Shown piece after piece: positions 1-64,000 of a DNA stretch of 64,000 nt. Each line of letters opens with the position of its first letter. The stretch's first letter is position 1. The notes under the pieces were generated by a model. That model worked only from the letters and a program-made list of their open reading frames with translations. It did not search any database and was not told the origin of the DNA. This DNA comes from Branchiostoma lanceolatum. Lineage: Eukaryota; Chordata; Leptocardii; Amphioxiformes; Branchiostomatidae. The position numbers and the translations under genes were made by a program. Location of the stretch: contig NC_089726.1 of the NCBI RefSeq assembly GCF_035083965.1, forward strand, positions 12,963,501 through 13,027,500, given 5' to 3'.

Positions 1-195
1 TCAACTCGGTTCGAAGTGCAGACAAGAATACTGCAAGGTAGAACAATGCATACTTCTGGACCCCTGAACTTCCAGTAGCGACGAAATCTTATTTGGTAAA
101 AACTGTCACATAAGTAGTGAGATCTTTACATTTCCTATCTTAGATCTCAGATAATTTTGCTGAAGTGCGAAAGCGACATGACCTTAACATAAACT

Positions 196-337
196 TAGTC
201 TCCAAGCAGAGGCTTTGATCGAGAGGGGTAGTTTTGTGCGGGATTTTTTACGTACCTCTTCTCGTGTGAGAGAAGAGGGACGTAAAAAATCCCGGACAAA
301 ACTACCCCTTTCGATCGAAGCCTCTGCTTGGAGAATA
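196..337. mobile_element. Palindromic MITE, TAG-family copy 1
   Basis: A near-perfect foldback of 142 bp. The left arm starting TAGTCTCCAAGCAGAGGC returns as its reverse complement ending GCCTCTGCTTGGAGAATA. It is bordered by the 9-bp direct repeat ACATAAACT (187-195 and 338-346), which reads as a target-site duplication. There is no coding capacity, so it would depend on a transposase supplied in trans. It belongs with five other TAG...TA palindromes in this window that share 8-9 bp duplications but not internal sequence. Confidence 0.8.
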
Positions 338-410
338 ACATAAACTGGCATAAGCAACAAAAAAGAAACAAGAGTTCGTAGACCTCATTTCTCCATGAAC
401 TATTCTGTTT

Positions 411-1113
411 ATGCAAATGACTTACACATTTACATAATATATGCTTGGTCACAAACACCTTTAACAAACTTACACATGTCGCAATATTGACAGTCCTATT
501 ATTTACCACTTAGATGAATCATGGCGCTTTTGCATTAATTATGCAAATTATGAATTTATTTGAATAATTGGTATCTGTTGATGCTCCACTTGCCATAAAC
601 TACACATGTTACATATATTTGAGTCTTATGATTGAAAACACTGCAAATATAAATTTTCCTCATTAGTTATGCAAATTAAGTCCCAATTAGCATAATTTGC
701 ACTTCATTATGTACATCTCTGTCCAAGCTACCTGCATACCAAATATCATGGAAATCCAACGTTCCTCTGTTCAGTTATTCTCCTTAGAAGATTTTCACAA
801 TAACGCCCCTGCAGTTCCAGAACAAGCTGCCAGGGGACCCAAACCTACACCACTTCTTCATTACATCACCAGCTATCTGCCACACAAAAAATCAAGACCA
901 TAGGTCAAAAGATAGAAAAAAATCAAGTTCTGCTGCAGTACCAAAATCACATACGAGGGGGCCCAAAATTGACCTTGAATTTGGGCTTGACAACACCCGC
1001 CCACATACCAAATATCATCGTAATCCATCAAGAGGATCTTGAGTTATGCTGCTTACAGTAGTCCGGGAACACACACAGACACACCCAAAACTATATCTCC
1101 AAAAGTGAAAAGG
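411..1113 (+). repeat. AT-rich octamer-containing dispersed repeat, copy 1
   Basis: About 700 bp matching 3048-3939 almost throughout by eye: shared segments include CATAATATATGCTTGGTCA, several ATGCAAAT octamers, a GTTCAGTTATTCTCCTTAG block, a CCCTGCAGTTCCAG block, two AGGGG(G/A)CCCAAA boxes and CATACCAAATATCAT near the end. No convincing protein is encoded; the short open frames in it are broken between copies. A reverse-orientation relative occupies 42120-43790 and a fragment lies at 20110-20460. The family is not named because it cannot be searched here. Confidence 0.75.
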
Positions 1114-1118
1114 TCGCA

Positions 1119-1483
1119 AAAGCTTACAAAAGTTTACAAATGTTTACAAAAGTTTACAAAAGTTTACAAAAGTTTACAAAGTTTACAAAAGTTTACAAAT
1201 GTTAACAAAAGTTTACAAAAGTTTACAAATGTTTACAAATGTTTACAAAAGTTTACAAATGTTTACGAAAGTTTACAAAAGTTTACAAAAGTTTACAAAT
1301 GTTTACAAAAGTTTACAAAAGTTTACAAATGTTTACAAAAGTTTAGAAATGTTTACAAAAGTTTACAAAAGTTTACAAAAGTTTACAAAAGTTTACAAAA
1401 GTTTACAAATGTTTACAAAAGTTTACAAAAGTTTACAAAGGTTTACAAAAGTTTACAAAAGTTTACAAAAGTTTACAAATGTT
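1119..1483. repeat. 10-bp minisatellite, left block
   Basis: About 36 tandem copies of a decamer with two main forms, AAAAGTTTAC and AAATGTTTAC, plus single-base variants (GTTTAG, GTTAAC, GTTTACG) and one 9-bp unit near 1180 that shifts the register. All three plus-strand frames are open because the unit has no stop in any register, which explains long spurious reading frames. The block ends where a palindromic MITE starts. Confidence 0.95.
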
Positions 1484-1698
1484 TAGACTCTACCAGTCTC
1501 CCCGGGTCGCTGGGAAAATAGTAGAAATTGGCCAAATAGAGTCAAATGTGAAGGGAGTCGGCTACGGAGATAAGGTCAAATTGGCAACCCAGGAGCCAAT
1601 TTGACCTTATCTCCGTAGCCGACTCCCTTCAAACATTTGACTCTATTTGGCCAATTTCTACTATTTTCCCAGCGACCCGGGGAGACTGGTAGAGTCTA
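1484..1698. mobile_element. Palindromic MITE inserted in the minisatellite, TAG-family copy 2
   Basis: A 215-bp foldback beginning TAGACTCTACCAGTCTCCCC and ending with the reverse complement GGGGAGACTGGTAGAGTCTA, with roughly 95-bp arms around a short loop near 1590. The flanks are ACAAATGTT on both sides (1475-1483 and 1699-1707), consistent with a 9-bp target duplication. Because the host sequence is itself a 10-bp repeat, the duplication is less decisive here than for the other copies. No coding capacity. Confidence 0.85.
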
Positions 1699-2737
1699 AC
1701 AAATGTTTACAAAAGTTTACAAAAGTTTACCAAAGTTTACCAAAGTTTACCAAAGTTTACAAAAGTTTACAAAAGTTTACAAATGTTTACAAAAGTTTAC
1801 AAAAGTTTACAAATGTTTACAAAAGTTTACAAATGTTTACAAAAGTTTACAAATGTTTACAAAAGTATACAAAAGTTTACAAAAGTTTACAAAAGTTTAC
1901 AAAAGTTTACAAATGTTTACAAAGGTTTACAAAAGTTTACAAAAGTTTACAAAAGTTTACAAAAGTTTACAAAAGTTTACAAATGTTTACAAAAGTTTAC
2001 AAAAGTTTACAAAAGTTTACAAATGTTTACAAAAGTTTACAAATGTTTACAAAAGTTTACAAATGTTTACAAAAGTTTACAAAAGTTTACAAAAGTTTAC
2101 AAAAGTTTACAAATGTTTACAAAAGTTTACAAAAGTTTACAAAAGTTTACAAAAGTTTACAAAAGTTTACAAATGTTTACAAAAGTTTACAAAAGTTTAC
2201 AAATGTTAACAAAAGTTTACAAAAGTTTACAAAAGTTTACAAAAGTTAACAAAAGTTTACAAAAGTTTACAAATGTTTACAAATGTTTACAAATGTTGAC
2301 AAATGTTTACAAAAGTTTACAAAAGTTTACAAATGTTTACAAAAGTTTACAAAAGTTTACAAATGTTTACAAATGTTTACAAAAGTTTACAAAAGTTTAC
2401 AAAGTTTACAAATGTTTACAAATGTTTACAAATGATTACAAAAGTTTACAAAAGTTTACAAAAGTTTACAAAAGTTTACAAATGTTAAGAAAAGTTTACA
2501 AAAGTTTACAAATGTTTACAAAAGTTTACAAAAGTTTACAAAAGTTAACAAAAGTTTACAAAAGTTTACAAAAGTTTACAAATGTTTACAAAAATTTACA
2601 AAAGTTTACAAAAGTTTACAAAAGTTTACAAAAGTTTACAAATGTTTACAAAAGTTTACAAAAGTTTACAAAAGTTTACAAAAGTTTACAAATGTTTACA
2701 AATGTTTACAAATGTTTGCAAATGATTACAGGTGACC
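1699..2737. repeat. 10-bp minisatellite, right block
   Basis: About 103 further decamers of the same AAAAGTTTAC / AAATGTTTAC array, continuing across the inserted palindrome. Variant units include GTTAAC, GTTGAC, GATTAC and AAAAATTTAC, and one 9-bp unit near 2400. The order of the A and T variants is irregular. The open frames translate to endlessly repeated KFTKVYKSLQ-like strings and are not regarded as genes. Confidence 0.95.
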
Positions 2738-3047
2738 ATTGAATTGGATGCCTGAATTGCGCTGTGAAGTACAGCAAAATGCCGTTCTATACAGTAAATA
2801 TACAGTAAAATACCATAGTACAGTTAAAAATGTTATGGTGAAAATTTTTAGCGATTCGGTCTTCAGTCGGCGTGCACGTATATGTAAATTTTGCAGTTGG
2901 TACATCATGCATTTCTGGGTGCTAACTTCACAACATGGTTGGAGAGGAATGGAAATTTGTTCCTGTTATAAAACTTTTCATCTGCTCAAGTCCCCCTCCA
3001 CCTGCTATGCTCTACTTTAAAATGCTACGGGTGTAAGAGCAGGTAAA

Positions 3048-3939
3048 AAAATGACTTACACATTTGCATAATATATGCTTGGTCATAAACACCTTTATCT
3101 AACTTACACATGTTGCAATATTGACAGTCCTATAATTTTCCAATTAGATGAATTATGCTGTTTTTGCATTAATCATGCAAATTAGGAATTTATTTGCATA
3201 ATTGGTACCTGTTGATGCTCCACTTTCCATGAACTACATATGTTACATGTATTTGTTACATTATACTTACACATGTTGCAATATTGACAGTCCTATAATT
3301 TTCCAATTACTAATAGATGAATTATGCTGTTTTGCATTAATTATGCAAATTATGAATTTATTTGCATAATTGGTATCTGTTGATGATCCCCTTTCATAAA
3401 CTACATACGTTACGTGTATTTGAGTCTGATAATGGAAAACACTGCAAATATAGATTTTCCTCATTAGCTTGCAAATTAAGTCCCAATTAGCATAATTTGC
3501 ACTTCATTGTGTATATCTCTATCTAAGGTACCTGCATACTAAATATCATGGAAATCCGTTGTTCCTTTGTTCAGTTATTCTCCTTAGAAGATTTTCACAA
3601 AACCGCCCCTGCAGTTCCAGAGGAAGCTTCTAGGGGGCCCAAAACCTACGCCACTTCTTCATTACATCACAAGCTATCTGCCACCCAAAAATCAAGACCA
3701 CAGCACTTCCAGGTCAAAAGATACAAAAATTGCAGTTCTGCTGCAGTACCAAGGTCACATACCAGGGGGCCCAAAATCGACCTCGAATTTGGGCTTCATA
3801 ACACCCGCCCACATACCAAATATCATTGTTATCCATCAAGAGGCTCTTGAGTTATGCTGACTGGAGTGGTGCGGAAACACAACTTGACAGACAAACAGAC
3901 AGACAGACAAACAGACACACTCAAAACTCTATCTCCTTT
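3048..3939 (+). repeat. AT-rich octamer-containing dispersed repeat, copy 2
   Basis: Second copy of the repeat at 411-1113. It differs by an internal duplication: the segment around 3087-3225 (ACACATGTTGCAATATTGAC through the TGTTGATGCTCC block) is repeated at about 3268-3400. It ends with a short CAGACAGA tract and CTATCTCC. Octamers ATGCAAAT or the reverse ATTTGCAT occur several times. No protein is supported. Confidence 0.75.
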
Positions 3940-4129
3940 TTTCATGGAGATAATGAACATACGCTGATATAGAGAAATCTGTTTCGTGATGGGACATGTG
4001 AAAATGCACGTGGGCCACCTGGCGTGAATGTTTTGCCAAGCAGACGTCATGGGCGGAGATTGGACTTGACGTGTAATGTTCTGTAGGGTTGGAATCACAC
4101 GAAACGGGAGGGGTGTAAAATTGCACATA

Positions 4130-4339
4130 AGTCACTGCTGGAGGAGAGCCATTCAACAGTTGTTAATCGTGACTTGTTGGTACAGTCCGCCCTGCTGAGT
4201 CAGGAAAATAGTGCCACTCCGGACAAAAATCTGGACCAGATCAAGACAGATTTTAATTTCAGGCCAACTCACTGAACTCTGCCTGGGCAGCTTGCCATTT
4301 CTATTTCCACTACACTGCAGCGATCCCTGGTTTACGGAG
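4130..4339 (+). other. Possible noncoding first exon of the fibrinogen-related gene
   Basis: The unique sequence after the repeat ends in GGAG followed by a strong donor GTAAGA at 4340. No start codon with a useful frame is seen, so this could be a 5' untranslated exon joined to the acceptor at 5433. The transcription start is not visible. The link to the downstream gene is inferred only from position and the donor match. Confidence 0.3.
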
Positions 4340-5444
4340 GTAAGATGATTTTCTCCTTTTTCTGTGCATATATATCATCTTAGAACGTACGTTGTACGTT
4401 GTTTACACTTACGGCAATGTAATATGTATTTTGTCCGTCTGGAGTGGTGTTGTATCACGCAAGAAGACCGTTCTATATTTCTCCTTTCGTCGACATGGCG
4501 GTCTCCTCGTGGAGAAATTGGAGATATATGATACCAGCTATGAGACTCAGACTTAAGATGCTTACGATATTCCAGTGCCTCTTCTTGCGTTGAAAGAAAG
4601 GGAACAGTGTATTTGCACTTTATTGATATTAAACAAGCCTACGATTAGGCACAGGGCCGTTCATATGGAAAAAAAAACACGTTTAATAGAGCGCAATCGG
4701 CCATTTGTCTAACATATCTAGAGACATTTCCATCTACTAGACAAGCAATGTAGCGATTATAAAGGAAGACATATTTGTGTAACTCATTTCTCAGAAAACG
4801 TTACTTGTCTCCTTCCCCGCGTCTCGATGAGTTCCTCAGAACTGATTAAATCAGACGAAAACGTTGAAGATTGCCACTCTGGGTTTGGACCACGACACAA
4901 GTCACTTGTTCAATTGATTCCAGATTACACCCCTGTGAACATGATGCCAGGACCCAGTGAGTGGTCGTTATACAACGTGGTGTTGTTGATTTGGCAGTAC
5001 AAATGAAAGTTGCTACACGACAAACTTGATTTGCATTCACGGTGTGCACTGACAGTTCAAATGTAACCGGTCTTTTGAACAGATTGATGACAAAAAGAAG
5101 ATGACCTGCTGACGCGATTCATGATGAAGCGATGTGCCTGAAATCCTGTAGCGGCGGTCTTTTCTATTTGAAAATGCAGCTGAAAGTCTAGCAAGTCCAT
5201 TTCCCTCATATATAACGTTAGTTAGTGAGTCTAAAGTTTAGTTTTTCTTCGGTACCCTTCACAAACTCGGATGAACTTTTATGTAATATGTGTCGCTTAT
5301 TGAGGCAACCGACTAGTGCATGCTTTATGGTAGCTGGAGATTTTTAATCAGGTGTAGGAAAACTGTAGACTACCATGACCAGGACACACGCTGTCCAGCA
5401 TTGGCACAACCTCTTTTTGTTATGTCTCCATAGACTTGGCAAGG

Positions 5445-8400
5445 ATGAAGTTGGCGGCGTTCCTTCTGCTTACAGCCTCCTTGATCACGGGCAGTCGGAG
5501 CCAAAAATGTCTCTGCCCAGACAAGAGCGGGGACGAGGCCGGGGGAGTGTACAGCATTCCCGCTGGGCAGATCGTGTGTGTCGCCCCGAAGGCCTACACG
5601 ACTCCAGCCGGTGAACAGGAGACGGCGGAGGTGGCGCAGCTGCGGGAGGAGGTCAGGTCCCAGGCGGAGGAGATTGCCAGGTTGGAGGGCGAGAGGTCGA
5701 CAATGCAGAAGATTCTGCTGAACTATAGCACATCAGCGATCACCTTGCTCAACCGCTTCGACAGTATGGCTGAGGTAAGCCAAACGGTACTATACATTCT
5801 TACAAACGAATCTTTTCATAATGAAGCTGTTAACTGATGAATCAAGATTTTTCCAATTGCATGTACTCTACGGAAACTTCTTGATGTATACAGCTGAAAT
5901 GTGCTGTGGCAAACGATGGGTTATAAAGTCAGAATCAGGTGTTCTCCTGTACTTAGGTGATAGCTCGCCAGGCGGCGCGCATGGAGACGTTGGAGAAGCA
6001 GCTGCAGGAGAAGTGTAACCCTGGGGTGATCGCCTCCCCCACTGAGGAGGGAGAAGAGTCCAACCAACTTCAGGCGAAACCTAAACCCAGATCACGGCCT
6101 CCTCCAGATGCCATTGCCCAAACTCGAAATAAAGGTTGGTATTGTTCCTTTAAAAGGGCCCATTCGCGTATACAAGTTTGTATTTGAATGACTAGATTGC
6201 TAGCACGTTGAATAGAAGAGAAAACATAAAAGGAAAAGTCATATGAAATGATTAAAACGTTATATCATCAAACGTCTGGTCATCTATCTAACATCCATTT
6301 TTTTCCATCCCGCCCACGTCCAGACTGTTTACAAGTGTATAAGAGCGGCCGCAGAAAGTCGGGACCGTACATTATCAACCCTCCGGGGGAAACCACACAG
6401 ACGATGGTGTGGTGTGATCAGGAGACGGAGGGCGGCGGGTGGACTGTCGTGCAGAGGAGGTTTGTACACAACCAAGTGTTTTATTAACACCAACGTTTCG
6501 ATGACAATTTGTCACCTTCCCCAGGGCAATTCTGACTGGTTCAGTTTGCACTGCAGCTAACGTTAGGCGTCGTTGCTCATAGATGTGGTCGCCCTGAGGA
6601 AGGTGACAGACGGTCGCGAAGGTTGGTGTGAATAAAACACTTGATTGGTTGTGTATAAAGAGTTTCGTTATTAGGAGGTGGGCATATGGTAGATATGCTA
6701 TAGATAGAGAGACCAATTGGTAGACCGAATATCAGTTGGATAGTTTATTTGTCTGGTAGATGGTTGGATGCCCTTCAGCTGATTGGTTGTCAGTTTGTTT
6801 ATTTTCTTGTGTTTGTTTCTTCGTGGTCATGTTGGTGAGTTAGTTGATCGATCAATTTGTTTGTTTCTTATTCTATGTCCCTGCACGGACAAAACATTGA
6901 TTACCTGGTAAAAAAATATCCTGTTTTGTGCAGGTTGAACGGAGAGGTGAACTTTAACCGGAACTGGACGGAGTACGTGCAGGGGTTTGGGTACGTCGAC
7001 ACGGAGTTCTGGCTGGGTCTGAAGCACCTTCACTCCTTCACCACAGCTAACAGGTAATCTTTATCCGGATAGTCGCACTCATGATCAAGTAGTTTACTTC
7101 ATAGTTGCCTTGTTCGAATAAGATGTGCCAACACCCTTGAGTATGAATAACTTGTGAAATGGTCATCAACGTGTCCATCACAAGTATAAAGATATAGAAT
7201 TATTTTTGATTCAGTACAAAGAAGCATTGGTTCACTTGCTTTAGTAGTCTCTTCCTGACAATTCAACTGTACAATATATCAATACATTCAATAGCTAGAT
7301 CAATTCAAACACGGTGGATTTGTAGTCGCATAAAAAAGAAACCTGACAACAACAAAAACTTTTAACAGGTATGCGTTACGGATCGAACTATACGACTGGG
7401 ACGACAACATGGCGTACGCCGAGTACAGCTCGTTCAAGGTCGGCTCCGACATGCAGAGGTACAAACTACAGGTGGAAGGGTACAAGGGCACTGTCGGTGA
7501 CGTCATTTCCGGCGACAGGTTGGTGCCGCCATTTTGTCTCGCTAAATAATGCAAATAAACTACTTTTGACACTTGTTTCATGATCTAATGGCGTTTACCT
7601 CTGCGAGCAATTACCCCGTTGTCCTGAGTGAGATCATCACGTCAATATTGCTTTGAGCTTACGACGAAAACCTTTCTCTCTGGATCTACATTAACAGAAT
7701 TATCAGTACATTAGAGAATAGCATTTCCCCTGTGACGTGGTGGTTATCCAATTAAAGGAAAGTGAACGATATATTGTACGATCGTTTCTGCCAATGTGTT
7801 GGCATATGTTACACAGGCCTATATAATCATCTGTGTGTTACTAAAAGACCTCTCATCTTAAGATTTTTTGCTGCTTTTTGTACGCCCGAGTAGATATAAC
7901 AGTAGTTGACAGTCACTCCCTAGAGTAAGGCAAGTCTACTGGTGCAAGTTAAAGTCATTTTGTTGAGGTGCTTTCCTTGCGAGCTTCCCTTTGCCCCGGC
8001 AGCAGCTATTCTTTCAGTTTCAACTCTTCAGACGCCATTGTGAGTCAGCTGCCGCGAGGCATGGCAACAACTGTATGTCAAAGATTGTCGGTGCTTAATC
8101 AGTTTTAATCGTAAACGATTAATTTTTCAATTGGAGACATTACAGAGTACCTTGGCTGTCATTCCATTGCGCGAAGTAGTCGGATCATTAATTTGAATTT
8201 ATCCGGATTATTCTCATGAATTTATCCGGAGTATTGCTCTGATTTATAGATACAACAGTAACAACCAGCCGTTCAGCACCAGGAACTACGACAACGCGGC
8301 GAGCTGCGCCAACTACCGGGGCGGGGGCTGGTGGTTTAACCAGATGTGCGGATACTCCAACCTCAATGGCATCTACTACGAAAGGTAAAGGCCACGGCGA

Positions 8401-9350
8401 TGCCGTTTCCAACAACACTAACAACAACGACAGCAATTTCAAAATGCCTCGTGTTTTCAGAAAAAGATATTGGATGAAGGAACGTTAAAGTAAGGATATA
8501 ATGTGGGGAAAAGAGCCACGTCATTTCACCACGTATAATGTATAACATGCAAAAATGCAGGCAATTCTTTGAAGTCCTGCTATATTACTTGGGAATGTTT
8601 ATTTTTATCTAGTCATCGTATCTTCAAACCGGACATAAAAAGATTGCTGGAAGAGATGGTATCACCGAAATGACGTGAAACATGCGATATGATGATAATG
8701 ACGAAGTCTTCCCGTAATTGCTTCTTCCGTCGGAAAATGAACAGGAAACGGTATACTCTTTAACGTTAAGACCCAGGGGAAATGATCCACAGGAAATGAG
8801 ACCCAAATCCCGACAGCGATGATAATACATTTCGGTAGATTATGGAAAGGAAAGGTAAGAAATAGCTTAATGAACACGAAAACAAATTGGACTAAATTTC
8901 CTTTCGTTCGGGTGAGAGAAATTACTTCCAGTGTAATTTCAATTCAGGAAAGATTGACGACTTGTCAGGGTAATGGTTGCAACATGATAAAGCTAGAAAT
9001 TTTTCTGGAGTAATTTATGTAACCCGCGGGCTTTGTAGTGCATCGGCTTCGTTGATGCAACAAGGCTAGTCTTAATGTATAGGCTATAGCTAGTCTAAGC
9101 TATCTCTCGAAGTACAGTACTTGTGTGGTACAGTTGTGTAATTCACACAGGCTTCTCACAATTATTTTTATCAATTTTAACACCTGATTCAACAAAATTG
9201 GCAATCGCGCTATTGGTTATTGTTTCGTCATCTATTGATTTTTCTTGTTGCTTTTTTAGGAGCGACGGGAACTTCAACAACAGGATCTACTGGGCTACCG
9301 TGGCCTATAGGATCAAGCGGACCGAAATGAAGATCAAACCAAGTGCTTAG
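5445..9350 (+). CDS. Secreted fibrinogen-related protein (ficolin/angiopoietin-like)
   Basis: Seven coding exons read by eye: 5445-5774, 5957-6134, 6324-6459, 6934-7053, 7369-7518, 8250-8384 and 9260-9350, giving 379 residues. All junctions are GT-AG and phases agree. The ATG at 5445 lies 11 bases after a CATAG acceptor. Residues 1-19 (MKLAAFLLLTASLITGSRS) form a signal peptide; about 50-135 are heptad-like (QLREEVRSQAEEIARLEGER, METLEKQLQEK), suggesting a coiled coil for oligomerisation. From D170-C171 a fibrinogen C-terminal domain follows: DCLQVYKSG, WCDQETEGGGWTVVQRR, FNRNWTEYVQGFG, EFWLGL, SNLNG, and the closing KRTEMKIKP. C324 and C338 fit the conserved disulfide. Known family members are secreted lectins or ligands of innate immunity and development. 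The usual acidic calcium loop is weak here (see findings). Which subgroup it belongs to cannot be settled by eye. Confidence 0.9.
6460..6660. mobile_element. Imperfect palindromic MITE next to an exon-4 splice donor
   Basis: About 200 bp with ~70-bp imperfect inverted arms: the left arm GTTTGTACACAACCAAGTG through CACCTTCCCCAGGGC is mirrored at the right by GGTGACAG...AATAAAACAC...GGTTGTGTATAAAG. It lies in intron 4 of the fibrinogen-related gene and starts exactly at the donor GT. No target duplication was clear. It also carries an AATAAA in its right arm. Confidence 0.7.
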
Positions 9351-10398
9351 ATACACACACAGAAAACATACCGTTAGACATGATGCCAAGAAGAAAATAC
9401 ATTTCTATAAAACACACTAAAATAGAGGTTTTCTACTTGCTATTTTTGCAGTGAACGCATATTGTACTCATGATTAAGGTTAAATTCCCACGACAGAATA
9501 CTACTGGTGTCTACGGTACGATTGCTGTTAACAGTGAGGTCGTTTACACTGTGACAGCGACTATTGTATCTTAAACATTCCAGCTGCATGAACTAACGTT
9601 GATCAAGTTTATGCTGGAAAGCAATTTTACCGCTTCCATCATGTTCCAAATCCGTTTACCTGGTAGTACGCTCCACTAAGGCAAACTGGGTTGTAGACAT
9701 GAATCTGCAAAAACTTCCAAAAATTCCTATAATCCAAAGACATTTCCGGCTATATAGAATTTAATAAATGCATCTCTCGAACGTCTGAAGGCTGATATTA
9801 GAATGTCATATTGGTGGATCAATATCTCTAGATATGTCTGTAATGGAAAATGTTGTTTGTGTGGAACGCACACATAGCGTAATCATTCATATCTTGCCTT
9901 TGGGCGAAAATCTTCCCATAATGCTGCGCTGAAGGATATCTTCAATGATAAGACAGCAAAACGAGAATTCGGTTTTGGTCTTACGCCTGCATTGGAATTC
10001 GCTGAAGGGCAATCGACATCGGTCCGTAAACGTAAAGATGGTTCAACCGAGTGCACTGTTACAATGCGATCGCACAAATAGTACGATTGCGGAGAGACAC
10101 TCGTCCAGACTCAGAAGTTTTACTGGCGTTCTTTTGAAATCGTTGCCATCGGATCCTGTTTGATTTTTCGTATCTCGGAGATGCCATCAGTGATGCAAAC
10201 ATGTATTTGGGTCATTGATTCTGGCTCTTGGATGAAGATGTTGATTTTGTCAATACAAGGATCTGGCTGTTCAACCGCGGGATGTGTATCTGAAAATAAG
10301 ATAAGGAGACGGGGGGGGGGGGACTATGACTCGCACTAGAGTAGTACATCATGAGTCACAGTCAGATATACTTCTGTTTTTGTTCGTTCGTTTAGACC
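9351..10398. other. Downstream of fibrinogen-related gene; no gene recognised
   Basis: Unique AT-rich sequence. An AATAAA at 9763-9768 is a possible polyadenylation signal for the upstream gene, about 410 bases after its stop. A run of 13 G residues sits near 10309. The short open frames here show no family resemblance. Confidence 0.4.
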
Positions 10399-10655
10399 CT
10401 TGTAGTACCTAATGGCACATAGGGCAGCAAGTTTAGGATACAGTTTTACAGAAAGGGGTTGCTAGCCCTAGCCCTTCTACTTAAACGTGCTCCAAGTACC
10501 ACTTCGAACACGAGATCCCCATTTTACGTCCCTTCCGAAAGACGGGTGCAGCCCCAACCGAGATGCCCTTCTCAGGATTGAAACGGGGTCTCAAATAACT
10601 GTAACCAGTTAGCTCAACTGTGAGGCCGCTACCATTTGAGCTACAGGGGCATCCC
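10399..10655 (-). mobile_element. tRNA-derived SINE, copy 1
   Basis: Read on the minus strand it starts GGGATGCCCCTGTAGCTCAA, with an A-box-like TAGCTCAAATGG, a degraded B box (TTTCAATCCTG), then a body with AGAAGGGCATCTCGGTT, GTCTTTCGGAAGGGACGTA and a tail GCCCTATGTGCCATTAGG. The body matches 18512-18786 nearly base for base. It is not a functional tRNA gene because the cloverleaf does not close. Confidence 0.75.
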
Positions 10656-12221
10656 AGGTGTTTCTTTTTACCCTAGGAGATAAAATCATGATACAATGAA
10701 GCTGCAGGGGGTTCATTGACCTACCCAGTGGCCTATCAACCTGCCTCGTTTATGAATATATGCCCACATTACACTTGGGCGAGCACTAAGACTGATAACA
10801 GAATTATGCGCTTCAATATCAATTGAACTACAAAACCCGACTATATTCTGTTGATGTGGTGTTATTACCGATCATATCTATCAGCTGATATAAAAGTTTT
10901 AATAACCCACAAGTCGTTGGGATGATAACTCACAGGGGCAACATTGCCAAGCGCGAAACATAGACATACCAATGGTGGATGCTAGATCCACAGAAAAGAC
11001 AATATTTCACCGTCGTCGTGCGAGCAAATGATGTTGATTATTCTAACTACGTATACTCCTACAAAATGCAGGACCGTTCCAGAAAAGTAGCCAGACGTCT
11101 TTTAACCTTACGAAGAGTTTGCCAAGGGAACAATACATTGGGCGGAACAATCGCCCACTAAAATCACTAATGCCTTTTCTCCAGGGGACAATCGCCCACT
11201 TAAATCTCTATTGATAGTAGTAGTTAGCGATGCTTACGAGTCTTTTGGTTCCTGAACAAAACTAATCATCAGCTTTCAAAATTCACCTGTAAGATTTGCG
11301 TTCTGTTCTATTAAGAACAATAGGCGTGATGGATAAGTCACCTGTGTCCAATCTGGTTACCCAAGGCGGGCTTTTATCACTGCGTATTTTGGCGTTCTGA
11401 TGCGATTCCGCTGTAGTGATTGGCCACACGGGGGAGGTAAGTAGGGAAATATTGAAAACATGTCGATAGAATAGACCAAAACAGAATTTAAGTAAATTAA
11501 CTTCCGTTGCAAGGAGAAAAGTGCCAAAAACTTATTTCCATCCGTTAGCAGCATTTCTATCGCAGCTAGATGTGCAACTCTATTCTGGGTTTGTCAAATT
11601 TCACACATCGGACCTGTAAATCCCTATTCTTGTACCTTAGTAGAGTCTGTTTCAATCAAAATAAATGTTCTAAGCATTTGACGTGTTTTATTTGATAGCA
11701 AATCTTCCCAGATGAGTACCAGGCGCCTGGGCTCACTTCGGCGTCAAGTTTATCAAGTTAACGTTTCCATCATGGTGGTTCCACAGGTGACGTCATGGAC
11801 AGTCTATCATTCGTCCCGGACGAAATCGCCGCGTATGTACAGACAAGCCTAATAGCTTTGGCAGATTTCCAACTCAGCGCTTTACAAAGTGATGTACTGA
11901 TACCGTCTCCCTCTATTACCTGCAGCAAGTCGCTTACGGACACATAGAACGTCATTTACCGAGTAAAGCTTACTATGACCATTGCCTTGAGTGCGATAGC
12001 TAATAGGTGATAGCGTGTTGCTCATTACCGATGAAGCATGTACCTGTTGACGGGGCCGGGAGGCACCTTTCCCAAGCACGTGCGAAGCCCATCACGAAAG
12101 CCGCAAGATAAATAAAACATTGACAGAACGTTGCGCTAGACAGCTGCCTGTGGATGTTGGTTACTGATCTTCAATTTCTGCGCTGACAAATACAAATTAT
12201 TCATTTTCTGCGCGGGAAGAC
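10656..12221. other. Intergenic; no gene recognised
   Basis: Unique sequence between a SINE and the foldback element. Several open frames of 60-65 residues occur on both strands without splice support, signal peptides or recognisable motifs. Confidence 0.5.
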
Positions 12222-12885
12222 TTAAGAGCAAATGTCTGTAAGGATCAAACAATGGTGGCAGGGGTCAAAATATCGATTCGGCTCATATTTTGCACAGTGA
12301 TAGTACTTGGCCCACTATCCCTCAAAATAGCTTTCTTTTTGCTCAACACCGATTGTTGCCATGGCAACGGGCCAAACAAGTTTTGGGGCCATTTTCACTG
12401 ATTTGGGTATGTCAAAAACATGAAAATTGGCTCAATTTAGGACATGATTACGAGCAGATGCTTGAATTTAACGGGAAAACAAAAACTGGGCTAACAAGAG
12501 CAACTATTCAGCTTTATAAGAATAGCTTTGAAGTTTTCAGAAATTCAAGTTGAAGTGCTTGGGCAACCTCAAAACAATACAGTGTTTGTGGCTTGTGAAA
12601 AAAGGTAATTTTGTCCCAACTTTGAAACGCTGTAAGTCCAAAAGTGGTGTTTTGTTTTGCTTCAAATTTACATCATATATACATCCAAGTTGTAGCTACC
12701 ATGTATCTGTTTTCAAATTTTGGTATCTTTTTTGGTTGTCACGTAACTGTCCTCAGAAGTAGGTCATTTTTTAGGTTTGACGAAAAATATGATATTTGGC
12801 CATATTTCAAGCCCAATATATGGCAAAGAAAAGAAGTGATCTGGTTTAAATTCATGTCAAAGGTAACCCTATGCGTGTTCTATCA

Positions 12886-13735
12886 AATGAATGGTTACAA
12901 AGGTTGGTGTCTTGTATCGTTGCTGTGTACTTGTCCCTAAAAGTAGGCCATATTTTCGACATATGCGGAAATCAACATTTTTGGCTAACTTTGAAGCCCT
13001 GAAGATGTCAAAGTAGGATGTTTTTTCGATTCAATCTTTAATCAGAGGTACCCCTATGTAATGCCTATCAAATGAATGGTTGCAAAGGTTGGTGTCTTGT
13101 ATCGTTGCCGTGTACTTGTCCCTAAAAGTAGACCATATTTTTGGCATGTGTGGAAATTGATATTTTGGGCTATGTTTGAAGCTCTGAAAATGTCAAAGTG
13201 GGATGTTTTTTTCAACTCAATCTTTTTCAGAAGTATCAGAAGTACCCCTGTGTATTGTCTTTCAAATGAATGGTTTCAAAGGTTGGTGTCTTGTTTTGTT
13301 GCCATGGACTTGTCCCTAAAAGTAGGCCATATTTTGGGCATGTGTGGAAATTGATATTTTGGGCTATGATTGAAGCTCTGAAGATGTCAAAGTGGGATGT
13401 TTTTTCAATTAAATCTTTTATCAGAAGTACCCCTGTGTATTGTCTACCAAATGAATGCCTGCAAAGGTTGGTGTCTTGTTTTGTTGCCGTGTACTTGTCC
13501 CTAAAAGTAGGCCATATTTTCGACATATGCGTAAATCAACATTTTTGGCTAACTTTGAAGCCCTGAAGATGTCAAAGTAGGATGTTTTTTTTTTCAATTC
13601 AATCTTTTATCAAATGTACCCCTGTGTATTGTCCATCAAATGAATGCCTGCAAATGTTGGTGTCTTGTTTCGTTGCTGTGTACTTGTCCCTAAAAGTAGG
13701 TCATATTTTCGACATATTTGGAAATTAACATGCAG
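12886..13735 (+). repeat. ~187-bp tandem unit, left arm of foldback
   Basis: The marker AGGTTGGTGTCTTG (one copy ATGTTGGTGTCTTG) recurs at about 12900, 13086, 13280, 13465 and 13654, spacing 185-194 bp. Each unit contains TGTACTTGTCCCTAAAAGTA, GATGTCAAAGT(A/G)GGATG, and GTACCCCTGTGTATTG-like blocks. The units differ by about 10 percent by eye. Confidence 0.85.
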
Positions 13736-14221
13736 TAATTTCTAAACCCAAGTTCTTGGAGAAGTTATACTATGTATTGTCTTTCAAAAAGTATTACCTA
13801 AGAGTTTTACTGATTTTACCCCATACCTACTAGAGTATAGCGGATCTCCCCTTATCATCGTGCCCTAGGCTGAGAAACTTGAGAACTCCAGTATGTAGGT
13901 CAGAAGAGGCGAAGTTTGGTTCTGTCTGTCTGTGCTCGTAAGAGACACAACATGTAACGTTGATGCAGTGAATTTTACTAACCATTACAAAATTCGACAG
14001 TGAAAAATATTTATCATTTCTCTCCTAGTGAGGATCACATAAGTATTTTACCCAGCTCGCAGAGTGTAGTGGATCTTCCCTCATCTTTGTGTGCAGAGGG
14101 AGAAACTTGTAACAAAAACATGCTACTGCATTAAAAGATATGGACATTGTTTACACATTCAAGGAATATATATATATGTGTGTACATATATATGTTTTGA
14201 TTTTGCTTCCTTTGAATCGCT

Positions 14222-15425
14222 TATTTCCGAAATATGACCTAAATGTGCGTTCAGGGACAAGTACACTGCAACGAGACAATATACCAACCTTTTGAAACTA
14301 TTCATATGATAGACAATACACAGGGGTACTTCTGGTGATGGAATTGAAAACATATCTTATTTTGACAGGGCTACAAAGTTAGCCAAAAAGTGCTAGTTTC
14401 TGTATATATGCCAAGTATGGCCTACTCTAAGGGACAATTCTACGACAACAAAACATAACACCAACCTTTGCAGGCATTAATTTTATAGAAAATACACAGG
14501 GGTACTTCTGATAAAGGATTGAATTGAAAAAAAAAACATCCTACTTTGACATTATAGAGCTTCAAACATAGCCCAAAATATCAATTTCCACACATGCCCA
14601 AAAGATGGCCTCCTTTTAAGGACAAGTACACTACAACGAAGCAAGACACCAACCTTTGCAACCATTCATTTGATAGACAATACACAGGGGTACTTCTGAT
14701 AAAAGATTGAATTGAAAAAAACATCCTACTTTGACATCTTCAGGGCTTCAAAGTTAGCCAAAAATGTTGATTTACGCATATGTCGAAAATATGGCCTACT
14801 TTTAGGGACAAGTACACGGCAACAAAACAAGACACCAACCTTTGCAGGCATTCATTTGGTAGACAATACACAGGGGTACTTCTGATAAAAGATTTAATTG
14901 AAAAAAACATCCCACTTTGACATCTTCAGAGCTTCAATCATAGCCCAAAATATCAATTTCCACACATGCCCAAAATATGGCCTACTTTTAGGGACAAGTC
15001 CATGGCAACAAAACAAGACACCAACCTTTGAAACCATTCATTTGAAAGACAATACACAGGGGTACTTCTGATACTTCTGAAAAAGATTGAGTTGAAAAAA
15101 ACATCCCACTTTGACATTTTCAGAGCTTCAAACATAGCCCAAAATATCAATTTCCACACATGCCAAAAATATGGTCTACTTTTAGGGACAAGTACACGGC
15201 AACGATACAAGACACCAACCTTTGCAACCATTCATTTGATAGGCAATACATAGGGGTACCTCTGATTAAAGATTGAATCGAAAAAACATCCTACTTTGAC
15301 ATCTTCAGGGCTTCAAAGTTAGCCAAAAATGTTGATTTCCGCATATGTCGAAAATATGGCCTACTTTTAGGGACAAGTACACAGCAACGATACAAGACAC
15401 CAACCTTTGCAACCATTCATTTGAT
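14222..15425 (-). repeat. ~187-bp tandem unit, right arm of foldback
   Basis: The same unit in reverse orientation. The marker CACCAACCTTTG recurs near 14282, 14461, 14650, 14836, 15022, 15212 and 15402, so this arm has two more units than the left arm. An (AT)n/(TG)n tract at 14165-14193 lies just inside its inner end. Confidence 0.85.
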
Positions 15426-16085
15426 AGAACGCGCATAGGGTTACCTTTGACATGAATTTAAACCAGATCACTTCTTTTCTTTGCCATATATTGGGCTTGA
15501 AATATGGCCAAATATCATATTTTTCGTCAAACCTAAAAAATGACCTACTTCTGAGGACAGTTACGTGACAACCAAAAAAGATACCAAAATTTGAAAACAG
15601 ATACATGGTAGCTACAACTTGGATGTATATATGATGTAAATTTGAAGCAAAACAAAACACCACTTTTGGACTTACAGCGTTTCAAAGTTGGGACAAAATT
15701 ACCTTTTTTCACAAGCCACAAACACTGTATTGTTTTGAGGTTGCCCAAGCACTTCAACTTGAATTTCTGAAAACTTCAAAGCTATTCTTATAAAGCTGAA
15801 TAGTTGCTCTTGTTAGCCCAGTTTTTGTTTTCCCGTTAAATTCAAGCATCTGCTCGTAATCATGTCCTAAATTGAGCCAATTTTCATGTTTTTGACATAC
15901 CCAAATCAGGGAAAATGGCCCCAAAACTTGTTTGGCCCGTTGCCATGGCAACAATCGGTGATGAGCAAAAAGAAAGCTATTTTGAGGGATAGTGGGCCAA
16001 GTACTATCACTGTGCAAAATATGAGCCGAATCGATTTTTTGACCCCTGCCACCATTGTTTGATCCTTACAGACATTTGCTCTTAA

Positions 16086-16752
16086 TGGAACAGACATGGC
16101 TACTGCATTTGTATCTGTATAGCCATTCGATGTAACACACCAACTTCGCCAGCACGCGGCGTGGAGGCAGCTTGTTATGTTACACTGAACGACCTGTCAC
16201 ACCTAACCTGTACACAGCTAGCTGCAAGCATTGTCTAAACTATCTCACGAGTATGCCCCTAATGTTCTTGGTGGCAACGAGTTCCACCCTGTGATAGAAC
16301 ACATTTTTTAACACATCAATCCTGAGAAGATAACTCTGGTACTTGAAGGCTAAATCTTGTTATTTTCTCAGCTAGTATTAGATACTTAGTAGTTGGCACG
16401 TAGAACTTCCAATCTCTCTCCTTCGGGTAAAGTAAAAACAAAAGAAATAACTACCATATATGACCCTCCCAGCTTCCAATACTGCCAAACTGAATTCCTA
16501 CAAAAATCAACCGATTGAGCTGTTTTGTTAAATGACAAATCGAGGCCTTGAGAGACTGTTCATCATTTCATAATGTTACCTCATAATGCTAAGATGCAAT
16601 ATCTACTAGGCAATAACGAAATCAGGATACTGATGTACCGTTTTGATCTATCATATAAATCCCTTCAATGTTTCATGACTTTTTATGGACCATAAAATGA
16701 AGATTAATAAACTGACGTGCTCCGATCCCATTCTCTGTCCATTACCGTCGCG
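16086..16752. other. Spacer between transposons; no gene recognised
   Basis: Unique AT-rich sequence separating the foldback element from the Harbinger element. No exon or conserved motif was recognised. Confidence 0.4.
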
Positions 16753-17289
16753 GCGTTGTCACACTTGTGCGTATAACATGGGCGTGTGAGTTGCGTGTTA
16801 ACATTTTTGTCATACGCCGGCGTGCGCCCAATACGCACCTAATGCGTTTCTCAATCGTTTTGTGATAGTTTTAGGCACGCAGGCACACGCAAGGCACGGC
16901 CCAGTACGCCTGATATTTTTGAAACTACCCAAAACTTTCGTGCGAACGCTGGGACGCAGCTCAGACGTTATAAGAACGCAGTTCACACGTCCGACATCGG
17001 TCGAGTAAGGTACGAGCGCGCTTTGTGTTTGCGCTCCGATCGCCGTAATACGCTTCTCTTGCGGCACGATCTCTGCGCAGCGACCACATCGCGCACTTGC
17101 AGCGCAGATACAACGCATGATGATCGACCGTATAGCGAATAAGAATATACGTCACGAATTGGTGTCGTTCGTCCTGCGATCGGGCAGCGCATTGCACGTA
17201 CCAGTAGCGTATGACAAACGCACAGATAGCTAACGGATATCGTTCACATAGCGTGCTCGACGAACATCCAGGGCATATTCCAGATTTGG

Positions 17290-17297
17290 TATAAATA
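17290..17297 (+). promoter_or_regulatory. TATA box of the Harbinger transposase gene
   Basis: TATAAATA lies 49 bases upstream of the ATG at 17339 and 87 bases upstream of the ATG at 17377, in the right place for a short 5' leader. It is within the element, so the transposon brought its own promoter. Confidence 0.5.
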
Positions 17298-17376
17298 CGA
17301 GGGCACCTCTGACTCCAGGGTTGATAGACCTTCCGAACATGGCAGCGCAGATCCAGGCCATAACCGGCGACACCTC

Positions 17377-17768
17377 ATGCTTGCTGTCATCCAACACCAG
17401 TTTGAAATCGTCAACCTACAACTCCATCTCCTTCGTCAAAGAAAGAGAAGGAGAAGAGCACGCCAAAGGACCGTCTGGGTCCGGCCGTGGATAGAGAGAA
17501 GACAACAGTTTGGGATCTATCACCAATTAATGGTGGAGCTACGAAACGAAGACACGAGGGCCTTCCAAAACTTCATGAGATGCCCCCTGCCATGTATGAT
17601 GAGTTGCTGGCGAGAGTGGGAAGGAGACTCTCTAAGGAAGATACCTTCATGAGACTACCCCCTGGAACCAGGCTTGAAGCTGGCGTTGACTCTTCACCAT
17701 ATCATCTTCTGGAAACACGTACGCATCCATGAAGTTTGCTTGGCGAATACCACACAACACTTTATACT
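17377..17768 (+). pseudogene. PIF/Harbinger transposase, truncated and frameshifted
   Basis: Starting at ATG 17377 the frame encodes a basic N terminus (RQRKRRRRARQRTVWVRPW), then YHQLMVELRNEDTRAFQNFM, which is the typical Harbinger head. One base appears missing at about 17581, where the sense jumps to MPPAMYDELLARVGRRLSK; one base appears extra near 17658, after which LEPGLKLALTLHH reads; a further disruption at about 17700 precedes GNTYASMKFAWRIPHNTL. All these pieces are recognisable transposase segments in correct order. The catalytic DDE part is absent, lost in the internal deletion. The gene cannot make active transposase. Confidence 0.75.
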
Positions 17769-17769
17769 T

Positions 17770-18123
17770 GACCCATTCCACCAAAGCCTTTTCTACCTCA
17801 GCATCTAACGTTAGGGAGTAGCTGGTCTTCTTTGCTCGTGGCTTTTGGAGGGCAGCAGACGAGATCTGAGGTGATGGTGACCCGGAGGTCTGCTCCTTCT
17901 CACCACCCTCGTTTGCAGGTTCGTGACCAGGGGAGTGAGACTGGACAGCTTCGCCTGATGGGGCCGGGGGACTGTCTTCAGTACCATGGCCAACACAGCC
18001 ATCACGGTCAACTACAGCATCAGGGGTGCTACACGCCTCAACGGGTGGTCCAGAATTAGACGAGCCACGGCCACGGCCACGGCTAGCGCGGGTGGAAGAG
18101 CCACGTTTCGGCCGGCGCCCCAT
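17770..18123 (-). pseudogene. Harbinger MADF/Myb-like companion protein, 3' truncated
   Basis: From the ATG at 18123 the minus strand encodes MGRRPKRGSS, an RGRGRG tract, a long Pro/Ser/Glu-rich linker, then SYSLTLDAEVEKALVEWVKY, which looks like the start of a MADF/SANT DNA-binding domain. In Harbinger elements this protein helps bring transposase to the nucleus and to the ends. The open frame continues to 17647, but beyond about 17770 it is only antisense to the transposase (VLCGIRQANFMDAYVF is the complement of the transposase segment), so the real gene is truncated at the deletion junction. Confidence 0.6.
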
Positions 18124-18511
18124 GTTGTTCTTGTAGTCGAATCTGAACTTGTAATAAAAGGAAAAGTCGTCGGAAGTGCGCCAGGCATGCGCCAGGCATG
18201 CGGCCGGCAGTCGTTGTGGGCATTCGGAATGCGCTCAGCACACGCACCTGATGCGCAGCTATTCGCTGCAACGATAAGAGTATTGCGCACTTCATATGCA
18301 AATTACACGTGTCTCAAACGCATTGGATGCGTTGAATTCGTTATTCACACGCTATATGTGCGCCGCGCATAACTGGAAAAAAATTGATATTTTGAGCGTA
18401 CAACTGCGTATTGTTAAAATTTAACACGGAACTCACACGGAATGGTTTATACGCACAAGTGTGACAGGGGCTTAACGTTTGCACATTAATAATGTGACTA
18501 AGCAGCGCGTT

Positions 18512-18786
18512 GGGGATGTATCTGTAGCTCAACTGGCAGCCTCAAAGTTGAGCTCCTGGTTCCGATTAGATGTTAACTGGGTGACCCAGGTTCAATCCTG
18601 GGAAGGGCATCTCGGTTAAGGCTGCACTCGTCTTTCGGAATGGACGTAGAATGGGGTTCCGTGTTTGAGGAGGTGCCTCGAGCACGTTAAATGAGAAGGG
18701 CTAGCAACCCCTTCCTGTAAAAATATACCTTGCTACAGAAACAGCAAGGAAACTTTGCTGCCCTATGTGCCACTAGGCACTACAAG
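18512..18786 (+). mobile_element. tRNA-derived SINE, copy 2
   Basis: Plus orientation. The head GGGATGTATCTGTAGCTCAA contains an A-box-like segment and CCCAGGTTCAATCCTGGG gives a good B box with a pairing stem. The body matches the complement of 10399-10655 (GGGCATCTCGGTT, GTCTTTCGGAATGGACGTA, GCCCTATGTGCCACTAGG). A small insertion containing TACAGAAACAGCAAGG distinguishes this copy. Confidence 0.8.
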
Positions 18787-21700
18787 TACAAGGTGAACAA
18801 CAACACGCAGCACGTTGGCAAAGTTGACGGCATCTGGCGTTACGCATTTACGTGCTATCATGTGTGCTATGGTTGATCACAAGTTTAGCTATCACAACAG
18901 GAGAACCATTTACATCAATGCCAGGCAGTCTCTATCGTAATCTCCTATCATAGAGGAAGATAAAATCATTCAGGCAGTCCGACTACGTAAGAAGTATCAT
19001 TGGAAATGAGCGAATGGCTACCAGTACCTTGACAACATGTACAGTACATCAACAGGCACTGGAGTGTTTATCAATGTGTTTTTATTTTTGTACTTTGTGT
19101 ACCGCTGTCTATGAGGAAAATTCCACGTCACAATGTAACTGAACAAAGGCAAATAATGGTGGGGGAATAGACGTTGGATTCCCTCACAGAAGAAAGTTCA
19201 CAGGAGTTGGGATGCAGTTCGTCTTGTTGTGTCAGAAATGTCACTGCTGACGGGCGAGTCTGTTGCTCGATATGCCTCCTACATGGACAGTGCCGATAAG
19301 ATGACCCAGTGACCTTCACGCGTTAGGAAAAACCTCTGAAGGGTCCGAATCTTTACAACGAGCAGCGACATATCGGACAGTTCTCCAGATGCAGTTTCTC
19401 CCCGGTCGCCTTGATCTACGAGATTTCTTGCATGACGGTGACATCTGCCCTCCCGGATATTTTGTTGCAGTACGTCCATTTGACCTTTGTGATATATCAA
19501 AAGTTTTATACCTTCATCCCTGGTCCTGTATCAGAATTACAACTACTTATTTCACCATTATTTATCATCAGTGCAGTGAAAGCATCTCAGATTTGATCGT
19601 GCAGTACTGTCTTCAATACCAACCCGACGTCCATCCCACTTCCAACAAATACAGCAGGGGATACTAAATAGTTCAATAAGTACGATGGATTTGCTGACCC
19701 AGTTTCACCCTAGCTGCAGTGATTTCCAATACGTTCTATTGACAGCGTAATTATGATTCTTGAATTGTTAACTAGAATGAATGCACCGGCTGTTACAACT
19801 GTAAGACAAGGTAAAATCACTGTGACTTAATTCGGCCAACATATTTGTATTACAGCCCGTTTGTACCAAGTTGGATTTTGTAGCATATCATCTACCAATT
19901 ACTCCGAAGTAGCTGGATCACATGGAAGGCATGTCTGGGACCACAGCATCTCTTAGATATCAGTTTTTCTGTTGCTTCTTACAGCAAAGGTTTAAAAATA
20001 TTACTGAACAGTACAAGTTTGGAGGACACAAACACAGTCGGAATTGCAGTGTACCAACAAGAGGTATCTACCACTCAGAAATTTTGACCATAGCATGTAC
20101 GAGATATCAAAACCGGACGTTCCGTTACAGTTCCGTAACGAGCCGCTAGGGGGCCCAAAGTCTCATGATTTGTAATTGAGGTCTTATAGTACAGGAGCCA
20201 GGGCCTGAAAGAAATGATTTCGTTCAACCCATCATACAGAAAAGGTTTGACCTGATATTTTGGTAGAGGGGGTCCTTCTCCATCACACTTGATGATTTTT
20301 TTTGCTCAAATTGTGGTATCACGCTCCTGCTAGCGCTAATTAAAGATGTACCAAGACCTACCCACATGCCAGATATCAAGAAAATAAATCCATCCAGTTC
20401 ATCCAGATACATATAAACGCTACCAAAAACATAACCTTCTTGGCAAATGACATTGCAAGCACCCATTAGTCGCACATAGTATGCCTGGCAGTGAAGAGTT
20501 TAAAAAGGCATAAGCCCTTCTCGTGATATATGACTACAGTGATATCTACCGGAATATGCCATAATCCAATTACAGAATCATTATCTGAGGATACTGTTTT
20601 TAAATACGATGCTACTAGGTGTATTCAGGAGAATGGAAAATGTTGCAATGAATATTCTCATTCCCTAACAAACAAAAGAGTCCATCTCTATCTCAGCATA
20701 CCACATGATCCCTTGAGAGACCTCGACAGTGTCTAACGTTAATTGGATCAGATATGCGCGTCACTATTTGGTACGTTATACAAAGGAAACCGCATCTCAG
20801 TTATTAGGAAACACCCCTTCAAGCGTTTGTTGTGTAAGCTCGGTTTTGTCGTCTGTGGTCGGCTGCAATGGCTCTCCGCTACCTGTTGTGTATCTATTGA
20901 ACGTTTGGCATGATAACAGTAACAAATAACGGTAACAAAATCGATGTTGTGTTTTGTCATTGAAAATATATTTGAACCTTTTCTCTGGTACCTTTGAATG
21001 GTTAACATCACATTATGCAGATAGATTCACTTTTCAGTGTGTCACTTTTCTTCTATTCTAAAGTACGTCCTTAGGCGATCTCCTAACTCTTCTCTCCACA
21101 TCGCTCTCCGGACGTGTCAGTCCCGCAATGAAGATTGGAAGCTATAATAGGTTTGGATTCCAGGGTACTATGAAAATTGTTAGTGAACTATACCAATGTA
21201 CAGAGAACCGTTGTTATTAGCTTGCTGACTGTCATCATAATCACTCCTGACAGACAGTCTATTTGCATGTCTGGTAACAAATGTCAGAGTTGTTCCTCAC
21301 GCTGCTGAAAAGGTGACAGTTCGGGAGAGGTCAAAGACAAAGAAACACGTCTGTCTGAAACAAAAAGTACTTCGACATTCCCTCAATGCAGAAGTGTCAT
21401 TCTTATGGCTGTCATACTGCAATTGATTGATGGATTTGCTCATAAAGGTAGATGTCCAGCAAACCTAATGATTTCGTATGCCTGCTGTGAACATAATCCT
21501 TACGGATTTGAAATATATGAGTGGACGCCTTGCCCTTCTTAATGATGCATACATGGACCAGTTTGATGCTGGCTCTACTTACGACTCCCGGACAGGCACG
21601 AGGTCTGCCGACACGCGATCTGGTACTTAACTGTCTGACTCGGTCAGGATTCAATGTGAAGGAACTCTGCAAAAAGGGCTCAAAGGTCTGCCCTTGTTGA

Positions 21701-23585
21701 ATTATTTACCCACCATAGCTGAATTATTCAGCTGTTTCTGTGTATGAGCATAGACATGGGGCAAACTTTGCCTGACGCCTCTTCCTTACTTCCAAAATAG
21801 TTTATATAAACTATGGAAACACGTCAGAGGTGATACAAACCTGTGAAAAGCATTTCTGACGAAAAAAAGATTCGCTTTTACCAGTGTGATTTATGCCCCC
21901 GAAGGACCGTGTATGGTCAGGAATTATCACCACTTCTGATCCTTCTTATCTAGATAGTTACGAATCCCCCATTTATACTTTATCTGCCATCTCTGTGTGG
22001 ACGGATACCTTCAAACACCGCCACCAGCCGATAATGATAATGCATTTTCTTACCAAGAGGCATTTGTAGTAATGTTGTTTCTTGGAGCTTTCATGTCTAT
22101 CTGACGTTTAGATACCCTGGAGCCACAACAGTGCGTGAGTTCCATATTGCTTTTGCTTGATGACCTGTTGAAGCGTTTCCCGGTTGGTTTGGAGTACTCA
22201 GGCTTGGATTCCGCATGGAATCACCCACCTCTCTGATGATTGCTGTCTCCCCGTACGCAGTGCACAAGATCATTCATCATGTTTATTTGCAAAAAACTGA
22301 CGTTATAACTTTCTGAAGATTAATGAGCCGTGACAAAAATGACAGATGCCGCGGTTTCATCCCTATAGCCTGGCTTAACGGTGGGATTCCATGTCTTCCA
22401 CCTTGAACAGTTATTAAATGTATTTCTAATTATTTTGTCATCAGCTAGTGGAAGGTTTCCACCTGGGAACTCCACAGCACGGCTTTAGTGGAATCCCCGG
22501 TAAAGCCCTGCTGTACTGTACTTGTACAGTCAGGTCACGTCTGCGGCACATTTATATGATTATCTCCCCGGTGAAGCACACTTCTGTTACACTTCATACC
22601 GCTAATGGTAAGAAAGAGTACATCTATCCTCACTTACTGGGTATTCAAGCACTCATCCAGTTTATCACCGCTAACTAGGTTCCTCCAATCCCATTTGGCA
22701 CTTGATTCACTAGAAGCTTACGAACTACGGAACGTTTTGAACGTAAGACGTCTCTATTGTACAGCAGACGGTTCCCAGGTGCAACACCCATTGGCATGTG
22801 AGCAAGCGTCTTTCAGAGACTATTATTTTTCAGTGTGTTAATGTTAGCATCTTCACTGTCAACGACGCATTCATAACTGTTTGGCAGCTGTAGTGTGGTG
22901 CCTTTACGCCTTGTCGAGGTGAAAATCCTTCTAAAGATTTAGAAATGTTCAATGTCATATCAATATCAACCATTCAGATATACGACATATGAAGCAGGTT
23001 TCCTTGAAACAAAACGAACTGCAAAGGGTTGACATTTTGCTTGATATTGTGGAGAGCTATATGTACATGAGTGAGTGATTATGTTTGTCTTATGTATACT
23101 ACTGAATGTCAGAATGAGTTTAATCAAAGCTTTTATTAGTACCATTCCTTTGTGGTTCGCTGTCATGTCTAATGGTTAACATGTGGCCAAGAAATATCAA
23201 TATTACAGTACGTCATTAAGGTATGAGACAAAGACAAAGTCTCGACTACCAGTGCCCTTTCGTCAGTAAAACAATTCTTGACATCATTGTATAAAACAGA
23301 ATGTAGTTAAATCATCACTACAATGTTTTACCAGTTTGTAGTATTGCAGATTCGTTCTTTTCTTTAAATCTGTGATGACTGTTAAATTCTTTATATGTTT
23401 TGCGCCTTTAGTATACAGTAAATGTTGTGTGTGGGTTAATTATTTTGTTAACAATGGGTACGTGGAAAATATTACTATTTCGGTTAATGATCATAAGTAG
23501 TTTAGTACATAGCGCAAATATCGTGCTTGTTGAATTGGAGGTCATGTTATCTTTGGGCAAGTACGTTACTGGCAGATCACGCCGG
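18787..23585. other. Intergenic; no gene recognised
   Basis: Mostly unique AT-rich sequence of almost 5 kb. A fragment of the dispersed repeat family lies at about 20110-20460. Open frames of 60-92 residues are present on both strands but none combines a start, splice signals and recognisable motifs. Distal exons or regulatory DNA could lie here unseen. Confidence 0.45.
20110..20460 (+). repeat. Fragment of the octamer repeat family
   Basis: Contains GCTAGGGGGCCCAAAGTC and, further on, CCCACATGCCAGATATCA followed by AATCCATCCAG, the same order of blocks as the ends of the repeats at 411-1113 and 3048-3939. The remainder has diverged. Confidence 0.5.
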
Positions 23586-24676
23586 TCAGTCGTCGATGTT
23601 CCCGCTGATCTCGGTACACTTCTCTGGGCAGTAGAGATAGCGATAGGGCTTCGTCTTCTTGTCTTTAGTGGCGGGGGTGTGTAACTTGCCAGAGGTAGGA
23701 GGCCCAGCCGGGAGATGCGGTGCCGGAGGCTGGATAGGGCGCCCAGCCGGTAGCTGGTGTCCGAAAGGTTGGGTAGGGCGTCTAGCCGGTTTGGCCGGGT
23801 AGTTCAGTGCCGGGGGTTGGACAGGATGCACGGTCGGGTACTTCGGTGCCGGGGGTTGGGCGGGACGCCTGGCCGGGTGGTTCGGTGCCGAGGGTTGGGC
23901 GGGATGCCTGGCCGGGTGTTTCGCTGCCGGTGGTTGGATAGAATCCCATGGCCAGAACGGGAAGTTCGATACCGCAGGTTTGTTTACCCTTTCGATGTTC
24001 CTAAATGATAAAGAACAAAAAAGACAAAAAAAGAAACGTGAACAGTAGTTCTGATAAAACCAGCTGCCTCACAACTGAATATGTATGCTGTGGTCTAGTA
24101 CTTAGCTGTTCCGCTTCTGGACCAAGAGTTCAGAGCTCGAATCCCGACTTAAATGTTGAAACTGAAAGGATTGCAGTCTTACGGAACGTACGTTCAGCCG
24201 TCTCCCGGTGTTAAAGGAGAGTTATGCTCAGGTTAAAGATCGAACCATACACATTAATCAAAGCAATCAATGGGAGTATCCGTAAAGGTGGCAATTATGA
24301 TCATATAGTTTGAAATGGTGTTCTTAGAGTAAGATATAAAGATCTTGCCCTAAAAATAAGTGTACTAAAATAGAAAAAAAAAGCAGTGCTGTCATGTGAC
24401 ACAATACATGGTTTTACGTCAATCATGAAATAGATAAAACATTAAAAGTACGTAGGATTCGACGACTTGGTGGTTTTCTTTTATAGGGCTGTACCTAATA
24501 CATTTTGTAAACGCTGACTTTATTCAGATGACATACCTGGATGTTTTGGCATTGGCTCCGCTGTTGTTTGGGACCGTTACCTTTTTGTTGGCAGCTTTGT
24601 CGGAAGAGAAAAACCAGGCATCCGAGTTGACACCAAAAACGATGGCAACGCCAGCAAGGAGCAGGAGTGGACGCAT
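23586..24676 (-). CDS. Secreted proline-rich 13-residue repeat protein
   Basis: Two coding exons: 24676-24537 and 24000-23586, giving 184 residues and ending in TGA. The donor is CAG|GTATGT, the acceptor TTTAG|G, and the phase (2 then 1 base) matches exactly. The ATG has G at -3. Residues 1-17 (MRPLLLLAGVAIVFGVN) form a clear signal peptide. A short linker with Lys and Asn follows, then residues 70-150 are six tandem units of the pattern PPAPxxPARRPxQ, mostly 13 residues (the fourth is 16). The C terminus is KDKKTKPYRYLYCPEKCTE and an acidic end; the only two cysteines are C171 and C175. It is Pro/Ala/Arg rich and basic. I do not recognise the family. It could be a matrix, mucus or cuticle protein, or a proline-rich antimicrobial-type precursor; these are inferences only. 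Confidence 0.75.
24085..24245 (+). mobile_element. Possible tRNA-like SINE fragment
   Basis: GTGGTCTAGTACTTAGCTG resembles an A box and GAGCTCGAATCCCGAC a B box, about 40 bases apart, as in a tRNA-derived head. It lies in the intron of the proline-rich gene in the opposite orientation. There is no second copy in this window to support it. Confidence 0.35.
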
Positions 24677-24693
24677 GGCTAGAGATTTCTTTC

Positions 24694-25779
24694 ACTGTTT
24701 AGAGAAAGAGAATAAGTATTGTGTTTAACAGACTGGTTAGGATTGTGTCAACAAAACACCATACCTTCCTCTGTTGGTGATCAAACAGATTTATTTCGTA
24801 CCAAGTCTAATATAGATGCCGGAAAATGGCGTACTCGTGAGGGAGGGCGATAGATAACAGACAGCTTTATTTATTGGCACAGATTTGTTCGAATCTGGGG
24901 TCCCCTTATTTGTCCCCTTGACGTTGTGCCATTGGGAAAGGTACTTTACTCGACTTTCCACACTTCACTCGGGTGAAAATGAGTACCTAGCTTCGGTTAG
25001 GGACGTCCCTCGGATAGTACGTTAAATAGAACTCGTGTTCGAGGAGAACCACACCTCGAGCACATAAAAGAACCCACCACATTTATCGAAAAGAGTAAGA
25101 GTCCTTTCCTGTGTCGGTGGATCAAATAAATCTGCCCGGATATGCAGCTTGTACTCTTCAGTACAAACCTGATGTGTTACGCCATGAGGCGGTTTACCGT
25201 GTATGCAATACGAACAAAATAAAACACAAGGCAGCAATATTGGCTATACAGGGTACTCTTTGTGACTTCAAGTGGCAATAATTATGTTCCTGATCAAACT
25301 GAAAGAAACTTTGCATAGCCGGTAAAGTGTTTACTTTGTTGTACTAGGTACTAGGGCGCAGTCAACTTTGTCGCATGATTTTAGCCAGCCTAAGGCCATG
25401 AAAGAAGTGACCGTCGAGAAGACCCTTTACCGTTTCAAGCCAGCTGCATCTTGTAGGACACATTCACAATATTCCATAAATGGTCGCAATTTGCCGTCGT
25501 AAACCAAACCTATCGTACAACGAATGCAACAGGGTAATTATCTACAATGTGAGTAATGATTTTTTTCACGAGTTTTCTAACACCACTATATACTACTTCA
25601 TGTACAGATAGAGTATAAATATTTTTGTAGTGATGGAAAAATAACTTGTCTTCAATATCAAGGTAAATACTATTTCGGCATTACAACAACCTACTAGAAG
25701 ATCAAATGATCACTACGGACTTTAGAAATACAGTGTAAAGAAAAAAAACTCTGGAGGAATCAGATAAGACTTATCTTAC
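24694..25779 (-). other. Intron in the 5' UTR of the proline-rich gene
   Basis: Bounded upstream by GCG|GTAAGA at 25779 and downstream by TCTCTAAACAG|TGAAAG at 24694, just 18 bases before the ATG. It contains a SINE at about 24888-25075. The pairing of these two sites is inferred from their strength and spacing. Confidence 0.5.
24888..25075 (+). mobile_element. SINE fragment related to the copy at 41869
   Basis: The B-box GTTCGAATCTGG at about 24888 is followed by ACGTTGTGCCATTGGGAAAGG, CACTTCACTCGGGTG and GAGTACCTAGCTTCGGTTAG, all of which align with the body of the SINE at 41869-42090. The 5' half of the tRNA-like head is missing. Confidence 0.65.
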
Positions 25780-25850
25780 CGCAAAGTTTCCCGCTAGACA
25801 CAGAATTCGTGTTCTGCACTTCGTCTCCGATACAACATATGCTTCTGTGA
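25780..25850 (-). other. Noncoding first exon of the proline-rich gene (predicted)
   Basis: Starts about 30 bases downstream of a TATA box and ends at the strong donor GTAAGA. No ATG in a useful frame. Predicted from promoter spacing and donor only. Confidence 0.5.
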
Positions 25851-25870
25851 ACTTTTCTCTGTCGTGATCC

Positions 25871-25880
25871 TCCTTTTATA
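25871..25880 (-). promoter_or_regulatory. TATA box of the proline-rich secreted protein gene
   Basis: Minus-strand TATAAAAGGA, a near-ideal TATA element. A donor lies about 90 bases downstream and the protein-coding exon follows the next good acceptor. A strong TATA box suggests tissue-specific or high-level expression, which fits a secreted product. Confidence 0.6.
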
Positions 25881-25899
25881 CAGTCTTCAAGCAACTTTC

Positions 25900-28800
25900 C
25901 CGTGAGAAAGGATGTGTAGCTTATGATAACATTTCATAAGAAATCGCATTACATGAGTGGGCACAATGGTTGATCTGAATTTTGTTCTGAGTTACAACTA
26001 TTACATTTTCTTGTTATAATCCTTCATAAATCATAGAGATTCATGTCTACTAGACCACACAAAGGCTGAGGCGACATCAAAGTCTTTAAGGTTGAAGTTT
26101 AAGTCGCAGTCATGTGTGGATTATAACCAATCACTGACAGCAATGACATTGACATTCTTCTACTTGTAGCTAAGCTATAGGTCGAGTTCATTGAGTTAAG
26201 GATCTTTATTGCAACCTCCTTGATGAAATGTTTCTATTCATGCTGATCACGTGACGGTTCTCTTTCGTCACTAATAACTGCCACAGGGGAGGTCGAGCAA
26301 AAAAAAAGGGCTCCCACAATGCATTGTGTGTGTGTGGATATAACCCCCTGTGCTCTGTATAAAGAACCGCCAAACTGCTTCGTCATATCTTTTTCATTCT
26401 GTCTGTTTCCTCCTGAATCTCACGATTTAGTACTGTGCAATCATTTCTCTAAACAACTGTCCATAATGAACTTAAGGAACAATGGCGTCATTTGAAACGG
26501 TAGAAGAAAACTATGCAGTAAAGCAAAATATAAGATGAAATAAGTTCCACGTCTGTAAAGAAAGAAACCAAACAAATTTTTATTGATTTTCCAAATAGTC
26601 AGGACACGTCTTGTAAGTAGATTACTGTATTACCTTGTATGCCAAACGTCCTTCACTGCACTAATATTGCACAAACCTATAAGATAGATCAGAGCGTCGC
26701 CGTGGTTTAATCCCAGCCGAAGGACATGCATGAGGAAGCGGCTCTACTGGGAATTTCTGGAAATACGTCTTCCTGCGGTTAGATCTCCTGATGTGTAACG
26801 GTTTATCGCCGTCTGGTGAATACTTTGATAAGCCGGCTTTATCCTTGGCTATCCATCACACAGCTTATTTTCTTTCCGTTCGACTGAATTTGGATTTTAA
26901 CCTTACGAAACTGCTGCGTTTCACGTGGCGACGGAGGCTTATTGTCCACAGTGCGGCTCGGAGATAATTGCAGCACTAGGCATCGCGCTGTTAAGATAAA
27001 TATAGGCGATTTTTTCTGTGCGCAAGTTTGTGTATTCCTTGCCCCGGTATTATTCTACTATAAACACATGCGCATATGCGCTTTGCCAAGAATGCCGACC
27101 CTTCTCTGTCCCATACCGGTACCACATAATGAAGTCAAGGACAACCGCTTCAGAATTCCATTTAACCGATGGGAAAAGAAGTTGGCGAATATACTGAGGT
27201 GTAATATGACTTTCGGCACTTCTTAAGGCTAGTACTTAGCCAAAGTTATGGATGAATGAAGCCAAACCACATGACGGGGGTTTCAATTTGCGCTTGGCGG
27301 TACTCAGGCCGATACGTCTCTATCCCTCAAACCACGACATCCCCAAACCTGTCATGTTTCTGTCGATAATCAGTCATCCGACCGTAATGACATGGTCTCA
27401 TTCTGTCAAGTACTCACAACTTCTCTCCAAGCTTATATTCGCCTGTTAGGTCACGCCCTAGATGTGTATATTAAGCTTCAGGCTTGCCTTTGTGGTTCGA
27501 CCCGTCGTATATCACTGTGAATTGTTGGACGTTTTTACAGCGTGCTAATGCTAATAGAATAGGGACGGACGGGCATATTGTAATGCGTGTCTCAACATCT
27601 TGTTGCCTGGAAAAAAATCTTATGATTACGTTGGCAGCCGTGGAAATATTGAAATGAGATCTTTGAATAACTCTCATATACACCTTTGTTTATAGCGATG
27701 ATAACACTAAACCCTAGTAAAATATGTCTTTCTTGGCAGGTTAATCCATGTCTATAATGTATTGACTTTTAGGCATTAGATGATTTAGCCGCTTTACTGT
27801 ATTTGTTTTGCAGGATGAAATACGGATGTCATCAAATTGCTTGAAGCCTTCGGCTGACTGTAAAGTTGATTAGCAATTTGTCATTTGATTTGTGAAACTA
27901 GATAACTATTTCTAGGAGTGGAGACTTTCGCCATGACTAAAATAAAACCTATTTGAACAGATTGTAAGTAAGTATGGTACGTGCTGCTATGCCGTCAAAT
28001 TCAATAATAGTTTTCCTCTGGGGGCTGGCTTTGAAAATTGGAACATTTTTATCAGTCTAGGTCAGTATTGACGCATTGACATGCAGCCCATGTGTACAAC
28101 TTTTGTTTTAAATGGGTCAGACGAATCGTGACAATAACGCAAATTGAATAGTGGAAAGAATGGACACTTAATGGTCGCACAAGGGTATAGAATTGGGCCC
28201 GCCAACTTTTTTCCATTAGGAGGTCGTAACTTTCTGGCCTGATTGAAAAACAAGGGAACTGAATCACTGCACGTGGCCGAAGTAGGTCAAAGGAAACGAT
28301 AAAATAAGTGAGTACTTTGTGTTTCCGGATTAACCTGATTTGAATCTCATATCGGGCAGGGCTGACTGTGTTAACGACCGTATAAAGGACGGTATCTCTG
28401 CCCTATAAACCTCGCCTGCAATCTCATGACGTCACTGTAGCGGGAGGTTGATGTAATGATCGACTGGGTCAAAGCGCCGGTTCAATTTTCAGAAAATCTC
28501 GTCTGAGTCGAAAAGGAAAGTACCCCTCAAAACAACTAGCAGGTCTCATACAATACCCCTATCTCATTTTGATCCGATCATCTATGCAAACAAACAAACA
28601 AACAAACAAACAAACAAACAAACAGACAGACCGACAGACAGACAGGCAGACAGGCAGGCAGGCAGGCAGACAGACAGACAGACAAAAAACAACATAGACA
28701 TAGCGATGACTAAGAAAGATGCTAAGGTGCTTAAACCAATGATTTTAAACTTCCTTGCTTAAATTAGCACAAAGCGCCGTAACAATTTAGGATGTTACAA

Positions 28801-30350
28801 ACTAAGCTATTTCAGTCCTCGTTGAAGATTCTAATGAGTACTATTCAAATTCAGGGATATTAAGTGCTCAGTACGTGTCAAGAAAATACATGGGTGCGGC
28901 AGTCATGAAAAAATGCTGTTCTCATGGCTGATATAAAGATAATATCTCAGTGGTGTGTGTGATACATTTGGTATTACAGTGTTACCGCGATGAAATATGA
29001 GATAATGGTACACTGAGCTTTGAAGTAAGCCTGAACCTTCATTGGAATGAATGTGCAATGAAACTACTTTTTGCGTAGTCGTTGAATTTCTCATATCTCA
29101 TATCATATCTTACAAAGGCCGCCATTTCTCCATTATGGTTTCTTATCTCTTCTTGGGAACCTTCCGTGGTTGATTGAATTATGTCTGAGTGCCTCTCCAC
29201 TGCTCTCACGGGACAGCGCATTGTGACAAGATGATGGACCGTCACAGGTCGTTTCCTTCAAAGTGCAACAGACAATTTTCTTTATGATATACCTCCTTGT
29301 CACTAGGGCGGCGACCGCACTGCGACCGCTGTGAGACCTAAGATTGGCCAGTCTCCCGTAGATCTCCATATAAGATTTGCTGATATTTGAATTTTTCGAT
29401 GAACAAGCGCTCATCAATGATCGCCGGAGCGTTTCCGCAAGAACAACTTTTTAGGCGCTCGTTGTTGTGGTTGTATTCCTTTTAGATACCATTTTAGTTT
29501 TCCAGAGCACGTAAATACCAGTATGTACATGTGGACCCTGCAGGCGTACGTGTAATGTTACATGATATGCAGTGGTCTGCTCTAAACGAGCGGGAATAGC
29601 GCGCCGAAACAATCAATAAAGCAACTAGTCACTCAGCAGACAAATGGTCACGCTTCAGGCGATTCTAGTTCTGTATTCAAACAAGTCAATCTTACATGCA
29701 CAGTTACAAGAGCGTCGATTGTTTCGCGTATTTTTTACCCTTTTGCGGTTGATAACATCAATGCATGATGGCTGTGAATCTAGCCCCTCCTAAAGAAAAG
29801 CATGCATGTGCAGCCGTCCCCTTTTGGATAGGCGCCGGGATACGTTAGTGAAAACGCCGTACTCTAGGCTCCCTAATTCACTTCTGCCAGAACACATTTT
29901 GCTATAGAGGCTTGGGAAAAGGCATATTGAAAGCTTATAAGCAGAAGATTCTACGGAATCCTTTACCGTGAATTCCAATGAACCTGTGCATGAACCGTGG
30001 ACTGTAAATATGAATCAGAACGCGTGAAAAAGACGCTATCATACATATTGCCCTATATACCAGCACGATTAGAAATATCACGGCTGCGGGCGGACAGCAA
30101 GCATTGCTAACGATATTTGCGGACAGATTTGATGCGCCGGGACTCATTATCGACGCCGCATTGAAGGCTCCCAGCGGAGTTACGCCTGATCAGCGTGCTC
30201 AATCACATTCATATGGTTTGAACTGAGCAACTTTGGCAGTTGCGTCACATGACTCCGCCGGTGCACCCAATGCGAACTGAAAGTCTCTCATAACAGGTCG
30301 GAGCTTGAGCGGAGTGCACAACTCAGAGCACCGTGTGGTTCTCCTGCACC
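25900..30350. other. Intergenic; no gene recognised
   Basis: Unique AT-rich sequence between the proline-rich gene and the channel gene, with one compound microsatellite at 28574-28685. Open frames up to 94 residues have no supporting motif. It may hold regulatory DNA for the intronless channel gene. Confidence 0.45.
28574..28685. repeat. Compound (CAAA)n(CAGA/CAGG)n microsatellite
   Basis: About 12 CAAA tetramers, then CAGA and CAGG tetramers, ending in AAAAAAC. The change from CAAA to CAGA to CAGG suggests successive point mutation and expansion. Confidence 0.9.
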
Positions 30351-31823
30351 ATGGACGGCGCTGCAGAAGCATCTTGCTCTGTACAGCATCCTGCCATACA
30401 GCCTGAACATTTTACCGCGACGAGGATGAAGTTTGTGCGGAAAGACGACAGGGTAAAGCTTCAAGTGGGCGGAACGCTGTTTGTGACGTCCCGTAAAATC
30501 TTTGACCGTTTCCCGGACAGTCTGCTCGGAAGCGATGAGAAAGACTACTTCTACAACGCGGAGACCGACGAGTACGTGTTCGACCGGGACCCGGATATAT
30601 TCAGGTACATCCTGACGTACTACCGCACCGGCCATCTACACTACCCCGAGAACGAGTCCGTCAAGGACTACGACAACGAGCTCATCTTTTTTCGCCTCAT
30701 GGCCGAGGATATCGTCGGAGTGTGTTGTCGGGAAACGTACATGGAGAAAAAGGAAGCCCTAGAGCAAATCGAGTCTGAAACGGCAGCGGGTGCAGATGAC
30801 AAGGACGCGTCAGCGATCTCCACACTCCGCGCGAGACTGTGGAGCATTCTGGACGACCCGCTGTCGGGAGCAGTCGCTCAGGCATCGTTTTACGTGACAG
30901 GAACCATGATCGTCGCCTCCATCGTAGCGAACGTTGTGGAGACAATTTGGTGCCGCAACTTTGGCGGGCAGGACGAATGGCTGCGGTGCGGGGACAGGTA
31001 CAGAGTCACCTTCTCTGTCGTGGAAATAACCTGCGTCACGTATTTTACAATCGAGTATTCCCTGCGACTGTTCGCAGCGCCAAACAGACGAGAGTTTGTG
31101 AAGAGTCCTTTGAGCGTGATCGACCTGGTGTCAATTGTACCGTTCTATATCGCTTTATGCATCCCTGAGAACAAGGAGCTGAACGGTGTGTTTGTGACCC
31201 TCCGCGTGTTCCGCGTGTTCCGCATTTTCAAACTGTCGCGCTCGTCCTCCGGCATGCAGATGCTGGGACAGACGCTGAAGGCGTGCATGCGCGACCTGGG
31301 CTTCCTGCTCTTCGCGCTGGCCATGACCGTGGTCATCTTCGCCACCATGATGTACTACTGTGAGCGGGGCCGGCCCGAGTCCAACTTCACCAGCATCCCC
31401 GCCGGCTTCTGGTACATCGTGGTCACCATGACGACGCTCGGGTACGGCGACATGGTGCCCAACACCATCGTGGGCATGCTGGTGACGGCGTTCTGCTGCC
31501 TCAGCAGCGTGGTCCTCCTCACGCTGCCCGTCACCGTCATCGTCTCCAACTTCAACGCCATCTACCGCCCGGAGAAAGTCTCCAAAGGCGACAAGGCCCT
31601 GCTGACGGGCGGGGTGGAGAGCCCGGAGAGAGAGCGGTTCCAGAGCCAACACCAACACCTTATAGACTGCCTGAGGAACACTGCCAGACCCGGGTTTTAC
31701 CTGACGCGACTCCACCAGGGCAGCCGGGACCTACATCGCTCGGACGCGTCCTCGTCAACGCCCGCCTCCTTCCAAGAACTCTCCGTAGAGACCATTCTCG
31801 ATTACGACGAAACACGTTGCTAA
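30351..31823 (+). CDS. Shal/Kv4-type voltage-gated potassium channel subunit, intronless
   Basis: One exon encoding 490 residues from the ATG at 30351 (context CACCATGG, a strong Kozak site); the GTG 18 bases upstream is not a plausible eukaryotic start. T1 tetramerisation domain about 34-130 (VGGTLFVTS, FDRFPDSLLG, FDRDPDIFRYILTYYRTG). S1 starts near 179, S2 near 220, S3 near 254, S4 at 284-297 with R285, R288, R291, K294 and R297. The selectivity filter TLGYGD is at 363-368, and S6 ends VTVIVSNFNAIY. S3-S5 and the S4 GVFVTLRVFRVFRIFK match Shal channels best. It lacks the hydrophobic N terminus that binds KChIP in vertebrate Kv4. In S6 the PVP gate motif is PVT (393-395) and in T1 the zinc-site Cys is S103. 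Channel pore looks intact; gating is probably altered. A retrocopy origin is possible. Confidence 0.92.
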   Translation: MDGAAEASCSVQHPAIQPEHFTATRMKFVRKDDRVKLQVGGTLFVTSRKIFDRFPDSLLGSDEKDYFYNAETDEYVFDRDPDIFRYILTYYRTGHLHYPENESVKDYDNELIFFRLMAEDIVGVCCRETYMEKKEALEQIESETAAGADDKDASAISTLRARLWSILDDPLSGAVAQASFYVTGTMIVASIVANVVETIWCRNFGGQDEWLRCGDRYRVTFSVVEITCVTYFTIEYSLRLFAAPNRREFVKSPLSVIDLVSIVPFYIALCIPENKELNGVFVTLRVFRVFRIFKLSRSSSGMQMLGQTLKACMRDLGFLLFALAMTVVIFATMMYYCERGRPESNFTSIPAGFWYIVVTMTTLGYGDMVPNTIVGMLVTAFCCLSSVVLLTLPVTVIVSNFNAIYRPEKVSKGDKALLTGGVESPERERFQSQHQHLIDCLRNTARPGFYLTRLHQGSRDLHRSDASSSTPASFQELSVETILDYDETRC

Positions 31824-34800
31824 AATCGGTGGGACACACTTTATTTTGTACCATTGAAAACTTAAGATGGTCAAAAAGATTGCCATGGACATGTTGAAAG
31901 CTTATATGACAATACAGGGAGTTTCTTTAGGATTAGGAAAACAGAACATTTTAAAACAATTATATAGAACCTGACCCTTGCTGTATACCGTAACAGAGCT
32001 CATTTATAATTCACGAAGTTGTATAGAGATGATAGACTGCATTAATGCTGATTTATGCATCATTTGCGGTTCCGCCACAACGATTGAAATATCAAACCGA
32101 TCAATCAGAACATTGCATGCGTGTTAATATCACACAAATAAGACCACCAAAGGGCGTATCTTTCAATTGCCGACAATTTATCAAGAAAACCAACGATAAA
32201 ACGGAAGTTAAAAGCGCGCGTAACGCATGAGAAATTCCTTCAGAAACAAGGACAGGTACAGTTTTTCACCATTTTACCGAATCTGACTCTGGCATATCTA
32301 TATATCAACCCAGAGACAGTTATCCTCTTATGATAGATAGTATTCAACTTGGCGATCGGAAACAAACTACGATATATAACGTTGCATTCAATCCGTTGTA
32401 ATGTGTATGTCAATAAATATCTCTGCCCAATTTGTGAGAGGAAATGGCGTGCTGTTCGCTAATGAGCAGAACCAATAACTTCTCGCGTTAAAGGGTGCAT
32501 GTTCTATACCATGGGAACATCCTATTATTTCTAAGCAATATTCCAATTTGACGTTTTCACCCGTGGAGCCTTACTAATTACGTTCTGGTCGCAGGCTAAT
32601 GTAACACCTAATGTCATGATTTATTTATGGGATTAGATATTTCATTCACCAACTTAACAATTCATTGTAACTTTCTAAACCGTACCTTTCAAACGAGATG
32701 GTTAGTTTCTAATGGACTTGAAATCAGAGAAAAAGGCCAGCATCTTTGAAAAGAAAAGTTCCTTTTTTTCTTTGGCATCAGTGCAAAACACACCCGCCTT
32801 AGGACCCAATCACCAAGAATCAATGTCTAACGAGGACTAGTACTAACAATGTCACATCATGAACTGCACTTTCGAGATGTTAGCACATGAAAGTTCAAGT
32901 ACATGAAAGTTGAAGTCCCGGAAGGCTAAGGCACATCAAAGAGACAATTTTCCGGGGACGTGATAAGTCTAGTTATGCAGGAACCTCGGCGCCATCGCGT
33001 AGGAAAGTGGTCGCCCGCTTGACGCCAAAGTAGATGGAAGTTCACCGGTCGATGTCCAGATATGTAGAGTTTAGTTATTGATGGGCTCTTCTGGTGCCCA
33101 TACTTGATGCTTAAAGGGAATACATTATAAAAAAAGCGCGATACTATTGCGATCCTCGTCTGTTAAAACGTTTCCAGATAACGGAAGATAGTTTAGCCTT
33201 GGAGTTGATGGAGCGGCGCTGATGTGCGAAGGACGCGGTACTATTCCGCATGGTGAGGGATACGTGCCCCGGGGCCAGCTGCGTCAGGGCTTTCTCAAAA
33301 CGCCACCATCAGAACTGCGCACTGACGCATGGCGCAGAACGGCAGCGTTCCACCGAGCAGAAACGATAACACATTTATTGTCCAGAACGGACCGGCGTTT
33401 CATTCAATCCTGCTATCTCAACTAATGCAGTCCCGCCTCCGTGAATGTCACCTCCAACGACGGAAATGTCACCGTTCTTGAGGAATGATAGGAGAATCTG
33501 TCAGGCAGCGTTGTGGAGATTGTCACGACAAGCGTTACCGTTCCGCGTTTCAACATTACTTTCAATCTTACAGAACCGTTACAGCGGCTTCTCAGCTTCT
33601 TTGGCGGGGCGACGGGGATTTCCAGTTTGAAAGCCTCTTTTTGGTTTAACATTTCGGATACTTAGAAGTAGCAACGCATCAGCTAAAATTTTCTCCATGT
33701 TTAACAACACTTTGTCATATTGACAACATAGACTAATCAAAATTTTCTGGGCTGGCTTCGACATGTTCTGAAGAATGTTTTGAGCTTTTCTTGCTAATTA
33801 TATACATTGAAAACACGTCTCAAACACTGTAGAAGTTGTGTATGTTCTTGCAGATTCATTTTCGGCCTAGCGCCTCTACTTCGCTTCCGGGTATCCTTTG
33901 ACATCAAGACTAATGGTACTTTATTAGTAGAGTTACATTATTTTGTCCCGAGGTTGGCCGTACAAATGGAGTAAAGGGACGTTTATTTCTTATATCATTG
34001 GCTAAACTGCATATAAGTTTTCTAGCTTTCCGGCAATATCAATTATTTCTGAGCAAACTCCATTTAGGTGGAATATACTAATAACGTAATAACGCTAAGC
34101 TCTTCAGGGCATTCATGATAGAAAAGCCTTTTATGTAATACATAACGTTACACGTTGTGCAAAATGGGAGATAGATAGAAAACAGATCCCTGTCTCATTT
34201 GTGAGTGGACATTCCCCAGATAGATCTGCGCAGTCTGAAATTGAGGCCCCCGATAAACAGTCATGAAGTCAGTCATGGGCAAGTACGAAATGTGAAGTAT
34301 TGGGTCGATATAGACATTCGTGGACATAGATACATCTTGATACATCTTAATCAGAGTGAAACAAATTTTCCTAGATTGTAAATACTGTCAAACTTCCCTC
34401 TTAAGGGGACAGACTAGACAGAAATTTGTTGTGGAATATCAACAATGGCATCTTTGCCTTTTGGCGATTAACTTTAACAAGAGGAATTCACAATAAAGAC
34501 TCCTTCAGGTCTGTTCCTGTTCATTATTTTTGTCTCCTGGCGATAGCCGAATTGAACTGTGTATCAATCTGATAGATCTAGATGAACTGTTGATACCTTA
34601 ACGTTATGACAGAACCATAAACAAGACATAAAATGGATTATCTGGGACCAGTTCACTACTCTGGAGATTGCCATTGTGGGGACCTCAGCTGTGCCCTAAA
34701 ATGGCGGGAAAAATTGCCAATCAAGGCGGACATACCCGCATGAATAACAAGCGGAGGACTTCTCATTCAATTACCTCTTATTCAGGCCCACGTGCACTTT

Positions 34801-35648
34801 TTATTCTATACAAGTTGACCTTTCCTGATCTTTCCTGAGCATTTCATCTTGTTGGAACCTGGCGGCCATACGCTGGGTGGGGACAGACAAGAATAAACCG
34901 AGACGAACTGTTCGGTTTCTTCTGTAGTCCTAGACATATATATATTGGACACTTTGTTGTGATAGAATAGCTATTCAGGGGATGCGGAAACCATAGATCG
35001 TTTGGGGCCCACTCCAAACTTTCTGCACACGAATAGATTTGTTTCGGTGGAGCGGACATTTGCATTTTCTGTCTGGGCCGACAAATCATGACCAAACTGC
35101 CCCTAAGCTCTCGAGACTGCCTCAGCATTTGTACACACAGCCACCATGTGGTATATTAATGGGTACCACTTGTCTGGACAGTAGTGTTACATATTGAGCT
35201 ACAAATCTGGATGCGTCTCGTTCATAAATACGGCTATTGGACGACAACAAATGGGCGTTTAGGGTCAGTGGCGCCTAAACTACATAAAAGTAACATGAAT
35301 CATTCTAAATCGATGAAATAAATGGACGTAGACTCTCTTGGCTATGACCAGTAGCCTGTGATTGTCCGCAATCTTTGTCACGACGTCCCACTCAAGTTGT
35401 AATAAGTCATTTCTACACACACTGGACACAGACGGCAATTTTCACTGCTACATTCTCAAGTCTATGTGTGTAGACAATAGATGAACCATGTCTTTCTCTT
35501 TCTTGACTGCCTTCGTGCAACTTCCTGCTTACTATGGTGTGTATGTAGTCGGTTTATAGACTGAACTGAAAGTCCCATTGTTATGTTGCACAGACTCCTT
35601 GTGTACAGTTTCATCTGGAACAAGGATGGCTTTAAACATAGAGGACTG
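31824..35648. other. Intergenic; no gene recognised
   Basis: Mostly unique AT-rich sequence downstream of the channel gene. The segment 33180-33660 is GC-richer than its surroundings with overlapping open frames on both strands, but none shows a recognisable family or splice pattern. Confidence 0.45.
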
Positions 35649-35771
35649 TAGCCAGGATGCCAGACCCCCAGATTCTAACATATCCCCAAACTCTAACATA
35701 TCTATCGTTTGGGGGTCTGGTCAGATGGCTCGATAGATATTTCAGAGTTTGGGGGTTTGATACCCAGGCTA
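35649..35771. mobile_element. Palindromic MITE, TAG-family copy 3
   Basis: A 123-bp imperfect palindrome beginning TAGCCAGGATGCCAGACCCC and ending GTTTGATACCCAGGCTA. It is bordered on both sides by the exact 9-bp repeat AGAGGACTG (35640-35648 and 35772-35780). The interior contains TCTAACATATC repeats and GTTTGGGGGTCTG. Confidence 0.8.
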
Positions 35772-38700
35772 AGAGGACTGTGGTGTCTCACATGAGTATC
35801 ACACAACGCTTCTCCAGCTAGCTTCTACCTGGAAGGCCTAATAGGGTGCTAAAGTACTGCAATTTATCTTCTTTAAGGGGAGGAATCCGGCCTCCTCAAA
35901 TTGGCACGTCCCCATCTGCAGCCTGAAGCCGCGCGACTATATGTACTTCAGCTGTTGTAGCACTCTCCGTGTCCCACTGCCTGGAGCGGGCTCTCACCAA
36001 ACCCGCACACCGTGACCCACATTGACTTGATCCAATCCCCACATTTGACAAACACCTACTGGCCCCAGGGAAGCATTACCGTACACATTTAGGTTTGACT
36101 CTCCCACCGACAGCCGCACCGGTGATGTCCTCACGTTGCCGTGTTCCCCGTACTTGTGCCGTCTGACGGATCACCGAGAACTAAAAGGTGTGATAACGTG
36201 TGTTCTGAGGGGCTGTTTCAAGAAATGGCCATTACTTGGCGGTGGCAACTTCGTAGACTTATTGATCTCATGGTGTGAGAATGTCCTTAAGGAAGTTTTA
36301 TCCTGCGTCTCGCATCATTAAAGCTGTTTTGATGTTTTCATGTTCCTTCGTCGTTTCATAGCCGGTTTTCTGCAGATTATTGAACTTAAAACGATAAACA
36401 TGAAATTTCTGATAAGAAACAAGGGACCATGTTCAGCGTTTACATGGTAGCCTTGAAATACTTATTTTTTAGTTAAATGAATTCTCGATGGTGCCTTGTA
36501 TACAAATCATGTCTATTGTATATTCTTATATGTTATATTTTCGTCAAATTGGAGAATTTCCATACAAATTAAATTCTTTCAGTAATCAAATACGAAGTAT
36601 AGCATTAGTAATTGGGTATTGCATTCTCTAAGGGGGCGTTCAACTGCTTCTGTCATCAATGAGTGCGACCTTTGCCATCTGTCTGAACCCCAATTAACTA
36701 GGGACTTTCCCAGAGGACCGAAAGGGCGCCTGTTAATTTTGTCAACATACGCTCTTATACCGCCACTCGGTCATTAATACAAATTGGGAATAATTACAAC
36801 TACAACCAGAGAAACTTTACTTAAAACAACAATGTATATCATTTCTATGGACCGACGGTGTTTCATCTACATGTGGAAATTTTCATCCACAAAATGAGAA
36901 CAGGGACATTTCAAAACCTTATGACAGGATTAACTATATTCTATCTGAGAGTTCATTAATGAGTCTATCGTCGAGAAAGTAAATCCTTTCAAGAATTAGA
37001 TTAAACCTCTATGTCCAGCCTGGCCACCACAGCCTGATACAAGTTGGGTGTTTATTATTGAGCGGCAAAAGATAGATTATAGAGGGGGACGTAAGAAATT
37101 ATCGGGTGGTTGGAGGAAGAGCCATCGCGGCTATCACGATTGAAAACCTCTTATTACACGGTCGAATTGATCGAATGCGCAGACGCTGAATTACAAAGCC
37201 TGTCCTTGGGGACCAATGTTGGTGTCGGGAAGGTATCAATCCTGACGGAACAAGCAGGGATATCCAAAGATTGGATAACTAAAAATACTAATCCTATTTG
37301 TCTTTTCACGAGACTATTTGGATCGATTCCACCGACGGAAACTCAATGGAGCATAGCTTTAAAGTATGCGGTACTTTTCCTTTGAAGTAATAAAAGAAGA
37401 GAAAAAAGATTTTCAGACTCAGACTTCCGCGCCGGGCCCGCAGGCGTTGGTCTGTGTGGTATGGACGGTTTCTTTTCGATCCATGCGCTGATCGAAGCGT
37501 TAACAAAGCGAACCCCGGCCTGTCTTGTCTACCCCGGTCGGCAGGGATGTCTGCTGAGGAGACGGGATATCCATCACAGTGTCAGTTGAACGTCTACATC
37601 CCTTTGGTTGCGATCATATCGACGTAAGTTCTTGTTCACGGCGTCAAAAAACTGCACATCGGATGGTTTCCGTGGTCCTGGTGAAGGAAAAACTATTTCA
37701 CAGCATTTTCAGTCTGGTGGTGCAACTAAACGTGTAGTCTGTGGCAGGTTGTGTATCGTTAAGTACAAAAAACTGCTGAGCTTCAGATATTATCGTGGGC
37801 TACAAAAGCGTAGTCCCTGTTTGTTAGGGGCATTTCAAGAAGCGGAAATGGACTAGGAAACGAACTAGGGAATGACAGGACCTTGTTGATTACAATCAAA
37901 TTAACAGGAAGCGATTGTCTCCAGTCCTCTTAAGTAGAGGTAGATAGATGACCGGACATTGCGGTTGGAAGTTCTAGATTAGTCCTGGCGACGGCCAGAT
38001 CTGATAACGACCAACATGGAGTAAAAGTGTGTCTCTCAACTCTGGAGGGCTTGGAGTTTTCTTATTTCGGAAAGACAGAGTAAGGCATAAGTTAATCAAG
38101 ATATGGAGTAAATCTAATGAGGTGCAAGGCATAGGTGAGGTGAAGTCTGTTTAAACTACAATGGATCCATCAGTTATGTCTTCTTTCTTCAACTTTTCAA
38201 GTTCTAAGCCTCTCACGCACATCATTTTGATCGACAAAGCCCTATAAATGCCGTTGTGGACACTCGGTTGTCTCAGTTGTAGAATAAAATCTCGAATCTA
38301 TGGCACACCGGGGATAGTGCTACATTTTGCGGATATAATAAAATCCACAAACCTATAGCCCAACTACACTTAAGTGCCCCGAAATGACCGTTAGGAAAAA
38401 CTAAATTGTCAACTCAAAGGACTTGGAAGACTTTATCGGCAAAATCCGAATGTTAATTTTCACCGGTGCAGCCATTCCTTCAATCTTTGATTGAACATTG
38501 GCTTCATGACCTCTATTCATTAATCATGCAGAACAAAGACGTCCGCGGGACGGTGTGCGATCACGAGCATTGATTCTCTAGTTTCTGTCAATATCTGTGC
38601 AGCTGACTTAATTGTACGAGCGGGGAGGCGTACCAATGAGAGAAGTACTTGATGACGGTTCGATATAGTTCGATGCACACCTTTCTTGTCTTAATTCCAT

Positions 38701-39777
38701 AGAGGAAGGCTGAACCTTTGGCGTGTATCCGAAAGCCTCAAACAGTTTCATCCTCTCAGAAGAGATACGGACATACTGTAACAGACACTAACCACATAAC
38801 CGGGCAGCTACGCTAAATGACTGTTACAACGAGAAACTAATACAGATAAAAAGTAACTTCGTAAATGGAGAAATATTGGATACCAATTGAACATATACCT
38901 ACTAACCCAGTTTTGCATGCTAGCTACGGTATCTGCAGAGAGCTGACCTAGAAACCACTTCCAGGTATACCAATGGGTCTCTGTACATATTTGAACAGTA
39001 AATATACATTAATTTTAATGATTCAAGGATTCATATGCACTTGCAATGGAAAACATGTCGAATGCTTCTTCAGGGGTATTGGATGCTTTATACGACAATT
39101 ACGTGTGATACGCGGGCATTATTTTGTATTCTTTAACAATAATTACAAAGAAAATTGGTGAGTACCTATCAACTCTTACCTGAACAAGAAGTATTGTCTT
39201 ATGGAATTATATGCCCAATCGAGCCTAGAATTGGGTGAAAGTGAAAAAGTAATTGCCAATTTTCCGCTGATAGCTTCAAAAGGTGAACGTTCGAACTGAC
39301 ATCTAAAAGAAGTGGTTTACTGTTTATGACCCCGACCAATCAAACATGTGGGTTAACGTCGTCAATAAATGTTAATTGCCCATGAAGGTGGCATATCTAG
39401 GGTACAGGTCGATTAATGTTTTAACTTTCAGTGGTGTTTGGATAGTAAGCAATAAAACGAGTTCTGTGGGATTTTGCTCTCATCGATTTTAAGTAATCGA
39501 ATCTGACAAAAGGCATTTGTCAGTAAGTTTGAGTTGTTGTCTTCAGCTGCAAAATGTAACACTTATGATATATAGCTGTATCAGTGAGAAGAAAAATACG
39601 TCAAAAGTCCGCCAAGGGAGCAAACTACGTCCTATACAATACTCCAAATGATTCGCATGCGTCTTCCCTGCAGATTGAGGGGAACCTGCTAGGGGGCTTC
39701 ATCACTTCTTTTCGAGGCCATGGGTACCCGCGCAGAAAAAATTCCAACATGAAAAATGTATTGATAAACATATTATG

Positions 39778-39844
<67 letters not shown>

Positions 39845-41868
39845 ACACACACACACCAACCAACCAAATATAAGATGTTTTAAAATATGAAATATTACGT
39901 CCTGTCAAAGCAACATACACATCAATGCAAAATGCTCGAGGGACATTTCTAATGTCACAACCCTGGCAAAAGGTGTGGTTAACAAGACAAGCTGTAGGAC
40001 TGGCTCAGCCAGATAGCTGCTCAGAATTCACGTTCAGAAGGGGGCCATCCCCCTGAGAACCCGAGTCTCAAGTCGCCAGCCGTGATCACAGACGTAAGAG
40101 TCGGTAGCCAGCGGCACAAATACGTCACCAACACATTTGTATCGGCGGAGACAAAAGACTTTCATTCCACACGCTGACAACAAGTTTTAGCCAGAGGCGC
40201 TAAAAACACGACATGCGGTGCGCAGCAGAAATCGTCTGCAACAATTGAAAGACTGGTAAAAAAATGGTGTCATTTTGCAAACTCGACAGCATTTTCAGCT
40301 TTTTGTATTACACCTTTAAGGTCTAGAAACTTGGTGATCTGAAGCCGTGTCATAAGGCGGTGTGCGTGTGTTGTCAGAAACACGGTTGCGCTTGTCTGAA
40401 ATAGGAGTGTACTGAAGTAAATTGATTTCGTCATTTGTACAAGTTTTCATTCTTATTTTCCATACATTTCAATTGACATTACTGTTATTCTAACTAACAT
40501 TCGGACATTCAAATCAAAAGTTGTTATGTAGAATACTAATCATGGAAAATATAAGAACCAGCAAATCCGGTTCAGCCCCGTTTCGAACGTGACTTGTTCC
40601 AGTGGATAACAGAGCAAATGCCAAATCTTTCTTAAGTAAGTTTCCCCTTGTCCGTCCATGTTTTCATGTGCTGATATGACTACAACAGTCTAGATGTGTC
40701 GCGTGCGTCATTTGTCAGGACTCACTCACGCTTAGGTGGGATTTTCCACACGCCTCTGGCACAAACTACAATCCCCGTACGTGCACCTCCCGTACATCAA
40801 ACTTGTCACAAGTAATAATGCAAACCTCAGCGGACACTGAATCGATGAGAAGTGTGTGTACCGAGACACCTTGTCATAAATTCCCCATCTTATATTTGGC
40901 GTGCATGGTGACAGGTTTTGGGAGACGAGAAATCCCCGCCTTACTATTTTCCGTCCTTTCTGATAGCCGTACGTACATAAAGCAGACTCCCTGTGATATT
41001 TTTAGGTAATAATGAGAGTCACGCAACAAATCCGAACATGGCATTCCCACACGACGTACTTTATTTATTACAAGTGACCTAGTTCTGGACCTGTCTTGAG
41101 ACAATGTCGGCACACACAGCGGCATATGGACAAAGGCCTAGGACATGAATGATTGTATGTGTAATCCGTTCTGCGGGCGGTACATCTATTCCAAGCCATT
41201 TAACATACCATGTCCTCTATATCAACATACTATGAAAACACTAAAAGATACTGAAAATTAGCAAAAATTACTGAATTTTTTTTTTTACACTCGGGTCATA
41301 GTATTACACCTGAGTACAACCGTTTACTTTGACTAAATGGTAAGCTACACAGTCTCAGTCTTGAGCTCAACCGTATCCTTACCATGAAAACCTACGTCCT
41401 TACCCAGTATCATGACAGTGATAGTGTGTACCAGGCTCTATACCAGTTCCACTACGTACCTACTTCTACAAAGGAAAATGCTATCGCGGCGATTCGTCGA
41501 ATTACAAAATCATCCGCAGAGGGCAGCGCGCTGCACCGCCGGGACCAATTCACCCTGTCTGATTTATTCTCCAAATGAGATACAAATGTATGAGAGAAAA
41601 GAAGGTCACGGGGACACATTTGTCATTGCAGAGCTCTGTGTATATTCATCACATTGATTTTCATGGATACGATAGTGCTTTGTTGTTGATATATTGCCGG
41701 TTGAAGAAAGATTTTTGAGATGGAGTGGCCGAGCTGGCAGACACACGTAAATGGCGTTTGCTGGGTCAGAAGGATTGACCCAGAAATACGTAGAAGTCAT
41801 TTAGAAACTATTGTGAGTGTGAATACGATACAGTGTCAGACACCCTGGGCCTAATCGTATGGCATCGT
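35772..41868. other. Intergenic; no gene recognised
   Basis: Six kilobases of mostly unique sequence with a CA microsatellite at 39781-39857. A segment at about 39590-39740 contains TGCTAGGGGGCTTCATCAC and may be a decayed member of the GGGGGCCCAAA repeat family. The open frames at 37110 (91 residues) and 36136 (61 residues) have no motif support. Confidence 0.45.
39781..39857. repeat. (CA)n microsatellite
   Basis: About 38 CA dinucleotides with two interruptions (ATAC and CTCA). Dinucleotide repeats of this length are usually polymorphic. Open frames through it are artefacts. Confidence 0.95.
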
Positions 41869-42090
41869 ATGGCGCAACCGGTAGGGCGTTTCGCCCAGAA
41901 CCGAGAGGTCCCGGGTTCGAGACCACAGGTATGCCCCGATGTTGTGCCCTTTGGAAAGGCACTTAACACGAATTTCCTCACTCCACCCAGGTGTGAATGG
42001 GTACCTGACTTCGGTTGGGGAAGGTCGTATTGAGGTCATCTGCTGGAGCCGAATGGCAGCCGCCAGACCCTTGCGACAGTTTCATAAAGT
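41869..42090 (+). mobile_element. tRNA-derived SINE, second family
   Basis: Head with A-box-like TATGGCGCAACCGGTAGGGC and a good B box CCCGGGTTCGAGACC, about 33 bases apart. Body GTTGTGCCCTTTGGAAAGGC, TCACTCCACCCAGGTGTGAA, GGGTACCTGACTTCGGTTGG, matching the fragment at 24888-25075. It differs in body from the SINEs at 10399 and 18512, so two SINE families are present. Confidence 0.75.
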
Positions 42091-42119
42091 GCAAGTGTGC
42101 AAATATGTATCTTGTGTAT

Positions 42120-43790
42120 TATTACCTTCGTCGACGAAGTTTCGTCGAGAAGGTTATTCGTTGATGCTTGTCTGTGTGTCTGTTAGTGAACAGACACACA
42201 GAATAAGTCGAGAACGCCTGGATGGTTTGTTGTCGTAGTTGGTGTGTCGGTGTGTATGTGGGAAATCTCAAGATGATTAGATTTTGGGCGAAGTGTTTTG
42301 CATAATTAACGAGAAAAGTGTAAAAATGTTTTATATTGTATGCTGAAGTATGTGTACGTGTTGGCTGTGTTGTTTCAATGCGTCATGGATAGGGGTAGAG
42401 GTCCTGAGGGGTCATGTGGGAGGCAGGAAATGTCAGTTACTGGGACAAATTGGCTGTCAGCCAGCTGTAGGCATTGGTAAGGTATAAGCAGCAGAAAGTG
42501 GTGTGGAATGTGGTGGAGGGAGACAAAAGTTGGATATACACGGCCTTATATGAGTAAGAACAGTCATTAATGCAGTGCCACAGCATGGGAATAGGACGTT
42601 GTCCAGGGTAGGTGAGTTAATAATGTTATATCTGGGAAGGAAGAGGTGATGTATTAGTATACGTCATACTGTATGGTGTACTGGGGGGTTGAGTGGAAGT
42701 GTGCACTAAGAGTATGGATACGTATTGCTGAAGAAGTATTTGATGAAGGGTGGATGCAATATGGATTACAGGATGTAGTCTGAAAGTTATTACCTTCGCT
42801 GAGAAGGTTATGTCTGTGTGTCTGTTAGTGAACACGATAAGTCAAGAATTCTTGGATGGATTGCCTTGGTATTTGGTATGTTGGTAGGTCTTGATAAAAC
42901 CTGAAAATGATTAGATTTTGGGCCCCTTAGCGGCTTGTTACGGTACTGCAGCGGAACTTCCTGTTATGATATCTCGTGTTGTGGACATGCTATGGAACTG
43001 ATTTTTGAGTGGTAGATAGCTCAGAGAGTAAGTGGTATAGGTTTGGGCCCCCTAGCAACTTTTTTTGAACTGCAGGGGCAGGTTTTGCTTCAGACTTTGA
43101 AAGGGAATTACTCAAGAAGGGCTTGGTGGATGGTCATAAATTTTTGTAAGTACATAGCTTGAGTGCTGATGTACATGATTAGATACTTATTATGCAAATC
43201 AGTATCTAATTTGCATAATTAATGAGGACAGTTTATACATCCATCAATTTCCATGATAGGACTCTCAAACATGTGACATATGTAACTGAGGAAGAGAGAA
43301 ATATCAATAGATATCAGCTTTGCAAATGAGAACCTCATTTACATAATAAATGAGAAAAACTATAACTCGAGATGGTCTTGATGGATGGTCATGATTTTTG
43401 GTATGTAGATAGCTTACTTGATGCTTTGTATGATTGGATGATAATTATGCAAATCAAATTCTAACTCGCATAATTAATGAGGCAATTTTAAAAAGTCTGC
43501 TGTGTTCCATGATATGACTATTCAAATATGTGACATTTGTAACTGAGGAAGAGAGGAATGTTGATAGGTAGGAAATATGCAAATGTGGGCCTAATTTGCA
43601 TAATTAATGAGAAACTACTATAAATCCATACTAGTAAATGACGGCAATTTCATACTTGTGGCATTAGGAAGTTGTGTGAATGTGAACACCATTGAATCAA
43701 ATTATGCTAATAAGGAGGGAGCTTATTTGCATAATTGATGATAAATGTTAGCATAACCTTCTTTGTTAAGCTCATAGTCATAACAAGGAG
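42120..43790 (-). repeat. Octamer-rich dispersed repeat, reverse orientation, compound copy
   Basis: Begins ATTACCTTCGTCGACGAAG with a short local palindrome, and a second start ATTACCTTCGCTGAGAAGG at about 42787 shows two nested copies. The complement of the 3048-3939 repeat is recognisable: GGGCCCCCTAGC, GAACTGCAGGGGC, GGTTTTG, then multiple ATTATGCAAAT / ATTTGCATAATTAATGAG motifs. At least three rounds of the TATGCAAAT...ATTAATGAG block follow each other between 43180 and 43740. Confidence 0.7.
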
Positions 43791-44733
43791 GTTTGGACAA
43801 CTTATGTTATTTGGGTGAAGAGGATCAACTGGTATGATTGATGATTGATGAAAAACACTCCTAATACGTCAGTCATAAAGGTCAAAATCATTTGGCGAAG
43901 GTATGAGGTCGTATAACTCTTGTTGTGTATGATGTGATTGTAAATCCTGCAGCAATTCAGCATTGGCTGCCATTGCATGGGTAATTTCGGACCAATATTT
44001 ATTAATCAGTGGGCACTTTCTACTATCTAGTCAGCCCTGCAGCTGGAAATATATTCTTGAAGCATGAAGATAAAAGTGTTACGTTTCTTGGTCCTCTTGT
44101 AGAGAAGCAAACTGAGGCAAGATGATGGAGGTTTTACTGGTTTAATCTTTAGGGTTTAGTGGACGGCTGGATACGGAGGTGCTCTCATCTCAGGCCCAAA
44201 AAGAAGAAAGAACTCAGGCCCAAAAAGAAGAAAGAAAGGGTGGAAGTTTATAATTACTCTCGTGTTACTTTAAAGGTTGAGCTACTTGATATTGCATTAC
44301 TAGGGCTATTACAGAGGTTGTAAGGTTGTTGTCCTGGCTATCTGACAAAATAACACAGCAGATAATGATGTGGAAACAGGTGTCGTCTAAAGGTTTTTAC
44401 TTGACAAATCCATACCAATTCCTCACTAAACCGCTTGAGAGCGCTGTGAATAAAAATCAAGCTTCATTTCGAAGCGCACAAAAGGCTGCAATCAACTGGT
44501 TGCAGCTGCGGTAGATTGAGAAGAGTGGGGCACCACAGAGAAAGTCATCACCTCCTTGGGAAAACGTACGCGTAGTGATACCTGATGAATCCACGGCTCC
44601 CTGCCCTGCTGTGGGGTCGCGAGGTCACGGATATGCTAATATCGGGTTATACAGGATACTCCTTAGATACACACAGTCAGAAGGTGTCCCCGGTTAGCGA
44701 AAAATCTACATTAGGAGCGACTTTACATGTGAC
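43791..44733. other. Upstream of amidase A; no gene recognised
   Basis: Unique sequence. A 20-bp-scale direct duplication, CAGGCCCAAAAAGAAGAAAG, occurs twice in a row at about 44190-44240. No promoter motif was evident. Confidence 0.4.
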
Positions 44734-47700
44734 ATGATGTCATTTGGGCATGAAGATTCTACCGGTGGTACAAGTGTTGGACAGAAGCTCGAGAAGACAG
44801 AGAAAGGACAAGGTAAGACGTATTTCACAGTTTACGTGCGCTAATCACACACGACAAGAGGCACAAAATTATGTGATCAAGGCAGTGTCTGACATTTGTA
44901 TGCTCAGTGAAAGTAGAGAGAACGCAAACAGAGATGGCAGACTTTATACCCCATACGTAAACTGCATTGTGATCCTTCTAGTGTCATAGAAAGAATAGCA
45001 GCACTGAGGTTGTATGGGAACACTTCATCCTGGTTCGCATGTTAGGAATTGTAGAAAAACAACTTCACTCCCCTGGGGCCCTTGGGCCTGGCCTCGGGTT
45101 GAAGTATTGTAAATAGGACTATGGTCCACATTGTTTACGTACCGATGATGCGGTGTTGTCATAAGTGAAGTGAAATGCTGTTGTTTTGAACACGGTGTAA
45201 TGTACGTGTAGTACGTTTGAGTGCTGCTTGAAAGCATTGACCCAAAAGCTGACCTCACCGTCCGTGTTCCATTTTCAGTAGAGCTGTACGCGGCCCCAGC
45301 TGTCCGCACGCCGTCTGTACAGCAGCTGTCCCGGGCAGCAGCCAAGCTGAACCTCCAGTTGGATGACGAGGAACTAAAGCAGTTCAGAGGTGTGTAAGAG
45401 CAACACAAATCAATTTATGACACGGTATATTTAGTAGTATAATACAGAAAAGAAGCAACGTATTTTCGATGTTTGCATTTGCTCTTGCTTCCGTTATTTC
45501 CGTGTACGACATTTTGGTCCCATGATCTTCAAATAAAGTCAAGTCTTTCAATCGAATTACATGCGTGAAGGCAAAGGAATGCATCATATGACGGATACTG
45601 CAAAAACAAAGTTTGCATATCATCTATAAGCAATACTGATGATTCAATAGATAATGTCATAAGAAATAGTACGCATAAGTCTAACCGACACAGTAAGCTA
45701 GATGGTATTATAACATCAATAGAAGTGCCAGTACCTTTTATGGAAGTTCTCACAGCTCATGAATATCTTGCTCCCCGTGAACGTGACTTTCAGATGTAAT
45801 GAAGGGCACGGTGACGTCTTACCAGCGGGCGGACCAGCTAGTGGAACCGCTGCCTCCCGTCAAGTGGCCGAGGACGCCCGGCTGGCGGCCGGAACCTAGG
45901 GATAACCCGCACAATGCATGGTGAGTCTGAGATGAAATTTCCTTCATCAGTGGTCAACTTCAACAAGTTGTAGCTAATTTGCAGTTTTTAGCTTTTCGAC
46001 TCTCCCATTCACCTTCAAATGTCTATATTCGACCATATTGAACTTGACAAGTATTCCACCGGAAAAGAAGTCACTTATAAGTCGGTACGGTTCCGTCATG
46101 TACATATTTTGTCCTTCCCACCACCAAGGTACTGGCGGACAGAGATCACGGGTGCTCCTTCAGGCAAGCTGCATGGGAAGACCGTGGCCATCAAGGACAA
46201 CGTGGCCGTGGCGGGAGTGCCCATGATGTGCGGCAGTAGGGTTTTGGAGGGATATGTCCCCGAGTATGACGCCACCATCATAACAAGGATCTTAGATGCA
46301 GGTTTTGAAGTCATTCATTACTCCATTTAAGAAACTTTCTTTTTAATCTAACATACAAATGTTAACAACTGGATCTGAAGAAAACTGAATCTGCGACGTG
46401 TGTTTATGACAATATACGATTGGCAAAATTCAATGATGTCCAATTCAGTCATTCTTAGTATAATGAGATGACTTTCCTTCGAACGCGATACAAGTACATT
46501 GTACTTGTAGGTATAGTAATACCGGTTTCATAACTCTTGCTGTTCCGCCAGGTGGCGTTATTAAAGGTAAAGCGGTGTGTGAGGACATGTGCAAGTCTCC
46601 CAGCAGCTACACCGCAGCTACAGGTCCTGTAGAGAACGCTCACGTGACCGGCCGTTCGTCTGGGGGCTCCAGTAGTGGAAGTGCAGCTTTGGTATGTGTT
46701 TCTTGTTCTACTACTACTACTAAATGTAAGTTAACGAATGTTTTATGCCATGAGCGTTCTGAATTCTTTTTCCCACCGAAGATGCTTGGAAGAATTCAAC
46801 ACGCCAAAACAAATGCCATATGTTTGTCGCCAAGGAGAACTGATCTCAGACGCTCCAGACTTAGAATACTACTTGCACCCCTTTCCCTTCATCTCGAACT
46901 ACGTATATACGTGCGCTAGTATATGACATAACATGGTCATAGACACATCACCCAGGTAAGCAACTTTTAATTTTATTTTTATGTTGTTTTCAGTCCTGCT
47001 TACATTTCTGCTCATTCTTACACGATGTATTCTTACATGCACATCGCCCAGCTTGCTCTAGGGGAGGTAGACCTAGCCATAGGCGGGGACCAGGGCGGGT
47101 CCATCCGGATTCCTGCCGCCTGGTCCGGGGTGGTGGGACTGAAGCCGACCTACGGGCTGGTACCCTACACGGGATGTGTCTCTGCGGAAACCACACTTGA
47201 CCACGTCGGGCCGATGGCCAGGACTGTGGAGGACGTTGCAATGATGCTAGAGGTTAGCTAGCACTAACCCTTTTAAGATTTGGTTTAGATGTTTATTACC
47301 ATGGTTCCGTTCAAATCGTCAACTCTTCTTTTCTTAACATTTCAGACAAGTATTGTGGCTTTAAGATCGCGTCTACTTGGGTCATTTTCCTCAGGTGCTG
47401 TCTGGGTACGATGACGGACTAGACCCCCGACAGGCCCCCAACATCTCTGGTCAGAACTACGTTAGTCAGGTGAGGGAATGACGTCACAAGACTACTTATC
47501 GTGTACGTACCGCAAGTGCAGTCTGCATTTTATATTTCGTCGCGTATAAGAGGTGTCACCGTACCTCCTTAAAGGACCCGGTAGACTTTGATGTTCTTTT
47601 GCTTCATAAGACGATGGTCACGGGACAGGTGAAGATTTGATCTTATTTATGCCGTAAGATGCTATATGCATTAGACGCACCGAGGCCCTATCATAAACTA

Positions 47701-49370
47701 AACTGAGATGTATGTTTCCTTCCAGTTGACGGGAGATATAAGCGGGATCAGGGTGGGGCTACTGAAGGAAGGGTTCGGACTGGTGACGTCAGAAGCTGAC
47801 GTGGACGACTTAGTGCATGAGGCGGCTCACGAACTGACGTCAGCGGGCGCTACAGTAGAGGAAGTGTCCGTTCCCATGCACTGCGACGGTATGTTGTATG
47901 CTGTGTTATATAGCCTGGAATCCATCCTATTTAGCTTCCGGCCGCTACCCAAGCTGCTTGGGTAGCGGCCGGAAGCTAAATAGGATGGATTCCAGGCTAG
48001 TGTTATATGCTCTATTGTGTCCAATTTCAACTGTAAACAGTGTTGTCAGCGTAGGTCATTACGTAAGTAGCAGATGCAGAATAGTGAGGGTAATGAACTA
48101 TAAGAACATCATAGAAGCGTTTTTGCGTTCCTCAGGGTGCCACCTCTGGAACACAGTGGCCATTGAGGGTACGCTGCAGACCATGATTAAGGGACACGGT
48201 AAGACGCTTTTTACTCATCGACTTGCAATTCAATTCAACTAACGGTTTTGCTCTTTCACAGGCCGCTCAAATGCTTTTTATCCACAATGTCAGATCACTG
48301 AAAGTGGTTATTACATGTATGCGACGTAACCTCACGCATTACATCGTTTCAGGACTAGGAGTTGGATGGAAAGGTTTCTATCCAACAAGCATGCTGGAGG
48401 CTCTCGCGAGAGGTTTCAAGTCTCGCGCGAACGACACGTCCCACACTCTGAAGCTGCTAATGTTGTTTGGCGAGTACATGAGGGAGACTTATGGTGGGAG
48501 GTGAGTTGCTTGGAAGACAGGCCTGACCATAGCAGGAGAATTTAGTGTATCTTGTTCAGATACTAGGTAAACTTTGGCATGATAGCTTAAGTCATCCACG
48601 TGTGCGAATTATTTTGTACGCCTCTGACTGTAAACGAACACCAAGATCATGTTTAATTTTCAGGACAAAGAGCAAAATAGAACCTTGTAAGATAAAATGT
48701 TTGTGGGGTACACGCATGATGTTGTGCTTTAATAAGTTTGTATTTGCCGCAGGTATTATGCCAAAGGACAGAACCTGTCTCGCGTGTTGACGCATGCGTA
48801 CAACAACGCTCTCCAGAAGTATGACGTACTTGTTCTACCCACAGTTCCATTCAAGGCGACAGAGATTCCAAACCAGGACGTTTCTATCAAGGGTGACCAA
48901 AAACATTTTTTTCTTGTAGCACGTGCACGTGATTTTACTAGACATGCGATACTTCTCCATCAAATATGGTGTTGATGTGAGCTGAGAGTAACCCTCAAGT
49001 TACCTAAAAGAGACTCATAAAAAGATGAGTATAAGATCACTACCGACGTTACAGCTATCCACAGATTTGCATATTTCAAACTCGAAATACAATGTACATT
49101 GCTTCGTAGGAAAATAGTTTGTTTCTTCCAAACCGCGATATTTTTAGTAACTGTGCATCATTTTGTATTTCAGACTTCTGTCAGCCAGGAGGTAAAGTGG
49201 TAGCCAACACCTGTCCGTTCAACCTGACCGGACACCCTGCCATCAGCATCAATGCCGAGTTCTCACACGGCCTCCCGGTCGGCATGATGATCGTCGGACG
49301 CCATTTTGAGGACGCCACCGTACTCAGAGTGGCGCATGCGTACGAAAAGATTAGAGACAGCAGATCATGA
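44734..49370 (+). CDS. Amidase signature hydrolase A (bacterial aliphatic-amidase type)
   Basis: Twelve exons: 44734-44812 (predicted), 45279-45389, 45794-45920, 46129-46301, 46552-46691, 47052-47252, 47395-47469, 47726-47888, 48136-48198, 48353-48500, 48753-48892, 49174-49370; 538 residues. Exons 2-12 are secure by homology with genes B and C and by phase; exon 1 was chosen for its strong CAAG|GTAAGA donor in phase 1. Catalytic elements: K128 in [13 protein letters not shown], the signature GGSSSGSA at 201-208, and nucleophile S227 in [16 protein letters not shown]. The Lys-Ser distance of 99 equals that known for FAAH. C-terminal [19 protein letters not shown] is typical of nitrile-pathway amidases, which hydrolyse amides to acids and ammonia (EC 3.5.1.4-like). 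Natural substrate unknown. Neighbours B and C are paralogues in opposite orientation. Confidence 0.88.
47911..47999. mobile_element. Palindromic MITE in amidase A intron 8, TAG-family copy 4
   Basis: An 89-bp perfect or nearly perfect palindrome beginning TAGCCTGGAATCCATCC and ending with its complement, with almost no loop. It is bordered by the 8-bp repeat GTGTTATA (47903-47910 and 48000-48007). It begins only 22 bases after the exon-8 donor. Confidence 0.85.
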
Positions 49371-50759
49371 ATAGAATGTACCACAAGAATTCCAGTATAT
49401 CATTAGCAAAGCAAAATGTGAACATTCCATTAATATATCATATACAATCATGTTGATAATCGGGAGTTTTCAAATCGCCTTTGAAAAATACTTATCATCC
49501 AGGAGGCGGGTAGAGCAACATTCCGTGATGAACAACTTGATCAAGAACAATTTCTATGCCACGACGTCGGGCAGCAGCGTCCTATCCGGAGGGTTCAATT
49601 TTACGTGTTTTAAAGGTACAATCTCAGCGTACCGATCATGATTGACAGGGTTAGCAGTTGAAATAACACTTCACGCACTACATATGGTACATAATTCCTG
49701 ATTCATACCCCTTGGTAAGAGCAACACGCCTGCCAGTGAATAAATGGAAAAAAAAAAAAACAAGCAGGTGCATTGCATTTTTCTATGACATATTTTCTTT
49801 ATTGGTGACATGACCTATATATAGTTATATACGTATATACTCTGAATCTTCCGTCATATTTTCGTCTAAAAAGTTTATTCGTAATCCCAAGTCTATGTCG
49901 TCCTTGGACGCATAAAGATTTTGAAACGTTCACTTGACACGGGTGGGGCTCAATTTTACCTGGATAAGCTTGGATAACACTGGTTTAGATGATATTTTTC
50001 AATATTAAGAAAACGAAAGATAAAAGAAGCTAAAGCAGTTGTTGGTGAACTTTACTGTCCGACATAACATCGATCTACTAACAGACCTACTGCGACAGAC
50101 CTACTGGCTTCCATCTGGTCATCTGTCATTACAGCAGCCCAGGAGACAGAATATTATCACCTGGACAGAACAGGTTCGAGCCTCCCAGGCGCCAACAAGA
50201 CTCCTTCTGGTCACCATGTTTATCATCACCTTTGTCTCCGTAGGCATCACTGCGTCGAAGCATTCTATCAGGAAACTTGAATGACATACTTGGAAGACGA
50301 ACACAGATATCGAGCTACCAATCGATAACTATGAGCGCTGTGACTAAACGATTTAACTTATCGTCTATCATTGTTATAGAGCCACTGTGTGATACACTGT
50401 ATTTTGCAATGGTGTACAGTTACCTGTTCAGTGTGAGACTTTATACATATAGTGATGACTTGAGTAATGAGGCAGCAGGTAAAACAGGTGTTCATTTTAA
50501 AGGTCAATATCAAACTCATGACTGAACTCACGGTTCTTCTTATTGAAGGGCTAACGTTATATAGACTATACATAAATGTAGACACCTCTTGTGTATGTGT
50601 GTTTTTAGGTCCCAGCATTGTGTTTAACGTTTTACTTAACATAAGATGATTCAAAAACTTGAAAGACTAAGTTGACAGATAGTAGGCATACGCGTTTATA
50701 GGATGTCATATATGAGGCCTATTTGCCCATTTGCACATTATCAAGTATGTGGAACAAAT
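49371..50759. other. Between convergent amidases A and B; no gene recognised
   Basis: The 1.4-kb shared 3' spacer. An exon-like segment lies at 49502-49614 (acceptor TCATCCAG, donor AAAG|GTACAA), and another open stretch at 50140-50284 includes a hydrophobic LLLVTMFIITFVSVG. Their phases do not join directly, so no gene is called. Confidence 0.4.
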
Positions 50760-53700
50760 TTACGAATTCGAATCTCGAATATTTTCGAACGCATGAGCCA
50801 CTTTCAGTACAGTGGCGTCATCAAAATGGCGGCCCATGATCATCATGCCGACCGGAAGTCCCTGTGAGAATCCGGCATTGATGCTGAGACCCGGATGTCC
50901 GGTGACGTTGAACGGACAGGTGTTGTGGATCTGAGTCAGTGCCATACGACACATCTCTGTAACAGGACCAGGTAGTAAAAGGTTAGCGTTACGTTCTTTA
51001 GAATTGAAACTGTTTGGCATTTGCATCCACCGACAATTATTTGATAACTCTTGTTTTGTTACACCAAGGAACCTATCAATGGCGCTGTGTGCAATAGCTT
51101 CAAGTCTGCTTCAAATCTCCAATTACGAAAAGATCTAAGAAAGATGCGCCAGAATTGGTAATATAGGATAAGACAAATTTTGCTGCCATGACGTACGCAC
51201 GGATAGAGGAAACTTACCACTGATGGACACATCCTCATCCGGAAGCTTCAGCTGTTTGTATGGAATAGTAGGCATGATAAGGACGTCAAACTTATCCAGG
51301 GCCTCGTTGTACGCTTTTGTTAGCGTTAGGCCCAAGTTCTGCCCCTTCCCATAGTATCTGCAGATAGAACAGGCTCGTTATCCTTTAATGACGTTCTTCA
51401 ACACAACACAGCACAACACAGCAAAACCAAACTTCTAGTGGTGTGAGCAATTTTCTTAATTCTGATTTGTTATGGTATGGTCGGGTGTTAAAAGGTATCA
51501 ATATTGATAAAAAGGGTTTTCTGTACGTACTAAACCGTACATTGTGTTACGTTTTATTTCCATCAAAAACACTGGAATGAGGAGCCATCAATGATGGTCG
51601 GCGATTAGATTTGTTTTCTACAGAAACTACGAAATTACCTGTTTCCATAGTTCTCGTTAAGGTATTCACCGAGCAAAGCCAGAAGCTTCACTGTCGCTGA
51701 CATGTCGTTCGCGCGAGATTTGTATCCTCTCGCGAAAGCATCCATCATACTCGTCGGGTAGAAACCTTTCCATCCTACTCCAACTCCTGAAAATCATGAG
51801 AAAGTTGCCTTGACACCAATAACAATGCAGTTATATCGTAAATTTCGAATTTCTTCAAAAGCTGAAAAATATTCAGAAAGGTGTTCTTGATTTGACCCAC
51901 CATCTGCCTTCATCATGATCTGCATAACTCCTTGAAGTGCAATTGTATTCCAAATGTGTGTGCCTGAAAGAGAAATTAAAGAGATGAGCTACAAGTAGGA
52001 TTAATCTTAACCAATAGAATACTGACTAAAATACATAAGGGATTGAGCTAAGTTTCCTCAGTTTGTGGGAACAGTTATAGTGAACTGAAAACATGGTCGC
52101 AAATATCCTAGTGTATATTTTTGTGCAGTACCTTTTTGTTGCAAGTCGAACTTTGAACCGATAACAAGATTGCATTCAATCACACAGGTAAGTAGAGCAG
52201 TTATTGCTTAAAGCTTAGAAGCTTCAATGGAATAAAAACAACACACATACCATCGGGATAGTGGAGTGGGACGGACGCTTCCTCCACTGTAGCGCCCGCT
52301 GACGTCAGCCTGTGCGCCGCCTCACGCACCAAGTCGTCCACGTCAGCTTCTGACAGCTCTTGGCCGAACCCTTCCTTCAGCAGCCCAACCCTCGTGCCGC
52401 TCAGGTCTCCGGTTAACTATAACAATGATGATAACTGTTCAGTAGTTCCAAAGGGATAACAATCCAATCAAGTGCACAATTTACTAATGCATATGGGCCC
52501 GAGACTGTTTTAACGGACCACGCGGGTACACAAGAAAACAGGACAGGAAGAAATTTGCTGTTTAAATTTTTCTTGATTGTGAATCTGCAATGATTCGATT
52601 CCTCTTGTGGAGGATGTTCGTTGTTTACACATACTTTGGCCCTTACACTTTTATCTATGACAGCCCTGATGCTACCAAAGTTATAACAAAGGTGAATGTT
52701 AGCAAGATAGTGACGTTGTCTGAGACCTGGCTAGTGTACTCCGGTACAGTGAGATTTGGTGGCTGTCGAGGGTCCAGGCCACCGTCATACCCAGCAAGGA
52801 CCTGCAAATCAATTGTCAAAAAATCATTCTTTCATACCTTTTGATACCTTATACATAATTCTTAGACATTGTTATATATTCTAATTATCCCTCAAACAAT
52901 GGTTTGTAAGTTAACATTCGTCTCTCTTCTCAAACCATAACCTAGAGAAATTGGTCGGCTTTCGATCTCGACGGACCCATTGGTTACTAGTATCATCAGC
53001 CTCACCTCCAGCATGAGCGCGGTGTCTGCCACTGTCCGGGCCATCGGTCCGATATGGTCGATAGTGGTTTCCATGGGAACACACCCCGTGTACGGCACCA
53101 GCCCGTGGGTCGGCTTGTGTCCCACCACCCCGGACCAGGCGGCAGGCAGGCGGATGGACCCGCCCTGGTCTCCACCTATCGCGAGGTCTACTTCTTTCAG
53201 TGCGAGCTGGTCGGTACAAACACACCCGTGTTAGTATATATACAAAGAAGACTACACCATCGACGTGTAAAGGGAACCCTTCCTGTACAGCTTTTAGAGG
53301 ATAGCACAGATACATGTAGATATTCGGCCTTGAAGATGAATGAACAATAAGATAGGGCGTACTTGCTTATGGTCACCGTGCATGATCCTTTCAACAGAAG
53401 CTTGAAAAACTACTAAGTACGTAGGGAGATTGTGGAAATGTCCAAATTTTGGAAAGTAAGCCGTACCAAAGTGGCGCTTCCTGTGCTGGATCCCGCAGAC
53501 GACCGTGTGTTGTCGTGCGCGTTCAGAACGGGACCAGTGGCTGAGGTGAAACTATTACCTGACAAGCACAGATCCTCACATACAGACTTCCCCTTGATGA
53601 CTCCACCTGAAGAGGCACGGACATGAAATCAATGCAAAATATATCGTTTTATATATTTAAAATGCCTTCCAGTTTTGGAGAAGTGAAATAAACAAATAAA

Positions 53701-54813
53701 CAAATAAATTATAGAACGCCTAGACGCCAATGTCAACTATCTTTTATTCGTGGGATAAAGATCAACATGTTCTGAATTCTGAATGGCCAATTCTTACCGG
53801 CATCAAGAATCCTGGTTACAATGGTGGCATCAAACTCAGGGATGTACCCCTCCAGCACTCTACTGCCGTCCATCAAAGGGACACCTGCCACGGCCACGTT
53901 ATCTTTGATGGCCACGGTCTTCCCTTGCAGCTTCCCCGAAGGAGCACCCGTGATCTCTGTTCGCCAGTACCTGAAGCATGAATTGAAAAGACCAACTTTA
54001 TAGAACTTGGTGGATTTTGTATATTACACCGGTAAAAACTATGACCGTGCAATGGGCAGTGCACGGATGGAAGTGTCTTGAACAATTGGTGAATTTAGTG
54101 GTGTCAGCATGCAATATAGGTATGTGGGGTGTCATGTGTTTGTAGGATGTTGTATTTGAATCATGATAACTTTTTATCAAAGTTTTCTTCAATGTATGAA
54201 CTAGTACGACGGCATACTCACCATGCGTTGTGCGGGTTATCCTTAGGTTCCGGCCGCCAGCCCGGCGTCCGCGGCCACTTGACGGGAGGCAGCGGTTCCA
54301 CTAGCTGGTCCACCCGCTGGTAGGACGCCAATGTACCCTTCATAACATCTACAGCACAAGAAAATATCAATGTTGTTGGCTACTTTTGATTTTGAAGGGT
54401 TTGCTATTATTGATATTATTATCAAGTGTTGCTTGAAAATTTAGAAAAATTGCAGAGTTTATCCTTTCTTTCATCCCGTCGAATTTTAGAATCATGCACT
54501 TCACAACTAGCCTGGGTGCCTTCCTATTTCTACCGGGGCTCCTACGTTCGCTAGCCTAATTTCTACCGGGGCTCCTTTTTAGGGTAGCGAATGTAGGAGA
54601 CCCGGTAGAAATAGGAAGGCACCCAGGCTACTTCACAACTGTACGACGCACTAAGATGAGCATGTGTGTTTGCTGGTATGTTTGCGGTTTTAGTTCCAAA
54701 CGTACTTTGAAATTCCTGCAGTTCTGCTTGGTCCAGCTCGAGGTTGAACCTGGCTGCTGCCCGGGACAGCTGCTGGAGGGACGGTGTGCGGACAGCCGGG
54801 GCAGAGTATCGCC
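50760..54813 (-). CDS. Amidase signature hydrolase B (first exon not located)
   Basis: Eleven exons from 5' to 3': 54813-54706, 54348-54222, 53970-53798, 53606-53467, 53206-53006, 52801-52727, 52416-52251, 51963-51901, 51786-51639, 51357-51218, 50956-50760, about 512 residues plus a missing start. Phases match genes A and C at every junction. It keeps the catalytic Lys ([13 protein letters not shown]) and the nucleophile Ser ([16 protein letters not shown]). The signature reads AGSSTGSA instead of GGSSSGSA, a conservative change that keeps both central serines. It has [14 protein letters not shown] and [19 protein letters not shown] as in bacterial aliphatic amidases. The preceding exon must end in phase 1 and should lie upstream of 54830. 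It is convergent with A and in tandem with C. No frameshift or stop was seen, so it is likely functional. Confidence 0.87.
54508..54630. mobile_element. Palindromic MITE in amidase B intron, TAG-family copy 5
   Basis: A 123-bp foldback beginning TAGCCTGGGTGCCTTCCTAT and ending ATAGGAAGGCACCCAGGCTA, bordered by the exact 9-bp repeat CTTCACAAC (54499-54507 and 54631-54639). The interior has an additional repeated TTTCTACCGGGGCTCC block. It lies between exons at 54706 and 54348. Confidence 0.85.
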
Positions 54814-56780
54814 CTGTAGGATAACAACTAACATCAGGAATGCCGTATGTGTACTAATCTTGGTTGGAAAACTTTAACGGAGTAAACTATGAAATACACA
54901 TGTTCAGGCGAATAACATCTAGTAATTCAGGATGGTTGTGGTCGGAGCAGCATTAAGCGCTCGTCTTACATGAATGTCACTGACAAAATTGTCTCCCTAG
55001 GACATTTACCCGGCCATGTATCAATTCTCTCTTGTTCCATTGCTCTGTTGCTATCTAACAACCCTTCATCTATGATAACACACTATACTAAGCACCAAGG
55101 TCAGCTAGAGACTAAAGAGCTGCATAAGAACATATAGCCTACCACATTTGTCATTTTTACCGGAGTTGAAGTACCATACTTAATGCAGTTATTCACGTTT
55201 ACAGCCAGATGTGCTGCATTGCTTTAATTCCTTGTGTTTGGCTCTTGTCATAACGTTACATGTCAAATACATACAACTTTAGTGCTATGAAACAACTATA
55301 AGATGTCAGAAATGTTCTCCATGACAAGTTTCAGCAGAACTGTAGTTCCGGCGTAGTCGTAGGCGGCTCTGGCGTAACGTTACATGCAGCCATTCCAGAC
55401 GTTCTGAACGCTTCAAGACCTGGGACACCTACGTATGTTTATTCTGGCGGCTTGACAAACAGAACAAAAGTACAAACACACTCCACACATATGTGGTGGC
55501 ATTATGTAACTAGAGGCAATGATTATCCTGAAACGTCGCAGTGTAAACCCTTAGGGTAAACGATTTGATATGTCAACACTGAAGCGGTCTGTAACAGCCG
55601 TCAGCACGAAAGTGGTCTGGGGAAGGTTGGGGGTGATCGTGAGGCTATGGTTGGTTATGTGTGACCGGGGCTTATAATTAACGCCATTCCAACATGCATG
55701 ACGTGGCTCGATGCTCTTAACGTTATGTAGTGTTTTGGTACACTAAATGTAAATATTTTTGTCGCTGTGCCACGTCCTCCCCACCACCGCCCCCTTTTCC
55801 CCTCCACCACCGTCCTCACCTTTCCCTCTCCTTTGCACCACCACCCTGCCACAACCACCCAGTCGTCTGAACATCCCTGCAGCTGCCCACAGCATAGTTC
55901 CGTCGGGGTTATACTTGTACAGGTTATACTGTGGTAGGAAATATCGTAGCCCTATCTACCAGTCTGAACTCTGTTTGAACTCTGAACTTGAGGTCAGGTC
56001 TGAACCTCTGCATCATGTTTGTTTGTTGGCAAAACGTATGGATAAAATAAAAAAACATTGTAGTAATTTGTACGGATGATAAGGGTTCTTACGAAAACCC
56101 ATAGCATTATCTAAATGGCGCATATTCAACATATATATGGCGCATATTCAACTTAAGAGTGGAGCCGTGACTTCCAATCTAAGTAGATATCTCGTTTCAT
56201 GAGCTGGCATTTTTCATGACGTTTTGTGTTATTGCGGTAACGCTGTAGTTCCGGGTGTACAGACTGCAGTGCAATTAATCCTCGCAAGAGGGCAACACTT
56301 TAAGTAACAGGGACCAATTTGTTTTCCCCGTGCGACTTACAGACAAACCTTCCACACTACCCGTTTCATTTTTTATTCACATGCACAAAAAAGTGGGAAG
56401 AAGCCTAATCTATAACTCTTGCTATACCACCTGTACTTAGGCATGTTACTTGTACTATACAAAGCTACATATATATATACAGTAAATATTTAAGGTTTTC
56501 TTCAATCCATTAATTAGACCAGAAAATACCAACCACATATAGTTTAGGCTTCCCAAAGAAATTCACCAAGTAGATAGTCCCCACTCTGAAAAATCATTGG
56601 TGTGAATAATCCATTTTTCAAGAGAGCAACTTAATGAGGTAACATTAAATTTTATCAAGTGTTTATAAATTATCAAGTGTTTTATCCCTCTATGTGATGA
56701 TGATGATATCCCTCTATTCATAGAGAAACATCCTTGTTTAACCTAACTCTACAGGGTTAAGAAGATGAGAACAGGTGACT
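54814..56780. other. Spacer between amidases B and C
   Basis: Should contain the first exon and promoter of gene B and the 3' end of gene C. A C-rich tract lies near 55777-55860. A short direct repeat, ATGGCGCATATTCAAC, occurs twice near 56115-56153. A very short ATG exon with donor GTAAGA at about 56092 (minus) has the right phase for gene B but is too short to be trusted. Confidence 0.4.
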
Positions 56781-59700
56781 TTATGTCTTAGAATCCCTGA
56801 TTTTCTCAAAGGCATGTGCCACTTTCAGCACAGTGGCATCATCAAAATGGCGTCCGACGATCATCATGCCGACAGGGAGCCCGTGTGAGAACCCGGCATT
56901 GATACTGATGGCGGGGTGTCCAGTCAGGTTGGTCGGGCAGACGTTGGACATCTGTCCAAAGGACAGTGCTGTTCTGCAGATTTCTGAAAAAGTTCATCAT
57001 GCAAGAAAAGCTGATTATACAAGCAGCATACAAGTAACATTTCAAAAATAGTGAAGCAAGCTGATAATTCACACATATAAGTCCTAAAATTTGAAGAAAA
57101 TTTGGCAACACCAAAACGAGAGCCAAAACACTCACCACTGATGGATATGTCCTTATTTGGGAGCTTAGTTGCCTTGAATGGAATTGTGGGCATGATAATG
57201 ACGTCATGGCTGCTGAGGGCCTGGTTGTATGCCTGTGTCAGCATACGACTCAAGTTCTGTCCTTTAGCATAGAACCTTTAAGTAAAGACAGTGAAGTTAA
57301 ATTTTCTTTTTGTCTTTGAACAAGATTATCGAATAAATTGGTAGTGAGCATCTCTCTTGCTTAAGTCTAGCACTTTTCAACAATGATAATTGTTGTTAGA
57401 CTGCAAAGTATGTATTTTTCAAATGTAACAAGCAACATCAACATGTGAATGGCCAGTATAGTGTATAGTATAGTGTGAACTACAAGCTATGTACATATAT
57501 CTACAGTCCCTGCCTTTATCAAGCAACACTTAACCTTTAGCACATTGAAGTAGCCTTCCAGCTACCAATTCTCTGTTGGTTGCGGGTTAGGCAGCAAGGA
57601 GGAGCTTAAAATGGAAGAGATATGGATTTGGAGTTTAGAGCATTACCTGGTTCCATAGTTTGTTGTAATACAATCATACAGCAAAAAGGTAAATTTTCCA
57701 GTTGGTGGCATATCATTTGCCCGTGTTCCGTATCCTTTAGCTATGGCATCCAGCATGCTTGTTGGGTAGAAGCCTTTCCAGCCTACTCCTAGTCCTGAAA
57801 ATTAAACATTATTCATAATAGCAGCAATCACAGTTTTACTTGATCTGTCTGTATCTTACTGACATGACCGGTTTTCACCTTTTCTCCATATTGTCAACCC
57901 AATAAATCTAGCAAATATTCGAAATCTTAGTTGAAGAAACTTTCATTGAGACTTTTGATAAAGAATGATGTTAACATCATTTGACATCCATCCAGAAGTG
58001 AAAAACAAAGGCTGTGCTGAATTTAGTACATGTAATTTGAAAACTTTTTCATGCATAAGTACAGAATCTACAAACATTTCAAAAGTTTGAAGTTTAACTC
58101 ACCATTTCCTTTTATCCCAGTCTCCAAAGAACCCTCATTTATCACATTATATATGTGGGAGGCTGAAAAACAATATACTATTAGATCTATGACAAATCTA
58201 AGTCTACATGGAGGGATCTGAAGAGATCACAAATTCCCTGTTGCTTGCTATCATCTTTGCAAGTGGGATTCTATAAAATGATACAATAGAAACACTTCTA
58301 CATATAAATATCAAAAGTATGAATGAGAAGAAAGTACCATCTGGGTAATGTAAAGGAAGAGACATGTCTTCCACCACAGCGCCTGCCGACGTCAGCCTGT
58401 GGGCCTGTGCACGAACCAGTTCATCAACATCAGCCTCTGCCCACTCATTTCCAAACCCTTCCTTCAGCAGGCCAACTCTTATGCCACTCAGGTTTCCTGT
58501 CAGCTGTAGAAATGTAGAGTAGAATGACTTGTTATATCATCACCTATTTTTTGGTTGATTTTTGGATAGCATAGCTAGTGTGTCATGATTGGCTTGCTAC
58601 AGGTCTGAAATCCTAATATTACAGTTAGGTTTATTCAGCATGTGATTTTGGTCAGCCTGAAATTTCATTCAATCTTTCCCTGTTATCACTTGGCATAGTT
58701 AATGTATAGACCAACTAACCTGAGTTGTGTATTCTGGCACAATTAGGTTTGCAGGTTGTCGTGGATCCAAACCGTTGTCATACCCGGCAATTACCTACAA
58801 GGAAAGTCAAACTATGTATAAAATACTATCATGATGTAATGATTTCTAAACAGAAAAAAGCTGAAATGGTGCATGAAAAAATCTCAAGATATCATCTCAT
58901 CTTGACATTGAGTTTAATCATCATAGTATCAAGTACAGTTACTGTAGTTTAATCAAAAGGAAACATCAGAGAAACATTTGTACTGACCTCCAACATGAGA
59001 GCGACATCATGTACAGTCCTAGCCATGGGTCCCACATGGTCCAGGGTAATCTCTAATGGTACACAGCCTGTGTACGGCACCAGTCCATAGGTCGGCTTCA
59101 GTCCAACCACCCCGGACCAGGCGGCAGGAATCCGGATGGACCCGCCCTGGTCCCCTCCTGTCGCCATGTCTACTTGTTCCAGGGCCAACTAGACAATGAA
59201 TACACAGTTGATGTTATTTTTTCTGACGCGTTTATCATCTTAAGTTTAACGTTTGAAGCACTGAATGATCTTTCACTGAATAGTAATTATACTGTAATGT
59301 AAGTTGATTGAAGTATGAAGAAATGGTGATAGTGTACATGCATTGTAGGGATATAGAATCTGTTTCTAGATTTAGATATTGTACTGATGCTTCTTATCAT
59401 AAGTTGAAAAGTATGTTCACATGTACCAGAGTGGCACTGCCACTGCTTGAGCCGCCGGCAGACCTGGTCCTGTCATGAGCGTTCAGCACAGGGCCAGTCA
59501 CTGATGTGAAACTGTCACCTGACATGCACAGGTCCTCACACACTGACTTCCCCTTGATGGTTCCACCTAGGGGGAGAGTACATATCATGTGTTCTCTTCA
59601 TCTTGAGTAAGTAGGAAAGTCTATAGGAGATGGCATAGCATTTTCAATGGTTAAACATAACTTGTCTGTATGAACTTATCTCTGTTAAGACCATTTCAAA

Positions 59701-61568
59701 AAATCCTTTGTTGGGGTTAAGATAATGCTTTCTAAAATTAAAGGCAAATTATTTTTTGCAACAGTGGGCACCATCCTCTGTAGTTACCGCAGACTCAATC
59801 TTTTTGTTTGCTTACCGTGGTACGCAAGTGAATAGATTGAGCCAGGGGTAACTTAGGGGATGGGGTACCCTGTGGCTATGTACATGTACAGTATAAAGTT
59901 CTTGCCTGCATCTAAGATCCTGGTGACAATGGTAGCATCATATTCAGGGACGTATCCCTCCATTATACGGCTGCCACACATCATAGGCACGCCTGCCACG
60001 GCCACAGTGTCCTTCATGGCCACAGTCTTCCCATGCAGCTTCCCTGTAGATGCACCTGTTATCTCAGTCCTCCAGTACCTTCAGAACAAGCAGCAGCTAT
60101 GAGCAGTTATAGACGAATGTACAAAATTGCATGCTACATGGTAACACCTAACAATCTTTCATGAGTGCAGGTGTTGGCCAATCTAAAAATTTCATCTCTG
60201 ACTACAGTATACAATGTATTATCTTAAGAATCCATTGATATAACATGGAAGACAGGCACAGTGTTTACTGGTACACAGCCTGGAACATTGATACATCCAA
60301 AACAATGTGTATTGATGATTTCAATGCACGTATTGTTGACTTCATTACTTGTTTAAGAAAACAACATACTAAGAAAAACAAAAAATTACAGATTTTTACA
60401 ACCAACCCCTCTAGTGTGTAACTGCTGACCATGCATTGTGCGGGTTGTCTTCGGGCTCAGGGCGCCAGCCTGGTGTTCTCGGCCACTTGACCACTGGAAT
60501 CGGCTCCCTCATCTGGTCCACTCGCTGGTAAGACGCCATTGCTTCCTTTATGACATCTTTATCAACAGAGCAGATAATGTTGTATTATGACAGATAAACT
60601 ATAAAATCACACATTCAAGCAGAATGTTATAGTTCATAACTCAACACTCATAATCTACTCAGAGATAACATAAGAATTATACATCATTGTATAAACTGCA
60701 AAGCGGCCTTACTAACCAACCTTGATATTGCTTTAGCTCTGCTTCATCTATGTCCAGGTTGAACCTGGCTGCTGACTGGGACAGTTGTTGTAATGAAGGT
60801 GTGCGGACAGCAGGAGGGGTGTAAAGCCCTGGGATGCACACAACAAATGGTAAAACGGTAAAACTACGTAATGTTCCTGTTATATTGAGAAAGACAACCC
60901 AATAGCTGATGTAACTAAGTGGGGGATACAAAACAACACAACTTTTAACTAAATCCATAATGTCAACGGTATTGTGCCATTTAGCCGTGGCGACTAACGA
61001 AGGGTGTTTTTGCTTGATATTACATATACTATCCCTATGTAATATCAAGCAAAAACACCCTACGTTAGTCGCCACGGCTATGTGTCATTCAATTTGGTTC
61101 ATGTTAAGACACTCTGACAGTCACTATAATAAACTTTCAATTCTAGGATGACAGGCAAACGTGAAATAATCCATATGAGCATGCGATCATTCAAATATTT
61201 CATTCATTAATACATCACAATGGAACAATTCATTAAAAAGGTTACAACTGTTATCTGCTAATCACTTCAAGTGCATTTTGGCCATTTATGCATTGGTGAC
61301 AGTGGTGTGACCTCTGACCCCTGGTCATTCGTCTTTCTCTACTCTTGATCTTGTCTAAATATTGATCACCAAGGAGGTCATAGGGCAATAACCTCCTTGG
61401 CACAGAGTTTTAACTGACTCTAAAAACGCATTAGTTCCTGTCGACATCCACTATAGTGGAAAATAGTAACATGGTAAGATTTATAAAATGTCGCCCCCTC
61501 CCTCGGCGGCTATCCCCGGGGGCAATCATTGTCTCACCTGAGGCAGCGCTAGCAGCTCCACTCTGCAT
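56781..61568 (-). CDS. Amidase signature hydrolase C
   Basis: Twelve exons: 61568-61538, 60828-60721, 60556-60430, 60078-59906, 59566-59427, 59188-58988, 58794-58720, 58503-58338, 58162-58103, 57794-57647, 57275-57136, 56983-56781; 523 residues from the ATG at 61568 (A at -3). An in-frame ATG at 61703 would add 45 residues. Catalytic elements: K111 in [11 protein letters not shown], the signature GGSSSGSA, and S210 in [36 protein letters not shown] and [19 protein letters not shown] give the C-terminal half. The exon at 59906 uses a GC donor. The gene is tandem with B, and sequence and exon sizes (166, 60/63) place B and C close together. Function as for A: an amide hydrolase with unknown natural substrate. 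Confidence 0.9.
60982..61080. mobile_element. Palindromic MITE in amidase C intron 1, TAG-family copy 6
   Basis: A 99-bp foldback beginning TAGCCGTGGCGACTAACG and ending with the complement CGTTAGTCGCCACGGCTA, around a short centre near 61020. The flanks TGTGCCATT (60973-60981) and TGTGTCATT (61081-61089) agree at 8 of 9 bases, consistent with an older 9-bp duplication. Confidence 0.8.
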
Positions 61569-61703
61569 TCTGTTAGAGGAATATTGTGTTTTCCCAAAGC
61601 TAAAGTGTCTACCAACCGATGAGAGGTGATCTGAACTTTGTATGACAAGAATGTTGGTCCGCGAACCGCGAAACAGAATTCTGAGGTAGGTAAGGCTGAT
61701 CAT

Positions 61704-63187
61704 GAACTCACTGTCACTGAACGGCTAGTGATCAACTATTTCAGAGTGCTAAGAAATTCTTTGGTTTTCAAACTGTACCATTTGTATCGTAACGTTTACC
61801 CCTAGAAACCGGCGTCCACATTAAACTGCTTTAAACGTAACAGGACGGGCAGAGCTGAGATCCGTGCCTCTGGGAATGACCCCTGACCCGATGATGATGA
61901 TGATGTGGTTCAGTAACTCATGAATGATAGATTAGAATCAATGTTTCTGTTTTTTTCCTCAATAATAAGATACTTCAAAAAATGTTTGCAACTTAAAACT
62001 TTGCGTTTGCATAAAACTACATTTCACGATAGGGTTAACATTATGATTTATCACCTGGTCCAATCTAAGCTAACTCTGGACAAACAATTTGGGTGAACAC
62101 AAAGTAGTAAAAGAAAAAGTATAACGTTACAAAGTAATAAATACACGATTATTTTGAGACAGATAACCTTATTTTAGGCGCATCTAAATCATTTTACAAA
62201 TCATACTTTGGTTGTTTCTTGTCTGATAGACATAATAGCGCTGTGACTCATGTGAAAATAATTGCGAGTGGCTGTGAAACACTCTGCACGTGTGTCCGCT
62301 CTTAAATTCTTACAGGGCGAGAGACTCAGAGTACTTCTCCTTCAAAGATCTTGAAAACTTTCATGTCGATTTTCGAAGGTCTCGAGGACGCACTTGTTTA
62401 CGCTGACAACAGTCACTATGGGCGGTCCAAACTGCACGTCCTCAGACCAAAGTGGCATTTGATCACAGTTTACCTAAGACTTTATCAGCCACATACATCA
62501 CACATAATGTTTGACTGCCCCGAGGTTTGCGTGGTTGAGATAACCCAACCCTTTGTACTTGATATGCCGACTTTCCGGGCACTTTCTCACGGTGCTGCAA
62601 TGACGTACAGCGTTGATAAATGTATGAACCCATAAAATGTTTTCTTGTTTTTCATTGATTGGTCTGACTGATTGGTTGGGAAACTAAAGGCCGAGACATG
62701 AACCACTTTCACAAGCGGTTGAAAATTCAAACTATGCTCCAAATACATCGAAACAAAATTTTTCGATTGTGCGTTACCACATGCATGAAGCACTACTGAA
62801 TGACTTTTCCACGCGATTTTCAAATACCAACAATTCAAATAATACCTCTTACTCTTGGTTCAGTTCAGAAATTGAATATGTATTCAAATCATGAGTCAGC
62901 CTTTTGTGGTGTTTAAACTGTACCCAACTATGAAATCACGGCAAAAACATAAAAACTTTATTCATTTGCTTGACTTAATTTTCCACTCTTGTTTTCGTCT
63001 TTGTCCTGAACAATTGCGCACACCAATCGTCCCAAGGGTAAAAGTCTACGTCAACGCGATGACATAACCTGGCCCAACTATTTGAGGTGCCCTAAAGGCC
63101 ACGTGCGTTAAGTGCCAACCTCCAAACTTTTCAGCCTCACAGTCTAGTAGGTCTTGACTCTGTCTTCTCCTCGAAACGTCCAACAAT
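61704..63187. other. Between amidase C and the signal-peptide exon; no gene recognised
   Basis: Unique AT-rich sequence that probably includes the promoters of both divergent genes. A 94-residue open frame at 62351-62635 follows an acceptor-like TTCTTACAG, but nothing recognisable is encoded. Confidence 0.4.
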
Positions 63188-63242
63188 ATGATAAGAATCG
63201 GACTCCTGTTACTTTTGTGCGTTGCCGTCGCGTCTCAGGATG
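63188..63242 (+). CDS. Signal-peptide first exon of an unidentified secreted protein (partial)
   Basis: ATG at 63188 (context ACAATATG) opens MIRIGLLLLLCVAVASQD, a textbook signal peptide, followed by a strong donor G|GTAAGT at 63243 in phase 1. The remaining exons are not recognised before the window ends at 64000, so the mature protein is unknown. Cleavage is likely after VAS. Confidence 0.6.
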
Positions 63243-64000
63243 GTAAGTGAAAACGTATTATACCATTACAAGTCCAATAGCTACAAGGCGACTGCAGAGT
63301 GGATGTTTTTCAAAATGCGGAAAATGTTCTCTACCCTCTAACAAACATGTCAGTTATAATTATGCAACAGTGGCGGCACGTATTACACCATGATCTGAGT
63401 GATGTTCTGTTGTCCTTTCGGTGCGTTCTTTTTAGATTTGTGTAGGTGTATAAAATACGGACTTTGTAGAGAATGTTGAATTGCTTTTTATTTGTCCATA
63501 TAAAAATATATTTTGATAAGCTAGAAAGAAAGCAGACAAGTAGATTGAAAAGACAAAAAGCCGTAGACTACACTTCACAAATGGAAAAATTTGGTAATCT
63601 CCTCTGCAAAAAGATAAATGTGGGCGTTCCCTTAATACGATCGCAATGCACTGTCGGAACGACTGCGTCAAATGCTGCCTTCCAAGAAGACTTTGCATCG
63701 ATTATGTTATCAGCGAACAAACACTTCAGAGACCTTTGCCTTCAAATAAATAATAAACACATTTGGAGATCGTGACTACACATATTCTATAAACTAAAAT
63801 ACTAATTCAAAGCCAGTCTATGATATATCGACTCGCCAGTGTACATGACCAAGAATATCGGCATTTTTGTTGAGTTCTGCTACCGTTTGTATTCACTTCA
63901 TAGACGTCTTGAACTTGATTGATTTAACAAACTACGTGCCTAACCTACGATGGAGGCATTCTTGTAGAAAACAAGAAGTGATGAAACAATACCGTAGTTA
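63243..64000. other. Intron or downstream region; no exon recognised
   Basis: Probably intron 1 of the secreted-protein gene. A 100-residue open frame at 63473-63775 has no motif support. Confidence 0.4.

Follow-up and report, generated by a model that had tools for sequence, protein, structure and literature searches.

On the minus strand of the window, by which we mean the whole 64,000-nucleotide stretch of DNA analyzed, positions 25880 to 23586 form a three-exon gene model whose in-frame join encodes 184 amino acids without an internal stop. The gene is real-looking, possibly unannotated and of an ordinary kind. Its product falls in the descriptive class of secreted proline-rich tandem repeat proteins, having both an N-terminal signal, judged by hydropathy, and tandem proline-rich units, and it has no detectable family. 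Our analysis shows the gene structure, the coding-like codon choice of exon 3, the repeat, the composition of the protein and the lack of a match to known domains. The reading that we prefer, though we hold it as a close call, is that of a genuine animal gene, split into three exons, whose small secreted product would bind polyanions in mucus or matrix through a disordered, cationic repeat rod. If expressed, the gene would enlarge the set of small secreted proteins of its lineage by one that is possibly unannotated, and would provide a clean test case for the mucus, matrix or defense roles of proline-rich repeat proteins; it changes no general picture.

Gene structure and sequence signals

All elements of the gene lie on the minus strand. 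A TATA box in the context TATAAAAGGA is found as a sequence motif at 25874..25880, with an initiator-like element 32 nt past it, and the predicted noncoding exon 1 (25780..25848), whose start we place at the initiator-like TTCACA, ends at the donor GCG/GTAAGA. Exon 2 (24537..24694) consists of 18 nt of 5′ untranslated region (UTR) and, from the ATG at 24676, 46 codons and 2 bases; the signal-peptide-like segment MRPLLLLAGVAIVFGVNSDA occupies 24617..24676, as delimited by hydropathy and a predicted cleavage site. The sequence then gives a phase 2, GT–AG coding intron (24001..24536) with the donor CAG/GTATGT after 24537 and the acceptor TTTAG/GAA ahead of 24000. Exon 3 (23586..24000), supported by splice rank and a codon-choice test, contains the remaining coding sequence and the stop codon TGA ending at 23586. 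A candidate poly(A) signal, the bare motif AATAAA at 23132..23137, is located 448 nt past the stop, and other candidate motifs of this type are ATTAAA at 23124 and TATAAA at 23395. A complete upstream ORF of 14 codons, with its ATG at 25838, lies inside the predicted 5′ UTR exon 25780–25848, ahead of the main ATG.

The original prediction had these positions exactly right, including those of the TATA box, the donor at 25780, the boundaries at 24694, 24537 and 24000, and the stop at 23586. It described one phase-perfect intron: the coding join is indeed in phase, but the implied introns number two when the one within the 5′ UTR (donor after 25780, acceptor before 24694) is counted. Its remark that ORF listings break up the gene agrees with the list of ORFs with start codons, which gives pieces of 81 and 50 amino acids, and in the stop-to-stop list exon 3 is intact within a frame of 160 amino acids. 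Its proposal of a TATA promoter and of a secreted protein built of proline-rich repeats is supported by the hydropathy core, the tandem proline-rich units and the TATA box, and the claimed signal peptide corresponds to a signal-like N terminus with a best 10-residue hydropathy of 3.13.

The individual signals differ in what they contribute. Splice sites were scored with generic consensus frequencies and ranked among the 4,135 GT and 3,585 AG sites of the minus strand; by this measure all four sites of the gene are among the top 1% of candidates, the donors of exons 1 and 2 ranking 32nd and 7th and the acceptors of exons 2 and 3 ranking 19th and 17th. Open reading for 46 codons together with a hydropathy core of at least 2.4 was found for 14 of the 2,609 ATGs on the two strands of the window. 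The pairing of TATA box and initiator lends only mild support: a BBCABW initiator stands 28 to 33 nt downstream of 3 of the 29 TATAWAR motifs on the minus strand, that of the gene included, but on the plus strand 4 of 31 are also paired at the same spacing. The openness of exon 3 is by itself weak evidence, since the frame stayed open in 40 of 2,000 dinucleotide shuffles (at least one of the six frames was open in 178 of 2,000). The case for the gene is carried by the splice-site ranks and the codon choice.

Codon choice and the possibility of a chance reading frame

The synonymous-codon model was trained on 1,122 codons from a neighboring Kv-channel ORF and 11 conserved amidase blocks. In the frame of the gene, exon 3 scored +0.059 per codon and was the sole positive frame of six, the five others scoring from −0.06 to −0.21. 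None of the 1,647 control frame scores outside the masked gene regions reached that of exon 3 (control maximum 0.038), nor did any of the 90 controls from stretches with a GC content of at least 0.5; the control stretches overlap and may contain unknown exons. Models trained on one half of the data each gave positive scores for exon 3, 0.038 with the Kv channel only and 0.033 with the amidases only, both inside the range of held-out coding sequence (−0.08 to +0.09). The signal is driven by the repeat, whose units are not independent for codon scoring: the repeat part scored +0.113 and the nonrepeat part −0.021, the latter about two SDs above the GC-rich controls (mean −0.107, SD 0.045, n = 90).

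These numbers bear on a very unlikely alternative, that of an unexpressed minisatellite, rich in GC, that is open by accident next to chance splice-like motifs. Short tandem repeats tend to stay open, as the shuffles above illustrate, and two further observations fit such an origin. With the three extra residues of unit 4 removed from the count, the pN/pS ratio between units came to 0.75 in the frame of the gene vs. 0.69 in one antisense frame, a comparison that does not demonstrate purifying selection on the protein, and the codon score of exon 2 does not favor the gene, its frame (−6.0 nats) scoring below one sense frame and two antisense ones. The codon-choice test on exon 3 argues against a chance origin, however, as do several features that are independent of the repeat, namely the four high-ranking splice sites, the signal-like start in the correct exon and phase, and the spacing of TATA box and initiator. 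Third positions vary most among the six units, with 73 pairwise differences vs. 52 and 51 at the other two, and the sole length change between units is 9 bases, a multiple of three.

The repeat itself is not due to chance. Tandem Repeats Finder (TRF) gave a score of 208 for 23792–23937, and a probe made from the repeat DNA, allowing at most three mismatches, found five copies in the window, all within the array, and none in 100 shuffles. The array probably grew through in-register duplication of units.

A cationic proline-rich protein and its possible roles

Tandem-repeat detection and unit alignment place the repeat domain of 81 residues at 23694..23936. It comprises six units of 13 residues that abut directly, with unit 4 extended to 16 by a 3-residue insert and unit 5 degenerate. 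The original prediction had the number of units right, but none of them fits its pattern PPAPxxPARRPxQ exactly. Likewise, the composition that it called basic and Arg/Pro is basic and proline-rich, with a predicted pI of 10.2 from residue 21 onward, but lysines (14) outnumber arginines (10); the 184 residues further include 35 Pro, 23 Ala, 5 Tyr and 2 Cys. It correctly noted that the only two cysteines are those of CPEKC (23616..23630), near the C terminus. Proline makes up 34 of the roughly 164 residues after the signal peptide (20.7%, residue 21 onward) and 27 of the 81 in the repeat domain (33.3%), which also has six Arg, three Lys and six His, no Asp or Glu, and a charge of +9. Counted by eye, only 9 of the 81 repeat residues are V, I, L, F or Y. 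The single N-glycosylation sequon, at residue 37, is outside the repeat, and nothing mucin-like is present, which counts against the preferred reading.

No relatives were found in the collections searched. At generous thresholds, the 184-residue protein gave no match in Pfam, NCBIfam or the sequences of PDB chains, with Pfam detecting neither a collagen nor a chitin-binding domain nor any other. A tblastn search of the 64-kb window for paralogues returned the gene itself, with all remaining matches at E values of 1.6 or worse, and no further copies of 23400–26500 were present in the window at an E value of 1e-3. Pattern searches with the exon 3 protein gave 117 stretches in prokaryote genomes and 19 in a viral collection, none of them confirmed, as expected of nonanimal collections; a scan for bacterial promoters and terminators, irrelevant for an animal gene, was empty. 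Among the literature matches listed, no title or abstract opening described the protein, which is no proof of absence.

The low number of hydrophobic-core residues, together with the lack of excision sites and acidic spacers, makes an intact, disordered cationic rod the best reading. The center of the protein would be a repeat rod that is intrinsically disordered, prone to form polyproline II and positively charged, and the secreted protein would stay whole rather than be cut into units. Judging from composition, the repeats may act as a multivalent polycation on polyanions such as mucin glycans, matrix polysaccharide and possibly the surfaces of bacteria. The CPEKC near the C terminus may form a small loop or link chains. 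Polyanion binding in mucus or matrix is thus what the composition suggests, and the protein probably belongs among the ordinary constituents of mucus or matrix. The vertebrate salivary basic proline-rich proteins (PRB family) have a signal peptide and tandem basic proline-rich repeats and are secreted without folded domains. Our protein resembles them in its signal-like start, its tandem basic proline-rich repeats without folded domains and its predicted secretion, a likeness for which we claim no homology, but it differs in the sequence and length of the repeat, with Ala-rich units of 13 residues containing Gln and His, and in the C-terminal CPEKC.

A structural or adhesive matrix protein, of cuticle, tube, notochord sheath or similar, in which Tyr, Lys or the two Cys would form cross-links, has a modest chance of being the better description. 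The proline-rich tandem repeats with Lys and Tyr, the signal-like start and the pair of cysteines are consistent with it, but the protein is small, has just 5 Tyr and 2 Cys among its 184 residues, and contains none of the collagen, chitin-binding or other domains known from Pfam.

We consider it possible but doubtful that the protein is a proline-rich antimicrobial that would act as a whole long domain, entering or coating bacteria, rather than through excised short peptides. The criteria given for proline-rich antimicrobial peptides (PrAMPs) include a proline content of at least 25% and a net charge of at least +1, together with antimicrobial activity and an intracellular target, DnaK or the 70S ribosome, and the PRP motif is not regarded as essential (PMC11678341). 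Such a role is possible because the repeat domain agrees with these two published composition values, at 33% proline and a net charge of +9 (six Arg, three Lys, no Asp or Glu), and the signal-like start is in keeping with it. On the other hand, the proline content from residue 21 onward is below that threshold, the repeat domain has no PRP motif, the patterns used detected no kappa-B site in the 1.1 kb upstream, and Pfam and NCBIfam had no matching family. In the long invertebrate PrAMPs arasin-1 (PMC11678341) and SpHyastatin (PMC4954822), as in our protein, a cationic region rich in proline precedes a tail that contains Cys; unlike them, our protein has only two cysteines, in a CX3C arrangement, no PRP and tandem units of 13 residues. 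BjAMP1 of the amphioxus Branchiostoma japonicum is likewise made as a small precursor that is secreted and in part cationic, but it is 97 amino acids long and contains an anionic region as well as an RR site for cleavage (PMC4683396), and the word "proline" does not occur in the main text of that paper. It seems unlikely that the gene represents a new antimicrobial family, one of long secreted proteins with Pro/Ala/Arg repeats that are not cleaved into unit peptides; such a family would belong to an invertebrate deuterostome if the original prediction is right in pointing to amphioxus.

More improbable than any of these is a precursor cut into unit peptides in the manner of apidaecins, the multi-peptide organization to which the original prediction had pointed. 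Proprotein convertases disfavor a proline right after a dibasic site. Of the four dibasic sites in the protein, the two in the repeat (RR in units 2 and 4) are each followed by proline, and the units adjoin directly with no acidic spacers between them; that suggestion is therefore not supported, even though such a precursor would likewise have similar units in tandem behind a signal-like start. Apidaecin-type pre-pro-polyproteins also have a leader at the N terminus and, after it, proline-rich units in tandem, which are most commonly separated by a motif like RREAEPEAEP (PMC11549390), and the hymenoptaecin units of ants are flanked by EAEP and RR (PMC3415428). By comparison with the apidaecin polyproteins so described, our protein lacks the RREAEPEAEP-like spacers that signal processing, the PRPPHPRL-like C terminus of the units and any acidic residue in the repeat (PMC11549390).

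Other features of the window

Several further features were observed in the window. An ORF on the plus strand at 5379–5837 opens with a signal-peptide-like sequence and contains the segment CLCPDKSG and, by eye, a coiled-coil-like stretch; it gave no Pfam match at 0.001. At 1117–2730, the 10-mer CAAAAGTTTA is repeated about 160 times in an array with long open stretches in all three plus frames, which encode one repeat of the type KVYKSLQKFT, as a 10-base period would give. A long inverted repeat at 12222–16085, with 1.5-kb arms 98.2% identical and containing arrays of 185- to 186-base units, looks like a fold-back element or a recent inverted duplication.

An amidase gene is present three times at 45280–60831, once on the plus and twice on the minus strand, and the aligned blocks of the copies are about 73 to 91% identical. 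The Pfam Amidase family matches ORF pieces of the first two copies; three pieces of the third have no Pfam match at 0.001, and its blocks align with those of the other copies. The ORF for a voltage-gated potassium channel at 30309–31823 on the plus strand is apparently intronless across the channel core, and its nearest solved relatives are Kv4 channels (KCND2, E value 1.5e-131). The potassium channel RNA editing signal RF00485 of Rfam was described from Kv1-type channels. Within this ORF, 31437–31550 matches that signal with 56.8 bits, at a gathering threshold of 51.
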